A stretch of 64,000 bases of DNA from Tsuneonella suprasediminis (lineage in GTDB: Bacteria > Pseudomonadota > Alphaproteobacteria > Sphingomonadales > Sphingomonadaceae). Below the pieces are notes generated by a model. It saw only the letters and a list, made by a program, of their open reading frames with translations, was not told the origin of the DNA and did not search any database. Made by a program: the position numbers and the translations under genes. Shown piece after piece: positions 1 through 64,000 of this stretch. The DNA is taken from the NCBI RefSeq assembly GCF_003605755.1, contig NZ_RAHJ01000018.1:620001-684000 (forward strand), in the 5' to 3' direction. Every line of letters begins with the position of its first letter. The first letter of the stretch is position 1.

Positions 1-95
1 AGCCGGACACCGTCATCGTCCGGCGCGACAGTGAACTGGCGCACTTCGCTGGTGTCGGTTGGGCCGGTGTCAGTTGGGTTTTGTGGCTGGTTCAT
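1..95 (-). CDS. RluA/RluC-family pseudouridine synthase, N-terminal fragment
   Basis: Only the first 31 codons are in the window; the gene runs off the left edge. The reading starts at an ATG whose bases overlap the crcB stop codon (ATGA arrangement), so it is translationally coupled to crcB. After a variable, proline/threonine-rich start the segment VRQFTVAPDDDGVR matches the way large-subunit rRNA pseudouridine synthases of the RluA/RluC type begin their S4-like N-terminal domain (known family feature, ahead of a D-R-W motif that lies outside the window). The catalytic domain is not visible, so the exact target uridines cannot be stated. Confidence 0.6.
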   Translation of the reverse strand, partial: MNQPQNPTDTGPTDTSEVRQFTVAPDDDGVR

Positions 96-499
96 CCGGC
101 GACTCGCATCGTAATCAGGCCGATATACAGGCCGGTGAGTGCTGCCAGCACTGAAACGATGGCGTAGATCGCCGCTGTCGAGGCCTGACCGCGTTCGATC
201 AGCAGCATCGTTTCAAGGCTGAAGCTGGAAAATGTCGTGAAGCCGCCCAGCAGCCCCACGCCGATGAACAGCCGCCATGTTTCGCCGTGGCTGCCGTGGC
301 GGGCCAGCCATCCGGCGAGCAGCCCCATCGACAGGCCGCCGATCACGTTGGCCGCCAGCGTCGCCCACGGGAACGCGGTCACGACATTGGGGCCGAGCAC
401 GTGGGTCATGAATCGGCCGAGCTGGTAACGCAGCACAGCGCCGATGCCGCCGCCTGCAAAGACGAACGCCGTGGCGGTAAGGGGAGATGGAATAGCCAT
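92..499 (-). CDS. crcB: Fluoride exporter CrcB/FluC
   Basis: Small inner-membrane protein of 135 residues that exports fluoride as a dual-topology dimer in this family. Visible features are four hydrophobic segments, an N-terminal G-G-x-G-A-x-x-R-Y type motif, the N-x-x-G motif after the second segment, and the family hallmark [10 protein letters not shown] near the third segment, which carries the Phe and Ser/Thr residues lining the pore. The open frame extends 12 codons further upstream (to 535), but the start MAIPSP at 499 fits the family length and puts the first helix near the N-terminus. It overlaps the next gene (a pseudouridine synthase) by 4 bases. No fluoride riboswitch is recognisable upstream. 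Confidence 0.93.
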
Positions 500-592
500 G
501 TACCGCGCCCTTAGCGCCCCGGCGCGCGCGTGCAAACTCCCCTCGCAGCTTGCAAATTGGCGAATCTACCGCTACAGGCGCCCCTGTTCGAA

Positions 593-624
593 CCGCTCCG
601 GGAACGGATGCGGGGCTTTTTTCG
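593..624 (+). terminator. Intrinsic terminator or attenuator upstream of rpsU
   Basis: An imperfect hairpin (CCGCTCCG paired with CGGATGCGG around a GGAA loop) is followed directly by a run of six T on the plus strand. It lies between the divergent genes crcB (minus) and rpsU (plus), so it can only act on a short plus-strand transcript that begins between about 500 and 590. It is either the end of a small RNA or an attenuator in the rpsU leader. No convincing promoter was identified for that transcript. Confidence 0.5.
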
Positions 625-695
625 TTGAAATTCAAAGGCGTTTGCCCGCGCCGTTCGCGGGTTCCACGTCATTTGCTGTGAGGTGTATTCGATTT

Positions 696-902
696 ATGCA
701 GATCATCGTTCGCGATAACAATGTCGACCAGGCTCTCCGCGCGCTCAAGAAGAAGCTGCAGCGGGAAGGTGTGTATCGCGAAATGAAGCTGCGTCGCCAC
801 TACGAAAAGCCCAGCGAAAAGCGCGCCCGTGAAAAGGCTGCCGCTGTCCGCCGCGCCCGCAAGATGGAGCGCAAGCGGATGGAACGCGACGGGATCAAGT
901 AA
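696..902 (+). CDS. rpsU: 30S ribosomal protein S21
   Basis: Encodes 68 residues, strongly basic, starting [20 protein letters not shown], which is the conserved S21 opening. The family helps the small ribosomal subunit engage the Shine-Dalgarno region during initiation. The middle has the expected [11 protein letters not shown] segment and the C-terminal half is an arginine/lysine-rich helix. Length is normal for alphaproteobacterial S21. The start at 696 is fixed by homology, since the upstream part of the open frame (from 444) looks non-coding. The gene is monocistronic here, preceded by a terminator-like hairpin at 593-624 and followed by a perfect palindrome at 901-932. Confidence 0.96.
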
Positions 903-932
903 GACAACGCGGGCCAGCGGCCCAATTGTCTT
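901..932 (+). terminator. Palindromic hairpin after rpsU
   Basis: Seven-base arms AAGACAA and TTGTCTT enclose a second stem GGGCC/GGCCC with an AGC loop. The structure begins at the rpsU stop codon. There is no long T run after it, so it may stabilise the mRNA end or act with Rho rather than as a classic intrinsic terminator. Confidence 0.5.
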
Positions 933-1077
933 GAACCCACGGCAACGATAAGGCATCGGGGCGCGGAGCAATCTGCGCCCCTTGTCGTATTCGCTCGGTT
1001 TTATCCGTTCGGTATCGCCGCGTGGGGTTTCGCATCAGGCCGGATTCCCGGCACACAGTATCAGGAATACGTCTGCC

Positions 1078-1650
1078 ATGACTGAAATCACCCGCGTTCC
1101 GCTGCAACCCATTGCCAAGGGTTCGCTCACCAAGCTCTGGCTGGGTGTGATCGTTGCCGTCCTGATCGCGGCAGGTGTCGCCTGGGCCGCCACGCCCAAG
1201 GGTGTTTCGATCGATACGCTGACCGCCGGCAGCGGGCCGACCCCCACTGCGGAAGATGTCGTGTTCGTTGAATATATCGGCAAGCTGGCCGATGGTAAGG
1301 AATTCGACCGCTCACAGCCGTTGCCCCCAGTCGCCAAAAGCATTTTCCCCGAAGGCACCCCGATGACTCTGGCTGAAGGGGAAACGATCCCCGGTTTCCG
1401 CGAAGGGCTGATGAAAATGCAGAAGGGCGGGCATTACGTGCTGCATATCCCCGCCGACAAGGCCTATGGCGCCACGCCGCCTCCCGGCGCGCCGATCCCG
1501 CCCAACGCCGATCTGACATTCGATATCAAAGTCAGCGAAATCATGGCTCGCGCCGATTTCGAACGCCGCATTCAGGCGATCCAGCAGATGATGCAAATGC
1601 AGATGCAGGGTCAGGGCGGCGCTGCACCGGGTGCTGGCGGCCCGCAATAA
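1078..1650 (+). CDS. FKBP-type peptidyl-prolyl cis-trans isomerase, membrane-anchored
   Basis: 190 residues. One hydrophobic helix at about residues 16-38 serves as an uncleaved anchor or signal, followed by an FKBP domain (about residues 45-160) with the recognisable segments VFVEYIGKLADGKEFDRS, IPGFREGLMKMQKGGHYVLHIP and YGATPPPGAPIPPNADLTFDIKV. The family catalyses proline isomerisation during folding; with this N-terminus it should face the periplasm. The C-terminus is Met/Gln-rich (QQMMQMQMQGQGG), a low-complexity tail. The start at 1078 is chosen over the frame opening at 982 because the anchor helix then sits at the N-terminus. The gene stands alone between rpsU and a DUF4153 gene. Confidence 0.88.
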   Translation: MTEITRVPLQPIAKGSLTKLWLGVIVAVLIAAGVAWAATPKGVSIDTLTAGSGPTPTAEDVVFVEYIGKLADGKEFDRSQPLPPVAKSIFPEGTPMTLAEGETIPGFREGLMKMQKGGHYVLHIPADKAYGATPPPGAPIPPNADLTFDIKVSEIMARADFERRIQAIQQMMQMQMQGQGGAAPGAGGPQ

Positions 1651-1766
1651 TCCAGCCATTTTGAGATTGCCGTAAGGGTAGCGTTTGGGTCGCGAACGGC
1701 GATTGCGAACGTTGCCCTTTCGTGTGTCTGGCGAGGTTGCAGGGGCGATTGCACCGGGGGTAGCTG

Positions 1767-1784
1767 GACCCCAGTTCAGGGGTC
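1767..1784. repeat. Short inverted repeat in the FKBP-DUF4153 intergenic region
   Basis: Arms GACCCC and GGGGTC with a six-base loop. It lies in the 295-base stretch between 1651 and 1945, which has no supported gene. It has no T run and its role is unknown. Confidence 0.3.
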
Positions 1785-1842
1785 GGGGTGACGGGGAGAG
1801 TGAGGCAGATGCCTACTTCACCTCCGCTTTCCCAAACCGTCG

Positions 1843-1861
1843 CGCCGGACTTGATCCGGCG
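1843..1861. repeat. Dispersed palindrome of the CCGGACTTGATCCGG type
   Basis: A perfect inverted repeat, CGCCGGA-cttga-TCCGGCG, followed by TCCCGCTTTTC. The core GGACTTGATCC is a short palindromic element that I recall as common between genes in many alphaproteobacterial genomes. Here it could also form a weak terminator on the plus strand because of the following T run. It is the only clear copy in this window. Confidence 0.5.
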
Positions 1862-1945
1862 TCCCGCTTTTCTTCAGGTGCGGTGCATCGGATCATGCTA
1901 TCGCCCATACACCAGAGCGAAGGCATCGAAGGGGGGGATAGGCGC

Positions 1946-3658
1946 ATGAGCGATCAACAGACGGCACAGCAACCGGGCACCATCGCTGGCGAATCGCATA
2001 GCGAATGGGCCTTGCGCCCGTGGCTGCTCGGCGCTGTGCTCGCCGCTGCCGGGCTGGCGATTCACTTCTCCGGCGGTGGGGCCGGACCGTATGTGAAAGT
2101 GGGCTGGCGCGCGGCGCTGGCGGCGTTCCTGTTCTTCGGATCGCTCTCGTTCGCCTTTCTGGTGGAGCGTGAGCGGTGGAAAGGCGCACTGGTGTTCGCG
2201 CTGGGCACTGGCGTAGTGATGGCCGGGCTCGCATGGCGGGCGGTCGGCGGCGGCGATAGCATTGCCGATCCCGAATATGGCTTCTTCGCCGGGGTGATCG
2301 CCACCGGGCTGGCTCTGCCGATGTATCAGGCGGGTTTCCACCGCACCCGCTTTGCCACGCCCTATCGCACACTGCACGAATCGGCATGGAGCGATGCGAT
2401 CAGCGGTGCGGGCGCGCTGGCGTTCATGGGTGCCGCATGGCTGATGCTGGCGCTGATGGCTGAGCTGTTTCATCTGCTGAAGATCGATTTTCTGCGCGAT
2501 CTGATGAACAAGGACTGGTTCGGCTGGATATGGAGCGGCGCGGCATTCGGCGCGGCGCTGGGCGTACTGTGGAACGAGCTGAAAATCATCGGTACGTTGC
2601 AGCGGCTGGTAATGGTGGTGCTGTCGATCCTCGCGGTGCCAATGGCGCTGGGGCTGGCGCTGTTCCTGCTGGCGATGATCGTTTCAGGGCCGGATGTGCT
2701 GTGGGAGGCGACACGTAGCGCTACGCCGATCCTGCTGACTTGCGCCGCTGGGGCATGGGTGTTGGCCAACGCCATCGTGCGCGATTCGGATGATGACGCC
2801 AGCCACAACCGCGTGCTGCGGATTGCCGGGCTGGTGTTGGCGCTCAGTATCCTGCCGCTGACGGTGTTCGCGGCGATATCGCTCGGCACGCGGGTGGCGC
2901 AATATGGCCTCAGTCCAGAGCGGCTGTGGGGGCTGGTGGCGATTGGCGTGGCCTGCGCCTATGGCCTTGCATGGCTGGTCGCGGTGCTGCGCGGGTGGCG
3001 CGGCAAAGCGCAGTCAGGCGGCTGGATGGCGCGCATCCGCGAATCGAACATTCATCTGGCGGCGGCGATCTGCGTGGTTGCGCTGTTTCTTGCTTTGCCG
3101 ATTCTCGATTTCGGGGCGATTTCCGCGCGCAGCCAGATCGCCCGGCTGGAAAGCGGCAAAGTCAGCCCTGACAGGTTCGACTATGCCGCGCTGCGGTGGG
3201 ATTTTGGCGATGCCGGGCGCCGCGCTCTGGCCGGGCTGGCGAGTGGTAAGGGTGATACCGCCAAATTCGCCAAAGAGGCGCAGGCGCAGAAGAACCGCCC
3301 CTATCGCACGATGACTCCGGCGGAAGTGACCGACTTTCTTATTCGTGTGCAACCATCTGATCCAAAACTGGAAAAGCTGGTCCGCGACTATATCAGAGAT
3401 AACAGGTGGGCGTGTAACGAAGCCTGCGTGGCGATTGAAACCCGCGCACCACGCGACGGGAAACGCCATGTCGCCATCGTGCAGGGCAGGTCATTTGCAG
3501 AGGTCACCTTGCCCGAAGCCGACACGTCGGGCGACGTATTGGCGAAGGAATACCCATCGGTCAGCGGACCGGACAGCAAGGTTGAAATCCGCATGATCGA
3601 AAAGCGTTACATTTTCGTCGACGGAAAACCGCTCGATCGCCCGCTTGATGATGACTGA
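1946..3658 (+). CDS. DUF4153 family integral membrane protein
   Basis: 570 residues, with about ten to twelve predicted membrane helices in the first two thirds (WALRPWLLGAVLAAAGLAIHF, AFLFFGSLSFAFLV, ALAFMGAAWLMLALMAELFHLL and others) and a soluble C-terminal portion of about 170 residues. The arrangement and the repeated short loops fit the DUF4153 family, whose biochemical role is unknown. The start at 1946 follows a strong GGGGGGGATAGG ribosome-binding site; the open frame before it is non-coding. No partner genes are linked, as gatC begins 40 bases downstream. Assignment rests on overall pattern, not on a catalytic motif. Confidence 0.7.
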   Translation: MSDQQTAQQPGTIAGESHSEWALRPWLLGAVLAAAGLAIHFSGGGAGPYVKVGWRAALAAFLFFGSLSFAFLVERERWKGALVFALGTGVVMAGLAWRAVGGGDSIADPEYGFFAGVIATGLALPMYQAGFHRTRFATPYRTLHESAWSDAISGAGALAFMGAAWLMLALMAELFHLLKIDFLRDLMNKDWFGWIWSGAAFGAALGVLWNELKIIGTLQRLVMVVLSILAVPMALGLALFLLAMIVSGPDVLWEATRSATPILLTCAAGAWVLANAIVRDSDDDASHNRVLRIAGLVLALSILPLTVFAAISLGTRVAQYGLSPERLWGLVAIGVACAYGLAWLVAVLRGWRGKAQSGGWMARIRESNIHLAAAICVVALFLALPILDFGAISARSQIARLESGKVSPDRFDYAALRWDFGDAGRRALAGLASGKGDTAKFAKEAQAQKNRPYRTMTPAEVTDFLIRVQPSDPKLEKLVRDYIRDNRWACNEACVAIETRAPRDGKRHVAIVQGRSFAEVTLPEADTSGDVLAKEYPSVSGPDSKVEIRMIEKRYIFVDGKPLDRPLDDD

Positions 3659-3698
3659 CCCGCTTGAAGCGCCGCGCGCTCGACGCTAACGGCAGAGT

Positions 3699-4001
3699 AT
3701 GTCCGTCGACAGAGAAACCGTGGCGAAGATCGCCAGCCTCGCGCGCATCCAGATGGATGACGCCGCGCTTGACCGTATGGTCCCCGAATTCAACGGCATT
3801 CTTGCCTGGGTGGAGCAATTGGGGGAAGTCGATACCAGCGGTGTCGAACCGATGACCGCGGTCATCCCCAATCATCAACGGTTGCGTGACGATGTCGTCG
3901 ATGCCGATCCGCTGACTGGCGGGGGCATTCGGGATAAAGTGCTGGCCAATGCGCCCGCTGCCGAACACGGGTTCTTCGGGGTGCCCAAGGTCATCGAATG
4001 A
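3699..4001 (+). CDS. gatC: Aspartyl/glutamyl-tRNA amidotransferase subunit C
   Basis: 100 residues, starting [17 protein letters not shown], a typical GatC beginning, with the central [22 protein letters not shown] segment that wraps around GatA in known structures. Together with GatA and GatB it converts misacylated Glu-tRNAGln or Asp-tRNAAsn to the amide form in the cytoplasm. The length is standard. gatA follows after 106 bases and gatB is third, the common alphaproteobacterial order, though with an extra small gene between gatA and gatB here. Confidence 0.96.
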
Positions 4002-4107
4002 ACCGTAGGGGTAACCGTTCGCTTTTCTCCGCACCGGCGGGGATCGCACTCAATCTGGCGAAGCACGCGCGGCTTTCAGCGCTCACCTTCGCAGGGACTA
4101 TTACAGT

Positions 4108-5592
4108 ATGACCGACCTGACTGATCTTGGCGTAAAGGCAATCCGCGATGGGGTTGCCGCCGGTACGTTTTCCGCCCGCGAAGTGGCAGAGGCGTTCAAC
4201 GCCAATGTTGCCGCCGCGCAGGATGCGCTGAACGCATTCATCGTCGCCACCCCGGAAAAGGCGCTGGAGGCAGCGGATGCAGTGGATGCCGCGCGCGCCA
4301 AGGGCGAAACGCTGGGTAAAATGGCCGGCGTGCCGATCGGGATGAAGGATCTGTTCGCCACGCAAGGTGTGCAGACAACGGCTGCCAGCCATATCCTCGA
4401 AGGGTTTACCCCCGAATATGAAAGCACTGTTTCGGCCAACCTGTGGAAGGCCGGGGCGGGGATGCTGGGCAAACTCAACCTCGATCAGTTCGCAATGGGG
4501 TCGAGCAATGAAACCAGCTATTTCGGCAATGTGATCTCGCCCTGGCGCAAACAGGGCAGCAATGCCGCGCTGGCGCCGGGCGGATCGTCGGGCGGCAGCT
4601 CGGCGGCGGTGGCCGCGCGGCTGTGCCCGGCGGCGACCGGCACCGATACCGGTGGCTCGATCCGCCAGCCTGCTGCCTTCACCGGGATCACCGGGATCAA
4701 GCCGACCTATGGCCGGTGCAGCCGCTGGGGCATCGTTGCCTTCGCCAGCAGTCTGGATCAGGCGGGGCCGATGGCGCGCGATGTCACCGATTGCGCGATC
4801 ATGCTGGAATCGATGGCCGGGTTCGATCCGAAGGATTCGACTTCGCTCGATCTGACAGTGCCCGAATGGACCGATGGGCTGGACCCGGATATGAGCGGGC
4901 GCCGGGTGGGTATCCCCAAGGAATACCGGATGGAAGGGACTGACTCGGACATTCTGGAATCGTGGGACAACGGCATTGCCTGGCTGCGCGACGCCGGGGC
5001 CGAAATCGTCGAGGTGAGCCTTCCGCACACCAAATACGCGCTGCCCGCTTATTATATCGTCGCCCCGGCGGAAGCGTCGAGCAATCTCGCGCGGTATGAC
5101 GGGGTGCGTTACGGCCTGCGCGATTTGCCCGATGGGGCCAATCTTCAGGAAATGTACGCCGCCACCCGCGCGGCCGGATTTGGCGACGAAGTCAAACGGC
5201 GGATCATGATCGGCACATATGTGCTCAGCGCCGGGTTCTACGATGCCTATTACAATCAGGCGCAGCGCGTTCGCACGCTGATATCGCAGGATTTCAAGGC
5301 GGCGTTCGAACACTGCGACGTGATCCTGGCGCCAACCACGCCCACCGCCAGCTTCCCGCTGGGCGAAAACTCCGACGATCCGCTGGCGATGTATCTGAAC
5401 GATGTGTTCGCGGTGCCCGCCTCGCTCGCGGGACTGCCCGCGATGAGCGTTCCGGCCGGGCTGAACAAGGATGGTCTGCCGCTCGGCCTGCAACTGATCG
5501 GCAAGGCGTTTGACGAACAGGGCGTGCTCAACGCAGGGCTGGCGATCGAACAGCGCGCCGGGTTCACCGCTCGGCCGGAGAAGTGGTGGTGA
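4108..5592 (+). CDS. gatA: Glutamyl-tRNA(Gln) amidotransferase subunit A
   Basis: 494 residues of the amidase-signature family. It releases ammonia from glutamine and feeds it to GatB through a channel. The Ser-cisSer-Lys catalytic triad can be read as Lys80 (GMKDLF), Ser160 in [12 protein letters not shown], and nucleophile Ser184 in [10 protein letters not shown]; the spacing of 80 and 24 residues fits the family. The C-terminal half has the usual [16 protein letters not shown] and [11 protein letters not shown] segments. The last bases overlap a GTG-started small membrane ORF (GTGA overlap), and gatB follows that, so all are probably on one transcript with gatC. Confidence 0.97.
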
Positions 5593-5729
5593 ACATCGGT
5601 CCGATCGAGGTAATCGCATGTGTTGCGGTACTGGTTACGCTCTATCTGGTGCCGGCCGTTCTGGCCCGCCGGGTGGCGCACGGCGAAGCGCGCTTCGACA
5701 AGAATGGAAAGTTGATCGACGATGAGTAG
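5589..5729 (+). CDS. Small single-pass membrane protein coupled between gatA and gatB
   Basis: A 46-codon frame that fits exactly between the two amidotransferase genes. The GTG start overlaps the gatA stop by four bases, and the TAG stop overlaps the gatB start by eight bases. The product reads [20 protein letters not shown] then [19 protein letters not shown] and ends in an acidic IDDE. It has one hydrophobic helix at about residues 7-26 followed by a basic and then acidic tail, so the C-terminus is probably cytoplasmic. I do not recognise a family. The double overlap argues for translation, since coupling would pass ribosomes from gatA to gatB. It could be only a relay ORF; peptide evidence would decide. 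Confidence 0.6.
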
Positions 5730-7218
5730 CTACCGCATTCAGGGTGTAACCGGCGAATGGGAGGTCGTGATCGGCCTGGAAGTCCACGCGCAGGTTACCT
5801 CCAACGCCAAGCTGTTTTCCGGCGCCAGCACCGAATTCGGGGCAGAACCGAATGCACAGGTCAGCCTTGTCGATGCGGCCATGCCGGGAATGCTGCCGGT
5901 GCCCAACCGCGAATGCATCCGGCAGGCGGTGCGTACCGGCATGGCCATCGAAGCGCAGATCAACAAGTGGAGCCGGTTCGACCGCAAGAACTACTTCTAT
6001 GCCGATTTGCCGCAGGGTTATCAGATCAGCCAGCTTTATCATCCGCTGGTGGGTGAAGGATCGCTGCTGATCGAAGCGGATGAGAAGGCGGGGATTCCAG
6101 AGGACAAGCGCATCGGGATCGAACGCATCCATGTCGAACAGGATGCGGGCAAGCTGATGCACGATCAGCACCCGACGATGTCTTACGTCGATCTCAACCG
6201 CAGCGGTGTGGCGCTGATGGAAATCGTTTCCAAGCCCGACATGCGCTCCCCGGCGGAGGCGGGCGCTTATGTTCGCAAGTTGCGTTCGATCCTGCGTTAT
6301 GTCGGTTCGTGCGATGGCAACATGGAACAGGGTTCGATGCGCGCCGACGTCAACGTGTCGGTTCGCAAACCGGGCGAAGAATTCGGCACCCGCACCGAAA
6401 CCAAGAACGTCAACTCGGTCCGCTTCGTGATGGCAGTGATCGAGCAGGAGGCCCGTCGTCAGGTCGATCTGATCGAAGATGGCGGCAAGGTGGTGCAGGA
6501 AACACGCCTCTACGATCCCGACCGCAACGAAACCCGTTCGATGCGGAGCAAGGAAGACGCGCACGATTATCGCTACTTCCCCGATCCCGATCTGCTGCCG
6601 CTGGAACTGGATGACGATTTTCTGGTCCAGTGCCGCGAAAGCCTGCCCGAATTGCCCGACGCGAAGAAGCGCCGCTATGTCGAAGAGCTGGGGCTGAGCG
6701 AATACAACGCCACCCAGCTCACCGCTGAAGTGGAAGGGTTCCGCCGGTTCGAAGACGTGCTCTCCGCCACCGCCAGCGCGCTGGGGAAAGGCGAGAAGGA
6801 CGTCGCGACGCAGGTCGCCAACTGGACCCTGTCGGTCGCCCCCGGTGTGCTCAATGCCTTGGGTGACGAAGCGAAGGTGGAGAACAACACCGCCGCCGCC
6901 AGCGCCGCGATCCTGAAGATGCAGGATGCAGGCGAAATCAGCGGCGGGCAGGCCAAGGAAATCTACGAAATCGTTCTCAAAACCGGTCGCGAACCGGCGG
7001 AGATCGCTGAAACCGAAGGGCTGAAACAGCTCAGCGATACCGGCGCGATCGAAAGCGTGATCGACGAAGTGCTGGCCAACAATGCCGACAAGGTTGAGGA
7101 ATACCGCGGCGGGAAAGACAAGCTGTTCGGCTTTTTCGTCGGTCAGACAATGAAGGCCCTGCAGGGCAAAGGCAATCCGGCAGTGGTCAATCAGATTTTG
7201 AAGGACAAGCTGGGCTGA
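5722..7218 (+). CDS. gatB: Aspartyl/glutamyl-tRNA amidotransferase subunit B
   Basis: 498 residues. This subunit binds the misacylated tRNA, activates the carboxyl group with ATP and receives ammonia from GatA. The N-terminal segment [24 protein letters not shown], the [18 protein letters not shown]-like stretch ([18 protein letters not shown]) and [12 protein letters not shown] are hallmarks. The C-terminal region ([14 protein letters not shown], then [13 protein letters not shown]) is the tRNA-binding YqeY-like tail. Length is normal. The start ATG lies inside the stop region of the upstream 46-residue ORF, so expression is likely coupled. Confidence 0.97.
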
Positions 7219-7250
7219 TATGGGCACTGGCAACGTCTGACGGATCGCCC

Positions 7251-8342
7251 GTGAGCGTTGCCCGCGCCCCCCACAGCAAAATCCTCCCGCTCGAAGGGTT
7301 GCGGGGGGTGATGGCGTGGTGGGTGGTGCTGGGGCACTTGTCGCTGGCGATGGGGTGGAACCTGCCGGTGATCGACCGCAACGGGCTGGCGGTCGATGTA
7401 TTTATTGTGCTGTCGGGCTTTGTGATCGCGGGGCTGATCGACCGGCGCAACGAACCATTTGCACCATACATCACGCGAAGGATTTTCCGGCTGGCGCCGC
7501 TCTATCTGGTTGTCTTGCTGGTTTCTGCCGCTTTGCTGCCGGTGCAACTGTTCGCGTGGGAAACGCTGCCCGACACCGCGCGCAATGCGGGCCGGGTGGA
7601 ACTGGTGCGGCTGGCGCTCGATGATCTCCCCGCGCATCTGGCGGTGCATCTGCCATTGGCACAAGGGGTGGTGCCCAATCACGTGTTGCCGCAGGCGGCG
7701 TTCACCATTCTGGGGCAAGCGTGGAGCATTTCACTGGAGATGCAATTCTACCTGATCGCGCCGCTGGCGATGTGGGCGCTGCGGCGGTGGGACAGGCTGG
7801 CATTGTTGCTGACGATATGCGTTGTGCTGCTGGCGCTTGGGCCGCAGTTTGGCAGCGCCTTTATCGGTAACAAGCTGTTCCTGTTCGCAGCGGGTATTTT
7901 TGCGGCAAAGGCGTCGGCACAGAGTGGCGATCTTCGATGGGTCGCAGCGACGGTGCTCGCCGCGGGCTGTGCTGTCTGGCAGGATGGCGTGTGGACAATC
8001 CTCCCGCTGGCGATGATCGCAATCGTGTTGATCGCTGCGCTGTCTGACCGTGGGCCGCTGCGACCGCTGGCGCAACTGCTGGGATCGCGCGCGCTGGTGC
8101 ATCAGGGCGAGATTTCCTATTCGACGTACCTGGTCCACATGATCCCGCTGTATGGCACGGCGGCGGTCTGTGCGGCACTCGGCATCGACGGGTGGGGCAA
8201 AGCTGCGGCGATCACGCTGGCGACGCTGGGCGGAACCTATCTGATTGCGCTGGCGACATATCGATGGATCGAACAGCCGGCACGCGACTGGGGCACTGCT
8301 CTGGCGCGGCGGATGCAGGCCAGCCACTCCACTGCCGTCTGA
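7251..8342 (+). CDS. Membrane acyltransferase of the OafA/acyltransferase-3 family
   Basis: 363 residues, GTG start. The opening LPLEGLRGVMAWWVVLGHLSLAM is the family signature (E-G-L-R-G then a histidine in the first helix, proposed catalytic residue), followed by GLAVDVFIVLSGFVIAGLI and about ten membrane helices. Family members acetylate or acylate sugars of lipopolysaccharide, exopolysaccharide or peptidoglycan at the inner membrane; the substrate here cannot be told. Gap to gatB is 32 bases, and the gene may be co-transcribed. It ends just before a bidirectional hairpin at 8353-8378. An earlier ATG at 7220 hits a stop at once, supporting the GTG. Confidence 0.85.
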   Translation: MSVARAPHSKILPLEGLRGVMAWWVVLGHLSLAMGWNLPVIDRNGLAVDVFIVLSGFVIAGLIDRRNEPFAPYITRRIFRLAPLYLVVLLVSAALLPVQLFAWETLPDTARNAGRVELVRLALDDLPAHLAVHLPLAQGVVPNHVLPQAAFTILGQAWSISLEMQFYLIAPLAMWALRRWDRLALLLTICVVLLALGPQFGSAFIGNKLFLFAAGIFAAKASAQSGDLRWVAATVLAAGCAVWQDGVWTILPLAMIAIVLIAALSDRGPLRPLAQLLGSRALVHQGEISYSTYLVHMIPLYGTAAVCAALGIDGWGKAAAITLATLGGTYLIALATYRWIEQPARDWGTALARRMQASHSTAV

Positions 8343-8345
8343 CAT

Positions 8346-8378
8346 GAAAAAAGGGCGCCGGGATCGCTCCCGACGCCC
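8346..8378 (-). terminator. Intrinsic terminator of the minus-strand 8.4-11.7 kb unit
   Basis: Stem GGGCGcCGGGA/TCCCGaCGCCC with a TCGC loop and one mismatch. On the minus strand it is followed by six T, which makes a good intrinsic terminator for the M16 peptidase and small-protein transcript. On the plus strand the stem may also slow transcription from the acyltransferase gene. Confidence 0.75.
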
Positions 8379-8402
8379 CCTTCGGTGATTTCGCGTCTGC
8401 GA

Positions 8403-8708
8403 TCAGCCCTGACGCTGGCCAGTCATAGCCATCGAACCGAACGCCCCGGCCTTCACTTCGCCGGTCAGCGCGTCGCCATCGACAGTCGCCGTCGCTTCGA
8501 GCTTCATCGGCATCGGTACGGTCATGTTCATGGTCCAGGTCAGCGTGTTGCCGTCGATCTTGCCGTCCTGAACATCCATCGTGCCCATCGCGCCGGCGTT
8601 CTGGCCGGTGAACGTGGTGCCATCGTCACTGGGAACGACGGTGAACACGCTCTTCTGATCGCCCATCGGGGTTTTGGTCACGCAATCGTAAGCTCCGCCT
8701 ACGGACAT
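8403..8708 (-). CDS. Conserved small protein of unknown function
   Basis: 101 residues beginning MSVGGAYDCVTKTPMGDQKS. It has no signal peptide or membrane helix. The sequence alternates short beta-prone stretches (FTVVPSDDGTTFTGQNAGAMG, then DGNTLTWTMNMTVPMPMKLEATATVDGDALTGEV) and ends in TGQRQG, consistent with a small all-beta barrel or lipocalin-like fold. Similar short proteins occur in sphingomonads, to my recollection, without a known role. The start at 8708 has a strong GAGGAGA ribosome-binding site, while the longer open frame to 8885 overlaps the peptidase gene. It is the second gene after the M16 peptidase, separated by a strong hairpin at 8729-8773. Confidence 0.72.
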   Translation of the reverse strand: MSVGGAYDCVTKTPMGDQKSVFTVVPSDDGTTFTGQNAGAMGTMDVQDGKIDGNTLTWTMNMTVPMPMKLEATATVDGDALTGEVKAGAFGSMAMTGQRQG

Positions 8709-8728
8709 ATGTCTTCTCCTCTTTTGTG

Positions 8729-8773
8729 CAGCAGTGTCAGTATGGCAATCAATCGCTGTTACTGACACTGCTG
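8729..8773. repeat. Perfect 14-bp inverted repeat between two genes of one operon
   Basis: Arms CAGCAGTGTCAGTA (8729-8742) and TACTGACACTGCTG (8760-8773) enclose 17 bases. The structure fills the space between the M16 peptidase stop codon and the ribosome-binding site of the downstream small gene. There is no T run on the minus strand, so it more likely protects the upstream mRNA or sets unequal expression than ends transcription. Confidence 0.7.
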
Positions 8774-8784
8774 TCAACACTAGC

Positions 8785-11724
8785 TTACTCGCTATCTGCC
8801 TTTCGGACCTCAACCGGCAGGCCAACCTGCTTGAGCTGCGGTTCGACGACTTTGGCATCGCCGACGACAACGAATACCAGATCATTGCCCTTGAGGTCTG
8901 CCAGAGCGGCCTTGTCGAGCTGGTCTGCGGTGAGTGCGGTGTATTTCGCGCCGAGTGTTTCGTAGTAATTATCGGGGCGCTTGTTTTCGATGATGTTGAC
9001 CATCCCGTTCAACACGCCGCCCGCTGTGGCAAAGCGGCCCGGCAGTTCGCGAACATTGCCGTTCACCAGTCGGACGAGCTCTTCCTGCGTCACGCCTTTG
9101 CCGCCAGTGGTGTAGGCATCGAGGTCTTTACGCAGTTCTACGATCGATTCGCCGGTTTTGTCGGCCTGAACCGGAGCATAAATAGTGAACGTGGTGCGAT
9201 CATCCGGCTCCACGATCGAGCTGCGGACACCATAAGACCAGCCCTTCGTCTCGCGCAGGTTCATGTTGATCCGGCTGAGGAAGCTGCCACCGAATACTTC
9301 GTTGGCGGATTCGAGCACGATCAGATCGTCACTGCCCTTATGCGGCAGAACCCGACCGGCATAGATCACCGATTGCGGCGAAGACGGCCGATCGATCAGG
9401 ATCACACGGCTCTGCTGCGCGGGGATGGTAGCTGAAAAATCCTTCTTCGGCGCGGGGCCGGTCGGGTTTTTCCAGTCACCGAAGCTCGCTTCGAGCAGCT
9501 TGGTCACTTCGGCCAGTGTCGTATCGCCCACGACGAACACTTTGGCGCGATCGGGGCGCAGCCAGGTATTGTGGAACTGCTCCAGATCGGCCTTAGTCAG
9601 CTTGGCGACGACGTCTGCATCACCGGTCCCACTGGGCGCGATGCCATAAGGGTGGCTGCCGAACAGCGTGGGGAACAATGCGCGCTGTGCAATGGCGCCG
9701 GGGTTGTTCATCTCGTTCTTGATGCGGGTAAGCTGCTGTGTGCGTGCCCGTTCCAGCGCATCGTTATCGAACGCCGGGTGGCGGATATAATCCGACATCA
9801 GGTCGAGCGACGCAGCGAAATTAGGCACCAGTGCGTCCAGCCCGAAGCTGGTTTCATCCAGACTGGCATAGCCGCTCAGCGATGCGCCCAGCCGTTCCTT
9901 GGCGATGGCCAGTTCCTGCGAATCGAGGTCGGTGGTGCCTTCGTTCATGGTCCGCAGCATCAGTGATTGCAGGCCCAGCTTGTCGCGTGGATCGGCGGCA
10001 TAGCCTGCATCGAAATCGATCTTCACGCTGACAGTGGGCACGGAATCACGGCGCGCGAAATAGACTTCCATCCCGTTGGCCAGCTTTGCCCGTTCGATCT
10101 TCGGGAACTTGAGCGGCTTGATCGTGCCGATTTCGGGCACTTTCGCACGGTCGGCGGCAGTGGCGAAAGTGACACCCGCTTCGCTGCCGGGGGCCATGTA
10201 GTATGCCGGATGGCGGGCCGGTGCGCCCTTTTCGCCAGCAACGGCGCCGGTCATCGCAGCAAGCGTTGCAGCACCCCAGCCGCCGCGATCTTCGCCGCCT
10301 TCCTTGCGCTCACCCGGTGTGACGGTGAGCTGGAACGCCGGGCGCGAGAGATACTTGGCGGTCACCGCCTTGACCTTCGCCGGAGTAGTCGCAGCGGCGG
10401 TTTCCAGTTCCGCTTTGTAGTGTTTGGGATCGCCGTTGTAGAGCAGGCCCTGAGCGAGCGTCGGCGCTTTCCCGTTGAAGCCACCCAGCGAATCCAGCCC
10501 GCGGATCTGGCCCGCGGCATAGACAGTGCTGGCGCGCTGCAGTTCGTCCGCAGTCGGCCCTTCGGCAACGAATTTGGCGATTTCCGCGTCGAGCGCCTTG
10601 CCCAGTTCTTCTTCGCTTACGCCCGGCTTGGCATCGGCAAAGATCACGAATTGACCGGCCTGCGCGAAGATATCGGCGCTGGCCGAAACGCTGACCGCGA
10701 TTTTCTGCTGACGGACCAGCGCATTATCCAGCCGCGAACTGGCGAGGCCGCCCAGCACGGTCGCGCCCATCGCCAGCGGGATGTAGTCCGGGTTATCAAG
10801 CCCCGGCACCGCCCACATGCGATAGACGCGCGGCGTAGCGACCTTGTCGTAAATCGTCTTGGTCAGCGGTGCGGGCAGGGTGGGCACCGGCGCGCTGACC
10901 GCGGCGACTTTCGGCCCGGCAGGGATCGCGCCGAACCATTTGGTCACTTTCTGCTTCGCGGTGGCGAGATCGATATCGCCCGCCAGCACGAGGATGGCGT
11001 TGTTCGGGCCATAGTGATCGGTGAACCAGTTCTTCACATCGTCAAGCGTCGCGCCCGACAGGTCCTTCATCGAACCAATGGTCGAATGGTGATAGGGGTG
11101 GCCGACCGGATAGAGGTTTTCGAGCTGTTCGTATTCGACCAGTCCGTATGGCTGGTTATCGCCCTGCCGCTTCTCGTTCTGAACCACGCCGATCTGGTTA
11201 TCGAGCTTTTCCTGCGTCACCGCACCGAGCAGATAGCCCATGCGGTCGCTTTCCAGAAACAGCGCGGTGTCGAGCGCAGCGGACGGCACGGTTTCGAAAT
11301 AGTTGGTGCGGTCGAACCAGGTCGTGCCGTTGAAATCGGTCGCGCCGACTTGTTGCAGCGGTTCGAAGAAATCGCCTGGCGAATGCTCGCTGCCGTTGAA
11401 CATCAGGTGTTCGAACAGGTGCGCGAAGCCGGTCTTGCCCTTGGGCTCGTGCTTCGAACCGACGCCGTACCACACCGACACCGCGACCACCGGGGCAGAG
11501 CGGTCGGTGTGAACCAGTACAGTCAGCCCGTTATCGAGCTTGAATTGTTCATAGGGGATCGACACCGCATCGATCAGTTCCGACACCGGGGCCGGGGCGG
11601 GCGCGCTGGCCATCGCAGACTGTTGGGTATCGGTCGCAGCCTGCGCCGCAGTTGCCGAAAGAGTTGCGAGCGATAGCGCGACCATACTGGTCGCAGCCCA
11701 TTTGCGGGCGGTGCGGAGCTTCAT
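8785..11724 (-). CDS. Periplasmic M16-family zinc metallopeptidase, two M16 repeats
   Basis: 979 residues with a signal peptide (MKLRTARKWAATS, hydrophobic stretch, cleavage after about AQA-A). The first peptidase repeat carries the inverted zinc motif HLFEH at residues 102-106, with Glu105 as catalytic base, and is followed by a long insertion. The second repeat (from about residue 530) has no such motif and is the inactive half, as in PqqL/pitrilysin-like enzymes. It should degrade peptides in the periplasm. Start at 11724 rather than 11790 follows the AGAGGA ribosome-binding site and gives a normal signal sequence. It is the first gene of a two-gene unit on the minus strand, divergent from clpB. 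Confidence 0.92.
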   Translation of the reverse strand: MKLRTARKWAATSMVALSLATLSATAAQAATDTQQSAMASAPAPAPVSELIDAVSIPYEQFKLDNGLTVLVHTDRSAPVVAVSVWYGVGSKHEPKGKTGFAHLFEHLMFNGSEHSPGDFFEPLQQVGATDFNGTTWFDRTNYFETVPSAALDTALFLESDRMGYLLGAVTQEKLDNQIGVVQNEKRQGDNQPYGLVEYEQLENLYPVGHPYHHSTIGSMKDLSGATLDDVKNWFTDHYGPNNAILVLAGDIDLATAKQKVTKWFGAIPAGPKVAAVSAPVPTLPAPLTKTIYDKVATPRVYRMWAVPGLDNPDYIPLAMGATVLGGLASSRLDNALVRQQKIAVSVSASADIFAQAGQFVIFADAKPGVSEEELGKALDAEIAKFVAEGPTADELQRASTVYAAGQIRGLDSLGGFNGKAPTLAQGLLYNGDPKHYKAELETAAATTPAKVKAVTAKYLSRPAFQLTVTPGERKEGGEDRGGWGAATLAAMTGAVAGEKGAPARHPAYYMAPGSEAGVTFATAADRAKVPEIGTIKPLKFPKIERAKLANGMEVYFARRDSVPTVSVKIDFDAGYAADPRDKLGLQSLMLRTMNEGTTDLDSQELAIAKERLGASLSGYASLDETSFGLDALVPNFAASLDLMSDYIRHPAFDNDALERARTQQLTRIKNEMNNPGAIAQRALFPTLFGSHPYGIAPSGTGDADVVAKLTKADLEQFHNTWLRPDRAKVFVVGDTTLAEVTKLLEASFGDWKNPTGPAPKKDFSATIPAQQSRVILIDRPSSPQSVIYAGRVLPHKGSDDLIVLESANEVFGGSFLSRINMNLRETKGWSYGVRSSIVEPDDRTTFTIYAPVQADKTGESIVELRKDLDAYTTGGKGVTQEELVRLVNGNVRELPGRFATAGGVLNGMVNIIENKRPDNYYETLGAKYTALTADQLDKAALADLKGNDLVFVVVGDAKVVEPQLKQVGLPVEVRKADSE

Positions 11725-11987
11725 GAATAGTCCTCTTAGCTTGTGAATATAGCTGCGAGTGAAACTATCCCGCCATAGGCGGCCCGTCATCCCTTTTCGA
11801 CGAACGGCATATGGTGAAGTACGGGCGTTGTGGGGTAACGCTATGCAGGCAGGCCAGAATCTTTTTTACTGTCGCTGGCTTCAATCGGGGCGTTGTCGGT
11901 TTGAAGTGGGCGGGCCTTGCGCGCTCATACGAAATCACCCACCTAGTCAACCAACACACCGCTATCGAAAAATACCGTGGCGGTGGC

Positions 11988-12018
11988 CTTGTGTTGCTAT
12001 TGAGCAACACTATCTGTG
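11988..12018 (+). promoter_or_regulatory. Probable RpoH (heat-shock) promoter of clpB
   Basis: The -35 element CTTG (11988-11991), a 17-base spacer, and a -10 element ACTATCTGTG (12009-12018) match the alphaproteobacterial heat-shock consensus CTTG-N17-CYTATNTNNG at every defined position but one. The element ends 24 bases before the clpB start codon. The spacer is almost wholly made of a perfect inverted repeat, GTGTTGCT-ATTG-AGCAACAC (11991-12010). The rest of 11725-12042 shows no supported gene; it must also hold the divergent M16 promoter. Confidence 0.65.
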
Positions 12019-12042
12019 GTCTGAAAGGAACAGGGACAGACA

Positions 12043-14622
12043 ATGAACCTCGAAAAATTCACCGACCGCGCCAAGGGCTTTATCCAGAGCGCGCAGACCG
12101 TAGCTATCCGCATGAACCATCAGCGGATTACCCCCGATCACCTGCTGAAAGCGTTGCTGGAAGATAGCGAAGGCATGGCAGCGGGCCTCATCACCCGCGC
12201 CGGGGGCAATCCGGCGATTGCCGTGCAGGAAGTGGACAAGGCGCTGGGCAAGATCGCTGCGGTGTCCGGTTCCGGCGCGCAATCGACTCCCGGCCTCGAT
12301 AACGACAGCGTGCGTGTGCTCGATCAGGCCGAACAGGCTGCGACCAAGAGCGGCGACAGCTATGTGACTGTCGAACGCCTGCTGCTGGCGCTGACGCTGG
12401 CGACGACCAGCAATGCCGGACAAGCCTTGAAAGCGGCCAATGTGACCCCGCAGGCTCTGGAGGCAGCGATTACCGAACTGCGCGGCGGCCGTCAGGCGCA
12501 TTCAGCCGGGGCGGAAGATGCCTACGATGCGATGAGCAAATATGCGCGCGACCTGACCGAAGCGGCGCGTTCGGGCAAGCTTGACCCGGTGATCGGCCGC
12601 GACGAGGAAATTCGCCGTACGGTGCAGATTCTCGCTCGGCGGACGAAAAACAATCCGGTGCTGATCGGTGAACCCGGCGTGGGTAAGACGGCGATTGCCG
12701 AAGGGCTTGCGCTACGTATCGCCAATGGCGACGTGCCTGACAGCCTGAAAGACCGCAAGCTGATGGCGCTCGACATGGGCGCACTGATTGCGGGGGCAAA
12801 ATATCGCGGCGAATTCGAAGAGCGGCTCAAGGCCGTGCTCGACGAAGTCAAAGGCGCGAACGGCGAAATCATCCTGTTCATCGACGAGATGCACACCCTG
12901 ATCGGAGCAGGTGCCAGCGAAGGCAGCATGGATGCGGGGAACCTGCTCAAGCCTGCTCTCGCGCGGGGTGAACTGCACTGCATCGGTGCGACCACGCTCG
13001 ACGAATATCAGAAATACGTCGAGAAGGACGCCGCTCTGCAGCGCCGGTTCCAGCCGGTGTTTGTGGGCGAACCGACGGTGGAAGACACCATCAGCATCCT
13101 GCGCGGGCTGAAAGATCGTTACGAACTGCACCACGGTGTGCGAATCACTGACGGCGCGATTGTCGCCGCCGCAACGCTTTCCAACCGGTACATCACCGAC
13201 CGTTTCCTGCCCGACAAGGCGATCGACCTGATGGACGAAGCGGCCAGCCGCATCCGCATGGAAGTGGAGAGCAAGCCGGAAGAAATCGAAAATCTCGACC
13301 GGCGGATCATCCAGCTCAAGATCGAGGAACAGGCGCTCGGCAAGGAAAGCGATCAGGCGTCAAAGGACCGCCTCGCCCATCTGCGCGAGGAACTGGCCAA
13401 TCTGGAACAGCAGTCGAGCGAATTGACGACCCGCTGGCAGAACGAACGCGACAAGATCGCCGCGGAAAGCAAGATCAAGGAAGAACTGGATCAGGCCCGC
13501 ATCGAACTGGAGCAGGCGCAGCGCGAAGGCGATCTCGCCAAGGCGGGGCAGCTTTCCTATGGCCGCATCCCTGAACTGGAAAAGGCGCTCGCCGCCGCGC
13601 AAGGTCAGGCGCAGAATGCGCTGCTGCGCGAAGAGGTGACCGAAGACGATATCGCCTCTGTCGTCAGCCGCTGGACCGGTGTGCCGGTGGACAAGATGAT
13701 GGAAGGCGAACGCGACAAGCTCCTCAAAATGGAGGAGATGATCGGTACGCGCGTGATCGGTCAGGAACAGGCGGTTGCTGCTGTGTCCAAGGCCGTTCGC
13801 CGGGCGCGAGCGGGGTTGCAGGATCCAAACCGACCGCTGGGCAGCTTCCTGTTCCTCGGCCCGACCGGGGTCGGCAAGACCGAGTTGACCAAGGCATTGG
13901 CTGGCTTCCTGTTCGACGACGACAGCGCGATGGTGCGGATCGATATGAGCGAGTTTATGGAGAAGCACGCCGTCGCCCGCCTGATCGGTGCCCCTCCGGG
14001 CTATGTCGGTTATGAAGAGGGCGGGGTACTGACCGAAGCCGTACGCCGTCGCCCCTATCAGGTGGTGCTGTTCGACGAAGTCGAGAAGGCGCACACCGAT
14101 GTGTTCAACGTGCTGCTGCAAGTGCTCGATGACGGGCGGCTGACCGATGGGCAGGGCCGGGTGGTGGACTTCTCCAACACTCTGATCATCCTGACCAGTA
14201 ACCTCGGCAGCCAGTACCTGTCGAACATGACCGACGATCAGAAAGTCGAGGATGTCGAGCCGCAGGTGATGGATGTGGTGCGCGGGCATTTCCGCCCCGA
14301 ATTCCTCAACCGGCTGGATGAAATCATCCTGTTCCACCGGCTGGGCGCGGAGCATATGGCGCCGATCGTCGAAATCCAGATCGCGCGGGTGCAGAAGCTG
14401 CTGAAAGATCGCAAGATCACTCTCGACCTGACCGAAGCAGCCCGCAAATGGCTGGGCCGTGTCGGCTACGATCCCGTCTATGGCGCACGCCCGCTAAAAC
14501 GCGCCGTACAACGCTACGTCCAGGACCCGCTGGCCGAAAAGATCCTCAGCGGCGAAGTGCCCGATGGCAGCACCGTACGGATCGATGAAGGCGATGGGGA
14601 GCTGAAGATGGTTGTGGAGTGA
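12043..14622 (+). CDS. clpB: ATP-dependent disaggregase ClpB
   Basis: 859 residues. ClpB pulls proteins out of aggregates together with DnaK. Domains in order: Clp N domain (1-145), first AAA+ module with Walker A GEPGVGKT at 209-216, the long coiled-coil middle domain (about 410-530, rich in E, L, Q and R), second AAA+ module with Walker A GPTGVGKT at 606-613, and the C-terminal D2-small domain ([16 protein letters not shown]). There is no ClpP-binding IGF loop, as expected for ClpB. A heat-shock type promoter is visible just upstream. The gene appears to be monocistronic. Confidence 0.97.
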
Positions 14623-14900
14623 GGGGGGATTGGCCGCCCCGGGAATGCCGGAGGCCATTCGGTTTAAATTGGCGCCATTCGGTGCCACCCAGCATGGTGT
14701 CATGTCGCTCTTTGGATTCAGTAGGCGGCATGTTGCCAATGGGTGCGAGTGGGGTTCGTGATTTTATAGCTAGTGGCCAAATTTACCTTTATAGAAAGAG
14801 AGATACCTCTGTGCACGAGCAGATGTGAGGTTCCTACCTACATTTAGTTGATTACGAAGGTTAGCAACACCGAAGGGTTTTGTTGCTATCTGACAATAAA
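14623..14900. other. Intergenic stretch with no supported gene
   Basis: About 280 bases between clpB and the convergent receptor gene. The second half is visibly richer in A and T than the flanking genes. It holds an inverted repeat AGCAAC...GTTGCT around 14863-14887 and ends at the terminator hairpin at 14901. Short open frames here have no ribosome-binding site or recognisable protein. Confidence 0.5.
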
Positions 14901-14926
14901 GGGGGCGGAAGTTACCTTCCGCCCCC
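14901..14926 (-). terminator. Strong terminator hairpin of the receptor gene
   Basis: A perfect 11-bp stem GGGGGCGGAAG/CTTCCGCCCCC with a four-base loop lies 25 bases after the receptor stop codon. On the minus strand it is followed by TTTATT. The symmetrical stem could also end read-through transcripts from clpB. Confidence 0.75.
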
Positions 14927-14950
14927 TATTATTAATTTCTAAGTCAAGAC

Positions 14951-17900
14951 TTAGAATTTTGCACGGAAACCAGTGTAGAACCGGCGACCAAACACATCGT
15001 AAATCGCACTGCCCGAAGTCAGACCCGAAGCGCTAAGCGGCGGGTGCTTATCGAACAGATTGTCGACGCCTACGTAGAATTCAAACGGACGGTCACCTTC
15101 GGAACCACCAACCTGCCACGCTGCACGGATGCCGTGGTAAAGAACGCTGGGGAACTTGCTGACTGGATAGCCATCGGGATTGAGGGCTGGATCGCCGTTC
15201 ATCGGGAAGTAATCTTCATAAGAACCGATATACATCGGGCCGATGAAGTGAGCTTTATAACCAAACGTGAAGTCATCCACAGTCAAGTCCGCATACAGAA
15301 CGAATTCGTCTTTAGGATTACCCAACTCGGAAAGTACCCGGTTTTCGAAATCTGGGTTGGTTGAGTCTTCGTAATTGCTCGATTTCAGCCCGTGCGTGTA
15401 ATATGCCCGCGCAGCCAAGAAGGTACTCGGTGCGAGTTCCGTCCGGTAGTTTACGTCCACATCAATGCCTCGACGAACGCGCTTTGCGAAGTTGACCGGC
15501 CCCTCAATGAGCGAGCCAACCAGAATCTCTCCTGGAACTTCACCGTTCGGACCAGTGCCAGTACCGGTATAACGCTGAAACTGATCGCAAAACGGATTGC
15601 CTGCTGGAAGATCGTAGCAATTGTTGACGATCGCCTGAGCACCCACCGACGAAATCACGTTATTCACCTTGATATCGTAATAATCGACGGTGATCGCGAG
15701 ACCAGGAACCCACCGTGGCTGAAAAACCGCACCGATGGTCAGCGAGTCGGATGTCTCAGCTGTAAGGTTGGGATTACCACCCGACATAATCTCGAGCGAG
15801 TAAGTACCTGAAACTTTCGTCTGGAACGACGTGTTTGTCAGATTTGCTCCCAACGCCGCCTGACATGCCGCCTGACGGTTGTCAGTACCCTGAGTCAGTC
15901 GAACTGTCGCGCAGGGATCTTGGAATGAGGCAAAGTTTTGGCTGAGAGGGCTATCGGTTTCAGTGTAGTTAGGTGCACGGATGGCGTGACCGAAATTGGC
16001 GCGGAACGTGATATCCCGCACCGGGGACCAACGGCCACCGAAATTATATGCCCAAACCGTTCCAGCAGAGTTGTTGTAATCAGAAACGCGTGCAGCACCG
16101 CTGAACGACAATTCCTCAAAGAATGGCTGGTTGGCAAAGACGGGAATTTCGATTTCCCCGAACGCTTCTTTCACTTCGACAGGGTTTGGATCGAATGTGG
16201 CCAGCGAGTTGAGGAAGGTCAGGCCCTGATTAATTACGTCGTCTGCTTTGAAATAAGCATTTTCACGGCGATATTCGCCGCCGACAACCAGCGAGACTGG
16301 GCCGCCGGGCAGTTCGAAGAAACCGCTCGTGTCGCCGGAAACGAAGGCCATCGCATCGAACTGGCGCAAGTGCCCTTGGGAACCAGCATTCGATACAATG
16401 TAATCCTTGGCACGGCTGTTGTCGCCCAATCCGAAGGGATTATAAGCTACACACTGTGCAATATCGTTGGCGAGTGTTGCGGCTCCGCCTTCTGCACTCA
16501 CGTCCGGGGAAGCATATGCAGCATTGGGGTCGAACTGAGAACGACACTCGATCTTCCCGGTAGCAGGATTAATACCTGCATCCATCGCAAGCATCAGACG
16601 TTGAACGTTAACATTGCCCAGGACTTTGATGTCTTCTTTAGTCTCGCCGTAGTTAGCAGAAACTTCGTAGGACCAGTTCTTGCTAATCTGGCCGCGAGCG
16701 CCGACGACAATACGATAAGTGTCGCGAGTCGCATCTTCATCACGGATACCCAAATCAGTAAAAGCACGGGCAGATTCAAAGCGATATGTCCCGTTTGCAA
16801 TTGCTGTACGGTCTGCAGCAGACAGCGGGCCGAAGACATTTACGATACCGTTGTTGTTCCCTGATGCAAGCAGAGCATTAGTAATCGTTGTACGTGCTTG
16901 CTGGCTCAGGAACGGATTGTCGAGCCGATACTGTGCGCGTTCATCGTTAAAAGTAATGTATTGGCCTTGGTTGAAAGCAGGGCCGGAATTGGAGCCGGTC
17001 GACCGGATATGTGCCCATTTTGCCGAAGCAAACAGCTCAAATGCATCGCTGAACGTATAATGACCCATAATTGAGCCAACATACCGCTCGCTCGAAGGGT
17101 AGACTGAAGTCTGTTCACCTTCGTTGCCCGTTTCGGCATTTCCGCCGATATATGAACTGTAAGGAGACGTCCCGATACGTTCATCAAACGTAACAGGAAC
17201 AAGTTCGCCGCTTGGGGTGAAGATGTAGTCACAATTGAAAGGCGTGCCGCCTAGGGTAAGTCCACCACAAGCCGCATTGCCGACATTCTGAGGGAACGAA
17301 ACGAGGCCAGTCCGCGAAATAGTTGCAGAACGAATGTCGTCGAAGAATGTCCGATCAGGAGTGCCGTCAAACCTTTCGCCGGTTGGATCGACTTGGGTCG
17401 TCACAAATCCCACTTGATTGCGGCGCCAAGGAACCTGAGACGCGAAAAGCCGCTTCTGACGGGTATACTCGATTGAAGCGGAGATGTTGCCGCGCCCGTC
17501 GCCGAAGTTCTTCCCGCCGGTAGCGGAAGCAAAGTAGTTCGCGCCCGCGCCGTATTCCGGAGTGCCAGCACCGCCACGAACGATGAGGCCGTCGAAATCT
17601 TTCTTCATGATAAAGTTCACGACGCCAGCTATCGCGTCAGAACCATATACGGCTGAGTTGCCGCCAGTTACTATGTCAACGCGTTCTACCAGATCGGTTG
17701 GGATCGTGTTGATATCAACTGCCGACGCAGTCACCTGAAGGTCGCTCGGAACATGGCGTCGACCGTCGACCAATACGAGTGTGCGCTGAATTCCGAGGCC
17801 GCGAAGATCGAGCAAGTTGAGGCCGGCAACGCCGATCCCCAAGCCTGGATTCGACTGAGCATAGGTACTGCGCAGCGCAGGCAATTCGTTCAACGCTTCA

Positions 17901-18166
17901 CCAAGATTGTGCTCACCTTGTTTGTAAATGGTGTCGCCGCCGAAGGTGGTTACCGGAACGGTGGAGGTGATCTGTGGGGAGCGGATACGTGAGCCAGTGA
18001 CAATAATTGCCTCTGATGCTTGATCTGTAGAATCCGCTTCAACGGTGGTGTCGTCACTGGCGTCCTGTGCGACTGCCGGGCTGGAAACCAGCATCAGAGC
18101 AGCGATTCCGGCACCTGCAAACAGGTGGCCCTTTCTGCTCCAGGCAGAAATACGCGAGTTGTTCAT
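14951..18166 (-). CDS. TonB-dependent outer-membrane receptor, long Oar/carbohydrate-type
   Basis: 1071 residues. The N-terminus has a signal peptide ending near AVAQ, an acidic linker, a TonB-box-like EAIIVTGSRI, then the plug domain with LRGLGIQRTLVLVDGRRHVPSD and VDIVTGGNSAVYGSDAIAGVVNFIMK. The 22-strand barrel ends with the aromatic GFRAKF. Receptors with this plug in sphingomonads import large nutrients such as glycans or peptides; the ligand here is unknown. The start at 18166 is preceded by TTGGGGAC, nearly the same leader as the second receptor at 26107. Base composition is lower in GC than the neighbouring genes (28 of 60 bases G or C at 16741-16800), which may signal transfer. It is related in architecture to the receptor at 22925-26107. 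Confidence 0.92.
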   Translation of the reverse strand: MNNSRISAWSRKGHLFAGAGIAALMLVSSPAVAQDASDDTTVEADSTDQASEAIIVTGSRIRSPQITSTVPVTTFGGDTIYKQGEHNLGEALNELPALRSTYAQSNPGLGIGVAGLNLLDLRGLGIQRTLVLVDGRRHVPSDLQVTASAVDINTIPTDLVERVDIVTGGNSAVYGSDAIAGVVNFIMKKDFDGLIVRGGAGTPEYGAGANYFASATGGKNFGDGRGNISASIEYTRQKRLFASQVPWRRNQVGFVTTQVDPTGERFDGTPDRTFFDDIRSATISRTGLVSFPQNVGNAACGGLTLGGTPFNCDYIFTPSGELVPVTFDERIGTSPYSSYIGGNAETGNEGEQTSVYPSSERYVGSIMGHYTFSDAFELFASAKWAHIRSTGSNSGPAFNQGQYITFNDERAQYRLDNPFLSQQARTTITNALLASGNNNGIVNVFGPLSAADRTAIANGTYRFESARAFTDLGIRDEDATRDTYRIVVGARGQISKNWSYEVSANYGETKEDIKVLGNVNVQRLMLAMDAGINPATGKIECRSQFDPNAAYASPDVSAEGGAATLANDIAQCVAYNPFGLGDNSRAKDYIVSNAGSQGHLRQFDAMAFVSGDTSGFFELPGGPVSLVVGGEYRRENAYFKADDVINQGLTFLNSLATFDPNPVEVKEAFGEIEIPVFANQPFFEELSFSGAARVSDYNNSAGTVWAYNFGGRWSPVRDITFRANFGHAIRAPNYTETDSPLSQNFASFQDPCATVRLTQGTDNRQAACQAALGANLTNTSFQTKVSGTYSLEIMSGGNPNLTAETSDSLTIGAVFQPRWVPGLAITVDYYDIKVNNVISSVGAQAIVNNCYDLPAGNPFCDQFQRYTGTGTGPNGEVPGEILVGSLIEGPVNFAKRVRRGIDVDVNYRTELAPSTFLAARAYYTHGLKSSNYEDSTNPDFENRVLSELGNPKDEFVLYADLTVDDFTFGYKAHFIGPMYIGSYEDYFPMNGDPALNPDGYPVSKFPSVLYHGIRAAWQVGGSEGDRPFEFYVGVDNLFDKHPPLSASGLTSGSAIYDVFGRRFYTGFRAKF

Positions 18167-18304
18167 GTAAAATTGTCCCCAAGTCATGTCGGCACGGAGC
18201 CGATTCTCAAAGCCAGAGTTCGGTGTTGTCGACCATTATCCCTAACGGTCGGACTACTGCCACATTAATGGGAGATTGACCCGAGTACCGCAATTGTAAT
18301 CGGC

Positions 18305-18318
18305 TCACCATTTGGTGA
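18305..18318. promoter_or_regulatory. Palindromic operator candidate upstream of the receptor
   Basis: TCACCA-TT-TGGTGA, a perfect 6-bp inverted repeat, about 140 bases upstream of the receptor start codon and about 110 bases downstream of the end of the minus-strand gene at 18430. The rest of 18188-18429 shows no gene. The size suits a dimeric repressor, but this is inference from symmetry alone. Confidence 0.3.
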
Positions 18319-18429
18319 ACTGCAACCTGTGTAACCCTTCTGCAACACCGGCGGGCGCGGAATTTCGGTAAGGTTCTGAATCTTGGCGATTCGCTTAAGG
18401 CCGGAGGAGTTGGCGGGATTCGTGAGAAA

Positions 18430-18975
18430 TCATTGTACCCGCTTACCTTTCACTCCGGGCTGGCCGTTGATGCGGAGAAAATAGCTCGAAAGCGCCCCTT
18501 TCTTGATTTCGATCTTCTGGCCAGTTTTCGGAGTCATCAGTCGATTAGGAACCTGACTCAACGACCAGACGGCCCCTTCCTCGGTGGTGATCAGGTAGCC
18601 AGTAGACCGTGATCCGCCGACCGCTGCGATCGTGGTTTCGAGCTGTTCAAAATCTTGCTCATCTTCTTTATCGCCCCGACTTTTGAAAATGCCAAAATCA
18701 GGGAGGCCAAATCCAAATAACGACCGGCGTGTTTTGCGCACGTCTTCACGGTCTACGATTCTCAACTCACCTTCTTCGTCGGCGGAAAGAAGAGTGCTTA
18801 CAGCTTTGTCGAAGCAGGCGAGGCGCGCTTCGGCAACGGATTCATTCTGGCAGGCGCGCAATGCTTCCAGATGCGGGCTGTCGTCTTTACTTGAACTGTC
18901 TTTGGCTGCAGCTTGTCCACCTGTCATGCCGAGAATTACACCGGTAGCGACGATAGATAGATGCCTACAGGCCAT
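18430..18975 (-). CDS. Conserved exported protein of unknown function
   Basis: 181 residues with a signal peptide (MACRHLSIVATGVILGMTGGQAAAK). The mature part opens with ALRACQNESVAEARLACFDKAV, a paired-cysteine helix motif seen at the start of many small periplasmic proteins of alphaproteobacteria. It continues with a charged region (SRGDKEDEQDFEQLE) and a C-terminal part with beta-prone segments (TGYLITTEEGAVWSLSQV, KIEIKKGALSSYFLRING) that resemble an SH3-like fold. No enzyme motif is visible. It is on the same strand as the receptor downstream, 263 bases away, and may belong to the same lower-GC block. Confidence 0.7.
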   Translation of the reverse strand: MACRHLSIVATGVILGMTGGQAAAKDSSSKDDSPHLEALRACQNESVAEARLACFDKAVSTLLSADEEGELRIVDREDVRKTRRSLFGFGLPDFGIFKSRGDKEDEQDFEQLETTIAAVGGSRSTGYLITTEEGAVWSLSQVPNRLMTPKTGQKIEIKKGALSSYFLRINGQPGVKGKRVQ

Positions 18976-19141
18976 CAGTGTTCCTTTTCAATAATTTGGG
19001 CGCCTCAACTCATCGCAGGGTACATTAATGTTCCGCTGTGTAAACGCAATCAATCGATGGTGAAGCGATCTGCATATTTGACTGTGGGCCGGTTTATTTG
19101 GCACACTGCGTCAGACGGAAGTTCGAAACGAGGAAAATACT

Positions 19142-19423
19142 ATGCTTCAGGTATTCTTAGTCATGGCCGCTGCGGCAGCGACGCCCGCCAATGCTGACAA
19201 GGCGCAGAATACTGTCCCCGAAGGGCAGGAAGTTACGACCGTCACGCCTGAGGCGGGCGCTAAACGGGCGGCCAGCGAGGTTGTTTGCGTGCGTCAGCAG
19301 GAAGTCGGATCGCGCCTCAAGGCTCAGAAGGTCTGTAAAACGCGCGCAGAATGGGATGCACAAAAGCGGGAACAGCGTCAGGCGGTCGACAAGGCGCAGG
19401 CAGCACGCTGGAAAAGCAACTGA
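19142..19423 (+). CDS. Small exported protein with VCVRQ...KVCKTRAEW motif
   Basis: 93 residues. A short hydrophobic start (MLQVFLVMAAAAATPANA) could be a signal peptide. The mature part has a conserved two-cysteine motif, VVCVRQQEVGSRLKAQKVCKTRAEWDAQKREQRQ, which I recognise as recurring in unnamed small proteins of sphingomonads. The spacing suggests a disulfide-bonded hairpin followed by a basic helix. Its function is unknown. It is alone on the plus strand and is followed directly by a good intrinsic terminator at 19440-19475. Confidence 0.7.
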   Translation: MLQVFLVMAAAAATPANADKAQNTVPEGQEVTTVTPEAGAKRAASEVVCVRQQEVGSRLKAQKVCKTRAEWDAQKREQRQAVDKAQAARWKSN

Positions 19424-19439
19424 GGCTAACCCAGTATTC

Positions 19440-19475
19440 GGGGTATCGGCTAACTGGTTGGATACCCCATTTTTT
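19440..19475 (+). terminator. Intrinsic terminator of the small exported protein gene
   Basis: Stem GGGGTATC/GATACCCC with a 13-base loop, followed by a run of six T. It overlaps the final codons of the convergent sulfotransferase gene (stop at 19450). On the minus strand no T run follows, so it works for the plus strand only. Confidence 0.8.
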
Positions 19476-21327
19476 CTGCCCAGGGGCGAAGGATGGGCAT
19501 AACCGGCTCCAGATGAGCGGCATATCGTACCCAACGCCCCTTAGCGCGGGTGTATAGTTCTTCGCCGATTTGTGAATAGCTTGCCGTTCGCACCCGGCCG
19601 CGTTGTTTCGCGGTTTCCGTGTGGGCGAGCATCCGGTCATTCCACTCGATGCCCAGCCAGTCGACCAGCGGGCGCAATTCTCCGCCGGTGTCATCGACCA
19701 GACGTTCGTATCGGATCGCCATGTGGTTGACGGGGAAGAGTTCGATGCTGCGTTCCCATGCGCGGAATACCGCATCATACGTAAGCGCGGATTCTTCAAG
19801 CGAAGTGAAGCTTCGCATCGCGAGATTCATCGTGAAGTTCGCCATGAAGCAGCTTAGCACCACGTCGTAAGGATGCCGTTCCGCAAGGATAAAGCGGGCG
19901 TCTGGAAACAGGCGGTGAATTGTCGGCACACGCTGCATGTTGAGTGGGTGCTTGTCCACCAGCCATCGTGTGTCGTCCCACCCGTAATGGCGGGCGGAAT
20001 TGAAGTAGATTGCGCGCAGTTCGTCGAGCCGGTCCGCAGGCAGAGTGGCAAGATCGGCGCCTTCCATCTGCTTGATCGTATGGGCGACCATTGGCCGTTC
20101 TTCCAAGACGGAAAGTTCGGGCTGGCCCATCAGCATAGTATCGAGCAGCGTTGTGCCGGAACGGGGAAATCCGACCAGAAAAACCGGGTCGCGCATTCCA
20201 TCGCCCGGCCGATAGGCTGCCCATCCTGCGGCCCAGTCGGCTGTCCATTCCGCCAGTTCGCTTTCGACCTGAGAGCGGAAACTCTCTTCCGTGAGGGGAG
20301 GGCTGTTTTCGACTGCCGCCCGATTCATTGCCTCGAATGCCGCAAAGGCAGTGTCGATGTCTCCCCGCCTGTCCGCAATCCCGCCGACAAGGTGATCGCG
20401 GCGCATTGGGTGAATGCTCTCAGGGATTTTTGCGGCAAACTCAGCCGCTTTGTCAAAATCACTTGCGCGTCGGGCTTGCCATGCGAACAGGAATGCTGCC
20501 TCGGGGGGCGCCTTGTCCTGATCGACCGATGCGGCCAGCGCGTCGAGATCGTCCACGCGGTTGAGGTTTTCGTAGATCATCCCGAGTTCGATGTGAGCGT
20601 CACTGAATTCGGGATGCAATTCGATGGCCCGCCGCAAGGTGGCAATCGCAGCGGGCATATCGTCGAGCTTCGCCTGTGCGACCCCCAGATCGACGAGAAT
20701 GCCGATATCGTCGGGTGCCACTTTCAGGGCATCGGTCAGGACTTTGCAATGCGCCTCTGTCCGGTCTGCCTTTCGTAAGGCTTCGGCCAGATTGGTATAG
20801 ATCGCCAGATCGGCGGGCGCGAGTGTGATAGCCTGTTCGAAGGCCTCGATGGCACCGTCGTAATCCCCGGTTTCCGACAGGGTGTTGCCAAGGTTGTTCC
20901 AACTCGACAGATCGTTAGGGTTGCTGGCCACCGCACGGCGATAACAGGCGATGGCTTCGTCTGTCGCTCCCGCGTTCTGTTTGAGATAACCCTCAATGCG
21001 GGCCATGCCGGGTTCCTGACGCCCGCTGACGAGCGCCAGCGCCTCTCGCTCTCTGCCCACGCTGATCAGTGCATTGGCGAGGTTTGCTCTGCTGGCATGA
21101 TCGGCGGGGTTGCGCTCGATCAGTTCCTGCAGGAAAGGGACGGCACGATCCGGTTCTTGCAACCGGAGCGCGGCAAGGCTGGCGATGGCCAGAAACGGCG
21201 CGCGATCGGCCGCGCCCGATATGCCGGCTTCTGCCAGCGACAGGGCGGTCCGTGGATCGTCGGACCGCAGAGCCTGCATCGCGGCGAGGATTTCTTGCGG
21301 AGGGGCGGTGATCGTTGCTTTGTTCAT
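19450..21327 (-). CDS. TPR-repeat sulfotransferase
   Basis: 625 residues in two parts. Residues 10-340 form tetratricopeptide repeats (for example NDLSSWNNLGNTLSETGDYD and the following repeat). Residues 375-620 form a sulfotransferase domain, with the 5'-phosphosulfate loop PVFLVGFPRSGTT at 381-393 and a 3'-phosphate-binding type segment IRYERLVDD further on. The family transfers sulfate from PAPS to a hydroxyl or amine; the acceptor is unknown. The start at 21327 lies four bases after the stop of the upstream TPR-oxygenase gene, with a GAGG ribosome-binding site inside it, so the two are translationally coupled. No signal peptide is seen, so it acts in the cytoplasm. Confidence 0.9.
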   Translation of the reverse strand: MNKATITAPPQEILAAMQALRSDDPRTALSLAEAGISGAADRAPFLAIASLAALRLQEPDRAVPFLQELIERNPADHASRANLANALISVGREREALALVSGRQEPGMARIEGYLKQNAGATDEAIACYRRAVASNPNDLSSWNNLGNTLSETGDYDGAIEAFEQAITLAPADLAIYTNLAEALRKADRTEAHCKVLTDALKVAPDDIGILVDLGVAQAKLDDMPAAIATLRRAIELHPEFSDAHIELGMIYENLNRVDDLDALAASVDQDKAPPEAAFLFAWQARRASDFDKAAEFAAKIPESIHPMRRDHLVGGIADRRGDIDTAFAAFEAMNRAAVENSPPLTEESFRSQVESELAEWTADWAAGWAAYRPGDGMRDPVFLVGFPRSGTTLLDTMLMGQPELSVLEERPMVAHTIKQMEGADLATLPADRLDELRAIYFNSARHYGWDDTRWLVDKHPLNMQRVPTIHRLFPDARFILAERHPYDVVLSCFMANFTMNLAMRSFTSLEESALTYDAVFRAWERSIELFPVNHMAIRYERLVDDTGGELRPLVDWLGIEWNDRMLAHTETAKQRGRVRTASYSQIGEELYTRAKGRWVRYAAHLEPVMPILRPWAEKMGYPTS

Positions 21328-21331
21328 AGCC

Positions 21332-22840
21332 TCAGGTCTGTTTCGGGCGGGCAATGTCAAACGCGACGGTTAACCGTTCGCCTTCGGTAAATGGTCGCGT
21401 ACCATGCCACATCGTTGATGGGAACAGGACCAGTCTGCCGACCTTCGGCTCCACAACCTGGCGCGGGGGCAGCGATGGCAACAGATCATGTTCCGTGCCC
21501 AGCGTCAGCCACCCTGCCTTATGGCCCTGATCTGCCAGATCGGGCAGCGCGACGTACAATGCAGAGCTTATCCAGCCCTGACTGTGGACGTGATCGCGAT
21601 GAAAACCGCTGCCGGATAATCGCACGGACCACGATCCGGCAATGCGCTGCGGCTCACGCACTGCGATGGCGGTCGGGTGATTGTCCGTGGCGGGGGGCAA
21701 ACCGTCCACATATTCTGCGACCGCTGCGCGCAAAACCTTGCGGAGTTCGTTGATCGGCTCCTCATCGCGAAGCAACAGATTGCCGTCGGTTTGCGTTCCG
21801 CCATGCACCGATTGATCCAACGGGGCCGCGCTGGCGAAATGCAAAGAGCGCAAGTGTTCGGCCAGCTTTGGCAGGTTGGGCAGCTTGTCCGCCAGCTCGA
21901 TCACTTTGACCAGTGCCGGATCTCCTTCCAGCCACTTTGCTTTCGGATCGTCGGTCAGTCGCCATGCCAAGGCGAGGTACGGCAGCAGAATTCGGTCTGT
22001 GTCCAGATGCAGCAGTGGCTCTGCAAGCGCGCGAACGTCGTCGCCGCGCTCGTTGCGTAGCATCCAGCGTGCGTGCAGACTGGCATCGTTTGGCGTAGTA
22101 GGGGAAGGCAGGCGCGCGAATAGTGTTTCGGCCGCGCTTTTCTGCCCGGCCTCGGATGTCGCGTGCGCTTCGAGCAGGGATATCCACCCCCGCTCTCCGA
22201 TTGTTTGCCGTGCCTGTTTAAGCGCGTCGAGCGCGCCAATCGGGTCCGGCGTTTCGAGTAAGAGCGAAACCCGCAGATGGTGAAGAGGCTCAGCGCCGGG
22301 ATGCGAGATCAAGGATCGGTCGAGCGCCTCCGTAGCCGGTAAGCCGAGCTGGCCGCGAAGGTGGGCGAGGGCGCGATGACCCTCCAGCCACCCGGGATTG
22401 TTGCCAAGAATAGCAGAAAGCCCCTCCATCGCATCCTGAGCGCGGCCTTCAGCGATCAGCGCGGCAGCATGGCCTTGCAAGACTTCGCCGTTTTGCGGGG
22501 CAAGGCGGATGGCGGTTTCGAACAAGGCCACTGCCGGTTTGCCCGCTTCCATCGCGGTGCGGGCGAGCGAGTGTGCGATAAGCGGGTCGGCGGAGGCATA
22601 TTTGGCCGCTTTTTGGAATGCCTTGTACGCCAGCCGGCTTTCGCCTGCATTACGCGCCGCGATCCCCACCAACTGATGCATCCGCGCATCGCGCGAATGG
22701 CGGCGCGCAGCCTCACGCGCGCAGGGCAGCAACAGTTCGGGATAATCGTTTCGGATGAGGTCGAGCCCGGCGGAGAACGCGTTCGCCGCATCGTCGATGG
22801 GAAACGCGGAAACGATCCGGGTGGCTGCGGTGCGGTCCAT
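21332..22840 (-). CDS. TPR-repeat 2OG-Fe(II) oxygenase family protein
   Basis: 502 residues. The first 330 are alpha-helical TPR-like repeats. The C-terminal 170 form a double-stranded beta helix of the PF13759-like oxygenase type: SGFHRDHVHSQGWISSALYVALPD holds candidate iron ligands (His417/His419), MWHGTRP has His479, and Arg489 in GERLTVAFDIARP is placed to bind 2-oxoglutarate. The family hydroxylates proteins or small molecules; the substrate is not known. No signal peptide. It is the first gene of a two-gene operon with the sulfotransferase and is flanked on both sides by TonB-dependent receptors. Exact iron ligand choice is inference. Confidence 0.82.
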   Translation of the reverse strand: MDRTAATRIVSAFPIDDAANAFSAGLDLIRNDYPELLLPCAREAARRHSRDARMHQLVGIAARNAGESRLAYKAFQKAAKYASADPLIAHSLARTAMEAGKPAVALFETAIRLAPQNGEVLQGHAAALIAEGRAQDAMEGLSAILGNNPGWLEGHRALAHLRGQLGLPATEALDRSLISHPGAEPLHHLRVSLLLETPDPIGALDALKQARQTIGERGWISLLEAHATSEAGQKSAAETLFARLPSPTTPNDASLHARWMLRNERGDDVRALAEPLLHLDTDRILLPYLALAWRLTDDPKAKWLEGDPALVKVIELADKLPNLPKLAEHLRSLHFASAAPLDQSVHGGTQTDGNLLLRDEEPINELRKVLRAAVAEYVDGLPPATDNHPTAIAVREPQRIAGSWSVRLSGSGFHRDHVHSQGWISSALYVALPDLADQGHKAGWLTLGTEHDLLPSLPPRQVVEPKVGRLVLFPSTMWHGTRPFTEGERLTVAFDIARPKQT

Positions 22841-22866
22841 CTGGAATCAATACAAACAAGTGCCGC

Positions 22867-22898
22867 AAATGAAAATGGCGGACCCGAAGGCCCGCCAT
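22867..22898 (-). terminator. Terminator of the second receptor gene
   Basis: Arms ATGGCGG and CCGCCAT with an inner CC/GG pair and a CGAA loop; one mismatch. On the minus strand it is followed by TTTTCATTT. It sits 50 bases after the receptor start-to-stop unit ending at 22925 and just before the TPR-oxygenase start, so it separates the two transcripts. Confidence 0.7.
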
Positions 22899-22924
22899 CT
22901 TCTGTTTCGTTGTGTGTGAACGAC

Positions 22925-25900
22925 TTAGAAGTCCAGCGTCACACCTGCGTAGAGGTAACGACCGATTGCGTCGTAGGTCTGTGCATAGACGTTGCCGTTA
23001 CAGGTACCAGCCGGGCAAGCCTGGCTGCCGGTGACCGGCGGTGCCTTGTCGAACACGTTGTTCGCGCCGAAGCGGAACTTGTAGTGATCGCCCACATCCC
23101 AGGTCAGCGCCAGATCGAAGTAATCGACCGACGGGAACGCGGCCACACCCGGACGCGCAACACCACCCGGAGCCGGGCCGTTGCTGCTGGTGTTGCTCAG
23201 GTTGGTGTTCGACGACAGCGCATCCAGAGTCACGCCGTCGAAGTGGCGCCAGCGAACCGACATGCCCACGCCCGACGGGAGGTCGAAGCCGAAGCGAGCC
23301 TGGTGACGCCATTTCGGCGTCGGTGTGCCGCAGACGTTACCGTACAGACCGACGCAGCTGTAGGTCTGGTCCGCGTTCGGGATATCAACTCCGGTGTCAA
23401 CCACATAACCCTTGCTGCCGTTGAGGTACGTACCAACGAACGAAGCACTGAACCGGCCGCCGAGAACATCAGCAGTGTAGTTCGCCGCGACGTCGATGCC
23501 CGAGGTCGAAATTCCTCCGATGTTCTGCGACAGGTTACTTACGTATCCTTGCGAGGTACGCCACAGCGAACCTGACGGGTCGCGGTTAATCAGCCCGCAG
23601 AAGAACGGATCGGCTGTCTCAGTACAAACGTTGACGATCGTATCAGCGCCGATGCCACTGATCGCTTCCTTCACACTGATGTCGAAGTAATCAATGCTAG
23701 CGCTGAAGCCGGGCAGGAAGCTCGGCTGAAGCACAACACCAACGGTGTAGGTATCGGCCTTTTCAGGTTCCAGCGACGTGTTACCGCCGATCAGGCCGTT
23801 GTACTGACCTGCCGGGTTCGCGGCCACGACCTGACCAACGGTCAAACCCTGTGCCAGACAGCCGGTGTCGGCCGCCGTGATCGCGAAGCCCGCGCACGGA
23901 TCGGTCGTGCCGTCGAGAACGACGCGTTGCGGTGCGAACAGATCCTGAATTGTCGGTGCGCGAACGGCCCGGTTGTAACCACCGCGGAAGCGGATGTCAC
24001 GGATCGGTGCGAACTCACCTTCGATCTTGTAAGTATCGGTCTGATTGCCGGTGTTATAGTCCGAATAACGGTAACCGGCAGTGATCTGCAGGTCATAAAT
24101 CCAGCTATCCTGAACCAGCGGAATGCGGACTTCGGTGAAGACTTCCTTCACATCGAACGAACCTTCGACCGGCAGAGTTGCTGCACCCTGACCAGAGAGA
24201 TCGCCGGTCTGGAATGCCGTGTCCGAATAGAACTCCAGCTTTTCCTTGCGGTATTCGGCACCGATTACGAGGCCGATGCCTTCGTTCGCCCACGGCGATT
24301 TGATGCCGTATTCGCCGAGTGCGCCGCTGAAGTAACCCGAAGCCACCTGTTCGGTGTTGATGCCGCGCTGGAATCCGGGCGTCGACAGATAAGCAATCGA
24401 TGCGGCGGACGGGGCGGTTACGCCCGGGTTGAAAATATCCCAGGGAACGCAGTTCGGATCGGTGCCGTCGAGCGTCGAGCGACAGACCGGAGTGACGCCA
24501 TCGGGACCAAGCACAACGTCGAGTGCACGGTTGAGGCGCGTGACCGAGAAGTCGTTGGTGTAGGTTTCAGCGAAGTTGGTGCGGCCGTACTGGTAGTAAA
24601 TGTCGTAAGACCATGCCGAACCCAGATCGCCACGTGTACCCAGCACAGCGCGGTAGCTGGTGTGCTGGAGATCGTCACGACGCGCGCCGCCTTCAACGTT
24701 ACGACGCAGAATCTGTGCGAAACCACGTTGGTACGTGGCGCCAGTTGCCTGATCGATAAAGTTGAACGGGGTGGTGCCCAGCGGCGGTTCGCCGATATCG
24801 CGATCGATGCGAGCCTGATTTTCCACTGCGGCGTTGCCGACCACGAAGAACGCATCGCCCGGATATGGGCTGACCAGCAGGTTTTCGTTGGCGCAAACAA
24901 CCGATTTCTGCGCCGGGCTGAGGAGCGGGTTGTCGCAGTTAAGCGACAGGGTGTTTCCGAAGTTACCCGACGGAGCGATCTGGGCGACCGTGCGGTCGTC
25001 CATGAACATGAACTCCATGTAGGGGTGCAGCGCTTCCGAAATTTCGTAGTCCGCGAACACACCGGCGGTGTAGCGTTCGTCAGGACGCTGGAAGTAGTTC
25101 AGCGGTGCGTAGTTGTACGGCGTCGCACCGGGAAGGATCGTGCGATTGGCACCGAACTGATAGGTCAGTGAGGTGAAGTCGCTGGTCCGCGGATCGGTGC
25201 TGCTGTAAGCGTAAAGCGTGCCAGTTGGCGAAGTGCCTGAGCCACCGCAGGTGTACTTGTTCGCGCCGCCTTCCACAGCTGCTGCTGTGCTCGCTGACAG
25301 GGCGCAGGCCGAATAATCGCGGTTGGCCTGAAGCACAGGGTTGATCTTGCGATAACCGAAGTAGCCCATGATGTGGCCACGACCATCGTCGAAGCTGGTG
25401 CCGAATGCCGCCGTGGCATCGAACGATGCACCGTCGGTGTTCATCCCGGTCGGATAACCGAAGCCGCGAGCGTCCAGAGCGTTGGTGATCGACGGATCGT
25501 TGCGGCTCTTGTGGTTGTAGATCGACGACTGAACGTCGAGCTTGAAGCCTTCGAAATCGGTGTCGATGATGAAGTTCACAACGCCTGCAACCGCGTCCGC
25601 ACCGTAAACCGACGAAGCGCCGCCGGTCAGAACGTCGACCCGCTTCAGCATGGCGGCGGGGATCACGTTGATGTCGGCAGCCGACGTGGTCGGATCGCCG
25701 GGAACGAGGCGGCGGCCGTTCAGCAGAACCAGCGTACGTTCATCGCCAAGGCCGCGAAGGTCGAGCGTCGCCGTACCCGAGGCACCGTTCGAAATGTTGG
25801 AGCCCTGCGATGCGAAAACCTGCGGCAGCGCGTTGACGAGATCTTCCACGCGCGTCGTACCCGTCTGGGTAACTTCCGCGGCGCCGATCACGGTAACCGG

Positions 25901-26107
25901 GCTGGCCGATTCGAGGTTAGGCTGCTTGATGCGGGTACCGGTGACGATGATCGCCCCGGCGGTTTCGGTTGCGTCTGCACCGGCAGCAGGCGAAACGCCG
26001 ACGGATTGATCGTCGGTCGCATCCTGAGCCATCGCCGGCGTCGCCAGCATGGCGAGGCTGACAGCCAGCGGTGCAACGCCAGCTTTAAGGATGGTAGAAT
26101 CCCTCAT
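22925..26107 (-). CDS. TonB-dependent outer-membrane receptor
   Basis: 1060 residues. Signal peptide ending near PAMAQ, acidic linker, then GAIIVTGTRIKQPN as TonB-box region. The plug reads LDLRGLGDERTLVLLNGRRLVPGD and KRVDVLTGGASSVYGADAVAGVVNFI, and the barrel ends YLYAGVTLDF. It resembles the receptor at 14951-18166 in length, plug and leader (AAGGGGACTAAATTTC before the ATG). The start at 26107 is chosen because it begins the signal peptide; the frame is open to 26185. Base composition is like the rest of the chromosome (37 of 60 G or C at 24601-24660). The neighbouring downstream genes on the same strand are the TPR-oxygenase and TPR-sulfotransferase, behind a terminator. Confidence 0.93.
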   Translation of the reverse strand: MRDSTILKAGVAPLAVSLAMLATPAMAQDATDDQSVGVSPAAGADATETAGAIIVTGTRIKQPNLESASPVTVIGAAEVTQTGTTRVEDLVNALPQVFASQGSNISNGASGTATLDLRGLGDERTLVLLNGRRLVPGDPTTSAADINVIPAAMLKRVDVLTGGASSVYGADAVAGVVNFIIDTDFEGFKLDVQSSIYNHKSRNDPSITNALDARGFGYPTGMNTDGASFDATAAFGTSFDDGRGHIMGYFGYRKINPVLQANRDYSACALSASTAAAVEGGANKYTCGGSGTSPTGTLYAYSSTDPRTSDFTSLTYQFGANRTILPGATPYNYAPLNYFQRPDERYTAGVFADYEISEALHPYMEFMFMDDRTVAQIAPSGNFGNTLSLNCDNPLLSPAQKSVVCANENLLVSPYPGDAFFVVGNAAVENQARIDRDIGEPPLGTTPFNFIDQATGATYQRGFAQILRRNVEGGARRDDLQHTSYRAVLGTRGDLGSAWSYDIYYQYGRTNFAETYTNDFSVTRLNRALDVVLGPDGVTPVCRSTLDGTDPNCVPWDIFNPGVTAPSAASIAYLSTPGFQRGINTEQVASGYFSGALGEYGIKSPWANEGIGLVIGAEYRKEKLEFYSDTAFQTGDLSGQGAATLPVEGSFDVKEVFTEVRIPLVQDSWIYDLQITAGYRYSDYNTGNQTDTYKIEGEFAPIRDIRFRGGYNRAVRAPTIQDLFAPQRVVLDGTTDPCAGFAITAADTGCLAQGLTVGQVVAANPAGQYNGLIGGNTSLEPEKADTYTVGVVLQPSFLPGFSASIDYFDISVKEAISGIGADTIVNVCTETADPFFCGLINRDPSGSLWRTSQGYVSNLSQNIGGISTSGIDVAANYTADVLGGRFSASFVGTYLNGSKGYVVDTGVDIPNADQTYSCVGLYGNVCGTPTPKWRHQARFGFDLPSGVGMSVRWRHFDGVTLDALSSNTNLSNTSSNGPAPGGVARPGVAAFPSVDYFDLALTWDVGDHYKFRFGANNVFDKAPPVTGSQACPAGTCNGNVYAQTYDAIGRYLYAGVTLDF

Positions 26108-26418
26108 GAAATTTAGTCCCCTTGGTAAGGCCGTTATAGTCGGCCGTTTACAAGTCGTATTCGGGAAGTGAGCGCAATTGCACACTTTCCACTGACTAAA
26201 GATTGCGTCAGCTGCGTCCGCCTCGCAACACGAAACGCGCTGTTTTCAGGTTTCTAGTGACTCATGTGTCTTCGTTGCAACATGGATGTAACGCTGTTGT
26301 ACCAGTGCGATGAGTCCTCTTGAATGGGCAGGTCGGCAGGGTGCGGGCGTTGGTGCTTGACCTTAACGTAAACCCCACTTACCCAACACCAAACAGTTTC
26401 AAGAGAGGACCAGTCATT

Positions 26419-27591
26419 ATGGCCACTGCCTATATCGTCGATGCCGTTCGCACGGCCGGGGGGCGCCGGGGTGGGCGGCTGGCGGGGGTTCACCCGGTCG
26501 ATCTGGCGGCGGCCTCGCTCGATGCGGTGGTTGAGCGGACCGGGATGGACCCGGCCAAAGTCGACGATGTCATCATGGGTTGCGTCACGCAGGCGGGCGA
26601 GCAGGCGATGCAGGTGGGGCGCAACGCCGTGCTGGCCAGCAAGCTGTTGCCCGAAGCGACCCCGGCGGTAACCATCGACCGCCAGTGCGGATCGAGCCAG
26701 CAGGCGATCCAGTTCGCGGCGCAGGCAGTGATGAGCGGTACGCAGGATGCGGTGATCGCCGCCGGGATCGAAAGCATGAGCCGGGTGCCGATGGGCTCCA
26801 GCGCCAGCTTCCATATGAAAGAGGGCATGGGCCACTACAAATCGCCGGGTCTGGAAGAAAAGTATCCCGGTATCATGTGGTCGCAGTTCATGGGCGCGGA
26901 AATGATCGCGCAGAAACACGGCCTGTCGAAAGACGATTGCGACCGGTTCGCGCTGGCCAGCCACAAGAAAGCTGTCGCCGCCACCGAAGCAGGCGCGTTC
27001 GAGCGTGAGATCGTGCCGATCCGCATCGAAACGCCCGAGGGCGAAGCGCTGCATACCGTCGATGAAGGCATCCGTTTCGATGCCACGCTGGAGAGCATCG
27101 CCGGGGTCAAGCTGTTGCAGGAAGGCGGCGTTCTGACCGCCGCCAGCGCCAGCCAGATTTGCGATGGTTCGAGTGCGGCGCTGATCGTATCCGAACAGGC
27201 ACTGAAGGATTATGGTCTCACACCGCGAGCGCGCATCCACACGCTGACGGTGACAGCAGGCGATCCGGTGATCATGCTGGAAGAACCGTTGTTCGCCACC
27301 GACAAGGCGCTGGCCCGCGCCGGGCTGAAGATCGACGATATCGATCTGTACGAAGTCAACGAGGCGTTCGCGACCGTGCCGCTGGCATGGCTTAAGCACA
27401 CCGGCGCCGACCCGGAGAAGCTCAACGTCAACGGCGGCGCGATTGCATTGGGGCATCCGCTGGGCGCCAGCGGGACCAAGCTGATGAGCACGCTGCTCAA
27501 CGCGCTTCACGCACGGGGCAAGAAATATGGCTTGCAGACCATGTGCGAAGGTGGCGGTGTTGCGAACGTAACCATTATCGAAGCGGTGTAA
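26419..27591 (+). CDS. Acetyl-CoA acyltransferase (thiolase)
   Basis: 390 residues. Thiolases cleave 3-ketoacyl-CoA or condense acetyl-CoA. The active-site residues are visible: nucleophile Cys90 in DRQCGSSQQA, His346 in NGGAIALGHPLGASG, and the proton-donor Cys376 in TMCEGGG. The YEVNEAFA motif is also present. The start at 26419 follows an AGAGAGGAC ribosome-binding site; the frame is open upstream to 26320 but lacks homology. With the short-chain dehydrogenase and enoyl-CoA hydratase that follow, it suggests a fatty acid or branched acyl-CoA degradation set. The stretch 26186-26418 before it has no supported gene. Confidence 0.93.
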   Translation: MATAYIVDAVRTAGGRRGGRLAGVHPVDLAAASLDAVVERTGMDPAKVDDVIMGCVTQAGEQAMQVGRNAVLASKLLPEATPAVTIDRQCGSSQQAIQFAAQAVMSGTQDAVIAAGIESMSRVPMGSSASFHMKEGMGHYKSPGLEEKYPGIMWSQFMGAEMIAQKHGLSKDDCDRFALASHKKAVAATEAGAFEREIVPIRIETPEGEALHTVDEGIRFDATLESIAGVKLLQEGGVLTAASASQICDGSSAALIVSEQALKDYGLTPRARIHTLTVTAGDPVIMLEEPLFATDKALARAGLKIDDIDLYEVNEAFATVPLAWLKHTGADPEKLNVNGGAIALGHPLGASGTKLMSTLLNALHARGKKYGLQTMCEGGGVANVTIIEAV

Positions 27592-27707
27592 TCGGCGCTC
27601 GCCCCGCGACCGCGCGCGTCGGTTTTCGAGCCGGGCGAATGCGGTTCGAAGGTGCGCGCACCGAAGACATCGGACCAATGTGTGAATTTCAGTCTTAGGA
27701 GAGAACT

Positions 27708-28493
27708 ATGGAAATTGGTGCCAATACTCCCGCAGTCGTCACTGGCGGCGCATCGGGTCTGGGCGAAGCCACTGCCCGCGCGCTTGCCGCCAAAGGTGTG
27801 AAAGTCGCGATCTTCGACTTGCAGGAAGACAAGGGCAAGAAAGTCGCTGAGGAAATCGGCGGCGTATTCTGCGAAGTGAACGTGACCGACGATGCCAGCG
27901 TTGACGCAGGCTTTGCCAAAGCGCGTGAAGCGCATGGGCAGGAACGTATTCTGGTCAACTGCGCGGGCACCGGCAACGCGATCAAGACCGCGAGCCGCGA
28001 CCGCAACACGGGCGAAATCAAGCAATTTCCGCTCGATGCGTTCAACTTCATCATTCAGATCAATCTGGTCGGCACTTTCCGTTGCATTGCCAAGTCGGCG
28101 GCCGGGATGATGTCGGTCGATCCGCTGGACGAAGACGGTTCGCGCGGGGCCATCGTCAACACCGCCTCGGTCGCTGGTGAAGACGGCCAGATCGGTCAGG
28201 CAGCGTACTCGGCGTCGAAGGGCGGGGTAATCGGCATGACCCTGCCGATCGCGCGCGACCTGATGAACGAAGGCATTCGCGTGAACACGATCCTGCCGGG
28301 CATTTTCAACACCCCGCTGATGAATGCCGCACCGCCGCAGGTGAAGGAAGCGCTGGCCGCCAGCGTTCCGTTCCCCAAGCGGCTCGGCAACCCCGAAGAA
28401 TATGCCAAGCTGGCGCTGTGCATGATCGAAAACGGATACTTCAACGGCGAAGACGTGCGCCTCGACGGCGCGATCCGCATGGCTCCGCGTTGA
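27708..28493 (+). CDS. Short-chain dehydrogenase, 3-hydroxyacyl-CoA dehydrogenase-like
   Basis: 261 residues of the classical SDR family. The NAD-binding motif is VTGGASGLGEA (residues 11-21), followed by the NCAG motif at 84-87, catalytic Ser154 in NTASVAGEDGQIG, Tyr167 and Lys171 in YSASK. The insertion around residues 95-110 and the overall length resemble type-10 hydroxysteroid/3-hydroxyacyl-CoA dehydrogenases, which fits its position between thiolase and enoyl-CoA hydratase genes. The reaction would be NAD-dependent oxidation of 3-hydroxyacyl-CoA. This substrate is inferred from context. A strong ribosome-binding site AGGAGAG precedes the start, and a strong terminator follows. Confidence 0.88.
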   Translation: MEIGANTPAVVTGGASGLGEATARALAAKGVKVAIFDLQEDKGKKVAEEIGGVFCEVNVTDDASVDAGFAKAREAHGQERILVNCAGTGNAIKTASRDRNTGEIKQFPLDAFNFIIQINLVGTFRCIAKSAAGMMSVDPLDEDGSRGAIVNTASVAGEDGQIGQAAYSASKGGVIGMTLPIARDLMNEGIRVNTILPGIFNTPLMNAAPPQVKEALAASVPFPKRLGNPEEYAKLALCMIENGYFNGEDVRLDGAIRMAPR

Positions 28494-28547
28494 TGCAGGT
28501 TTCCTACTGGCGAGGCAGGGGATAACCTGCCCGCCATGACCATTCAG

Positions 28548-28600
28548 AGCGCCCCGTTCCGCCTGCCATTTCCGGCACGGAACGGGGCGCTTTCTTTTTT
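28548..28600 (+). terminator. Strong intrinsic terminator after the SDR gene
   Basis: A perfect 14-bp stem, AGCGCCCCGTTCCG (28548-28561) with CGGAACGGGGCGCT (28578-28591), followed by TTTCTTTTTT. It separates the thiolase-SDR transcript from the enoyl-CoA hydratase gene. Confidence 0.9.
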
Positions 28601-28660
28601 GCGCCAGGACAGTGGCCCATGTGGTCCATGTCTCAGCCAAGATATTGAAAAGAGAGGGCC

Positions 28661-29533
28661 ATGAAAGACTACACCCAGATCAAGCTCGACATCGCGGACG
28701 GCATCGCCACGATCACGCTTCATCGCCCGGAAAAGATGAATGCGTTTACCCGCACGATGATGGCGGAGATGATCGATGCGCTCGACATAACCGACGCCGA
28801 CGACAGCGTGCGGGCAGTGATCGTGACCGGCAGCGGGGAGAAGGCGTTTTGCGCCGGGGCCGACCTGACGCCGGAAGGGGGCGGCCACGTGTTCTCCGAT
28901 CCCAATCCGGTTGAAGACTTGTCGGATGAACGGGTGCGCGATGGTGGCGGGCGGCTGACTCTGCGCCTGTTCAATTCGCAGAAACCGCTGATCGGCGCAT
29001 GTAACGGTGTCGCGGTGGGTGTCGGTGCGACGATGCAGTTGCCGTTCGATATCCGGCTGGCGAGCGACAATGCCCGGTTCGGGTTCGTGTTTGCCCGGCG
29101 CGGCATCACGCCGGAAGCCTGTTCGAGCTGGTTCCTCCCCCGGCTGGTCGGGATGCAGACCGCGCTGGAATGGTGCATGACCGGGCGCATCTTCGGCGCG
29201 AAGGAAGCGCTGGCCGCAGGGCTGGTGCGATCGGTTCACCCGCAGGGCGAGCTGATTGGCGCGGCGCGGGCACTGGCGCGCGAGATTGCCGACAATACCT
29301 CTGCCGTATCGGTGGCGATGACGCGGGCGATGCTGTGGCGGCTTTCCGCTCTGGACCATCCGATGATGGCGCACCGGATCGACAGCCGCGCAATCTATCG
29401 CCTCAGCCGCAGCGACGATGCGAAGGAAGGTGTGGCCAGTTTCCTCGCAAAGCGCAGTCCGGTCTATCCCGACACCGTCAGCGGTCAGATGCCGGACTTC
29501 TACCCGTGGTGGGAAGAACCGGATTTCGAATAG
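28661..29533 (+). CDS. Enoyl-CoA hydratase/isomerase family protein
   Basis: 290 residues of the crotonase fold. Visible segments are ATITLHRPEKMNAFTRTM, the oxyanion-hole loop GSGEKAFCAGADL (about residues 58-70), and CNGVAVGVGATMQLPFDIRLAS with ARFGFVFARRGITPEACSSWFLPRLVG, where E at the expected catalytic position is present in the GITPEA loop. Family members hydrate enoyl-CoA or isomerise double bonds. Located beside thiolase and SDR genes, it likely acts in acyl-CoA degradation, though the terminator upstream makes it a separate transcript. A good AGAGAGGGCC ribosome-binding site fixes the start. Confidence 0.9.
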   Translation: MKDYTQIKLDIADGIATITLHRPEKMNAFTRTMMAEMIDALDITDADDSVRAVIVTGSGEKAFCAGADLTPEGGGHVFSDPNPVEDLSDERVRDGGGRLTLRLFNSQKPLIGACNGVAVGVGATMQLPFDIRLASDNARFGFVFARRGITPEACSSWFLPRLVGMQTALEWCMTGRIFGAKEALAAGLVRSVHPQGELIGAARALAREIADNTSAVSVAMTRAMLWRLSALDHPMMAHRIDSRAIYRLSRSDDAKEGVASFLAKRSPVYPDTVSGQMPDFYPWWEEPDFE

Positions 29534-29545
29534 GACACATCGCGA

Positions 29546-30412
29546 ATGGACGCCTGGCATATCGGAGTGATCGGCGGATCGGGCCTGCACGACGGGCTCG
29601 ATCTGGAGGACGCGCAAGAGATTACTGTCTCTTCTTCGTTCGGTGAACCGTCCGGCCCGGTTACCACTGGCAAGCTGGGCGGGGTGCGCTTCACGTTCCT
29701 TGCCCGGCATGGCGCAGGGCACCGCCTCTCCCCCTCCTCTGTGAATTACCGGGCCAATATCGATGTGTTGAAACGATGCGGGGTTACCGATGTCGTCTCG
29801 CTATCGGCCATCGGTTCGTTGCGCGAAGAGCTGGCGCCGGGGCATTTCGTGGCAGTCGACCAGTTTATCGATCGCACCGAGGGGCGTGATCGCAGCTTCT
29901 TCGGGGCCGGCATGGTGGCGCATGTCTCGCTGGCCGACCCGGTGTGCGCCCGGCTGTCCGCACTGGCAGGCGATGCGGCGCAGGCGGCGGGGGCAGAGGT
30001 CCATCGTGGCGGGTGCTATATCGCGATTGAAGGGCCGCAGTTCTCCACTCGCGCCGAAAGCCGCCTTTACCGCTAGTGGGGCGCCGATGTGATCGGCATG
30101 ACTGCCATGCCCGAAGCGCGGCTGGCACGCGAAGCGGAACTGCCATACGCCGTGCTGGGCATGGTGACCGATTACGATGCCTGGCGGGACGAAGCGGCTG
30201 GAGTCGAAGCGGCCGATGTGTTCGCCACGATGAAAGCCAATGCAGCCACTGCGCGCGCGACGATGGTGGCGCTTGCAGGCCTGCTGCCGGAAGACCGCGC
30301 GCCGGTGCCTGCCGATACGGCATTGAACGGAGCGCTGGCGACAGCCCCGGATGCCCGCGAATGGAAGATTATTACGCAGCTCGACGCAATAGCTAAACGT
30401 GTATTGCGCTGA
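29546..30412 (+). pseudogene. S-methyl-5'-thioadenosine phosphorylase gene interrupted by TAG
   Basis: Codons 1-176 encode the family opening HIGVIGGSGL, the phosphate-binding FLARHGAGHRLSPSSVNYRAN, and the IEGPQFSTRAESRLYR segment. Codon 177 is TAG (30074-30076). In the same frame the sequence continues as [21 protein letters not shown] and TDYDAW to a TGA at 30412, all typical of methylthioadenosine phosphorylases. Homologs have Ser at the stop position, so one TCG-to-TAG change explains the break. The upstream fragment lacks the substrate-binding Met and the Asp pair (D209/D211 in TDYDAW), so it should be inactive. The alternatives are a sequencing error, read-through, or a recent mutation. 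The full gene would be 288 residues; its job is to recycle methylthioadenosine from polyamine synthesis. Confidence 0.88.
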
Positions 30413-30456
30413 ACGCCCACTTGCCAAGCGCGTTGGTTTCCCTAGTAACGAAAATC

Positions 30457-30948
30457 ATGGGAGAATCTGAAGCAACCAATACCCGCCTGACGGATTTTCT
30501 GCCGTACCTTCTGTCGGTGTCATCCAACGCGGTCAGCACGCGTGTGGCGGAAGTGTATCGCGCGCGTTTCGGTCTGCGTATCGCTGAATGGCGGGTGATG
30601 GCCGTGCTGGGCGATGCAGGCGACATGACTCAGCGCGAACTGACTTCGGCCACTTTGATGGACAAGGTCGCCGTCAACCGCGCATGCCGCGAACTGGAAG
30701 ATCGCGATCTTGTCGCGCGTCGTGCCAACGCCGCCGATGGCAGATCGCACCATCTGGCGCTGACCGATGCCGGGCGCGAAATGCACGGGCGGATCATGCC
30801 GCTGGCGCTGGAGATGGAAGCGAAGCTGTTCGCCAGCTTCACCGATGCGGAACAGGAAAGCTTCCGCCATCTGCTTGCCCGCGTGCGCGAAGCGGCGGGC
30901 GAACTCGATCCCGATACGATGCCTGACACGATGGAAGATCCCACCTGA
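30457..30948 (+). CDS. MarR-family transcriptional regulator
   Basis: 163 residues from the ATG at 30457; a TTG start at 30421 would add 12. The winged helix domain is clear: VSTRVAEVYRARFGLRIAEWRVMAVLGDAGDMTQRELTSATLMDKVAVNRACRELEDRDLVARRANAADGRSHHLALTDAGRE, with the helix-turn-helix about residues 60-100 and the wing DGRSHHL. MarR proteins are dimeric repressors, often sensing phenolic or acyl-CoA ligands. The neighbours suggest control of the acyl-CoA set upstream, but no operator was confirmed. It lies 44 bases after the broken phosphorylase gene. Confidence 0.9.
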   Translation: MGESEATNTRLTDFLPYLLSVSSNAVSTRVAEVYRARFGLRIAEWRVMAVLGDAGDMTQRELTSATLMDKVAVNRACRELEDRDLVARRANAADGRSHHLALTDAGREMHGRIMPLALEMEAKLFASFTDAEQESFRHLLARVREAAGELDPDTMPDTMEDPT

Positions 30949-30978
30949 CTGGTCCGCGTCCGCACTGCTGATCCCCCA

Positions 30979-31007
30979 GTCGGGGCCGACGCGAGGCCAG
31001 CCCCGAC
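30979..31007. terminator. Hairpin between convergent marR-type gene and tadC
   Basis: Arms GTCGGGGC (30979-30986) and GCCCCGAC (31000-31007). There is no clear T run on either side. It sits between the two convergent stop codons at 30948 and 31018, a usual place for a bidirectional terminator. Confidence 0.55.
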
Positions 31008-31017
31008 AATTGGGTGA

Positions 31018-32025
31018 TTACTGGGCGTTGTTCGCGGCGAAGGCATCACCGATCGAACAGGCCGCCGGGCCAAGAATGACGATGAACAGCACCGGCAGGA
31101 TGAACAAAATCAGCGGCACAGTCATGATCGCAGGCAGACGCGCTGCTTTCTCCTCGGCGCGCATCATCCGTTCGTTGCGGAATTCCGCCGACAGAACACG
31201 CAGAGCCGACGCCAGCGGCGTGCCGTATCGTTCGGTCTGCACCATTGTCGTCACCACGCCTTTGACCGCTTCGAGGTTCACGCGATAGGCAAGGTTGTTG
31301 AACGCCTGCTTGCGTTCGTTGAGGAATGACAGTTCGATGGCGGTCAGGGCAAATTCGTCACCCAGTTCGGGATAAGCGCGGCCCAGTTCCTTGGCGACAC
31401 GGTTGAACGCCGCATCGACCGTCAGACCGGCCTCTGCGCAGATCACCAGCAGGTCGAGCGCATCGGGCAACCCCTTGCGGATCGCGTCGGTGCGCTTGGT
31501 CGCCTTGTTCTGCAGGAACAGTTCGGGCAGCTTGTATCCCAGGCCCACTGCAGCGGTCAGCGCCAGCAGACGTTTCATGCTGCCCCATTCGGGGAACATG
31601 CTGGAAACGTAGAACACCAGAAATGCAAGCACGCCCAGCGTGATGGGAATGACCATGCGCGCGAAAATCACGAACACAGCCAGTTCCTTGTTGCGGTATC
31701 CGGCCCATGCCAGCTTCTGCTGGATCACTTCGATCTGGCTTTGCTGGAGCACTTTCATGCTCGACAGCGTTTCCTTGACCTTCTCGGTCTGGTTGGTCTT
31801 GCGGACGAGGCTCTGCCGTTTGCGGGCGTTCGCGGTAACTATGCCCGATTTCAGCTCGTCGCGCCGCTCGTTGAGAGCCTTCACGCGCTTCGCCATCGGG
31901 TCTTTGACTGTGACTGCAGCATAAATCGCGAGCATCACCATCATGGCGGCAACCCCCGCAAGGATTGTGCCAACGAACATGACATCGATGCCGAGAAGGG
32001 TCGGACCGGGTGCGTTGTTGATCAT
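31018..32025 (-). CDS. tadC: Tad pilus inner-membrane platform protein TadC
   Basis: 335 residues, type II secretion F domain protein. An N-terminal membrane helix (MFVGTILAGVAAMMVMLAIYAAV), a charged cytoplasmic region, two helices in the middle, the conserved GLPDALDLLVICAEAGLTVDAAFNRVAKELG segment of T2SSF domains, and a C-terminal helix pair. With TadB it forms the inner-membrane base of the Flp pilus machine. Start MINNAP at 32025 is chosen because the longer frame overlaps tadB. It is the last gene of the visible cluster; the tadD-type TPR genes often found after it are absent, as the next gene is convergent. Confidence 0.92.
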   Translation of the reverse strand: MINNAPGPTLLGIDVMFVGTILAGVAAMMVMLAIYAAVTVKDPMAKRVKALNERRDELKSGIVTANARKRQSLVRKTNQTEKVKETLSSMKVLQQSQIEVIQQKLAWAGYRNKELAVFVIFARMVIPITLGVLAFLVFYVSSMFPEWGSMKRLLALTAAVGLGYKLPELFLQNKATKRTDAIRKGLPDALDLLVICAEAGLTVDAAFNRVAKELGRAYPELGDEFALTAIELSFLNERKQAFNNLAYRVNLEAVKGVVTTMVQTERYGTPLASALRVLSAEFRNERMMRAEEKAARLPAIMTVPLILFILPVLFIVILGPAACSIGDAFAANNAQ

Positions 32026-32035
32026 TACCGCGTCC

Positions 32036-33007
32036 TCAGATCTCGAAGCTGACCATCTTGGCCATGATGAACACCCCGATCGACATCCAGACCAGCCCGC
32101 CAAGGCCAGCCACGATCAGGCGATCTTCGGTGAAAAAGCCGCCGACATATTCCGGGTTGATCCACCAGATCATAACGAAAACCAGGAACGGCAGAGCACC
32201 CACGATATAAGCCGAGGCCTTCGATTCAGAGCTCATCGCCCGGATCTTCAGCTTCATCTGCGCCCGTTTCCGCAACACGTCGGCAAGGTTCGACAGCGTT
32301 TCCGCCAGATTGCCCCCGGTCTCGCGTTGAATCGCTAGAGTGATGCAGAAGAAATTGAATTCAGGGATGCCCAGCCTGTCGGCTGTTTCCTGAAGCGATT
32401 CCTCCATCGTGCGGCCGATGCGAATACGTTCCACGATGCCCTTGAATTCGATGCCGACAGGGCCGGGCACTTCCTGCGCGACGACTGTCAGCGTTTCGGT
32501 GACCGGCAGGCCGGATCGCAAGCCGCGAACCAACAGTTCGATCGCATCGGGAAACTTGGAGTTAAACGCATTGGTCCGTCGTTTGATGAGGAAGTTCACC
32601 ACCAGATGCGGGATACCGGCACCGATGCACATACCGATAGCCAGCGACAACATCAGCGCACCGGTTCGCAGATACATGATAACGGCAAATGCAAGGGCGA
32701 TGCCCAGCGATGCATAGAGATACTGCGAAATGGTCCATTTCTTGCCGGTCCGGTCGAGCCTTACTGCAAGTGCTTCGATCTTCGATCCGGATCCGGCGAC
32801 CTTGTGCATCTTGGGCTTACGCGCAGCGATGGCCTTCTTAAGCTGCGATTCGACCTTTGCGTCCGTACTTTCCGAATGACGGTAGCGGACGGCTTCCAAA
32901 CGGCGCGTACCTTCTTTCGCCGGGGAGGGCCCGGAGAACGCGGCATAGGCAAGCCCAAGGGTTGCCATCAGGCCGACTGCCAACATCAGAAGCTGCACTA
33001 CATTCAT
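32036..33007 (-). CDS. tadB: Tad pilus inner-membrane platform protein TadB
   Basis: 323 residues with a T2SSF domain. The N-terminal helix (VVQLLMLAVGLMATLGLAYAAF) is followed by a basic linker, a helix pair, the segment FPDAIELLVRGLRSGLPVTETLTVVAQEVPGPVGIEFKGIVERIRIGRTMEESL characteristic of TadB, and C-terminal helices. It works with TadC as the platform for Flp pilus assembly and retraction. The start at 33007 is 80 bases after cpaE; in most tad clusters the ATPase gene cpaF would occupy this position. It is followed by tadC after 10 bases. Confidence 0.93.
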   Translation of the reverse strand: MNVVQLLMLAVGLMATLGLAYAAFSGPSPAKEGTRRLEAVRYRHSESTDAKVESQLKKAIAARKPKMHKVAGSGSKIEALAVRLDRTGKKWTISQYLYASLGIALAFAVIMYLRTGALMLSLAIGMCIGAGIPHLVVNFLIKRRTNAFNSKFPDAIELLVRGLRSGLPVTETLTVVAQEVPGPVGIEFKGIVERIRIGRTMEESLQETADRLGIPEFNFFCITLAIQRETGGNLAETLSNLADVLRKRAQMKLKIRAMSSESKASAYIVGALPFLVFVMIWWINPEYVGGFFTEDRLIVAGLGGLVWMSIGVFIMAKMVSFEI

Positions 33008-33050
33008 CGGTATTCTCGCTTATTGCCGCCCGATTGTGTTCGCCGGGCCC

Positions 33051-33080
33051 GCGGCGCAACGGACAGGGCCGGTGCGCCGC
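33051..33080. repeat. Inverted repeat in the cpaE-tadB gap
   Basis: Arms GCGGCGCA (33051-33058) and TGCGCCGC (33073-33080) with a 14-base loop. The repeat lies in the 79-base gap where the ATPase gene cpaF is normally found. No T run follows on the minus strand. It may be an attenuator or the trace of a deletion. Confidence 0.5.
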
Positions 33081-33086
33081 AATGCC

Positions 33087-34364
33087 TCATGCGTCGACCT
33101 TTGCCGGTTTCGCTTTCTTCGCCAGCAACCCTTTGAGATCGAGGCTGCCGAGCAGCGACTTTTTGGAGGCGCCAGTTCCCTCTGCGGCCTCTGTATCGCC
33201 GCTGCCGATCACGCGTTCCGCCAACTGCCGGATTGCTGCTGTGGCCTTGCTGCCACGATTGGCTTCGACAAAAGTCTGTCCCAGTTTCGCGGCGTTCGCG
33301 GCGGCCTTGCTGTCGAAAGGGATCATAAAGTCGATCGGGCATTCGATAGAGGCTTCGAAATCGGCCTTGCTGATTTCGGCCATGCCCGGCTGCACTTTGT
33401 TGGTCACGATCAGTGGCTGCGCGTGGGCGGCGTTGGTCTTCAGCCAGCTCAGAATGCGGATCGCATCGCGCGCGCTTGCCAGCGTCAGCTCGGTCGCCAG
33501 AACCACGACATTTACGTCTGCCAGCAAGTGCGGGAAGTTGATCAGCATGTTCCGCGGCAGATCGATGACTGTCATTTCGAATGCCTGGCGGAATTCCTCC
33601 TCCAGCTGAAGAAATGCACTGCCATCGGTCATCAGCGGGGCGTTGATCGGTGCTTCCGCCGAAAGAATCGCGAGATTGTCGTTTGCACGGATCATTGCGC
33701 GTTCGATGAACAGCCCGTCGATCCGGCTGGGGTTGTCGATCGCATCGGTCAGTCCGCGACCCGGTTCGAGATCGAGTGCCAGTGCGCCGGTCCCGAAGTG
33801 CACGTCGAGATCGAGCAGTGCGGTTGGCAGTTTGTGATCCGTCGAAAACAGCCATGCCAGCGATGTTGCCAGCGTCGATGATCCGACCCCGCCACGCGTC
33901 CCGACGACTGCGGTGGAAATATGCCGCTTGGCCGCATCCCCGTCAGTTGTCTTCGGTGCCGAGAAGACGGCCTGTGCCTGTGTCAGCGAATCCCGAAGCT
34001 GCCCGGCGGAAAGCGGTTTGAGCAGGTAATCGTGGATCCCGCTGGACAGCAGATCGCGGTAGAGGCGGACATCGTTGACCTGACCGACCGCGATCACCAC
34101 CGTCCCCGGCTCGCACACTTCGGCAAGGGCGTTGATATCGTTCAGCGGATCGCCGCTTTCGGACAGATCGACCATCAGAATGTTGGGGCTGGCCGAAACC
34201 GAGAGCGACTGGACGGCGTTGCGCAAGCCACCTTTGGCGCACTTTTCCGGCTGCCAGCCCATTTCGATCACGACCGGGCGCAATGAATCGAGCGCGGTAT
34301 CGTCGCAGAGGAAAGCGGCAAAAGGATCGCGCCCGCCTGCGTTGGGTTTCCAAGGTGCGTTCAT
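33087..34364 (-). CDS. cpaE: Tad pilus localisation protein CpaE/TadZ
   Basis: 425 residues in two parts. Residues 14-135 form an atypical receiver domain with the HDYLLKPLSAGQL segment (Lys117). Residues 150-400 form a MinD/ParA-like ATPase domain with the deviant P-loop GTRGGVGSST (155-164), in which the usual lysines are missing, as is common in TadZ/CpaE. It guides the pilus machine to the pole. The start at 34364 follows one base after the cpaD stop. The C-terminus is a basic tail ending in KPAKVDA. Start choice excludes the 12 extra codons that overlap cpaD. Confidence 0.92.
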   Translation of the reverse strand: MNAPWKPNAGGRDPFAAFLCDDTALDSLRPVVIEMGWQPEKCAKGGLRNAVQSLSVSASPNILMVDLSESGDPLNDINALAEVCEPGTVVIAVGQVNDVRLYRDLLSSGIHDYLLKPLSAGQLRDSLTQAQAVFSAPKTTDGDAAKRHISTAVVGTRGGVGSSTLATSLAWLFSTDHKLPTALLDLDVHFGTGALALDLEPGRGLTDAIDNPSRIDGLFIERAMIRANDNLAILSAEAPINAPLMTDGSAFLQLEEEFRQAFEMTVIDLPRNMLINFPHLLADVNVVVLATELTLASARDAIRILSWLKTNAAHAQPLIVTNKVQPGMAEISKADFEASIECPIDFMIPFDSKAAANAAKLGQTFVEANRGSKATAAIRQLAERVIGSGDTEAAEGTGASKKSLLGSLDLKGLLAKKAKPAKVDA

Positions 34365-34365
34365 G

Positions 34366-35025
34366 TCAGTTGCTCCCTCCGCCGCTACCGCCTGTGCCAC
34401 TCGATTTGAGGTCGCCTGCGCCGGTCGGCGCCTTCTTGCGATAGGTGTCGATTGCCTTATTCGAGCTCATAATGGTCGTGTCGCCCGTGCCGGCCTGACC
34501 GCTGATCAGGTCTTCCGGGTTGGCGACCATCGCGGCGAGATTGCTGTTGGTCGCACAGCCATAATTGGGTGACGTGGCGTTATTGTAGTTCGCGTCGCTC
34601 TTGGCAGACCAGTCCGGGCAGCCGGGAACGTGTGCGGTGGAACGGGTGATCACCACCCGTGCGGTGCCCATCGGCACAGCGCCGGTCGTGACCGGTGCAC
34701 CATTGCTCAGCAGGATGCCGTGGCGTGCGGCAAGCTGCCCGATGGCATCGCGCGTGGCCCCGTTGGTCTGGGGATCGTCGATCGACACGCGATCGCCATA
34801 GCGCAGGTCCATCGCATCGAACCAACCGGCAAGACGCTGCTGTTCGGGGATCGAGAGGCCATCGTATCCTGTCGCGACATCGAATGTGAAATTCGTCCGC
34901 TCAACCACCGGCTGTTTCGTTGAATAGAGCGAGCGATTCTGCGGCATGCCACCGCAGGCAGCGAGCGAAAGGCCCAGAGTGAGGGCGACAGCACCGGCAA
35001 GTTTGCGGTTTAGGGTGTTGGTCAT
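34366..35025 (-). CDS. cpaD: Tad pilus lipoprotein CpaD
   Basis: 219 residues. The N-terminus is a lipoprotein signal with lipobox LSLAACG. The mature protein carries the CpaD family core YDGLSIPEQQRLAGWFDAM, LRYGDRVSIDD and the CPDWSAKSDANYNNATSPNYGCATNSNLAAMVANPEDLI segment, which is diagnostic. It ends in a glycine/serine-rich tail. It is thought to help the secretin CpaC in the outer membrane. The start at 35025 has an AAGGTGAG ribosome-binding site and begins the signal peptide. It lies 16 bases after cpaC and 1 base before cpaE, so all three are on one transcript. Confidence 0.92.
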   Translation of the reverse strand: MTNTLNRKLAGAVALTLGLSLAACGGMPQNRSLYSTKQPVVERTNFTFDVATGYDGLSIPEQQRLAGWFDAMDLRYGDRVSIDDPQTNGATRDAIGQLAARHGILLSNGAPVTTGAVPMGTARVVITRSTAHVPGCPDWSAKSDANYNNATSPNYGCATNSNLAAMVANPEDLISGQAGTGDTTIMSSNKAIDTYRKKAPTGAGDLKSSGTGGSGGGSN

Positions 35026-35041
35026 CGGTCTCACCTTTTCC

Positions 35042-36688
35042 TTAGAAGCTGAAGCCAGGCTTCACATCGCCGGCATTGGCGGTGCGCTGCTTGTCGCGCT
35101 TGCTCTTCTTGCGGTTGTTCTTCGCTTGCTTGCCGCGTGCCTGATCCTGTTCGGCGGCACGCAACGATGGCAGCATCGCTTCCAGTTGCGAGATTTCCGC
35201 GTCAGGTGTCTGCCCGCCGCCGTTGCCGAGCGTGGGGCCCGGCCGCTGACCGGCGGCGCCGGATTTGCCTGCGTTGTCCTGCATTCCGAAGTAGCGTTGC
35301 AGTTCGTTGGCGGATTGATATCCATCGGTCGGCAGCTTGATTTCGTTGCCGTTCACCGGATTGACGAGATAGGGGGTGACGATAATCACCAGCTCTGTCT
35401 CGCCGTTACGGAACGAGGTCGAACGGAACAGATTGCCGAGGATCGGCACATCGCCCAGACCCGGCGCCTTTTCGATAGAATTCTGCGCGTTGGTGCTCAT
35501 CAGACCAGCGATCATGAAGCTTTGGCCCGAACCCAGTTCGATAGTGGTTTCAGCGCGGCGCACAGTCAGCGCAGGGATCTGGAAACCACCGAGCGACACT
35601 GCGCCCTGGCTCGACAGTTCCGACACTTCCGGCCGGACCCGCAAGGATATGCGGCCGTTGGCCAGAACCGTCGGTGTATAAGCAAGGCTGACGCCGTATT
35701 TGCGGTATTCAACCGAGGTCGAACCCAGTCCCTGACTGATCGGGATGGGGAATTCGCCGCCGGCGAGGAAGTCCGCCGTCTCACCTGACAGTGCCGTCAG
35801 GTTTGGCTGCGACAGCGTGGTGACCAGACCGACACGCTCTGCCAGATCGAGCGCGCCGATGATGTCGAGACCGAACAGGCGCCCTGCGGCCCCCAGCGTC
35901 GATCCGCCGCTGATCGGCTTAATCGATGATCCTTCGACAGTAATCGTCTTGGTCGGATCCAGCGGATCGGGAATGATCGTTTTGACCGATTGCCCCATTC
36001 CCAGTGTCTGACCGGGGCCGACATACTGATTGGGGGAGAAGCCTTCACGTCCGCGACCGATACCGAACTGGAAACCGTCGGTGCTGTCGATGGTCTTCAG
36101 GTTTACCCCCAGTTCACGCACCAGCGAGCGGCTGACTTCCGCGAATTTGACCTGCAGGTTGACCTGCAGCGGCGTGGCGGTTTTCAGACGGCTGATGACA
36201 TTGGCTTTATCGCCGACGAATGCCTGCACCAGTCGTTCGGCCTCCGCTGCATCTTCGGGTGCAGCGACCGTACCGGTCAGCAGAAATGTTTCCGTCCCCA
36301 TCGTGGCAACCGAAATCTTGGCCTCTGGCATGGCCAGCGCCAGCATCTGATCGACGCTGTCGATGTTCGATCCGACCCGCACATCGGCAGACCAGATCAC
36401 ATCGCCCGCCTTGTTGCTGGCATATACGGTTGTGACACCGCCGGATTTGCCGAACAGGTAAAGCTGACGGGCCGACTTTATCTGCACGTCCGCAATGCTG
36501 TCGTTCGCGACAAATACATCGGACATAGTGCCCGGAATATTGATCAGTTCCCCCCGTCCGATCGACAGGTTGATGCTGCGGCTGGGCGATACAGTGCTCT
36601 GTGCCTCGGCAGGTGCGGCGGGCAGGCCCACCAGCGGGAGCGCGGCCGCACCGGCAATCAGCAGAGAAGAAATAAGGCGGCGTTTCAT
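35042..36688 (-). CDS. cpaC: Tad pilus outer-membrane secretin CpaC
   Basis: 548 residues with a signal peptide (MKRRLISSLLIAGAAALPLVG). The N-terminal pilus-secretin domain (LSIGRGELINIPGTMSDVFVANDSIADVQIKS) and a BON-like region (TVAAPEDAAEAERLVQAF) are followed by the secretin domain (VGLVTTLSQPNLTALSGETADFLAGGEFPIPISQ and the VRRAETTIELGSGQSFMIAGL segment). It forms the gated pore for the pilus. The C-terminus is a lysine/arginine-rich tail. The start at 36688, with an AGGGGC ribosome-binding site, gives the signal peptide. The frame upstream is open to 36742 without homology. Confidence 0.94.
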   Translation of the reverse strand: MKRRLISSLLIAGAAALPLVGLPAAPAEAQSTVSPSRSINLSIGRGELINIPGTMSDVFVANDSIADVQIKSARQLYLFGKSGGVTTVYASNKAGDVIWSADVRVGSNIDSVDQMLALAMPEAKISVATMGTETFLLTGTVAAPEDAAEAERLVQAFVGDKANVISRLKTATPLQVNLQVKFAEVSRSLVRELGVNLKTIDSTDGFQFGIGRGREGFSPNQYVGPGQTLGMGQSVKTIIPDPLDPTKTITVEGSSIKPISGGSTLGAAGRLFGLDIIGALDLAERVGLVTTLSQPNLTALSGETADFLAGGEFPIPISQGLGSTSVEYRKYGVSLAYTPTVLANGRISLRVRPEVSELSSQGAVSLGGFQIPALTVRRAETTIELGSGQSFMIAGLMSTNAQNSIEKAPGLGDVPILGNLFRSTSFRNGETELVIIVTPYLVNPVNGNEIKLPTDGYQSANELQRYFGMQDNAGKSGAAGQRPGPTLGNGGGQTPDAEISQLEAMLPSLRAAEQDQARGKQAKNNRKKSKRDKQRTANAGDVKPGFSF

Positions 36689-36752
36689 AGCTTTGCCCCT
36701 CGTGTGAAATCCGAAACCCGGAATGGAATGCGTGGCGTTCATCGTGCAGTCC

Positions 36753-37847
36753 TTATGGATAGGCGCCCAGCGTGCCGGCGACTGCCTGCCCGCCGTTGCC
36801 CATGGCTTCGGCCTGAGTATCGATTACCTGACCGGTGCTGCGCGAGATCGTCACGCTCGAAGTGTTCTTGCCGCGAGTAACCCGGACTGACGGTCCCGAC
36901 GGGCGTTGCACCACGGTAGTTGTTGTACCGTTCCCGTTCTGCACCATCATCTGGCTCGGATCGGGCTTTGCGGCGGGCATCGTGCGGCGCTGGAAGCGCG
37001 ACACGTCACCGCCGGTCTGATAAGTCGACGGGCCATCGCTGGGCGAGCTGGCTGCTTTCGCCAGCAGACGTTCTTCTTCCTGCGGCGTGGCGTTGTCCGG
37101 AATTTTGACTTTGCCCGACGCGATTGCCGAGTCGAGTTCAGACTGATTGTCCGCGATCGAGCGCAGAGACAGGCTGATCGTGCCGATGGTCTGCGCGACG
37201 GCGACTTTTTCCGCGATCTTGGGCGTTACCTCCAGCGTGACGGTGCGAAACCCTTTGACCTGTGTTTTCCCATCGACAGTGTCTTGCGTGGTCGACTGGT
37301 CGGTGGCCAGCACGCGCAGGTTACGCAAAATGGTTTCCGATGCTTTCAGACTGCTGCCTTCACCGTCCCCCTTGACGGTCTGTGTCAGAACCAGATCGAC
37401 CCGGTCGCCGGGGAAGACAAAACCTGCCACACCCGTGTTGTCGGAAACCGGCACGGTCACAGCGCGCATGCCCGGACCAAGTGCCGCAGCCAGGAAGCCA
37501 CGGTCGCCGGGTTTTACCAGCGAGCCTTGCGTTACCGGTTCACCAGCGGTGATCGGGAAGCGCACGACAGTGCCGAGCAGTTTGGAAACGTCGGATTCGC
37601 CATCGATGAAATAGGCATCTTTGACGAGTTCCTTCGGCCATTGCTGGAAACCGATGGCGTCAGCAGTGATGATCGTGCCCGTGGGCAGCACGCGCTGCGC
37701 GACGAGAACCTTCGGCCCGGTGGGTGTCTGGGCGGCGGCTTCTGCCTTGGGTGCAGGTGCCCCCGCGAGCATGCTGCGCGCCATCAAAGCGGTCGCAATC
37801 GCGATCACCAGAGCGCCAACGAGCAAAACCAGCTTCTTACTGTCCAT
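36753..37847 (-). CDS. cpaB: Tad pilus assembly protein CpaB/RcpC
   Basis: 364 residues. An N-terminal membrane helix (KLVLLVGALVIAIATALMARSML) leads to a periplasmic SAF-like domain (LVAQRVLPTGTIITADAIGFQQWP and GEPVTQGSLVKPGDRGFLAAAL), then a domain with VPVSDNTGVAGFVFPGDRVDLVLTQ, all typical of CpaB. It is thought to help assemble the secretin and gating. Directly before the start codon the mRNA can form a small hairpin, GGCUA-UAA-UAGCC, with the ribosome-binding bases partly inside it, so translation may be tuned. The gene follows cpaA after 87 bases and precedes cpaC. Confidence 0.93.
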   Translation of the reverse strand: MDSKKLVLLVGALVIAIATALMARSMLAGAPAPKAEAAAQTPTGPKVLVAQRVLPTGTIITADAIGFQQWPKELVKDAYFIDGESDVSKLLGTVVRFPITAGEPVTQGSLVKPGDRGFLAAALGPGMRAVTVPVSDNTGVAGFVFPGDRVDLVLTQTVKGDGEGSSLKASETILRNLRVLATDQSTTQDTVDGKTQVKGFRTVTLEVTPKIAEKVAVAQTIGTISLSLRSIADNQSELDSAIASGKVKIPDNATPQEEERLLAKAASSPSDGPSTYQTGGDVSRFQRRTMPAAKPDPSQMMVQNGNGTTTTVVQRPSGPSVRVTRGKNTSSVTISRSTGQVIDTQAEAMGNGGQAVAGTLGAYP

Positions 37848-37934
37848 GGCTATTATAGCCCCCTCATGACCAACGCCCTGAAAAGTGGGCGGGTATATTT
37901 TCGATCATTAAGACTCGAATGGTTAAAATCAGGT

Positions 37935-38423
37935 TCAGCTTGCCAGGGCAGATTGAGCGACTGGCAGATAGTGAGCGCTCAATACCCACAGGCCCGCTGC
38001 GGAAATCGCGACACCATATGGAATGGCCAGCCGTTCCCGCTGACGACGAGCGATATGCCAGGCACCCATGACCAGCGTGAGCACTCCGCCGAGCAGTGCC
38101 ATCATGATAAGCAGGTTGAGGAACCACGTCGGTTCGATCCACAATGCCAGCGCGGTCAGCAGTTTGACATCGCCGCCCCCCATCCATTTCAGTGCAAACA
38201 GCACTGAAAGAACGGCAAATGTGGCAATGGCGATGCCAATCTGCGTGGCGACTTCGGGCCATAATGTCAGACCGCTGGCCCACCAGAATAGTGGCGCGCC
38301 CAGCGCGATCGTGGCGTTCAGCCAGTTGCCGATTTTGCGGCTGCGCCAATCGGTGAACGCAGCAATCAGCAGCGCGATTGCCAATGCTGCCAGCAGTCCG
38401 TAGTGAATGTATTCCGTAAGCAT
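37935..38423 (-). CDS. cpaA: Prepilin peptidase CpaA/TadV (A24 family)
   Basis: 162 residues with about six membrane helices. The two aspartate motifs of A24 peptidases are visible: AFTDWRSRKIGNWLN (first Asp) and KWMGGGDVKLL (second Asp, GGGD type). The enzyme removes the leader from Flp prepilins. Start MLTEYIHY at 38423 keeps a hydrophobic N-terminus and avoids four extra codons. It is the first visible gene of the Tad cluster. The Flp pilin gene, normally directly upstream, is not found; the next gene is a divergent hydrolase. Confidence 0.9.
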   Translation of the reverse strand: MLTEYIHYGLLAALAIALLIAAFTDWRSRKIGNWLNATIALGAPLFWWASGLTLWPEVATQIGIAIATFAVLSVLFALKWMGGGDVKLLTALALWIEPTWFLNLLIMMALLGGVLTLVMGAWHIARRQRERLAIPYGVAISAAGLWVLSAHYLPVAQSALAS

Positions 38424-38504
38424 CGAAGCCCCCAAGGTTCCCCGTCGAGGGTCGTTGCTACAGGCGAGTGCTTACCAAATAGTAACCAAGATCGGAGGGA
38501 TGCG

Positions 38505-39500
38505 ATTAGCCAGTTCGATAAAGCACGATCGGGCCACTCCGGTGCCGGTAAAGCGTTCGATCGCCGCGCGATCCCGGCGGACGCGAAGGAAAGCGTGTGG
38601 CATACTGCCGATGGCCACGCGGTTCGGCGGATCGACTGGGCGCAACCCGGCACAGGCGATGCCCCTCCGCGCGGTTCCATCCTGTTCATGCCGGGGCGGG
38701 GCGACTTTTACGAAAAGTACCTCGAAACGCTGGCTCACTGGCATGACATGGGCTGGCACGTCACTGCTTCGGACTGGCGCGGGCAGGCGGGTTCCGGTCG
38801 GTTAGGCAAAGATCCGGTCACTGGCCATATCGATGATTTCGGCACATGGATTGCTGATCTTGGGGTGCTGTGGGATCGCTGGTGTGCGGAAACGCCGGGG
38901 CCGCATGTGCTGGCCGGGCATTCGATGGGCGGGCATCTGGTACTGCGCGCGGTGGCGGACAAGCGTGTATCGCCCGATGGGCTGGTGTTGTCGGCACCGA
39001 TGCTGGGTTTCATCGGGCCGTTGCCAGTGGCTGTGATGCATGTCGCGGCCCGCCTGATGAAATCGCTGGGCGATGCGCGGCGGCCTGCCTGGAAATGGAG
39101 CGAGAAACCCGGCGAAGTTCCGCAAGGGCGCGAACTGCTGCTGACTCACGACCACGAACGCTATGCCGATGAGATATGGTGGCGCGAACAGCGGCCCGAA
39201 CTGGTGATGGGGCCGGGCAGCTGGGGCTGGGTCGAGCGGGGCTATGCGTCGATGCGGCGGCTTTATGCGCCGGGTGTGCTCGAAAGCGTGACCACCCCGA
39301 CCATCGTCGTCGCGACGACTGCGGACAAGCTGGTTGACTTCACTGCCATCGAAGATGCCGCGACACGCATGCCGCATTGTCGCCTGGTCGTGTTCGGGGA
39401 CGAAGCGAGCCATGAACTCTTGCGCGAAGCAGACCCCGTGCGCGACAGGGCGCTCGACGCAATCGACTCATTTCTCGACGGAATCGCAGCAGAGCAGTGA
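38505..39500 (+). CDS. Alpha/beta hydrolase, lysophospholipase-like
   Basis: A serine hydrolase of the monoglyceride lipase/lysophospholipase-L2 type. The nucleophile elbow is HVLAGHSMGGHLVLRA (Ser in GHSMG), the oxyanion region is RGSILFMPGRGDFYEKYLETL, and C-terminal Asp and His are in TTADKLVDF and ASHELL. The frame is open from a GTG at 38403, which lies inside the divergent cpaA gene, so that start is unlikely. Homology-like sequence begins at FDRRAIP, upstream of the first good in-frame GTG (38595, with AAGGAAAG). The only start that keeps FDRRAIP and has a spaced GGAGG (38494-38498) is an ATT at 38505, chosen here with caution. The stop overlaps the next gene by four bases. Confidence 0.8.
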   Translation: MSQFDKARSGHSGAGKAFDRRAIPADAKESVWHTADGHAVRRIDWAQPGTGDAPPRGSILFMPGRGDFYEKYLETLAHWHDMGWHVTASDWRGQAGSGRLGKDPVTGHIDDFGTWIADLGVLWDRWCAETPGPHVLAGHSMGGHLVLRAVADKRVSPDGLVLSAPMLGFIGPLPVAVMHVAARLMKSLGDARRPAWKWSEKPGEVPQGRELLLTHDHERYADEIWWREQRPELVMGPGSWGWVERGYASMRRLYAPGVLESVTTPTIVVATTADKLVDFTAIEDAATRMPHCRLVVFGDEASHELLREADPVRDRALDAIDSFLDGIAAEQ

Positions 39501-40615
39501 ACGAAGACATCTACCATATCGCAGTGGTCGGGGCAGGGATGGCCGGGGCCAGCATCGCGGCGGAGCTGGCGCAACTCGGCGGCGGGTCGATTGTGATGCT
39601 GGAGGCGGAGGATCGCCCCGGCTATCACACCACGGGCCGTTCGGCGGCATTCTGGGAAGAATGCTATGGCGGGCCCGAAATCGTGCCACTCACTCTGCCA
39701 TCGGGCACATGGCTACGTGAACACGGGTTTCTGACGCCGCGCGGTGCGCTCTATATTGGCAGAGCGGAAGACAGCGGGGCGATGGATGCATTCGTGGCGC
39801 GCTTTGCCGACAGCGGCGTTTCTATCGAGCGGCTCGACCGTGTGGGCATCGAGCGGCGCCTGCCCGGTTTGCGCCCCGAATGGTGCATGGCTTTGTGGGA
39901 AGAAGCATGCGCCGATATCGACGTGGCGGGGGTGCATCAGCATTACCTCGCCGCAGCCCGACAAGGCGGAGTGGAGCAGCGCAACCGTGCCCGCGTATCG
40001 CAAGCAGAGCGGATCAGCGGCCTGTGGAACATTACCACCGAACATGGCGATACATTGCGCGCGCGCATTCTGGTGAACGCTGCCGGGGCGTGGGCGGATA
40101 ATGTGGCCCGGATGGCCGGTGCCTCCGCATTGGGTATCCAGCCATTGCGGCGCACTGTGGTACAGCTTCGCACAGAGCCGCTTCCGTCGGTCGATCTGCC
40201 GCTGGTGCTCGACATTTCCGGCCAGTTCTATTTCAAGCCCGAAAGCGGGCGCTTGTGGCTGAGCCCGCATGACGAAGAACCGTCGCCGCCGTGCGATGCC
40301 GCCCCGGAAGAGCTGGCGGTGGCGCAGGCAATTGACCGGTTCGAACACGTGGTCGACTGGCGTGTGCTGGGGGTGGATCGCAAATGGGCGGGCTTACGCA
40401 GTTTTGCCCCCGATCGCGCCCCGGTCTATGGCTTCGATCCCGAAACGCCGGGCTTTTTCTGGTTCGCGGGGCAGGGGGGATTTGGCATCCAGACGGCACC
40501 GGCAGCGGCCCGGTTGGGCGCGCAACTGTTGCTGGGCGCTGAGCGCGATGAGCTGACTCACGCGATCGATGCGGCGTTATACGATCCGGCGCGGTTCGTA
40601 CTGGACTCTCGTTAA
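39497..40615 (+). CDS. FAD-dependent amino-acid oxidoreductase, D-arginine dehydrogenase-like
   Basis: 372 residues of the DAO fold. The GTG start overlaps the hydrolase stop (GTGA). The dinucleotide motif is HIAVVGAGMAGASIAAEL with the acidic VMLEAED end of the second strand, and PGYHTTGRSAAFW is the family motif. The C-terminal FAD contact is FFWFAGQGGFGIQTAPAAARL. It resembles D-arginine dehydrogenase (DauA-type), which oxidises D-amino acids to 2-oxo acids, but the substrate is inferred from motifs only. No membrane segment is seen. With the hydrolase it forms a two-gene unit. Confidence 0.87.
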   Translation: MNEDIYHIAVVGAGMAGASIAAELAQLGGGSIVMLEAEDRPGYHTTGRSAAFWEECYGGPEIVPLTLPSGTWLREHGFLTPRGALYIGRAEDSGAMDAFVARFADSGVSIERLDRVGIERRLPGLRPEWCMALWEEACADIDVAGVHQHYLAAARQGGVEQRNRARVSQAERISGLWNITTEHGDTLRARILVNAAGAWADNVARMAGASALGIQPLRRTVVQLRTEPLPSVDLPLVLDISGQFYFKPESGRLWLSPHDEEPSPPCDAAPEELAVAQAIDRFEHVVDWRVLGVDRKWAGLRSFAPDRAPVYGFDPETPGFFWFAGQGGFGIQTAPAAARLGAQLLLGAERDELTHAIDAALYDPARFVLDSR

Positions 40616-40664
40616 CCAGAGGCTAGGCTGCCGATTGAACTTAACCTGTAAAGGAGGTGGCCAG

Positions 40665-40841
40665 ATGGCGCATCATTTTAAGATCAAGAAGAATAAGGCT
40701 GGCGAATTCGTAGCTTACTTCATGTACAATGCCGAGCCGATTTTCTGGACCGAGGGCTACAGTTCCAAGGCGAATGCCAAGAACGCCATCGAATCGATCA
40801 AGAAAAACGGCCCGGATGCAGAAACTGTAGATGAAAGCTGA
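40665..40841 (+). CDS. YegP-like DUF1508 protein
   Basis: 58 residues. The whole product is one DUF1508 repeat: HHFKIKKNKAGEFVAYFMYN, then GYSSKANAKNAIESIKKN, the beta-beta-helix pattern of the YegP family. Proteins of this family are small and cytoplasmic, and their role is unclear. The start at 40665 has a perfect AAGGAGGTG ribosome-binding site and is better than the 32 codons of open frame upstream. It is followed by two hairpins, the second of which is a strong terminator. Confidence 0.9.
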   Translation: MAHHFKIKKNKAGEFVAYFMYNAEPIFWTEGYSSKANAKNAIESIKKNGPDAETVDES

Positions 40842-40847
40842 CTAGCG

Positions 40848-40873
40848 CTCTCTCCCACTGAAGAGGGAGAGAG
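40848..40873. repeat. Hairpin directly after the YegP-like gene
   Basis: Arms CTCTCTCCC (40848-40856) and GGGAGAGAG (40865-40873), starting six bases after the stop codon. The arms share the sequence CTCTCCC with the terminator stem at 40958, so this stretch holds two related stems about 110 bases apart. The DNA between them has no gene. Confidence 0.5.
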
Positions 40874-40957
40874 GTGGTCGGGCAGCTAGCTGCCTCGCCA
40901 CCATTGCGAGTTGAGCGGCGTGTATTGCCTCGCTGCCGCAAGCTCTCGCTTTTTCAA

Positions 40958-40989
40958 CCCTCTCCCCCGTTTGTGGGAGAGGGTTTTTT
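40958..40989 (+). terminator. Strong intrinsic terminator between YegP-like gene and rnhA
   Basis: Stem CCCTCTCCC/GGGAGAGGG with an 8-base loop, followed by six T. It ends transcription from the YegP-like gene. The T run covers the stop codon of the convergent rnhA gene (40988-40990). Confidence 0.85.
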
Positions 40990-41431
40990 ATTCGCCTGCC
41001 GCGACCTGTTCCGCCGCGATAACAGCCAGTTGATCCACGCGTTCGTTTTCGGGGTGGCCCGAATGCCCGCGGATCCAGTTCCATTCGATCTGGTGGGGTT
41101 TGGTCGCGGCAATCAGTTCGTGCCACAAATCCTTGTTACGGACGGGTTGTTTGCTGGCATTGATCCAGCCGCGTTTCTGCCAGCCGTCGACCCATTTGGT
41201 GATCCCGTCGATCACATATTTGCTGTCGGAATAAAGTGAAATCTCGCACGGTTCGATCAACGCTTCCAGCGCGCGGATCACGGCGGTCATTTCCATGCGG
41301 TTGTTGGTCGTATCGGCCTCTCCGCCCGACAGTTCCTTCTCATGACGCCCCATTCGCAGCAAAGCGCCCCAGCCGCCGGGGCCGGGATTGCCTTTGCACG
41401 CGCCATCGGTGAATATTTCAACGTGTTTCAT
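40988..41431 (-). CDS. rnhA: Ribonuclease HI
   Basis: 147 residues. The enzyme removes RNA from RNA-DNA hybrids. The four catalytic acidic residues are visible as Asp9 (IFTDGACKG), Glu47 (NNRMEMTA), Asp69 ([11 protein letters not shown]) and Asp133 (ENERVDQLA), with His123 in RGHSGH; each is one less than in E. coli. The start [10 protein letters not shown] at 41431 matches the family, although a TTG seven codons earlier overlaps the thrB stop. The gene is downstream of thrB on the same strand, and ends inside the terminator T run. Confidence 0.95.
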
Positions 41432-41448
41432 AGTCGGTTCGGCGTGGC

Positions 41449-42432
41449 TCAATCTACGGCCGGATGGAAGGGGCTATCGCCCGCTTCGGCGTAGAAGTGG
41501 AGCCGACGAACGTAATCCATCGGGTCTTTGCGCGTCACCAGCGCATCATCCGGCGTTTCCAGCCAGTCTTCCGCCCGACTGGCGACGAAGCGCAGACACG
41601 CCCCTTGCGCCAGTACCGGCAAGCTCCGCCGCTCCACCGGGTCGAGAGGGCGAACCGACTCATATCCGGCAAGCAAGGCGTGCCCGATGGCCGGATCGAA
41701 CCGGCCACCACTTTTATCGAAGCTCCACGCCGCGTGCGTGACTGCAACGTCGTAAGCCATCGCATCGGTGCAGGCGAAATAGAAATCGATCATCCCGGTT
41801 ACGTTGTTGCCACGCATCAGCACGTTATCCGGGAACAGATCGGTATGGCACACCGCCTGTGGCAAGCCCTGCGGCCAGGCAGCGCAAAGTCGCGCGGCAT
41901 GGTCGATCATCTCGGGCAATGCAGGATCGACTGTCGCCAGCGCATTGCCGCCGCAATGTTGCAGCACACGCAGGCTTTCCCCGATGTCGAGTGTGTTGGG
42001 GCGTTCCATTGGAAAATCGTGCGCGGCACGGTGCATTTCAGCCAGCGCGGCCCCCACGGCCCGTGCCTGTGCGGGTGTGGGCCGATCCACCGATACGCCC
42101 GGCAGGAATTCGATCAGCGCCACCGCCTTGCCATCGATCAGCTGATAGGCATCGCCGTCGCGACAGTGAATTGTGCGCGGCACAGGCGCGCCGTGGGCTG
42201 ACAGATGATCGAGCAGGCCGAGGAAGAAAGGCAGATCGTCCAGTTCGATCCGCCGTTCGTACATCGTCAGAATGAAGCGTGCGCCCGTACCGTCGGCTCC
42301 GGTCGTTTCGATCAGCCAGTTGGAGTTCGAGACACCTTCCGCGATACCTTTCGCGGACACGAGTTCGCCCACATTGTAAGTAGCGATCAGAGAGGCGAGA
42401 TCTTCCGCGCCCAGATGGGTGTAAACAGCCAT
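41449..42432 (-). CDS. thrB: Homoserine kinase, APH-fold type
   Basis: 327 residues. It phosphorylates homoserine in threonine synthesis. The fold is the aminoglycoside-phosphotransferase type of ThrB found in alphaproteobacteria, not the GHMP type. Visible segments are [40 protein letters not shown] at the start, the catalytic loop [15 protein letters not shown] (Asp and Asn) and [23 protein letters not shown] (Mg-binding Asp). The ispH gene lies 15 bases upstream and rnhA downstream on the same strand; ispH-thrB-rnhA is a common order in sphingomonads as I recall. Confidence 0.93.
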
Positions 42433-42447
42433 AACAGTCTTGCCCGG

Positions 42448-43422
42448 TCAGTCGACGAGCTGGCGGGGCAGCTTGAAAACCATCTTTTCTTCGGCGGAAA
42501 CGAGGGTGTGTTCTTCCACTTCGCGCCATTCGGCCAGCCGGTCGACCACTTCGCGTACCAGCGTTTCAGGTGCCGATGCGCCCGCTGTCAGGCCAACTGT
42601 GCCCACTCCATCGAGCCATTCGGGCCGGATCTCGCTCGCTCGCTGGATCAGGTGGGCATCGGTTCCGCATCGCTTCGCCACTTCGACCAGCCGCAGCGAA
42701 TTGGATGAATTGGGTGCACCGATCACCAGAACCAGATCGCTGCCCGGTGCGATCTGTTTGACCGCGGCCTGCCGATTGGATGTGGCGTAGCAGATATCTT
42801 CCGCCTTCGGCCCAACGATATGCGGATAGCGTTCCTTCAGCGCCGCCACCACTTTCGCCGTATCGTCGACCGACAGCGTGGTCTGCGTCAGAAACGCAAG
42901 CGCCATATCCTGCGGGAACGGCAGGTCTGCCACGTCTTCTACCGTTTCGACCAGCGTGATCGAACCATCGGGAACCTGACCCATCGTGCCGATTACTTCC
43001 GGGTGACCCTCATGGCCGATAAACACGATATGGCGGCCGGATTCGATCTGGCGTTCGGCCTGGCGGTGCACTTTGCTGACCAGAGGGCAAGTCGCGTCGA
43101 GCCATTCGAGCCCCCGCCGGGTTGCTTCCAAGGGGACGGCCTTGGGCACGCCGTGGGCACTGAACACTACTGGCGCGTCGTCCGGCACTTCGTCCAGTTC
43201 TTCGACGAAGATCGCCCCTTTCGCTTTCAGGGCATCGACAACAAATCTGTTGTGGACGATTTCGTGGCGGACATAGACCGGTGCGCCATAACGATCGATC
43301 GTCCGCTCGACGATCTCAATCGCCCGATCCACCCCGGCGCAGAAGCCGCGCGGCGCGGCAATCAGCACGGTCAGCGGCTGGCGCATTTGATCGGCGGGCG
43401 GATTTTGCAATGGCGCGTTCAT
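42448..43422 (-). CDS. ispH: 4-hydroxy-3-methylbut-2-enyl diphosphate reductase
   Basis: 324 residues. It makes the isoprenoid precursors IPP and DMAPP in the last step of the MEP pathway, using a 4Fe-4S cluster. The three cluster cysteines are Cys28 ([16 protein letters not shown]), Cys112 ([11 protein letters not shown]) and Cys211 (ICYATSNRQ), and the proton-relay Glu142 lies in HEGHPE. The protein has the usual [13 protein letters not shown] and GASAPETLV segments near the C-terminus. Length is normal. It is the first gene of the ispH-thrB-rnhA unit, divergent from a lipoprotein gene, with a 75-base gap as promoter region. Confidence 0.96.
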
Positions 43423-43497
43423 CCTCTGGCCCCTAGCGCTTCGGCGTATGCGCCGCTAGGGCGTGTTACGACAGATTGAATTGGGAACGTAACAGAC

Positions 43498-44154
43498 ATG
43501 ATCGCTCGCTATCGCCTCCTGACCATTCTCATGATGGGGGCCGCGCTCGCCGGCTGCAAGCGCGGAGGGGACCTCGTGTTGTCCGACGGTGTCGGGATCA
43601 CGGCCATCCGCACCCCATGCCCGGCAGTGGGCGTGCCTGATTACACAGGCGATATCACGACTTTCCGTAGCGCAGGCGCGCAAACCGCGAACAATATCGA
43701 TGTCAGCGCTGCGATCACCGATGTCCGGTCCACCTGCGACGAAGCGACCGCGGGCGAGAAGATTTATTCCAATGCCACGTTTCAGGTAGTCGCCAGCCGC
43801 ACCGATACGCGTGGCGCGCGGCAAGTGACTTTGCCGTTCTTCTCTGTCGTGACTCGCGGCGGCAATTCGGTCGTCAGCAAGCGAGTCGGGGAAGTGACGC
43901 TCAATTTTGCCGATGGACAGGCGCGCACGCAGGCGACAGCGCAGGCCGGGGCCTTTGTCGATCGTGCAGCCGCAACGTTGCCTGATGAAATTCGCAAGGA
44001 AATCGTCAAGCCGCGTAAGGCGGGCGATCCCGATGCCGCCGTCGATCCGCTGTCGACCCCTTCGGTGAAGGCGGCAGTCGAACGGGCGACGTTCGAATTG
44101 CTGGTCGGTTTCCAGCTCACGCCGGAACAGCTCGCATACAACGTGCGCCGCTGA
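43498..44154 (+). CDS. Conserved lipoprotein of unknown function
   Basis: 218 residues. The signal peptide MIARYRLLTILMMGAALAGC ends in a lipobox LAGC, so the protein should be anchored by a lipid, probably in the outer membrane or periplasm. The mature part contains two more cysteines (RTPCPAVG and VRSTCDEATAG) and a regular pattern of beta-prone segments (NATFQVVASRTD, ARQVTLPFFSVVTRGGNSVVSKRVGEVTLNF), suggesting a beta-sandwich. The C-terminal 60 residues are helical. It lies 127 bases upstream of argS on the same strand. I know similar proteins only as unnamed sphingomonad lipoproteins. Confidence 0.75.
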   Translation: MIARYRLLTILMMGAALAGCKRGGDLVLSDGVGITAIRTPCPAVGVPDYTGDITTFRSAGAQTANNIDVSAAITDVRSTCDEATAGEKIYSNATFQVVASRTDTRGARQVTLPFFSVVTRGGNSVVSKRVGEVTLNFADGQARTQATAQAGAFVDRAAATLPDEIRKEIVKPRKAGDPDAAVDPLSTPSVKAAVERATFELLVGFQLTPEQLAYNVRR

Positions 44155-44281
44155 TCGACTGAAAATTCAGGTCTGCGACTATCCCTTTTGCGTAAGGACA
44201 AGGGGATAGGGCGGCGGCGGTTTTGCTGGGTCGGGCAAGGCGAACCTTGCTCTTTTGGTCATTTCGGCTAGTCGCGCGACC

Positions 44282-46027
44282 ATGTCCGAAGTCCACACTC
44301 TCCACGCCGCATTCGCCGCGCGTATCGCCGCTGTCCTGTCCGCTCTCGAAATGGAGGGCGCGCTGCCAGCGGGTGTTTCCACCGCGAACGTCACCGTCGA
44401 ACCGCCGCGCGATCCATCGCATGGCGATCTGGCGACCAACGCCGCGATGGTTCTGGCGAAGCAGGCTGCGACCAATCCGCGCGCGCTGGCGGAAAAGATC
44501 GTCGAACATCTCAATCGCGAACCTTCGGTGGAAAGTGCGGAGATTGCCGGACCGGGTTTCATCAACCTGCGGCTGGCCGATTCGGTCTGGCGTGAAGAAC
44601 TGGCGGCGATTGCCGCGCTTGGCCCTGATTACGGTCGCTCGAAAATGGGGCGGGGAACGCGGGTCAACGTCGAATACGTTTCGGCCAACCCCACAGGCCC
44701 GATGCATATGGGCCATTGCCGCGGCGCGGTGGTGGGCGATGCGCTGGCGACTTTGCTGGAATACGCCGGGCACGATGTGATCCGCGAGTACTACGTCAAC
44801 GACGCGGGCGGGCAGGTCGATGTGCTCGCGCGGTCGGTCCATCTGCGTTACCGGGAAGCGCTGGGCGAAGATATCGGTGCGATCCCCGAAGGGCTCTATC
44901 CCGGCGACTATTTGGTCCAGATCGGCAAAGTGCTGGCGGCCGAATATGGCGATCGGTTTGCTGCCGCGCCGGAAAGCGACTGGCTGGAACTGTTCCGCAA
45001 GCGCGCGGTCCACGCGATGATGGACATGATCCGCGCCGACCTCGCGCTGCTCGGCATCGAACACGATGTGTTCTCGTCCGAAGCGGAACTGCAGGCAGCG
45101 GGCAAGCCGGAAGAAGCGGAAAAATGGCTGCGCGCGCACGATCTGGTCTATGATGGCCAACTGGAAGCGCCAAAGGGCAAGACGATCGACGATTGGGAAC
45201 CGGTCGAACTGCCGCTGTTCCGCGCAACCCGGTTTGGCGACGATCAGGACCGGCCGATCAAGAAATCCGACGGCAAATGGACCTATTTCGGGGCCGATCT
45301 CGCGTACCACATGCAGAAAGCGGAAACCGCCGATGCCCTGATCGACATCTGGGGTGCCGATCATGCCGGCACAGTCAAGCGGATCAAGGCTGCCGTCGCC
45401 GCTCTGGCGCAGGGCGAAGGGAAAGAAATTCCCTTTGATGTCAAGCTTGTACAGATGGTCCAGCTCATGCGTGGCGGCGAGCCGGTGAAAATGAGCAAAC
45501 GCTCCGGCACGTTTGTCACCCTGGCCGACGTTGTGCGAGAGGTTGGCAAGGATGTGGTTCGCTTCACGATGCTGACCCGCAAGCCTGAGGCCCAGATGGA
45601 ATTCGACTTCGCCAAGGTGGTGGAAGCGAGCAAGGACAACCCTGTTTTCTATGTCCAGTATGCCCACGCCCGCATCAGCTCCACGCTACGCAAAGCCGCG
45701 GGCGAAGGGCTGAAACCCGATCCTGCGGCGCTTAATCGTTTGGGGGACGAGGAAATCGCTCTCGTCCGTCTCGCGGCGCAATTCCCGCGGATCGTGGAGG
45801 CGGCGGCCAGCGCGCGTGAGCCACACCGGATTGCGTTCTATCTTTACGATCTGGCGGCTGCGCTTCACGCCTTCTGGAACCTCGGCAACGACGAGCCGGA
45901 AAAGCGCTTCATCGTGGCACACGATTCGGCTCTCACTGGCGCGAGGCTTTTCCTTGCGCGCCAGATCGGGCAAGTAGTGCACAATGGCTTGGCACTGCTT
46001 GGCGTGCAGGCGGTTGAGGAGATGTGA
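44282..46027 (+). CDS. argS: Arginyl-tRNA synthetase
   Basis: 581 residues, class I aminoacyl-tRNA synthetase. The ATP-binding HIGH motif is in [23 protein letters not shown] (here H-M-G-H), and the KMSKS motif is [15 protein letters not shown]. The N-terminal add-1 domain (about 1-100) recognises the tRNA D-loop, and the C-terminal anticodon-binding domain starts near [12 protein letters not shown]. Length is normal. Start at 44282 is chosen over 44255 because [11 protein letters not shown] begins the add-1 domain. A downstream SPOR-domain gene overlaps the stop codon (TGATG), so they are coupled. Confidence 0.96.
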
Positions 46028-46737
46028 TGATGGCGGGGGGCGATAACGAAGATCGACCGATCGATCCCGACGAAGGCAATCCGCTCGGGGAACCTGAAGA
46101 GCTGGCCTTCGCAGACGACAATGAACGGTTGCCCTGGCTCGAATCGGATGAGGATTACGAGCAGGAAGGTGGGGTCGATACCGGTCGTATCGTCGGCTTT
46201 GCCCTGCTGGCTCTGTTGGCGTTGGCCGTACTGGTCGGTCTGATCTGGTGGCTCGGCAAACGCGGCCCCGATCCCGAATTGGTCCCCGATGGTTCCACTA
46301 TTGAGGCACCTGAAGGTGACTACAAAGTCAAGCCTGCGAACCCCGGCGGGCAGACTTTTGAAGGGACTGGCGACATCGCTCCGGCGGTGGGCGAAGGGAA
46401 GAAAACCGAAGGCCGCATCGCTACCGATGATTCCGTGGAATCGACCGTTGGCGCGAAGGAAGACGGCAAGGCTGGCGATGAAGCGACAGCGGCGCCTGTC
46501 AGCGGACCCGGCGTCCAGGTGGGGGCCTATTCCAGCAAGGCCTTGGCAGAGGCGGGATGGGCAAGCCTGATGCGCCAGACAGATAAACTGAATGGCGTGC
46601 GTCACCGCGTGATCGAAGGAAAAGTCGACATCGGCACTATCTATCGCCTGCAGGCGGTGCCGGGCGATCTTGCCGCAGCAAATGCGTTGTGCGCTGCGTT
46701 GAAGGCCGATGGTGTGGCTTGCCAGGTGAAGCGCTGA
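46027..46737 (+). CDS. SPOR-domain membrane protein
   Basis: 236 residues. An acidic cytoplasmic N-terminus (about 1-55) is followed by one membrane helix (VGFALLALLALAVLVGLIWWLG type segment at about 57-78), a flexible linker rich in Gly, Lys and Glu, and a C-terminal SPOR domain (VQVGAYSSKALAEAGWASLMRQTDKLNGVRHRVIEGKVDIGTIYRLQ). SPOR domains bind glycan strands stripped of side peptides at the division site, so the protein probably acts at the septum. The first of two consecutive ATGs at 46027 overlaps the argS stop, preceded by GAGGAG. nagZ follows after 100 bases without a visible terminator. Confidence 0.87.
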   Translation: MMAGGDNEDRPIDPDEGNPLGEPEELAFADDNERLPWLESDEDYEQEGGVDTGRIVGFALLALLALAVLVGLIWWLGKRGPDPELVPDGSTIEAPEGDYKVKPANPGGQTFEGTGDIAPAVGEGKKTEGRIATDDSVESTVGAKEDGKAGDEATAAPVSGPGVQVGAYSSKALAEAGWASLMRQTDKLNGVRHRVIEGKVDIGTIYRLQAVPGDLAAANALCAALKADGVACQVKR

Positions 46738-46837
46738 AACAGTAATGACTCCCTCCCGCCTGTGCAGCAGGGGGTTTCCCACATTGCAGTGAGTCGGACG
46801 CTTGCCTTAATCGTCTCTTCCTGCAACGCTTGCCCTT

Positions 46838-47854
46838 ATGACACCCGCGATTTTCGGGATATCCGGCTTCACCCTGACTGCTGACGAGCGTGCCTTTTTC
46901 ACGCAGGCTGATCCGGCGGGATATGTCCTGTTCGGGCGCAACGTCCAAAACCCATCCCAGCTTCGCGCGCTGACAAACGAATTGCGTGCTATCCACGGGC
47001 GGGAGAAGCTGTTCATCGGGATCGATCAGGAAGGGGGACGGGTGGCCCGAATGCGTCCGCCGGAATGGTCGCCCTTTCCTGCTGGCGCGGCTTTCGATGC
47101 GCTGTACGATGTCGCGCCATCGTCGGCTATCGTCGCAGCGCGCGCTAACGCGCAGGCGTTGGGGATGGAACTGGCCGATGCGGGGATAACGGTGGATTTT
47201 CACCCGCCGCTCGATGTGCGGCAACCCGGAGCGCATGACGTGATCGGTGATCGTGCGCTAGGCAGCGAGCCGATGCGCGTTGCCGCATTGGGTCGCGCCA
47301 TTCTGGAAGGGCTGGCCGACGCCGGAGTCGCCGGTTGTATCAAACATATGCCCGGGCACGGCCGTAGCCAGTGCGATACGCACAAGGAAATGCCCACGAT
47401 TACGGCGAGTGAGGCAGAGTTGGAAACCGACATCGCCCCGTTCCGTGCGCTCAACTGGGCGCCGATGGGGATGACCGGGCATCTGCTGTTCACCGCATGG
47501 GACACGGAAAATCCGGCAACGCTTTCGTCCACTGTGATTGAGCGGATTATCCGCAACAGGATCGGCTTCGATGGTCTGTTGCTCACCGATGATATCGATA
47601 TGGAAGCGCTCGATGGATCGATCCCCGATCGGTCCGCTCGCGCGATTGCTGCCGGTTGCGATCTGGTGCTCAATTGTTGGGCCAGGATGGATGAGATGGT
47701 CGGGATTGCGGAGTGCCTGCCGGAAATAACCCCTCGTGCGGCAGAGCGACTCGATCGTGCGCTGGCAGGGGTGGGGCAGGCGCAGGCGGCGGATAGGAGC
47801 GCGTTGCTCGCCACGCGGGATGAACTGCTGGCTCTGGCCGAGGTCTCTGTGTGA
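46838..47854 (+). CDS. nagZ: Beta-N-acetylhexosaminidase NagZ
   Basis: 338 residues, glycoside hydrolase family 3 of the NagZ type, acting on muropeptides in the cytoplasm during peptidoglycan recycling. The mobile catalytic loop with KHMPGHGRSQCDTHKEMP, containing the His/Asp dyad of NagZ, and the nucleophile Asp in GLLLTDDIDMEAL are visible. The opening GYVLFGRNVQNPSQLRALTNEL and IGIDQEGGRVARMRPPEW are family hallmarks. No signal peptide. The stop overlaps the scpA start by four bases, so nagZ-scpA-scpB form one unit, an order common in alphaproteobacteria. Confidence 0.95.
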   Translation: MTPAIFGISGFTLTADERAFFTQADPAGYVLFGRNVQNPSQLRALTNELRAIHGREKLFIGIDQEGGRVARMRPPEWSPFPAGAAFDALYDVAPSSAIVAARANAQALGMELADAGITVDFHPPLDVRQPGAHDVIGDRALGSEPMRVAALGRAILEGLADAGVAGCIKHMPGHGRSQCDTHKEMPTITASEAELETDIAPFRALNWAPMGMTGHLLFTAWDTENPATLSSTVIERIIRNRIGFDGLLLTDDIDMEALDGSIPDRSARAIAAGCDLVLNCWARMDEMVGIAECLPEITPRAAERLDRALAGVGQAQAADRSALLATRDELLALAEVSV

Positions 47855-48657
47855 ACGAAGCGCGCCTTCCTCTCGATCCGGTTGAAGGTGATGCGGCCGA
47901 ATGGGGTGGTCCCGCGGCGACGCAAGGCGAAGACGCGGCGCTCTATCTCGAACTCGACGGGTGGGAAGGGCCGCTCGATCTGTTACTCGATCTTGCCCGG
48001 CGTCAGAAAGTCGATCTGCGCCAAATTTCAATTCTTGCGCTGGTCGATCAGTATCTTGGTTATATCGACCGGGCGGAGGCATTGCGGCTGGAACTAGCGG
48101 CTGATTATCTGGTGATGGCGGCCTGGCTCGCTTATCTGAAATCGGCTCTGCTGTTGCCCAAGGAAGAGCAGGAAGATCCCAGCCCGGAAGAACTCGCGCT
48201 TCGCTTGCAATTACGGCTTCAGCGGCTGGGCGCTATGCGTGAAGCGGCGGCGCGGCTGATGGCCCGCGACCGGCTTGGGCGCGATGTGTTCCTGCGCGGC
48301 GCGCCCGAAGGTTTGCGGACCGATCGCAAAACGACGTGGCAGTGCGACTGGTTCGCGCTGGTTCGGGCCTATGGTGTGGTCAACGCCCGCACTGCGCCGG
48401 TCGTGCATATGGTGCGCGAACGCCCGGTCATGACGCTCGATTCGGCGCTCGAACGGGTTTCGGCCATGCTTGGTGTGACGCTGGAATGGGTCGAATTGCG
48501 CCAGTTTCTTCCGCCTCATGCCGAACCGCGACTACGCAAATCGGCGCTTGCCAGCAGCTTTGTCGCCGCGCTGGAACTGGCGCGACTGGGGCGGGCCGAA
48601 CTGGCGCAGGATGAAACCTTCGGTCCTCTGCGCCTTCGGAGGCCCGCAGCGGCATGA
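47851..48657 (+). CDS. scpA: Segregation and condensation protein A
   Basis: 268 residues. ScpA is the kleisin that bridges the SMC dimer in chromosome condensation. Visible are the N-terminal kleisin domain LELDGWEGPLDLLLDLARRQKVDLRQISILALVDQYLGYIDRAEAL and the segment AADYLVMAAWLAYLKSALLLPKEEQ that binds the SMC neck, with a winged-helix C-terminus (FVAALELARLGRAELAQDETFGPLRLRRP). The GTG start at 47851 overlaps the nagZ stop, and the end overlaps scpB by four bases. Confidence 0.94.
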   Translation: MNEARLPLDPVEGDAAEWGGPAATQGEDAALYLELDGWEGPLDLLLDLARRQKVDLRQISILALVDQYLGYIDRAEALRLELAADYLVMAAWLAYLKSALLLPKEEQEDPSPEELALRLQLRLQRLGAMREAAARLMARDRLGRDVFLRGAPEGLRTDRKTTWQCDWFALVRAYGVVNARTAPVVHMVRERPVMTLDSALERVSAMLGVTLEWVELRQFLPPHAEPRLRKSALASSFVAALELARLGRAELAQDETFGPLRLRRPAAA

Positions 48658-49289
48658 GCGAGCGGCCTGACGATCTTGAGCGCGCTATCGAAGCCACGCT
48701 GTTTGCTGCGGAAGAACCGATGACCCCCGAATCGCTGGCCGGGCATCTGGGCGATCTGGCGGTGCCCGATGTGCGGCAGGCGCTAAAGGCTCTGTCCGTA
48801 CACTATCAAGGGCGGGGCATACATCTGGTGGAACGCGACAGGCGCTGGCATTTCCAGACTGCGCCTGATCTCGCCCATCTTCTGCGCCGCGAACGGGAAC
48901 AGGTTCGCCGCTTGTCACGCGCTGCGACCGAGGTGCTCGCCATCGTCGCTTATCATGAGCCGGTGAGCCGTGCGGAAATCGAATCGATTCGCGGGGTGCA
49001 GACTTCTTCCGGTACGCTCGATGTGTTGATGGAGGTGGGCTGGGTCCGGGTGGCGGGCAGGCGCGAAGTGCCGGGCCGCCCGGTAATCTATGCCACGACA
49101 GCCGAGTTTCTCGCGCACTTCGGCTTGAGTTCGCGGCGTGATCTGCCGGGCATCGATGAATTGAAAGCGGCGGGATTGCTGGACCCGGTGGACGACGTTT
49201 TCGATGCGCTGATGGGGGATGGTGAAGACCGTGTCGAAGAGGATGAAGGCGGGGGCAATTCGCCAGAAACCGATGATAACAAAGCCTGA
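48654..49289 (+). CDS. scpB: Segregation and condensation protein B
   Basis: 211 residues. ScpB binds ScpA as a dimer to regulate the SMC complex. The two winged-helix domains are visible: DLERAIEATLFAAEEPMTPESLAGHLGD at the start and LSRAATEVLAIVAYHEPVSRAEIESIRGVQTSSGTLDVLMEVGWVRVAGRREVPGRPVIYATTAEFLAHFGLSSRRDLPG, which is the family's most conserved segment. An acidic, low-complexity tail follows. ATGA overlap with scpA and a 64-base gap to tatA. Confidence 0.94.
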   Translation: MSERPDDLERAIEATLFAAEEPMTPESLAGHLGDLAVPDVRQALKALSVHYQGRGIHLVERDRRWHFQTAPDLAHLLRREREQVRRLSRAATEVLAIVAYHEPVSRAEIESIRGVQTSSGTLDVLMEVGWVRVAGRREVPGRPVIYATTAEFLAHFGLSSRRDLPGIDELKAAGLLDPVDDVFDALMGDGEDRVEEDEGGGNSPETDDNKA

Positions 49290-49353
49290 CTGGCACTGAC
49301 CCTCGAAACCGCCTATATCGCCCTTACAAATCCTCAAACGGAAGAATTGACCC

Positions 49354-49599
49354 ATGCAAGTCGGTGTCTGGCAACTCGTTATTATCGCTCTCGTTATCCT
49401 CGTGCTGTTCGGGCGCGGGCGCATTTCCGAAATGATGGGGGATTTCGGTAAAGGCATCAATAGCTTCAAGAAGGGTATGAGTGAGGGCGAAAAAGGCGGC
49501 AAGGGCGAAACGCACAAGCTGGAAGGGCCGCAGCACGAAGCAAAGCCCGCATCGCAAGCTGCCGCCGACCCCAAGCCTGCAGAGAAGTCCGACTCCTGA
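49354..49599 (+). CDS. tatA: Sec-independent translocase subunit TatA
   Basis: 81 residues. A short N-terminal membrane helix (VWQLVIIALVILVLFGRG), the FG hinge, and the amphipathic helix RISEMMGDFGKGINSFKKGM are the TatA pattern. The rest is a charged tail. TatA oligomers open the path for folded proteins with twin-arginine signals in the inner membrane. Start at 49354. It leads the tatA-tatB-tatC operon, with tatB 29 bases later. Confidence 0.95.
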   Translation: MQVGVWQLVIIALVILVLFGRGRISEMMGDFGKGINSFKKGMSEGEKGGKGETHKLEGPQHEAKPASQAAADPKPAEKSDS

Positions 49600-49628
49600 C
49601 AATGCGATAAAAGGGCAGGTCGCCCATT

Positions 49629-50042
49629 ATGTTCGATATCGGCTGGTCCGAGATTTTGTTGATTGTGATCGTGGCGGTGGTCGTCATCGGTCCCAAGGAA
49701 CTGCCAGCAGCTCTGCGTACTGCTGGGCGGTGGATCGGGCAGATGCGCCGTGTTTCCAACCATTTCCGCGCTGGAGTGGATGCGATGATCCGCGAAGCGG
49801 AGATGGAAGAAATGGAAAAGAAATGGGCTGAACAGAATGCCCGCATCATGGCCGAACACCCCAATGCCGATCTTAGTGAGCATGAGATGACATCGCTGCC
49901 CGACCAGAAGGTGGAAGAGCTCGGGCCGGAAGATCTGGCCAGCGCCGCAGAAGGCAAACCCAAACCGACAGCATCTGAAAAACCGGAAAATCTGTTGCCG
50001 GAAAAGAAATCGGGCAACGAGCCCGAATTGCCGCTGGGCTGA
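49629..50042 (+). CDS. tatB: Sec-independent translocase subunit TatB
   Basis: 137 residues. N-terminal membrane helix MFDIGWSEILLIVIVAVVVIGPKELP, with the TatB-specific Glu and GPKELP hinge, followed by an amphipathic helix (ALRTAGRWIGQMRRVSNHFRAG) and a long charged coiled region rich in E and K with proline breaks. TatB with TatC binds the twin-arginine signal. It sits between tatA and tatC with a seven-base gap to tatC. Confidence 0.94.
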   Translation: MFDIGWSEILLIVIVAVVVIGPKELPAALRTAGRWIGQMRRVSNHFRAGVDAMIREAEMEEMEKKWAEQNARIMAEHPNADLSEHEMTSLPDQKVEELGPEDLASAAEGKPKPTASEKPENLLPEKKSGNEPELPLG

Positions 50043-50049
50043 TTGCACG

Positions 50050-50880
50050 ATGGCCTTCAAAATCAGCGATATCGATGAAACACAGAGCCCGCTGCTCGAT
50101 CACCTTGTCGAATTACGTACACGGCTTTTGCGGTCGATCGCAGCGCTGGTGGTGGCTTTTGCTATCTGTTTTTACTTTGCCGACGATATCTTTGGCTTCC
50201 TCGTTCGACCGCTGACGGAGGCGTTCCCGGCAGGACAAGGCAGGCTCGTCTATACCAAGCTTTACGAAGCGTTTTTCACTGAAATCAAAGTAGCGCTGTT
50301 CGCGGCGTTCTTCCTCGCCTTCCCGATTATCGCCAACCAGATGTGGGCTTTCGTCGCGCCGGGTTTGTATGCGAAAGAAAAGAAGGCATTTCTGCCGTTT
50401 CTGATTGCGACTCCGATCCTGTTCACGATGGGGGCAAGCCTCGCCTATTTCGTGGTCATGCCGATGGCGTTCCGCTGGTTTCTCGGCTTTCAGGGGATGA
50501 GTGGCGGGCTGAAGCAGGAAGCCCTTCCCGCGATGGGTGATTACCTCAGCCTGGTGATGCAATTCATCTTTGCCTTCGGGGCGAGTTTTCTGTTGCCGGT
50601 CTTGCTTATGTTGCTCAATCGGGCAGGTATTGTCACGCGCCAGCAACTGTCGAAAGCGCGGCGTTATGTAATCGTTGGCATCGCGATTGTGGCTGCGGTC
50701 ATTACTCCGCCAGATATCATCAGCCAATTGATGCTTGGCATTCCTTTGCTTGGCCTGTTTGAAATTTCCTTACTGCTGATGTGGCGCGGCGAAAAGAAAG
50801 CGGCGAAAGAACAGGCACGGCAGGCGGCTGAGTCAACCCAGGCAGAAGCGGACGGCACCGGGTCGACCGCATCCGAATAA
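50050..50880 (+). CDS. tatC: Sec-independent translocase subunit TatC
   Basis: 276 residues, six membrane helices. The N-terminal SPLLDHLVELRTRLLRSI matches the cytoplasmic signal-binding region of TatC, with the conserved Glu after the Leu-x-Leu repeat. YTKLYEAFFTEIKVALFAAFFLAFPIIANQMWAFVAPGLYAKEKK is the conserved periplasmic and second-helix region. The C-terminal tail is charged. It completes the Tat translocase; the gene order scpAB-tatABC is common in sphingomonads. Confidence 0.96.
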   Translation: MAFKISDIDETQSPLLDHLVELRTRLLRSIAALVVAFAICFYFADDIFGFLVRPLTEAFPAGQGRLVYTKLYEAFFTEIKVALFAAFFLAFPIIANQMWAFVAPGLYAKEKKAFLPFLIATPILFTMGASLAYFVVMPMAFRWFLGFQGMSGGLKQEALPAMGDYLSLVMQFIFAFGASFLLPVLLMLLNRAGIVTRQQLSKARRYVIVGIAIVAAVITPPDIISQLMLGIPLLGLFEISLLLMWRGEKKAAKEQARQAAESTQAEADGTGSTASE

Positions 50881-50883
50881 GGG

Positions 50884-51192
50884 TCAGCCGCACATAATGC
50901 GTTCGATAACATAGTTATCGTCGTAACCGATGTTCAGTCGATCCTGGCGGTAATCCATTGTCATGGCTGTCCGCGGGGGAAGCCATCGTAGCGTGCGCGA
51001 ACCGGATTGTTTCAACAGGTCCGCGGCGAGCGCAGCGGTTGCCTTTGCCCCCAGGTTCGATTGTACGCTGCTGGCATCGCACTTGTGAGCGATGCCAGCA
51101 GGCGCGGTATCGTCCGCAGCATAAGTTGTGGCGCACCCACTCAGCAATATCGCAGCGACAGCGCCACCACAGATCCCAGCTAACTTCTGCAT
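50884..51192 (-). CDS. I78-family peptidase-inhibitor lipoprotein
   Basis: 102 residues. A signal peptide with lipobox LLSGC makes it a lipoprotein. The mature part holds the inhibitor I78 pattern: a Cys near the start (HKCDASSVQSNLGAKATAALAADLLKQSGSRTLRWLPPRTAMTMDYRQDRLNIGYDDNYVIERIMCG), with the conserved G-x-x-A, R-x-x-x-P-G/A-x-x-x-T-x-D-Y-R-x-x-R-L-N motif and the C-terminal C-G. Such proteins inhibit peptidases; the target is unknown. Start at 51192 (ribosome-binding site AGGAG) is taken over the in-frame ATG at 51207. It is convergent with tatC, with only 3 bases between stops. Confidence 0.85.
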   Translation of the reverse strand: MQKLAGICGGAVAAILLSGCATTYAADDTAPAGIAHKCDASSVQSNLGAKATAALAADLLKQSGSRTLRWLPPRTAMTMDYRQDRLNIGYDDNYVIERIMCG

Positions 51193-51203
51193 GATCTCAC
51201 TCC

Positions 51204-51695
51204 TCAATTTGAACAGCGTTTGTATGTGAATTGACCGTTGGTGGTATCAGGGCCGTTGGCGTCGGTGCGGAACAGAGTGTCCCCGTTCTTGCTGAGTTGG
51301 AACGAAACCTGCCGCTCCCAATTCATACCCTCGCCCATGAATGAGAACCGGGCATCGAATTTGCTGTCCGATGAAGAACTGATCGACGAAAGCTGCCCAA
51401 CGGATTCATAAAATGTAATCGTTGTCGGGGAAACGATCATCAGTCCTTTGGCATCGCTTTTTCCCTTTTCGCAATCTGCGCTCACCAGCCCCCAACGACC
51501 ACGCATCGAAACAGGTATTCCTTGCTCGGGAATACCGTGTTGGGGGCGAGAGAGGTCTGCCGATGGCGCGGGCGCGGCAGATGAGCTCGGAAGGCTTTCT
51601 GCCGGGTTCGCTTGGCCGCTTTCTTCGTCCGGTGCGCTTCGGTTGCAAGCGGTGAGAGTGAGCAACGTGGCTGCGATAATCGGAAAACGGCGCAT
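51204..51695 (-). CDS. Conserved lipoprotein of unknown function
   Basis: 163 residues with a lipoprotein signal (MRRFPIIAATLLTLTAC). A serine/proline/alanine-rich linker (about 25-50) leads to a domain with GIPVSMRGRWGLVSADCEKGKSDAKGLMIVSPTTITFYES, beta-prone, ending in FTYKRC. The paired cysteines (SADC and YKRC) may form a disulfide. The look is that of small outer-membrane-attached proteins with a lipocalin-like fold. No enzyme motif. The I78 gene is 11 bases downstream on the same strand, and they may be co-transcribed. Confidence 0.7.
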   Translation of the reverse strand: MRRFPIIAATLLTLTACNRSAPDEESGQANPAESLPSSSAAPAPSADLSRPQHGIPEQGIPVSMRGRWGLVSADCEKGKSDAKGLMIVSPTTITFYESVGQLSSISSSSDSKFDARFSFMGEGMNWERQVSFQLSKNGDTLFRTDANGPDTTNGQFTYKRCSN

Positions 51696-51915
51696 GGAGT
51701 CTCCCTGTGGCGTGATCGATTATGACTCTAATGTTTTAGGAGGCAAGTCTTTCCCCGATGCTTGCGACGTGCTGATCGGGCGGTGATGCCATTCATGGGC
51801 CGCGTGGCGTTGGCAATGAATTTCGAACCCATATTGACCAATGATCACATATCGTGGAAAGCGGCGCCCGCGTTGCAACGGCGGTGTGACAACCACCACG
51901 GTTTTCGCAAACTAA

Positions 51916-51989
51916 GCGGGTGTAGCTCAATGGTAGAGCAGCAGCTTCCCAAGCTGACGACGAGGGTTCGATTCCCTTCACCCGCTCCA
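51916..51989 (+). tRNA. tRNA-Gly, anticodon CCC
   Basis: A 74-base cloverleaf with an encoded CCA end. Acceptor stem GCGGGTG/CACCCGC pairs perfectly, the D arm is GCTC/GAGC, and the T arm is GAGGG-TTCGATT-CCCTT. The anticodon loop TTCCCAA gives CCC, which reads GGG (Gly). The anticodon stem has one G-A mismatch at its base. A 220-base gap upstream (51696-51915) has no supported gene. Confidence 0.95.
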
Positions 51990-52128
51990 GCTTTTCAAGC
52001 TGCCCAGATAATTACAAAACATCGATGAGAGTCTGTGTTTTTCGCATGTGCAGGCCATGCCGGTAACGTGAACCGGGCTTGATCGCGCAGCGTGCAGGTC
52101 TGGATGACAAGGCGTTACCCGTATTTAC

Positions 52129-52168
52129 GGGCCTGCTAAACCGCTTAGCACAGTTGAGTAGCAGGCCC
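52129..52168 (-). terminator. Hairpin after the glucan-locus receptor
   Basis: A 10-bp stem, GGGCCTGCTA (52129-52138) with TAGCAGGCCC (52159-52168), and a 20-base loop. It is 35 bases beyond the receptor stop (52203) on the minus strand. No T run is obvious. The rest of 51990-52202 shows no gene. Confidence 0.5.
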
Positions 52169-52202
52169 GCCATCGAACAATAATGTCTTGTTGGTGTTAC
52201 AT

Positions 52203-54836
52203 TCAGAAGCTGATGCGTGCGCGCAGCCCATAGCTGCGGGCGTCGTTCAGGAACCGGATGTTGAGCGAAGACCCGACCAGAGCCTTCTGGGAGGCTTCTT
52301 GGTTCAGGACATTGCTTGCCCAGGCTTCCAGGCGCAGGTTTTCGATCGAGTAACCGACGCCGAGATTGAGCGTGACGAACCCTTTCTGAAGATCCGGAAA
52401 ACCTGCTTCCAATGCGGTCTGTCGTGTGCCGTCCAAAAAGACGATATCGCTTTCATTGAATTGGCTGAGGAAGAACGACGAGCGGTAGTTAAGTAGCGCC
52501 TGCCAGTCGAACCGTCCCGACCCGATATCGAAAGATTGCGACAGCCGTGCGCTCAAATTCACCTTGGAGGCAAGCGGGAGGCGATTGCCCACCAAGCTGA
52601 CCAGTGGTGATTCACCCCCGGCGTCGAAATCCTGCGCTCTTGCATCGGCCACGACCCCCTCGGTTATCTTGGTATCGAGGTAGGCCGCATTGATGTCCAA
52701 TGCGAAGTGTGCAGGTAACTTGAGCTTTAACTCTGCTTCGGCGCCATAAATGCGTGACGCACCGATATTGCGGTTTACCAGCGAATAGCCATTGCAGACC
52801 GGTGGCGTCTGTGTCTCATCCAGATTGATGCAGGTAAGATCCTGAAAAACCTGATTTGAATATTCGTAGTAGAAGCCTGTCAGGTTGAAAATTGCCCGTC
52901 GACCGAATGCGTCGAACGCGTTCCTGCTGCCGATTTCATACACTACCAGCTTTTCCGGGCTATACGCTTCAGGGATTGTCGATCCATTGAAGCTGTCGTT
53001 GAATCCACCCGATTTGTGACCAGTGGAAATCTTGGCGTACAGCATATTGTCCGGGCTTAGATCATATTCCATGCCCACACGCCAATCTACGAAATCGAAT
53101 TTCGACTGGCCGACCTGCTGGTCGGGGATGGTGAGATTTACAAAGCTGAATCCACCGTCAAAACCCGTCGGACATTGCATGAATCCGTTGTCGATATCCG
53201 GTCGGCTGGTGCAGGTGCCATTCGGATTTGTGCCATTGGCGATGGCGCCAATCTGATCGATCAGTGTATCGCGCAGACCTGCAGTCTTAATTCCTTCGAT
53301 CAGGAATTGGGCGCGCCCTTGCAGGGTATCGATTCCCGTTACATCGAAGTTGGGACGATCCAGCAGGTTAGGTCTGAAGCCCTCGGTGCCAACGCGCGTG
53401 GCGAAACAGCACGAGTAGTCTTCTCCTCCCAGAGTTAGTGCCCAGTTGCCTCCGATACCGTAACGATACTTTTTCTCTTCGGTATAGCGAATGCCGCCCA
53501 GCAAGCGCAGTCGATCGGTCACATCATAGGTGCCATCAGCGTAGAACGCATAGCTTTCACCATTGACGTCGGGCATGGTGAATTCGGTTGCGGAATAACA
53601 GCAGTATCCCCGATCTGCGAGAGCCAGATAACCGACGGCCTGATCTTCATTGAAGTAGAAGCTGCCTACGTTCCAGCGGAACCGTTCGCTTTCATTCGCG
53701 AACAGGCGGAATTCATAGACCTGGCTTTGCGATTCTGTTTGCCAGAAGTTGTTCGAGAAGTTGTCATACTGGATGGCATCAAGGTCGCGGCCAGGATAAT
53801 CGATTCCATCGCTGCTGGCGTTCGCCTGATAAAAATCGACCGAGCGGTAGCTGCCAGTGAGCTCCGCGCCGAACTTGCCAAAATCGTAGCTGATTTTGCC
53901 CTGAATACCCCAGAGCTCGTTTTCCATGTCGCCCTGCATTCCGCGATAAACGACTTCTCGTAAGTCGAGATCTTCCGGTCTGAGGCCAGTGGCAGTAACG
54001 GCGCCAAAAATATTCGCGCCGGGATAGCCAGTGCCGGTTTCCTTGCCATAGTCTCCGACAAGGGAGATTGTCAGCCGATCGTTCGGCTCCCACAATAAGG
54101 ACAGCCGCCCGGCATAGTTTTCTTCGAGTCCGGCTGGCTTTAGATTTCGCGCCTGCGCACCTGTCGACGCATTGTGAAAGCCTGCATCGCGATTGATGTA
54201 ATAGCCCGCTGCACGTACGGCCATGGTGTCGCCCAGCGGGATATTGAGCGCTCCTTCCGCCCCATAGGACGAACGATTGCCAATTTCAGCCTGAACATAT
54301 CCGCCGAATTCGCCCAGCCGTGGCTTTGCAGTAATGATATTCAGCGTCCCGGCTAGTGCATTGCGGCCATAGAGAGTTCCCTGTGGACCTTTGTTCACTT
54401 CGACCCGTTCCAGATCATAGAACATGACGCCTAACCCGCGCGGGCGGGGGATGTAGGTTCCGTTGAGGTGAGGCGCAGCGCCGGGATCGCCCAGTTCGGT
54501 ATTGTTCGCCGAACCCACACCGCGAATGAAGATTTCGACGTTACCTTCCTGATTTGCAATGCTTAAACCCGGTACGGCGACCTGCAGCTGGCGCAGTTCC
54601 GAAATACCGTCTCGCCTGAGTTGCTCAGAGTCCAAAGCCTGAACAACGCTTGAGACGTCCTGCAAATTCTCTGCGCGGCGGTTGGCGGTGACGATAATGG
54701 TGTCGTCGTCTCCTGCAGACTGGTTGTCTGCGGTTGCCGGATCATTGTCTGGCTCCGTTTGAGCGTAAGCCGGAACGCTGGCGATGGAGCAAAGCAATGC
54801 TGTGCTGAACGCCTTGGTGAACTTCATCTTGATCAT
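52203..54836 (-). CDS. TonB-dependent receptor of the beta-glucan locus
   Basis: 877 residues. Signal peptide ending near AYAQ, an acidic linker, a TonB-box-like DTIIVTANRRAENLQDVSSVV and the plug (VPGLSIANQEGNVEIFIRGVGSANNTELGDPGAAPHLNGTYIP and the GPQGTLYGRNALAGTLNI segment). The barrel ends RARISF. The plug is of the FecA/BtuB-like simple type seen for siderophores, vitamin B12 or nutrient glycans. It is 38 bases after the GH3 gene on the same strand, so transport of glucan fragments is the likely role, by context. The start at 54836 follows GGAGGATAGT. Two pairs of adjacent Cys (SCCFA and YCCYS) may form loop disulfides. Confidence 0.9.
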   Translation of the reverse strand: MIKMKFTKAFSTALLCSIASVPAYAQTEPDNDPATADNQSAGDDDTIIVTANRRAENLQDVSSVVQALDSEQLRRDGISELRQLQVAVPGLSIANQEGNVEIFIRGVGSANNTELGDPGAAPHLNGTYIPRPRGLGVMFYDLERVEVNKGPQGTLYGRNALAGTLNIITAKPRLGEFGGYVQAEIGNRSSYGAEGALNIPLGDTMAVRAAGYYINRDAGFHNASTGAQARNLKPAGLEENYAGRLSLLWEPNDRLTISLVGDYGKETGTGYPGANIFGAVTATGLRPEDLDLREVVYRGMQGDMENELWGIQGKISYDFGKFGAELTGSYRSVDFYQANASSDGIDYPGRDLDAIQYDNFSNNFWQTESQSQVYEFRLFANESERFRWNVGSFYFNEDQAVGYLALADRGYCCYSATEFTMPDVNGESYAFYADGTYDVTDRLRLLGGIRYTEEKKYRYGIGGNWALTLGGEDYSCCFATRVGTEGFRPNLLDRPNFDVTGIDTLQGRAQFLIEGIKTAGLRDTLIDQIGAIANGTNPNGTCTSRPDIDNGFMQCPTGFDGGFSFVNLTIPDQQVGQSKFDFVDWRVGMEYDLSPDNMLYAKISTGHKSGGFNDSFNGSTIPEAYSPEKLVVYEIGSRNAFDAFGRRAIFNLTGFYYEYSNQVFQDLTCINLDETQTPPVCNGYSLVNRNIGASRIYGAEAELKLKLPAHFALDINAAYLDTKITEGVVADARAQDFDAGGESPLVSLVGNRLPLASKVNLSARLSQSFDIGSGRFDWQALLNYRSSFFLSQFNESDIVFLDGTRQTALEAGFPDLQKGFVTLNLGVGYSIENLRLEAWASNVLNQEASQKALVGSSLNIRFLNDARSYGLRARISF

Positions 54837-54874
54837 ACTATCCTCCCCTGCATCCGCTCGCTTGCGGATGTTAT

Positions 54875-57370
54875 TCATTGACATGAAAGTTGTTTGTCCG
54901 ACGGCGATGCAATACGTACTGAGGAGATCGAAAGGTCGAGCTGTCCCTCAGTGACCAGTATCAACGGTTCTTCGACACGGCTAAGATCAACACCGGCCTG
55001 GGCGAAACAGGACAGTGGGATCGCGATGCGGGTCCATTTGTCGGTCTTTTTTGCCTCTGCGAGTGTGAGTCGTAGTGGAATTCCGCCTGTACATTTCTCT
55101 CCGCAGCTCATCATTAAGCTGACGTCGGCCGTCGGCGCGACGTTCACTTTTACATCCAGCTCCAGCGCAAGGTCGCCATTTGCCTGTCGTGTTAGATCGC
55201 GTGATCGATCCTGAGCGATGGCTGCTGCAGCACGCCCGCCCCCCTTCCAACGCAGCCGAAGTGAGTCTTCCTGCGCGTTGCGATCGGTTCTTTCGGCCGT
55301 GATCAGATCCGGGCCGGGATTGGTGGCCAACGCGCCGGGCGCGCCGATGAGCAGGTGTCGCCCGTTTCCGAAGCGGCCGCTGGCGAAAAGAATGTTGTCA
55401 TCTGTCTGTGCCGGAGCTGCCCGATCTTCGGGCAAAGTGGTGAGGTCACCGGGTTCGTCCGTTGATAGTCCGAAGCCGTAGGCAAACAGGGGATCGTAGC
55501 CCTTGTCGCCGATGTTCACTGCGGTCTGGTCGCTGGTTTTTGGCCAGCTATACGGCAGCTTGCCTGTGAATTGCGCTTTCCCGAACAGAAGATCGGCAAC
55601 GCCACCGCCCTCGGAGCCGGGCAGCCAGGCGGCAACAAATGCATCAGAGGCGTTAAGGAACGGGTTCACCCACATTGGGCGGCCTGACAGGAAAACCGTA
55701 ACGGTGGGGATTCCATCTGCTTGCAGCGAGTGCAGCAGTTTCAGGGATCGCGCATCGTCATAGCCGACGTCGGCCCGGTCGCCCTGGAATTCAGCGTAAG
55801 GATCCTCGCCGAATACTACGATCGCCACATCCGGTCTGGTGGTGTAGCTCCCGTTGGGGGACAGCGTGGCGCGACCGCCAGTTGCATCGACAGCTTCGGC
55901 AATTCCTTCCCAGATCGTTTGCGCGTTGGGGAAGTCCGGGCGTACAGTGCCGGTGCCTTGCCAGCTGAGCGTCCAGCCCCCTGTCTGCTTCGCCATGTTA
56001 TCGGCGCCATCGCCCGCAATCAGGATATTGGCGCTGGCGTTCAGAGGCAGAATACGACCTGCGTTCTTAAGCAGGACCAGCGACTTCTGCACCGCCTCAC
56101 GCGCGACAGCCCGGTGTTCCGGGCTTCCCAGCCTTTCGAATTCGCCCGCGTAAGGGCGTGAAGACGGTTTTCCCGCTTCGAACAGTCCCGCCCTGAGTTT
56201 TACCCGAAGAATGCGGCGAACTGCATCGTCCAGCCGGTCTATCGGCAGTGATCCGTCGCGGGCAGCGGTGAGTGTCGAATTATACAGACCCTTCCAGCTG
56301 TCGGGCGCCATATACATATCGAGTCCGGCAACCAGAGACTGAGTGCAACTAGTGACGGTGCATCCAGCGACTTGCCCGTGGCCGTTCCAGTCCCCAACCA
56401 GAAATCCGTCGAAATTCCATCGCTGTTTCACAACGCCATTCAACAGGGATTTGTTGCCGTGCATTTTTGCGCCATTCCAGCCGGAAAAGCTGACCATGAT
56501 CGACTGCACCCCAGCCTTGATAGCGGGGAGGTAAGGGGGGCTGAACAGATCGCGCAGGCCACTTTCCGCGATGCGTGTATCCCCCTGATCCTTGCCGCCG
56601 GTGGTCCCGCCGTCGCCAAGGAAATGCTTGGCTGTTGCGATGATATGCGGCCCGCGCAGCCAGTCTTTGTCACCAATCTTGCCTTGCAGGCCTTCAATCA
56701 GCGGAGCTGCATACGATGTGGCGATTTCCGGGGTTTCGCCGAAGCCTTCGTAAGTCCGGCCCCACCGGTCATCTCTCACGACCGCCAGTGTCGGAGCGAA
56801 CGTCCAGTCGAGGCCGGTCGTTCGCATCTCGATTGCCGTTACTTCGCCTATGCGACGCAGCAATTCTGGATCGCGTGCGGCGCCCAAACCAATATTGTGG
56901 GGAAATAGTGTCGCGCCGACAATATTATTGTGCCCATGCACTGCGTCGCTACCCCAGATAATCGGGATACGAGGCAATTTGCCATCAGGCGCCATTGAGG
57001 CGGCATAGAACGCATCGGCCGCTTTCAGCCACTCTTTGGCCGGAGCATTATATTTCCCTGTAGGTGTCGAATTGCCTCCGTTGAGGATGGAGCCGAGATG
57101 GTATTGACGAACATCCTCCGGCGTCACGCTGCCGATATCGGCTTGAATAACCTGACCGACTTTCTGTTCCAGAGACATTCTTGCGATCAGAGAATTGATT
57201 CGGCTTTCCAGCGTAGGATCGGATTTGATGGGGGCCGCCTGTTCAGGCCATTTGCTTGGATCTGCGATCGACCGATGATCGGGCTGTGCGACAACCGGTG
57301 CAGTCGCCACGCCTGAGCACAGCGTTACCGCAAAAGCCTTGAACACGAATTGAGCTCGGCAATGCCGCAC
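54875..57370 (-). CDS. Exported GH3 glucan 1,4/1,3-beta-glucosidase, ExoP-like
   Basis: 831 residues from a GTG start at 57370 that is preceded by GAGGAG at ideal distance. The N-terminus reads VRHCRAQFVFKAFAVTLCSG and VATAPVVAQ, a signal peptide. The GH3 N-terminal domain holds IIWGSDAVHGHNN, KHFLGDGGTTGGKDQGD, and the nucleophile Asp327 in FDGFLVGDWNGHGQV. The second domain begins near SLVLLKNAGRILPL. A C-terminal beta domain of about 180 residues (SGRFGNGRHLLIGAPG to the end) resembles that of marine ExoP-type exo-glucanases. It cuts glucose from beta-glucans. Operon with the receptor downstream; the direct repeats at 57390-57424 lie in its leader. Confidence 0.92.
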   Translation of the reverse strand: MRHCRAQFVFKAFAVTLCSGVATAPVVAQPDHRSIADPSKWPEQAAPIKSDPTLESRINSLIARMSLEQKVGQVIQADIGSVTPEDVRQYHLGSILNGGNSTPTGKYNAPAKEWLKAADAFYAASMAPDGKLPRIPIIWGSDAVHGHNNIVGATLFPHNIGLGAARDPELLRRIGEVTAIEMRTTGLDWTFAPTLAVVRDDRWGRTYEGFGETPEIATSYAAPLIEGLQGKIGDKDWLRGPHIIATAKHFLGDGGTTGGKDQGDTRIAESGLRDLFSPPYLPAIKAGVQSIMVSFSGWNGAKMHGNKSLLNGVVKQRWNFDGFLVGDWNGHGQVAGCTVTSCTQSLVAGLDMYMAPDSWKGLYNSTLTAARDGSLPIDRLDDAVRRILRVKLRAGLFEAGKPSSRPYAGEFERLGSPEHRAVAREAVQKSLVLLKNAGRILPLNASANILIAGDGADNMAKQTGGWTLSWQGTGTVRPDFPNAQTIWEGIAEAVDATGGRATLSPNGSYTTRPDVAIVVFGEDPYAEFQGDRADVGYDDARSLKLLHSLQADGIPTVTVFLSGRPMWVNPFLNASDAFVAAWLPGSEGGGVADLLFGKAQFTGKLPYSWPKTSDQTAVNIGDKGYDPLFAYGFGLSTDEPGDLTTLPEDRAAPAQTDDNILFASGRFGNGRHLLIGAPGALATNPGPDLITAERTDRNAQEDSLRLRWKGGGRAAAAIAQDRSRDLTRQANGDLALELDVKVNVAPTADVSLMMSCGEKCTGGIPLRLTLAEAKKTDKWTRIAIPLSCFAQAGVDLSRVEEPLILVTEGQLDLSISSVRIASPSDKQLSCQ

Positions 57371-57389
57371 CAGAATCTCCTCTCCATAT

Positions 57390-57424
57390 ATGACAACGTT
57401 TACCGCTGTTATGACAACGTTTAC
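57390..57424. promoter_or_regulatory. Tandem 14-bp LacI-type operator copies, 21 bp apart
   Basis: ATGACAACGTTTAC occurs at 57390-57403 and again at 57411-57424, identical in all 14 bases, exactly 21 bp from start to start (two DNA turns). The core AACGTT is palindromic and TGACAACGTT resembles operators of LacI-family sugar regulators. They lie 19 bases upstream of the GH3 GTG codon, in the gap shared with the LacI-family gene. Confidence 0.75.
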
Positions 57425-58541
57425 TGTCAGCCATCGACATAAGTCAAGAGAGGCGCTATTCACGTGCACCGACAAGGTCGGCACTGGGGCAACAACGCAT
57501 CTTGCGGGGGCTGCAATTTCGAAGCGATCAACGATAATCGATGTTGCGGGCCTTGCCGGTGTATCGATCAAGACTGTCTCACGGGCGTTGAACGATGCGC
57601 CGCACGTCAACGCGGATACCCGCAGGCGGGTTAAGGAAGCTGCTGCGGCGCTCGATTACCACCCGAATATCGCCGCGCAGAGCCTGATCGCCCGACGTAG
57701 CTATCTGTTAGGTTTGACCTATGAGCGGCCAAGTCCGAGCTATGTCGTGGAACTGCAGAACGGCGCGCTCGCCCGGCTGGAAAATTCACGTTACCGGCTG
57801 GTAGTGCTGCCATTCCGTGATGTTGCAAATCGTCCGGAAGAACTGGGAAGTTTACTGTTACGTGCAGGCTTGGATGGAGTCATTCTCGCCCCGCCTGCCT
57901 GCGATCAGCACGAACTGTTATCGATGCTCGACAGACAGAAGCTTCCCTATGCGCGCATTACGCCTCATCACGAAATGGATCGCGGTATTGTAACGGCGAT
58001 GGACGAAGTTGAGGCCGGGCGAGCAATCGCTACGCATCTGCTGGAGCTTGGCCATAGACGTATCGGCATCGTGATGGGCGACCCGTCCCATGCTGCGAGC
58101 GCTGCGCGGATGGAAGGGTATCGATTGGCCTTTGCCGATTTCGATGCCGAGCCGATAGATGATTTAGTTGTTTCTGGCGATTTCACTTACGACGTTGGCT
58201 ATTCCGCGGCCGCGGAATTGCTGAGTAATTCGCCTCGTCCGACAGCCATTTTGGCTCAGAACGACGATATGGCGGTGGCGGCGATGGCCGCTGTCCGCGA
58301 CGCCGGTCTTTCGGTCCCCGGTGATGTCTCAGTTGCAGGATTCGACAATTCGGAAGTGTCCCGAACAACCTGGCCGCAGCTCACCACAGTGCGCCAACCG
58401 GTGAATGAGATGGCATGGGACGCGGTCGATCGGTTGATCGCAACACTCGATGCCAACGATAGCCAGCGCGAGGCGCCTCCGTTGCGCGGTGATCATCCGT
58501 ATGAATTGATTGTGCGGGCTTCTACCGCTCCCCCTCTTTAG
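57411..58541 (+). CDS. LacI-family transcriptional regulator
   Basis: 376 residues from the ATG at 57411. The helix-turn-helix is STIIDVAGLAGVSIKTVSRALNDAPHVNADTRRRVKEAAAALDYHPNIAAQSL, and the effector domain contains LLGLTYERPSPSYVVELQNGAL and VAGFDNSEVSRTTWPQLTTVRQPVNEMAWDAV. It likely represses the GH3-receptor operon until an oligosaccharide binds. The start is uncertain: LacI proteins normally have few residues before STI, but here about 39 precede it, and both in-frame ATGs lie inside the operator copies. An ATT at 57516 would give a normal N-terminus but lacks a strong ribosome-binding site. It overlaps the convergent GH6 gene by 20 bases. Confidence 0.88.
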   Translation: MTTFTVSHRHKSREALFTCTDKVGTGATTHLAGAAISKRSTIIDVAGLAGVSIKTVSRALNDAPHVNADTRRRVKEAAAALDYHPNIAAQSLIARRSYLLGLTYERPSPSYVVELQNGALARLENSRYRLVVLPFRDVANRPEELGSLLLRAGLDGVILAPPACDQHELLSMLDRQKLPYARITPHHEMDRGIVTAMDEVEAGRAIATHLLELGHRRIGIVMGDPSHAASAARMEGYRLAFADFDAEPIDDLVVSGDFTYDVGYSAAAELLSNSPRPTAILAQNDDMAVAAMAAVRDAGLSVPGDVSVAGFDNSEVSRTTWPQLTTVRQPVNEMAWDAVDRLIATLDANDSQREAPPLRGDHPYELIVRASTAPPL

Positions 58542-59757
58542 ATTTCGGACGTTGGCTGTCGGTTAGTGGCGGTACTGCATACCGGATTAATTCGCGAGCC
58601 TGCTCGGGGAACCAGCTACCGGCTGGCGGTGCATTGATACCACGTTCAGGATCGTTCGGGCCGGACGTGCCCCGAAAACATTCGCCATCGGATTCTCCGG
58701 GAATCTTGATCCATAAAAATGCGTCGATGTAGGGATGGCGCGTTTCCATCGTTGGCCTGCGACCTAGCCCGCGTGCTGGGGGATTGCACCAGACTTCCGG
58801 GTCGGAATGCAGACCGACTTTCGGGGCCCACGATCCTCTGCCATTGCGACTGGTATCAATTATTGCCCGCTTCTGTGAAGCAGGATCGCGCGTAAGATTA
58901 AATCGTGCAAACAAAGCGTCGTAGGCAACATCTGTTGCGCGCCAGGTTTCGACATCGTCAAACGTTGCAGGACTATACTGGCTTGGGCATTCTCGAGGAT
59001 CGACATTGCGACCGGTGACAAGCGCGATGCAATCGCTGATCCAGCGTGCGTATGCTGTTACCCGGGCATCGCTTTCGAAGTTGGAAACATTGAGAAAGTA
59101 CCCGTCTGCCTTCAGAACATTCGCCTGAATGAGCCGATGTGCTGCTTCGCCCGGCGCAAGCCAGCTACTGCCCGTTCCATCCAAATAGACCTGCACATTG
59201 GGCAGGGACGAAAGGATATCAACTGCAGTGGTCAACTGAATGAAGCGGTTGCTGGCTGCCTTGTTTTTATCACCGCCTTGCGGCTGACATTGCCCCAAGC
59301 TGCCGTCGAGAGAAGAGTACCACGGGATTATGCCCAAACTGTCTGGTTCCAGAACGACAATTGCCGGCCGATTAGCAATACCCGCTGAGAAGGCCTTGAT
59401 CCACGCGAGGTAACTTTCGGTTTCATCTGCGCCACCGGAAGAATACAGGGCACAATCACGTTCGGGGATATTGTAAGCGACCAGTACCGGGATGCTGTTT
59501 TCAGCTGCCGCAAGACCCACCAGTCTGTCGACCCCTTTTTCGATCTCATCGGGTGTTCCGCCTGCGAACCAGGTGGCTGAAGGAAAGCGGCTTAGCGTCA
59601 GCGCATCCTGCCTGGCGTCTCCCTCCAATCGTTCTGCCGCCGTGCGCGTGGTGCTTTCGGGATTGGTGAACAACGCTGGCTGTCCGTGGTCCGGCACGGT
59701 TACGCTCAGCGCAGCGCCTGCAAGCAGAGAGAGATATCCTGACATGGCACCCATCAT
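58522..59757 (-). CDS. Exported GH6 cellulase
   Basis: 411 residues with a hydrophobic N-terminus that could be a signal peptide. Both GH6 signatures are complete: VAYNIPERDCALYSSGG around Asp101 and IVVLEPDSLG, where Asp139 is the expected general acid. Further family segments are VYLDGTGSSWLAPGEAA, NVSNFESDARVTAYARWIS, IIDTSRNGRGSW and DAFLWIKIPGESDGECFRG. GH6 enzymes cut beta-1,4-glucan (endoglucanase or cellobiohydrolase). It is near the GH3, LacI and receptor genes, forming a cellulose or mixed-glucan set. The start at 59757 is the first ATG after a TTG; the ribosome-binding site is weak. Confidence 0.93.
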   Translation of the reverse strand: MMGAMSGYLSLLAGAALSVTVPDHGQPALFTNPESTTRTAAERLEGDARQDALTLSRFPSATWFAGGTPDEIEKGVDRLVGLAAAENSIPVLVAYNIPERDCALYSSGGADETESYLAWIKAFSAGIANRPAIVVLEPDSLGIIPWYSSLDGSLGQCQPQGGDKNKAASNRFIQLTTAVDILSSLPNVQVYLDGTGSSWLAPGEAAHRLIQANVLKADGYFLNVSNFESDARVTAYARWISDCIALVTGRNVDPRECPSQYSPATFDDVETWRATDVAYDALFARFNLTRDPASQKRAIIDTSRNGRGSWAPKVGLHSDPEVWCNPPARGLGRRPTMETRHPYIDAFLWIKIPGESDGECFRGTSGPNDPERGINAPPAGSWFPEQARELIRYAVPPLTDSQRPKSKEGER

Positions 59758-59923
59758 AACCAATATATCTTGCGTCTGTTAACCGATATGCGCGTGCTCT
59801 TCCTTCATGCCGTGGGTAAACTGGTTGCTGCTAGCGGCGATATGCGCGAATTGGTTTTCTGCGGTGCCTTTCAGAAAGACTCGCAATTTTTTACGCAAGG
59901 GTGGTTTGGAAGGAACAGGGTTG

Positions 59924-60856
59924 GTGGCAGCGGGCGGTTCGGTATCAGGCGATGAGCAGAGGGCGGTGTTGTGGCCTTACGCCACATTGTGCATCGTGAT
60001 CCTGTTCTGGTCCGGCAACTTTATTGTTGGGCGGGCGGTGAATGGTGTGATCCCGCCGTTCACGCTGGCGTTTGTGCGCTGGACGGGGGCGCTGCTGGCG
60101 GTGCTGCCATTCGCCTGGCGGCATGTTGTCGCTGACAAAAGTATATTGATCGACCGTTGGAAAACGGTTGTTGCGCTGGGACTAACCGGCGTGGCCGCGT
60201 TCAACGCCTTTGTCTATTCGGGGCTTCATTTTACGACCGCCAGTAATGGCTTGTTGCTTCAGGCCGCGATCCCGGCACTGGTGCTGGTGTTCAACCGCCT
60301 GTTTTTTCGAGACCGGGCGTCGGTGCTGCAAATCATCGGTGTCATGCTGTCGATGGTGGGTGTCGTGGTGATCGTGCTGCGCGGACATCTGGCGGCAATT
60401 TTTGGAATACACCTTAATTTCGGAGATTTCCTGATCTTGTGCGGAGTGGTGTGCTGGGCGCTCTACACTGCATTTCTGCGTCTGCGACCCGCTTGCCACC
60501 CGCTCAGCTTTCTTGTTGCGACGTTCGTTATCGGGGCAATTGCCATGTTCCCGTTTGCTGCATTGGAGATGCGGGCCGGTGCGGCAATTCCGCTGCGTGC
60601 CGATGTCATCGGAGCATTTGTCTATGTGGCGATATTCCCTTCGCTGGTCGCGTATGTGCTTTACAACGCCGCAGTCGCCAGGCTGGGTGCAGCCCCGGCA
60701 GGGCAGATGATTACTCTGATGCCGCTATTCGGTGCTTTACTGGCCGCAGCATTGTTGGACGAGGCGCTGCACGGTTATCATGTCAGCGGCATGATACTGA
60801 TCCTGGGCGGAATAATCATGTCGGCGTTGGGCATTCGCCGCGCTTCGGCGCGATAG
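59924..60856 (+). CDS. EamA-family (DMT) transporter
   Basis: 310 residues from a GTG preceded by AAGGAACAGGG; a TTG directly before it (59921) is an alternative, and the frame is open to 59807. Ten membrane helices in two EamA repeats are visible (IVILFWSGNFIVGRAVNGVIPPFTLAFVRWTGALLA, GLTGVAAFNAFVYSGLHFTTASNGLLLQAAIPALVLVFNRLFFRDRA, then LAYVLYNAAVARLGAAPAGQMITLMPLFGALLAAALLDEALHG). DMT exporters move amino acids, sugars or drugs; substrate unknown. It has no clear functional tie to the neighbours, and is convergent with the small-protein gene that follows. Confidence 0.9.
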   Translation: MAAGGSVSGDEQRAVLWPYATLCIVILFWSGNFIVGRAVNGVIPPFTLAFVRWTGALLAVLPFAWRHVVADKSILIDRWKTVVALGLTGVAAFNAFVYSGLHFTTASNGLLLQAAIPALVLVFNRLFFRDRASVLQIIGVMLSMVGVVVIVLRGHLAAIFGIHLNFGDFLILCGVVCWALYTAFLRLRPACHPLSFLVATFVIGAIAMFPFAALEMRAGAAIPLRADVIGAFVYVAIFPSLVAYVLYNAAVARLGAAPAGQMITLMPLFGALLAAALLDEALHGYHVSGMILILGGIIMSALGIRRASAR

Positions 60857-60888
60857 CTCGGTGCCATCCCCATCGCTGCACGGTTCTG

Positions 60889-61359
60889 TCAGCGACGTGA
60901 TTTCTTTGCCTCAGTATCGATCGTAGCTACATCCGCAGTGCCCCTGCCGGGGCGGATACCTGCTGCGTACATCGCCTTGTCCAGCATATCGAGTGCTGCG
61001 ATCAAATCCCCGATCGCCTCTTCCGCCACCAACAGGTCGAGTGTGTGGCGTACGCTTACCGGATCGCCATCCTGCAATCCGCACACCAGACTGACAATGA
61101 TCGCTTCGTGTTCGGACACGTGGTTGCATTGCAGTCCGCAGAATTCGAAGTTCTGCAAGCCGTGGCGATTGAATAGAGCCATCATCGCCAGGAACGGCTG
61201 CAGCCCACTCAGCAAGTTCCACTTGGCAAAGGCAGGGGCGATGCCGTGCGCGGGGCAGCGCCGTTCGCCCACGGCCTTTACCCAGCTTCGTGCAGCCCAG
61301 ACAATGAAGCGTCCGCCATTATCGAGATCGGTGACGGGACGGTCGATGAAATCATACAT
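60889..61359 (-). CDS. Conserved protein of unknown function, heme-locus associated
   Basis: 156 residues, no signal peptide. The opening MYDFIDRPVTDLDNGGRFIVWAARSWVKAVGERRCPAHGIAPAFAKWNLLSGLQPFLAMMALFNRHGLQNFEFCGLQCNHVSEHEAIIVSLV is helical, with a Cys pair near FCGLQCNHVSEHE that could bind a metal. I recall similar unnamed proteins near heme-type receptors in sphingomonads. It is the third gene of a unit with the receptor and DUF6607 genes, 25 bases after the latter. The function is not known; a role in metal or heme handling is only a guess from context. Confidence 0.65.
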   Translation of the reverse strand: MYDFIDRPVTDLDNGGRFIVWAARSWVKAVGERRCPAHGIAPAFAKWNLLSGLQPFLAMMALFNRHGLQNFEFCGLQCNHVSEHEAIIVSLVCGLQDGDPVSVRHTLDLLVAEEAIGDLIAALDMLDKAMYAAGIRPGRGTADVATIDTEAKKSRR

Positions 61360-61384
61360 AGCGGGCGCTTCCTTGGTTTGCAGA

Positions 61385-62359
61385 TCAGAGCTGGCGGGTA
61401 TTGTCGGCGATCAGCTTGCGGGCTTTGGTGATTGCTTTCGCGGTGGTGGTCGTCTTGTTTTGAATGTCGTTTGCCAGCTGCATCAGTTCTGCACTGATGA
61501 CAGTGCCGGTGTCGGCCTGTTCCTTGATGCCAATGCCACCTTTCTTTTGGGCGACATCGTCCCATTCAGCACGGACAGCGGCCCAGTAATCACGGGTTGC
61601 TGCCCAGTAATCGTCGGCTGCCTGGACGTTGTAGCCGTCGAATTTCGTGTAGGTATTGAGGACATATTCCTGCACGATCGGCACCAGCTTGCCGTCTTTG
61701 GAACCCATCTTGGTGTTGTCCTGCCAGTGGATCCACCCGTCAGGCGTGTTCTGGTGACGGTTGATCGCCAGATACCGGTCATAGACGGGGTTGCGTACAG
61801 CGTCGCGGCGAGCGAGCGGGCGCCAGGTCCAGTTCGATCGCCAGCGACGGATACCGCCCTGTGTTTCGAACTGGCCCCATCCGCCGTATCGCGGGCTATC
61901 GTCGACTTGCCAGACGGTTTGCGACCAGCGACCGCTCCGCATCTTTTCCGGTACGTCTTCCCATTTCCAGGTGTCGGTATCGGCATAAACGAGCACGCGC
62001 TCCGGTTCGTATTCCCAATCCTGCCGCCAGTGTTTGATGACCATATCCTGACCATCGTGCTTCACGACGAGGATGTGCTGGAGCACGATTTTGCGACCGG
62101 TGTCTTCGATAACACGAACGACTTCGTGCCCACCCGAAGTCTTCTTGTCGATGGGGGTGTAAGCGGGATCCCAGCGGGTCGATTCCTGCATATCGAACCG
62201 AACCTTGTAATTGCCCGCCATCGCCAGAATATCGGCGCGATCCTGATCGAAATGGGCGGCTGCCTGCTTCGCATCGATTGGCGGGTGAGCGAGAGCCGGA
62301 CACGATGTGCAGGCCAGTGCCAGCAAGCTGGCGCCCAGAATTGTCTTGAGGTTAATCAT
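61385..62359 (-). CDS. DUF6607 family exported protein
   Basis: 324 residues with a signal peptide and probable lipobox-like ending (LLALACTSCPALA). The mature protein has the family pattern ADILAMAGNYKVRFDMQESTRWDP, VVRVIEDTGRKIVLQHILVVKHDGQDMVIKHWRQDWEYEPERVLVYADTDTWKW, then WSQTVWQVDDSPRYGGWGQFE and WRPLARRDAVRNPVYDRYLAINRHQNTPDGWIHWQDNTKM. Rich in Trp, Tyr and His, which suits heme or aromatic ligand contact. The start at 62359 follows AGGGGAAC. It lies 20 bases after the heme-type receptor, so they form one operon. DUF6607 has no proven function. Confidence 0.82.
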   Translation of the reverse strand: MINLKTILGASLLALACTSCPALAHPPIDAKQAAAHFDQDRADILAMAGNYKVRFDMQESTRWDPAYTPIDKKTSGGHEVVRVIEDTGRKIVLQHILVVKHDGQDMVIKHWRQDWEYEPERVLVYADTDTWKWEDVPEKMRSGRWSQTVWQVDDSPRYGGWGQFETQGGIRRWRSNWTWRPLARRDAVRNPVYDRYLAINRHQNTPDGWIHWQDNTKMGSKDGKLVPIVQEYVLNTYTKFDGYNVQAADDYWAATRDYWAAVRAEWDDVAQKKGGIGIKEQADTGTVISAELMQLANDIQNKTTTTAKAITKARKLIADNTRQL

Positions 62360-62379
62360 AATCGTTCCCCTGTTGTGCT

Positions 62380-64000
62380 TCAGAAGCGATACGTAAGCGA
62401 TGCGCTCGCGTTGCGGCCCGGCTGGGTGTAGGCATCGGTCACAGTTGAAGTGGACGCGAGGCCGCGCACATCGCTCCACCAGGCATATTTTTCGTCGAAG
62501 ATATTGAAGACACCCACGCGCAGGGTCAGCCCTTCCCACAGTCGGGCGTTCGCCGTGGCATCGAGTATGGTGAAAGCGCCGGGGCGATAGCATTCGGGCG
62601 TGCAGAGACCGGTGGTGCGATCCAGTTCCTTACGCGTGCTGTGCGTTGCAATGAGCTGTCCGCCAAAGCGTCCCTGCGGATCGCGGTAGCCAAGCCCGAC
62701 GACCAGCTTGAGCGGATCGATCGATGACAGCGGCGTACTTGCGCCATCGGGGCTTGTCACGTCGCCCGTCGCATAAGACAGGGACAGCCGCCCGTTAAGG
62801 CCATTGTCCGCACGCGCTTCAAAGCGGGCTTCGGCCCCTTTCACCTGCACGTGATCCAGATTGATGAACTGGTACACGGCGGGATCGCTGGGGGTGAAGC
62901 TGCCGCTGACAACTTCCTGACTGATGAAATCACGATAGCGTGACGTAAAGCCCGTGATATCCAGGCTGACATGGCTGCTGCTTAAGCGCACACCGCCTTC
63001 GAAGCTTTCGCTGCGTTCAGGGCCAAGGTCGGGGTTTGGCTGCGATGTGTAGCCATAGGCCAGATTTTCGAAGAACTGGTTGACCTGTGTCGGTTCTGGG
63101 GCCTTGAACCCGGTGGCGTAGTTGGCGAACAGCCGAACGCCATCGTCGATTTTCAGCACAGCACCCAATTTGGGCGACAGGCGCGAACCATCCTGCCCTT
63201 TCCCGACAAAACCTGGGAGCAATGCGTCGTCACGCGGTGACAGGTCATACCAGTCGAAACGAATGGCCGGATACAGCGTCAGTGGACCGACAGCGATCTC
63301 GTCGCCTGCGAACAGCCCGGCGCGGGTGAAGTCGGTGGTCGGGAAGGCGCGCGTCGGAAATACTTCGCCATAGGGAGGCTCTACCCCGTCGCGCACTCCG
63401 CGCTGCCGGGTCTTGCTGATATCGCCTCCGAAGACGAGCCGATGACTTGCCGGACCGGTGACGAAGTCGGAGCGTGCATCGGCGGCGAATCCATAGACCC
63501 GGTTTTCGAATGTGTTGAGTCGTTCACGATCGGCCGCTGGTGTTCGGTCTTCGTCGGTAAACTGGCGATCTTCGGCATCCTGCCAATATACCGCTGTCCG
63601 TGCAAAGTTGATCGCGCCTTCGCCTTCCCAGCTCCAGTCGAGGCCGACCCGGCGCCGCTTGCCGGTATCGACTGCCTGCAGCAGATCGACTGTGGAACTG
63701 AGGCCGACCAGACCATCGGTGAACAAGTGCGTGTCGAGGGATTCGGCGGTCAGGCGCAGCTTGTGGCCGTTGGCGGGATCAAAGACGATCCGGCCGAGCA
63801 CAGCATTGGAGCGCCCGTCTTGCGGGTTCGGTTCGGTACGGCTGCTGCCAGTACCGCCGACGGTGCCCTTGTTATCCAGTTCGTTGTAATCGCGCCGGGT
63901 ATAGGCGACCATGCCCGACCAGTCGCCGCTGCGCGCTGCGAGAATAGCGGTTTCGCTGAATTCGTTGTCTGCACTGGAATATGCGCCGCGAACCAATCCA
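62380..64000 (-). CDS. TonB-dependent heme/hemoglobin-type receptor, C-terminal part
   Basis: The last 540 residues of a receptor whose start is beyond the right edge. The barrel contains the segment FANYATGFKAPEPTQVNQFFENLAYGYTSQPNPDLGPERSESFEGG, with the F-x-A-P and N-P-x-L motifs typical of hemoglobin, heme and transferrin receptors, and ends ASLTYRF. The plug and signal peptide are not visible. It would take up heme or heme proteins at the outer membrane. It is the first visible gene of the unit with DUF6607 and the 156-residue protein. No Fur box can be checked because the promoter lies outside the window. Confidence 0.85.
   Translation of the reverse strand, partial: GLVRGAYSSADNEFSETAILAARSGDWSGMVAYTRRDYNELDNKGTVGGTGSSRTEPNPQDGRSNAVLGRIVFDPANGHKLRLTAESLDTHLFTDGLVGLSSTVDLLQAVDTGKRRRVGLDWSWEGEGAINFARTAVYWQDAEDRQFTDEDRTPAADRERLNTFENRVYGFAADARSDFVTGPASHRLVFGGDISKTRQRGVRDGVEPPYGEVFPTRAFPTTDFTRAGLFAGDEIAVGPLTLYPAIRFDWYDLSPRDDALLPGFVGKGQDGSRLSPKLGAVLKIDDGVRLFANYATGFKAPEPTQVNQFFENLAYGYTSQPNPDLGPERSESFEGGVRLSSSHVSLDITGFTSRYRDFISQEVVSGSFTPSDPAVYQFINLDHVQVKGAEARFEARADNGLNGRLSLSYATGDVTSPDGASTPLSSIDPLKLVVGLGYRDPQGRFGGQLIATHSTRKELDRTTGLCTPECYRPGAFTILDATANARLWEGLTLRVGVFNIFDEKYAWWSDVRGLASTSTVTDAYTQPGRNASASLTYRF

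Follow-up and report, generated by a model that had tools for sequence, protein, structure and literature searches.

In the window, a 64,000-nucleotide stretch of the Tsuneonella suprasediminis genome, two neighboring genes encode a TPR-oxygenase (OX) and a TPR-sulfotransferase (ST). The neighborhoods in which genes of these two kinds recur point to a protein-modification system linked to TonB-dependent receptors (TBDRs). The features of the locus are given in Table 1; genes were called with a longest-ORF script rather than a coding model. The fusion of TPR repeats to an oxygenase domain and to a sulfotransferase domain, proposed in the sequence-only reading of this DNA, is supported by Pfam in both cases (PF13759 and PF13469), and each of these families has a single match in the genome. 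The same reading held the two genes to be translationally coupled; the 4-base gap is there (TGA-GGCT-ATG), and coupling may be supposed from this spacing. It also placed the pair between two receptors. Both have Plug and barrel domains, but the left one is not adjacent, as s93 and s181 intervene. About 17 TBDR-related genes were counted in this genome by reading of the match list. When the best 13 or fewer candidates per genome were scored, the nearest relative of the right receptor was found in genome G023 (65% identity), where OX and then ST likewise lie downstream.

Table 1. Features of the OX/ST locus (coordinates refer to the window)
Feature	Coordinates	Strand	Basis
TonB-dependent receptor, 'TB1000' type, 1060 aa, upstream of the pair	22925..26107	-	Pfam Plug + barrel
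Terminator-like hairpin, 14 bp, UUCG loop, receptor/OX interval	22871..22902	-	-28.2 kcal/mol, z -5.3
OX, TPR + PF13759 2OG-Fe(II) oxygenase, 502 aa	21332..22840	-	Pfam
OX catalytic domain, residues 403-495, H417-x-H419 ... H479 ... R489	21356..21634	-	Pfam, alignment, fold model
OX/ST gap, 4 bases; GAGG Shine-Dalgarno-like motif overlapping OX stop codon	21328..21331	-	Sequence
ST, TPR + PF13469 sulfotransferase, 625 aa from ATG	19450..21327	-	Pfam
ST catalytic domain, residues 381-564, PRSGTTL loop	19636..20187	-	Pfam, alignments
s93, 93-aa ORF, signal-like N-terminus, convergent to ST	19142..19423	+	Sequence
s181, 181-aa secreted-type protein	18430..18975	-	ORF, alignment
Second TonB-dependent receptor, 1071 aa	14951..18166	-	Pfam Plug + barrel
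clpB-like gene, 859 aa, site landmark, outside the system	12043..14622	+	Name by reading of sequence

Because a strong hairpin separates the right receptor from OX, co-transcription may need read-through. A consensus terminator scan did not return this hairpin, and no promoter-like site was found directly upstream of OX. Such hairpins were considered as a special mark of receptor-enzyme junctions and rejected, since they occur at 20 of 23 junctions, yet other receptor genes carry them at their 3' ends too, in 65 of 88 cases.

OX matches TPR_19 and, at 67.6 bits against a cut-off of 27, PF13759 (2OG-FeII_Oxy_5); its score for PF13640 was 24.9 bits, under the 27-bit cut-off. In an alignment of 42 homologous domains, H417-x-H419, H479 and R489 are conserved in 100%. 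The histidine pair noticed earlier is thus H417-x-H419, with H479 and R489 in addition, but the carboxylate of the usual H-x-D is missing. The second His of H-x-H is also present in 2rg4 and in phage relatives. Since PF13759 is without the canonical iron-binding carboxylate, hydroxylase activity of OX is not certain. The model of the domain (pLDDT 70, pTM 0.76) appears to share its fold with 2rg4/3bvc and with the protein prolyl hydroxylases P. putida P4H (which binds EF-Tu), PHD2 and OGFOD1, so that Pfam gathering score and predicted 2OG-oxygenase fold agree on PF13759 membership. Unlike the prolyl hydroxylases, OX has H-x-H for H-x-D and an N-terminal TPR array. The best TPR match was TTC0263 for OX alone and OGT for the OX family profile. 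Among NCBIfam profiles, no YbiX/PiuC-family model matched OX at E<=0.01, and a contig scan for close OX relatives turned up a single match, restricted to the TPR part, in a Bacteroidota MAG. A role as a defence gene was dismissed; PADLOC returned solely a generic 2OG model (E 1e-5) labelled CRISPR-associated.

ST matches many TPR models, its best natural TPR match being OGT, and PF13469 (Sulfotransfer_3, 124.7 bits). By sequence, its catalytic domain is nearest to TPST2/TPST1 (E 1e-12), the next non-TPST match being CurM (1e-6). R389, E410, K459 and S583, which we take from the roles and numbering of TPST to be the four catalytic positions, are invariant in 16 homologues and 94-100% conserved in an alignment of 53 domains that numbers them one higher. 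The sequence thus presents a putative TPST-like domain with a PAPS loop and the R/E/K/S set. R101 and R105 of TPST2, presumably the readers of acidic substrates, align with P and H in ST. ST, compared here with TPST sequences, departs from the TPST/RaxST type in that these arginines are not kept and the domain is fused to a TPR array. An EE-x-P pattern search (0/53) was uninformative, the spacing being off by one for the window protein. OGT and human AspH likewise join a TPR superhelix to a catalytic domain; they differ from OX and ST in the catalytic domains themselves and in the link to bacterial outer-membrane receptors seen here.

That link is seen for both enzymes. At a distance of up to 1.5 kb, 25/42 OX genes and 33/47 ST genes have a TBDR, compared with 12 of 271 control genes (Fisher P 4e-17 and 7e-24, related loci being counted as independent and the HMMs for TBDR, OX, ST, ASPH and s181 having drawn part of their training data from these loci). 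The remaining 17/42 OX and 14/47 ST genes have none within this distance, some of them at contig ends. One TBDR subfamily, defined at E<=1e-100 with the best 15 or fewer candidates scored per genome, comprises 11 genes in 10 genomes, and a TPR-ST is adjacent in 10/10; in G046, which has two such receptors in tandem, it stands next to the first. A third recurrent TBDR neighbor is ASPH, a TPR protein with a PF05118 Asp/Asn hydroxylase domain, although no TBDR_R-family gene is listed within 4 kb of 25/37 ASPH genes. At least 34 of 61 genes (62 rows) for receptors of the window type lie no more than 4 kb from OX, ASPH or a listed ST, in a survey that used 42/46 OX rows (4 TPR-only rows were dropped), 37/37 ASPH and 30/37 s181. 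TPR-ST occurs with two dissimilar receptor types, and the type of partner follows the ST clade (on the ST tree the TB8 label requires 5 changes versus 22.9 when shuffled). It should be noted that TPR-ST is not receptor-specific, a TBDR being recognized in only 3/20 phylum-wide TPR-ST loci.

Could such linkage be no more than inherited synteny? Many of the loci share the clpB site and are therefore not independent, and OX-ST proximity within the order exceeds chance only modestly (5 observed versus 0.82 expected, P 0.0016). Against this, the linkage recurs off clpB, in other families and in another class, and partner type goes with ST clade; an explanation without any functional linkage thus seems very remote. 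Of the earlier idea of a modification-and-uptake system, the receptor link gains from the TBDR excess and from distant OX-ST-TBDR clusters, and modification from the resemblance of both domains to protein-modifying enzymes.

The pairing of OX with ST is less general than the link of each to receptors. In the same order and on the same strand, the pair was found among the loci fetched only here and in G023 (L034), so that the expectation of a conserved pair beside receptors was borne out in strict form by one fetched relative, while each enzyme is recurrently TBDR-linked. Receptor- and OX-linked ST occupies four places on the ST tree (4 changes), including one in another class. The arrangements include OX-ASPH-ST-TBDR in the same class (L158, whose long branch makes its placement unsure) and TBDR-TBDR-ST-OX in another class of the same phylum (L162). 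A listed ST was present within 5 kb of only 5/42 OX genes, one of the five a fragment, and OX was inside 0/40 ST-centred loci (chosen from the matches listed, with no more than two from any genome and mostly with match lengths of the TPR type). These counts do not support, as an obligatory pathway, the proposal that one substrate is hydroxylated and then sulfated.

The clpB-like gene, with 57 matches in 56/60 genomes, provides a landmark at which the enzymes can be compared. OX, ST, ASPH or mixtures lie near at least 25 of the 57: 11 loci have OX alone, 5 ST alone, 4 ASPH alone and 5 mixtures, with 32 having none; here and in the 4-kb survey ST is undercounted, as the ST matches used were part of those listed. 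In the genus of the window, 9/10 other genomes have at least one of the three near clpB. With 20 of the 25 enzyme-bearing loci holding one kind only, among the ST listed, an obligatory two-step pathway is not favored. Different chemistries near one landmark suggest instead that the enzymes are interchangeable options, combinable as here, and our best reading is that OX, ST and ASPH are alternatives more than obligatory steps.

The closest known systems are CciT-CciO of Caulobacter, Fiu-YbiX of E. coli and PiuA-PiuC of Pseudomonas/Acinetobacter, each a TBDR with a 2OG-oxygenase gene in conserved linkage. As for CciT-CciO, proximity of the two genes across species is seen for the OX loci (25/42). 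Oxygenases of the CciT-CciO type are small, non-TPR and apparently of another family; here the enzyme is of TPR-PF13759 type and is accompanied by a TPST-like sulfotransferase. CciT is an Fe importer, whereas here the receptor is long, and its relatives of solved structure match it in the plug alone (BtuB best), so that they give no indication of the ligand. PF13469 and 2OG enzymes also modify small molecules, and CurM, a small-molecule case, is among the ST matches. Action on a receptor-imported ligand, siderophore-like or another small molecule, as proposed for PiuC/PiuA and YbiX/Fiu, is nevertheless unlikely. TPR arrays are typical of protein binding and are found in OX, ST and ASPH alike, and OX and ST stand closest to enzymes that modify proteins. 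Moreover, three chemistries with one receptor family near one landmark would be odd for a single ligand, and TPR-ST accompanies two dissimilar receptor types. The ligand explanation does have the closest functional precedent, CciO/PiuC ligand metabolism being discussed in the excerpts of PMC12004943. The same excerpts call the precise function of CciO unknown and describe the role of TBDR companion oxygenases as unsettled.

Modification of a polymer or lipid of the cell surface (LPS, capsule, ornithine lipid), with receptor proximity reflecting a shared envelope theme, would suit the 17/20 phylum-wide TPR-ST loci with no recognized TBDR; sulfotransferases modify glycans, and lipid hydroxylases, LpxO among them, belong to PF05118. 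We regard it as quite unlikely, given the pairing of TPR-ST with one TBDR subfamily in 10/10 genomes and because the OX neighbors recurring in at least 3 loci included no family recognized as belonging to glycan or lipid biosynthesis. The clusters were clpB, thiolase/SDR/enoyl-CoA-hydratase-type, methyltransferase, TPR-AspH, ST, prmC, prfA, aldehyde dehydrogenase, one small ORF family and antisense ORFs, named by eye except for methyltransferase and AspH.

The TPST-like ST also brings to mind RaxST, described in article excerpts as acting on RaxX, and two proteins of exported type, s181 and s93, are encoded nearby. Maturation of a small secreted peptide, imported or exported via the receptor, is even so highly unlikely: no conserved small ORF or dedicated precursor gene, such as the TPST/RaxST type would have, was recognized beside the enzymes among 1969 small ORFs from 119 loci. 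When these ORFs were clustered, three clusters of 3 loci each emerged; two overlie clpB, which leaves the third as a possible exception. s93 has no Pfam match, no Tyr, and one clear homologue (L036) with weak ones in few loci. s181 is more widespread, with matches in 30/60 genomes (its own included); Cys 42 and Cys 54 are invariant across 30 aligned copies, and 21 of the best 30 listed copies have a TBDR_R-family, OX, ASPH or ST gene no more than 4 kb away. Its single-sequence fold model was unusable (pLDDT 40).

A substrate signature was sought on the receptors themselves. Tyr in acidic context occurs at 0.61 per 1000 aa in ST-linked TB1000 receptors (n=17) versus 1.34 in enzyme-free ones (n=23), and at 2.05 (n=27) versus 1.56 (n=11) for TB8. 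Total Tyr is somewhat higher in ST-linked receptors of both types. No column of the receptor alignments stood out for Tyr enrichment (best p 0.057), and columns of OX-linked receptors probably reflect phylogeny. Acidic-Tyr density and column enrichment were accordingly discarded as giving no usable signal.

We tentatively favor, at somewhat less than even odds, TPR-guided protein-modifying enzymes that are dedicated to TBDRs and act on the precursor of the receptor or on a protein linked to it. The set would comprise a 2OG oxygenase with the PHD/P4H fold and a sulfotransferase resembling TPST, joined in relatives by an Asp/Asn hydroxylase. The TPR superhelix would hold an unfolded protein in the cytoplasm, a location suggested by 2OG and PAPS being cytosolic and by OX and ST having no signal peptide by eye. 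There the catalytic domain would hydroxylate or sulfate side chains before export of the target, which may be the precursor of the receptor or an exported protein linked to the receptor, s181 for example. The outcome may be altered exposed loops or altered receptor stability. As a precedent for the proposal as a whole, PMC12004943 reports that deletion of cciO, which encodes a different oxygenase, lowers CciT receptor protein with CciT mRNA unchanged. It is possible, though doubtful, that interchangeable enzymes of this kind decorate the receptor chain before export so as to give chemically different versions of one receptor among strains.

No TPR-sulfotransferase companions of TBDRs were found in the listed titles and abstract openings of openly licensed PMC papers. 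Should the receptors prove to be the target, their modification would be of a form likewise absent from those titles and abstract openings, with a bearing on uptake specificity and on escape from phages or bacteriocins. TBDRs are numerous in such bacteria, and the natural swaps of ST, OX and Asp-hydroxylase near one landmark offer a ready-made comparison of the receptors of close relatives. If the proposal is true, receptor decoration could tune ligand binding or evade the phages and bacteriocins that use the receptor.

The OX and ST genes were found in the window with the domains and positions assigned to them by the sequence-only reading, and the 4-base spacing between them was likewise confirmed; a GAGG motif spans the OX stop codon at this junction. 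Each catalytic domain is matched once in the genome (PF13469, one match; PF13759, one match). The pair is flanked by TonB-dependent receptors (TBDRs) of 1060 and 1071 aa, as had been proposed, but on the left two ORFs, s93 and s181, intervene. The predicted s93 product has a signal-like start and no match in Pfam; one of its homologues is clear and a few others are weak. For the right receptor, similarity to solved relatives is confined to the plug, with BtuB the best match. A strong hairpin (-28.2 kcal/mol, z -5.3) lies between the right receptor and OX; it is present in both relatives that were folded and absent from the list returned by a consensus terminator scan. Among sampled receptors, similar hairpins were found at 20 of 23 receptor-enzyme junctions and 65 of 88 other receptor ends. 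Since hairpins lie 3' of most sampled receptors, the OX-ST pair may be expressed downstream of the receptor or independently.

Features of the window (positions are window positions)
Feature	Position	Strand	Description
clpB	12043-14622		clpB-like landmark gene
Left receptor	14951-18166	-	TBDR
s181	18430-18975	-	secreted-type 181-aa ORF between ST and left receptor
s93	19142-19423	+	93-aa ORF between ST and left receptor, convergent to ST
ST	21327-19450	-	625 aa; TPR, C-terminal PF13469 sulfotransferase domain
OX	22840-21332	-	502 aa; TPR, C-terminal PF13759 2OG-Fe(II) oxygenase domain
Right receptor	22925-26107	-	TBDR
Flp pilus genes	35042-37847		RcpC/CpaB, secretin
Glycosidase locus	52203-59763		TBDR, GH3 and GH6 genes together; putative beta-glucan utilisation-like locus

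Conservation was assessed in sets of 60 genomes, always this genome plus 59 relatives. OX was matched in 34 of 60, in two by the TPR part only, and 6-20 kb was fetched around 40 places in the 33 other OX-matching genomes. A TBDR lay within 1.5 kb of 25 of 42 OX-domain ORFs, the window's included (28 of 42 within 3 kb), and of 33 of the 47 ST ORFs reaching 300 aa in 40 loci that we picked among the matches listed, as against 12 of 271 control genes from 20 regions of OX-bearing genomes (Fisher P 4e-17 for OX and 7e-24 for ST, related loci being counted as independent). The predicted linkage to receptors is thus upheld. Conservation of the pair itself is narrow: among the loci fetched, the same order and strand recurred only in one relative (G023, locus L034). 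Among the matches listed, 5 of 42 OX genes had an ST no more than 5 kb away (0.82 expected, P 0.0016), namely those of this genome, G023, G045, G059 and G008, the last with an ST fragment. Neither OX nor ASPH, a third enzyme in which TPRs are fused to a PF05118 Asp/Asn hydroxylase domain, was found in the 40 chosen ST loci. In five OX loci (L041, L044, L046, L050, L058) a SAM-methyltransferase-like gene of about 304 aa lies between OX and the receptor.

Searches with receptors as query gave a reciprocal picture. One TBDR subfamily (E<=1e-100; 11 genes, spread over 10 of 60 genomes) is adjoined by a TPR-ST in 10 of 10 genomes (loci L097, L099, L101, L102, L104, L105, L107, L109, L112 and L113), following two tandem receptors in L102. 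The family of the right receptor, hereafter the window type, is present in 42 of 60 genomes at E<=1e-60. Of its 61 genes (62 rows), at least 34 (35 rows) have OX, ASPH or ST no more than 4 kb away, ST being counted among the matches listed (by rows OX 24, ASPH 13, ST at least 8); the chance expectation for OX or ASPH is about 0.6% per receptor. Five more have s181 as sole partner at this distance. Conversely, a window-type receptor lay within 4 kb of 23 of 42 OX and 12 of 37 ASPH genes, and one of these receptors or enzymes within 4 kb of 21 of 30 s181 genes. The s181 ORF is itself a recurrent receptor neighbour, at times with none of the three enzymes nearby; it has two invariant Cys, and its score against VasI (17.8 bits) is far below the 124-bit cut-off.

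ASPH occurs in 27 of 60 genomes, at the same loci as OX and ST, and had no match in this genome. The clpB genes that served as landmark number 57 and occur in 56 of 60 genomes. With ST counted among the matches listed, at least 25 of the 57 have one or more of the enzymes no farther than 13 kb away (11 with OX alone, 5 with ST alone, 4 with ASPH alone, 5 with mixtures), and at most 32 have none. A TBDR was present in the fetched stretch at 23 of these 25 loci; none was recognised in that of L063, where OX stands at the contig end, and the G003 locus was outside the stretches fetched for this count. The ten other genomes of the genus carry OX (3), ST (5), OX with ASPH and an ST fragment (1) or s181 only (1), again among the matches listed for ST. 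Different chemistries at one site in close relatives speak for OX, ST and ASPH as alternative modifications and against an obligatory sequence of hydroxylation and then sulfation. This genome has a second clpB-like gene (G000:C6:19128-21698; 83% identity to the window copy), with no listed OX, ST, ASPH or s181 within 13 kb.

Across the phylum the OX domain is rare (9 of 249 genomes, this one counted), and the ST domain occurs commonly (104 of 249). OX, ASPH, ST and a TBDR cluster in L158 (G205; same class, another family), and two TBDRs, ST and OX in L162 (G185; another class). A TBDR was recognised in only 3 of 20 phylum-wide ST loci (L184, L187, L191), so the TPR-ST family is not receptor-specific. 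In one 1.9-Mb genome with 18 PF13469 matches, four TPR-sulfotransferase genes stand in tandem (L124, G054:C91, 802-7821). In a tree built from 78 ST domains, the ST of the window and that of L034 form sister branches (support 100/98) within a clade of 27 rows, of which 9 are receptor-linked, all to the long window type, and 18 lack a receptor. With gains and losses both counted as changes, the label for the other receptor type required 5 of them (22.9 after shuffling) and that for OX plus receptor 4, with L158 on a long branch.

Among solved structures the ST domain is nearest to tyrosylprotein sulfotransferases 2 and 1 (E 1e-12), the first match outside these being CurM (E 1e-6). Residues R389, E410, K459 and S583, which we take to be the counterparts of TPST2 R78, E99, K158 and S285, are invariant in 16 homologues and 94-100% kept in 53 domains. 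The arginines R101 and R105 of TPST2, presumably its readers of acidic substrates, are not conserved in ST. Designed TPRs, then OGT, best match the TPRs of ST and of the OX family profile; for OX alone the best TPR match is TTC0263. A model of the OX domain (8-sequence alignment, pLDDT 70, pTM 0.76) is nearest to the uncharacterised PF13759-type 2rg4 (Z 16.9) and 3bvc (Z 16.5) and also near the protein prolyl hydroxylases P. putida P4H (16.0), OGFOD1 (15.2) and PHD2 (about 15), rows within 1 Z being counted as tied. H417-x-H419, H479 and R489 are present in 42 of 42 domains; the H-x-H is shared with 2rg4 and phage relatives, so the usual carboxylate ligand appears to be missing across the PF13759 family. 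The H-x-H...H...R signature recurs in PF13759-like proteins, small and stand-alone, that are encoded on viral contigs (L218, L222-L226, L228, L230).

The three TPR-fused enzymes accompany receptors and replace one another; OX and ST have protein-modifying enzymes as their nearest relatives, and ASPH has an Asp/Asn hydroxylase domain. We therefore favour as their putative target the receptor chain or an exported protein linked to the receptor, such as s181; decoration of a surface polymer or lipid seems improbable. Maturation of a small secreted peptide is more doubtful still, no precursor having been recognised in a small-ORF comparison of the loci. ST-linked receptors of the window type show no enrichment of acidic-context Tyr (0.61 vs 1.34 per 1000 aa), and those of the other type only a small excess (2.05 vs 1.56); in both types, linkage to ST goes with a somewhat larger total Tyr content (38.4 vs 31.0 and 47.5 vs 42.1). 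No single Tyr column stood out.

Bacterial tyrosine sulfotransferases are already known from RaxST (PMC6637879, PMC4216712), and PMC13001220 concerns another TBDR operon. PMC12004943 names CciT-CciO, Fiu-YbiX and PiuA-PiuC as TBDR-oxygenase partners. Among the papers listed, no title or opening of an abstract described TBDR companions in which a sulfotransferase, an oxygenase and an Asp-hydroxylase, each fused to TPRs, replace one another. That such companions act on a ligand imported by the receptor we consider unlikely. Deletion of CciO, an oxygenase different from OX, lowered CciT receptor protein with mRNA unchanged (PMC12004943), an effect that fits receptor modification and is no demonstration of it. 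The receptor chain, or its linked exported protein, would in the favoured reading be modified in the cytoplasm before export.
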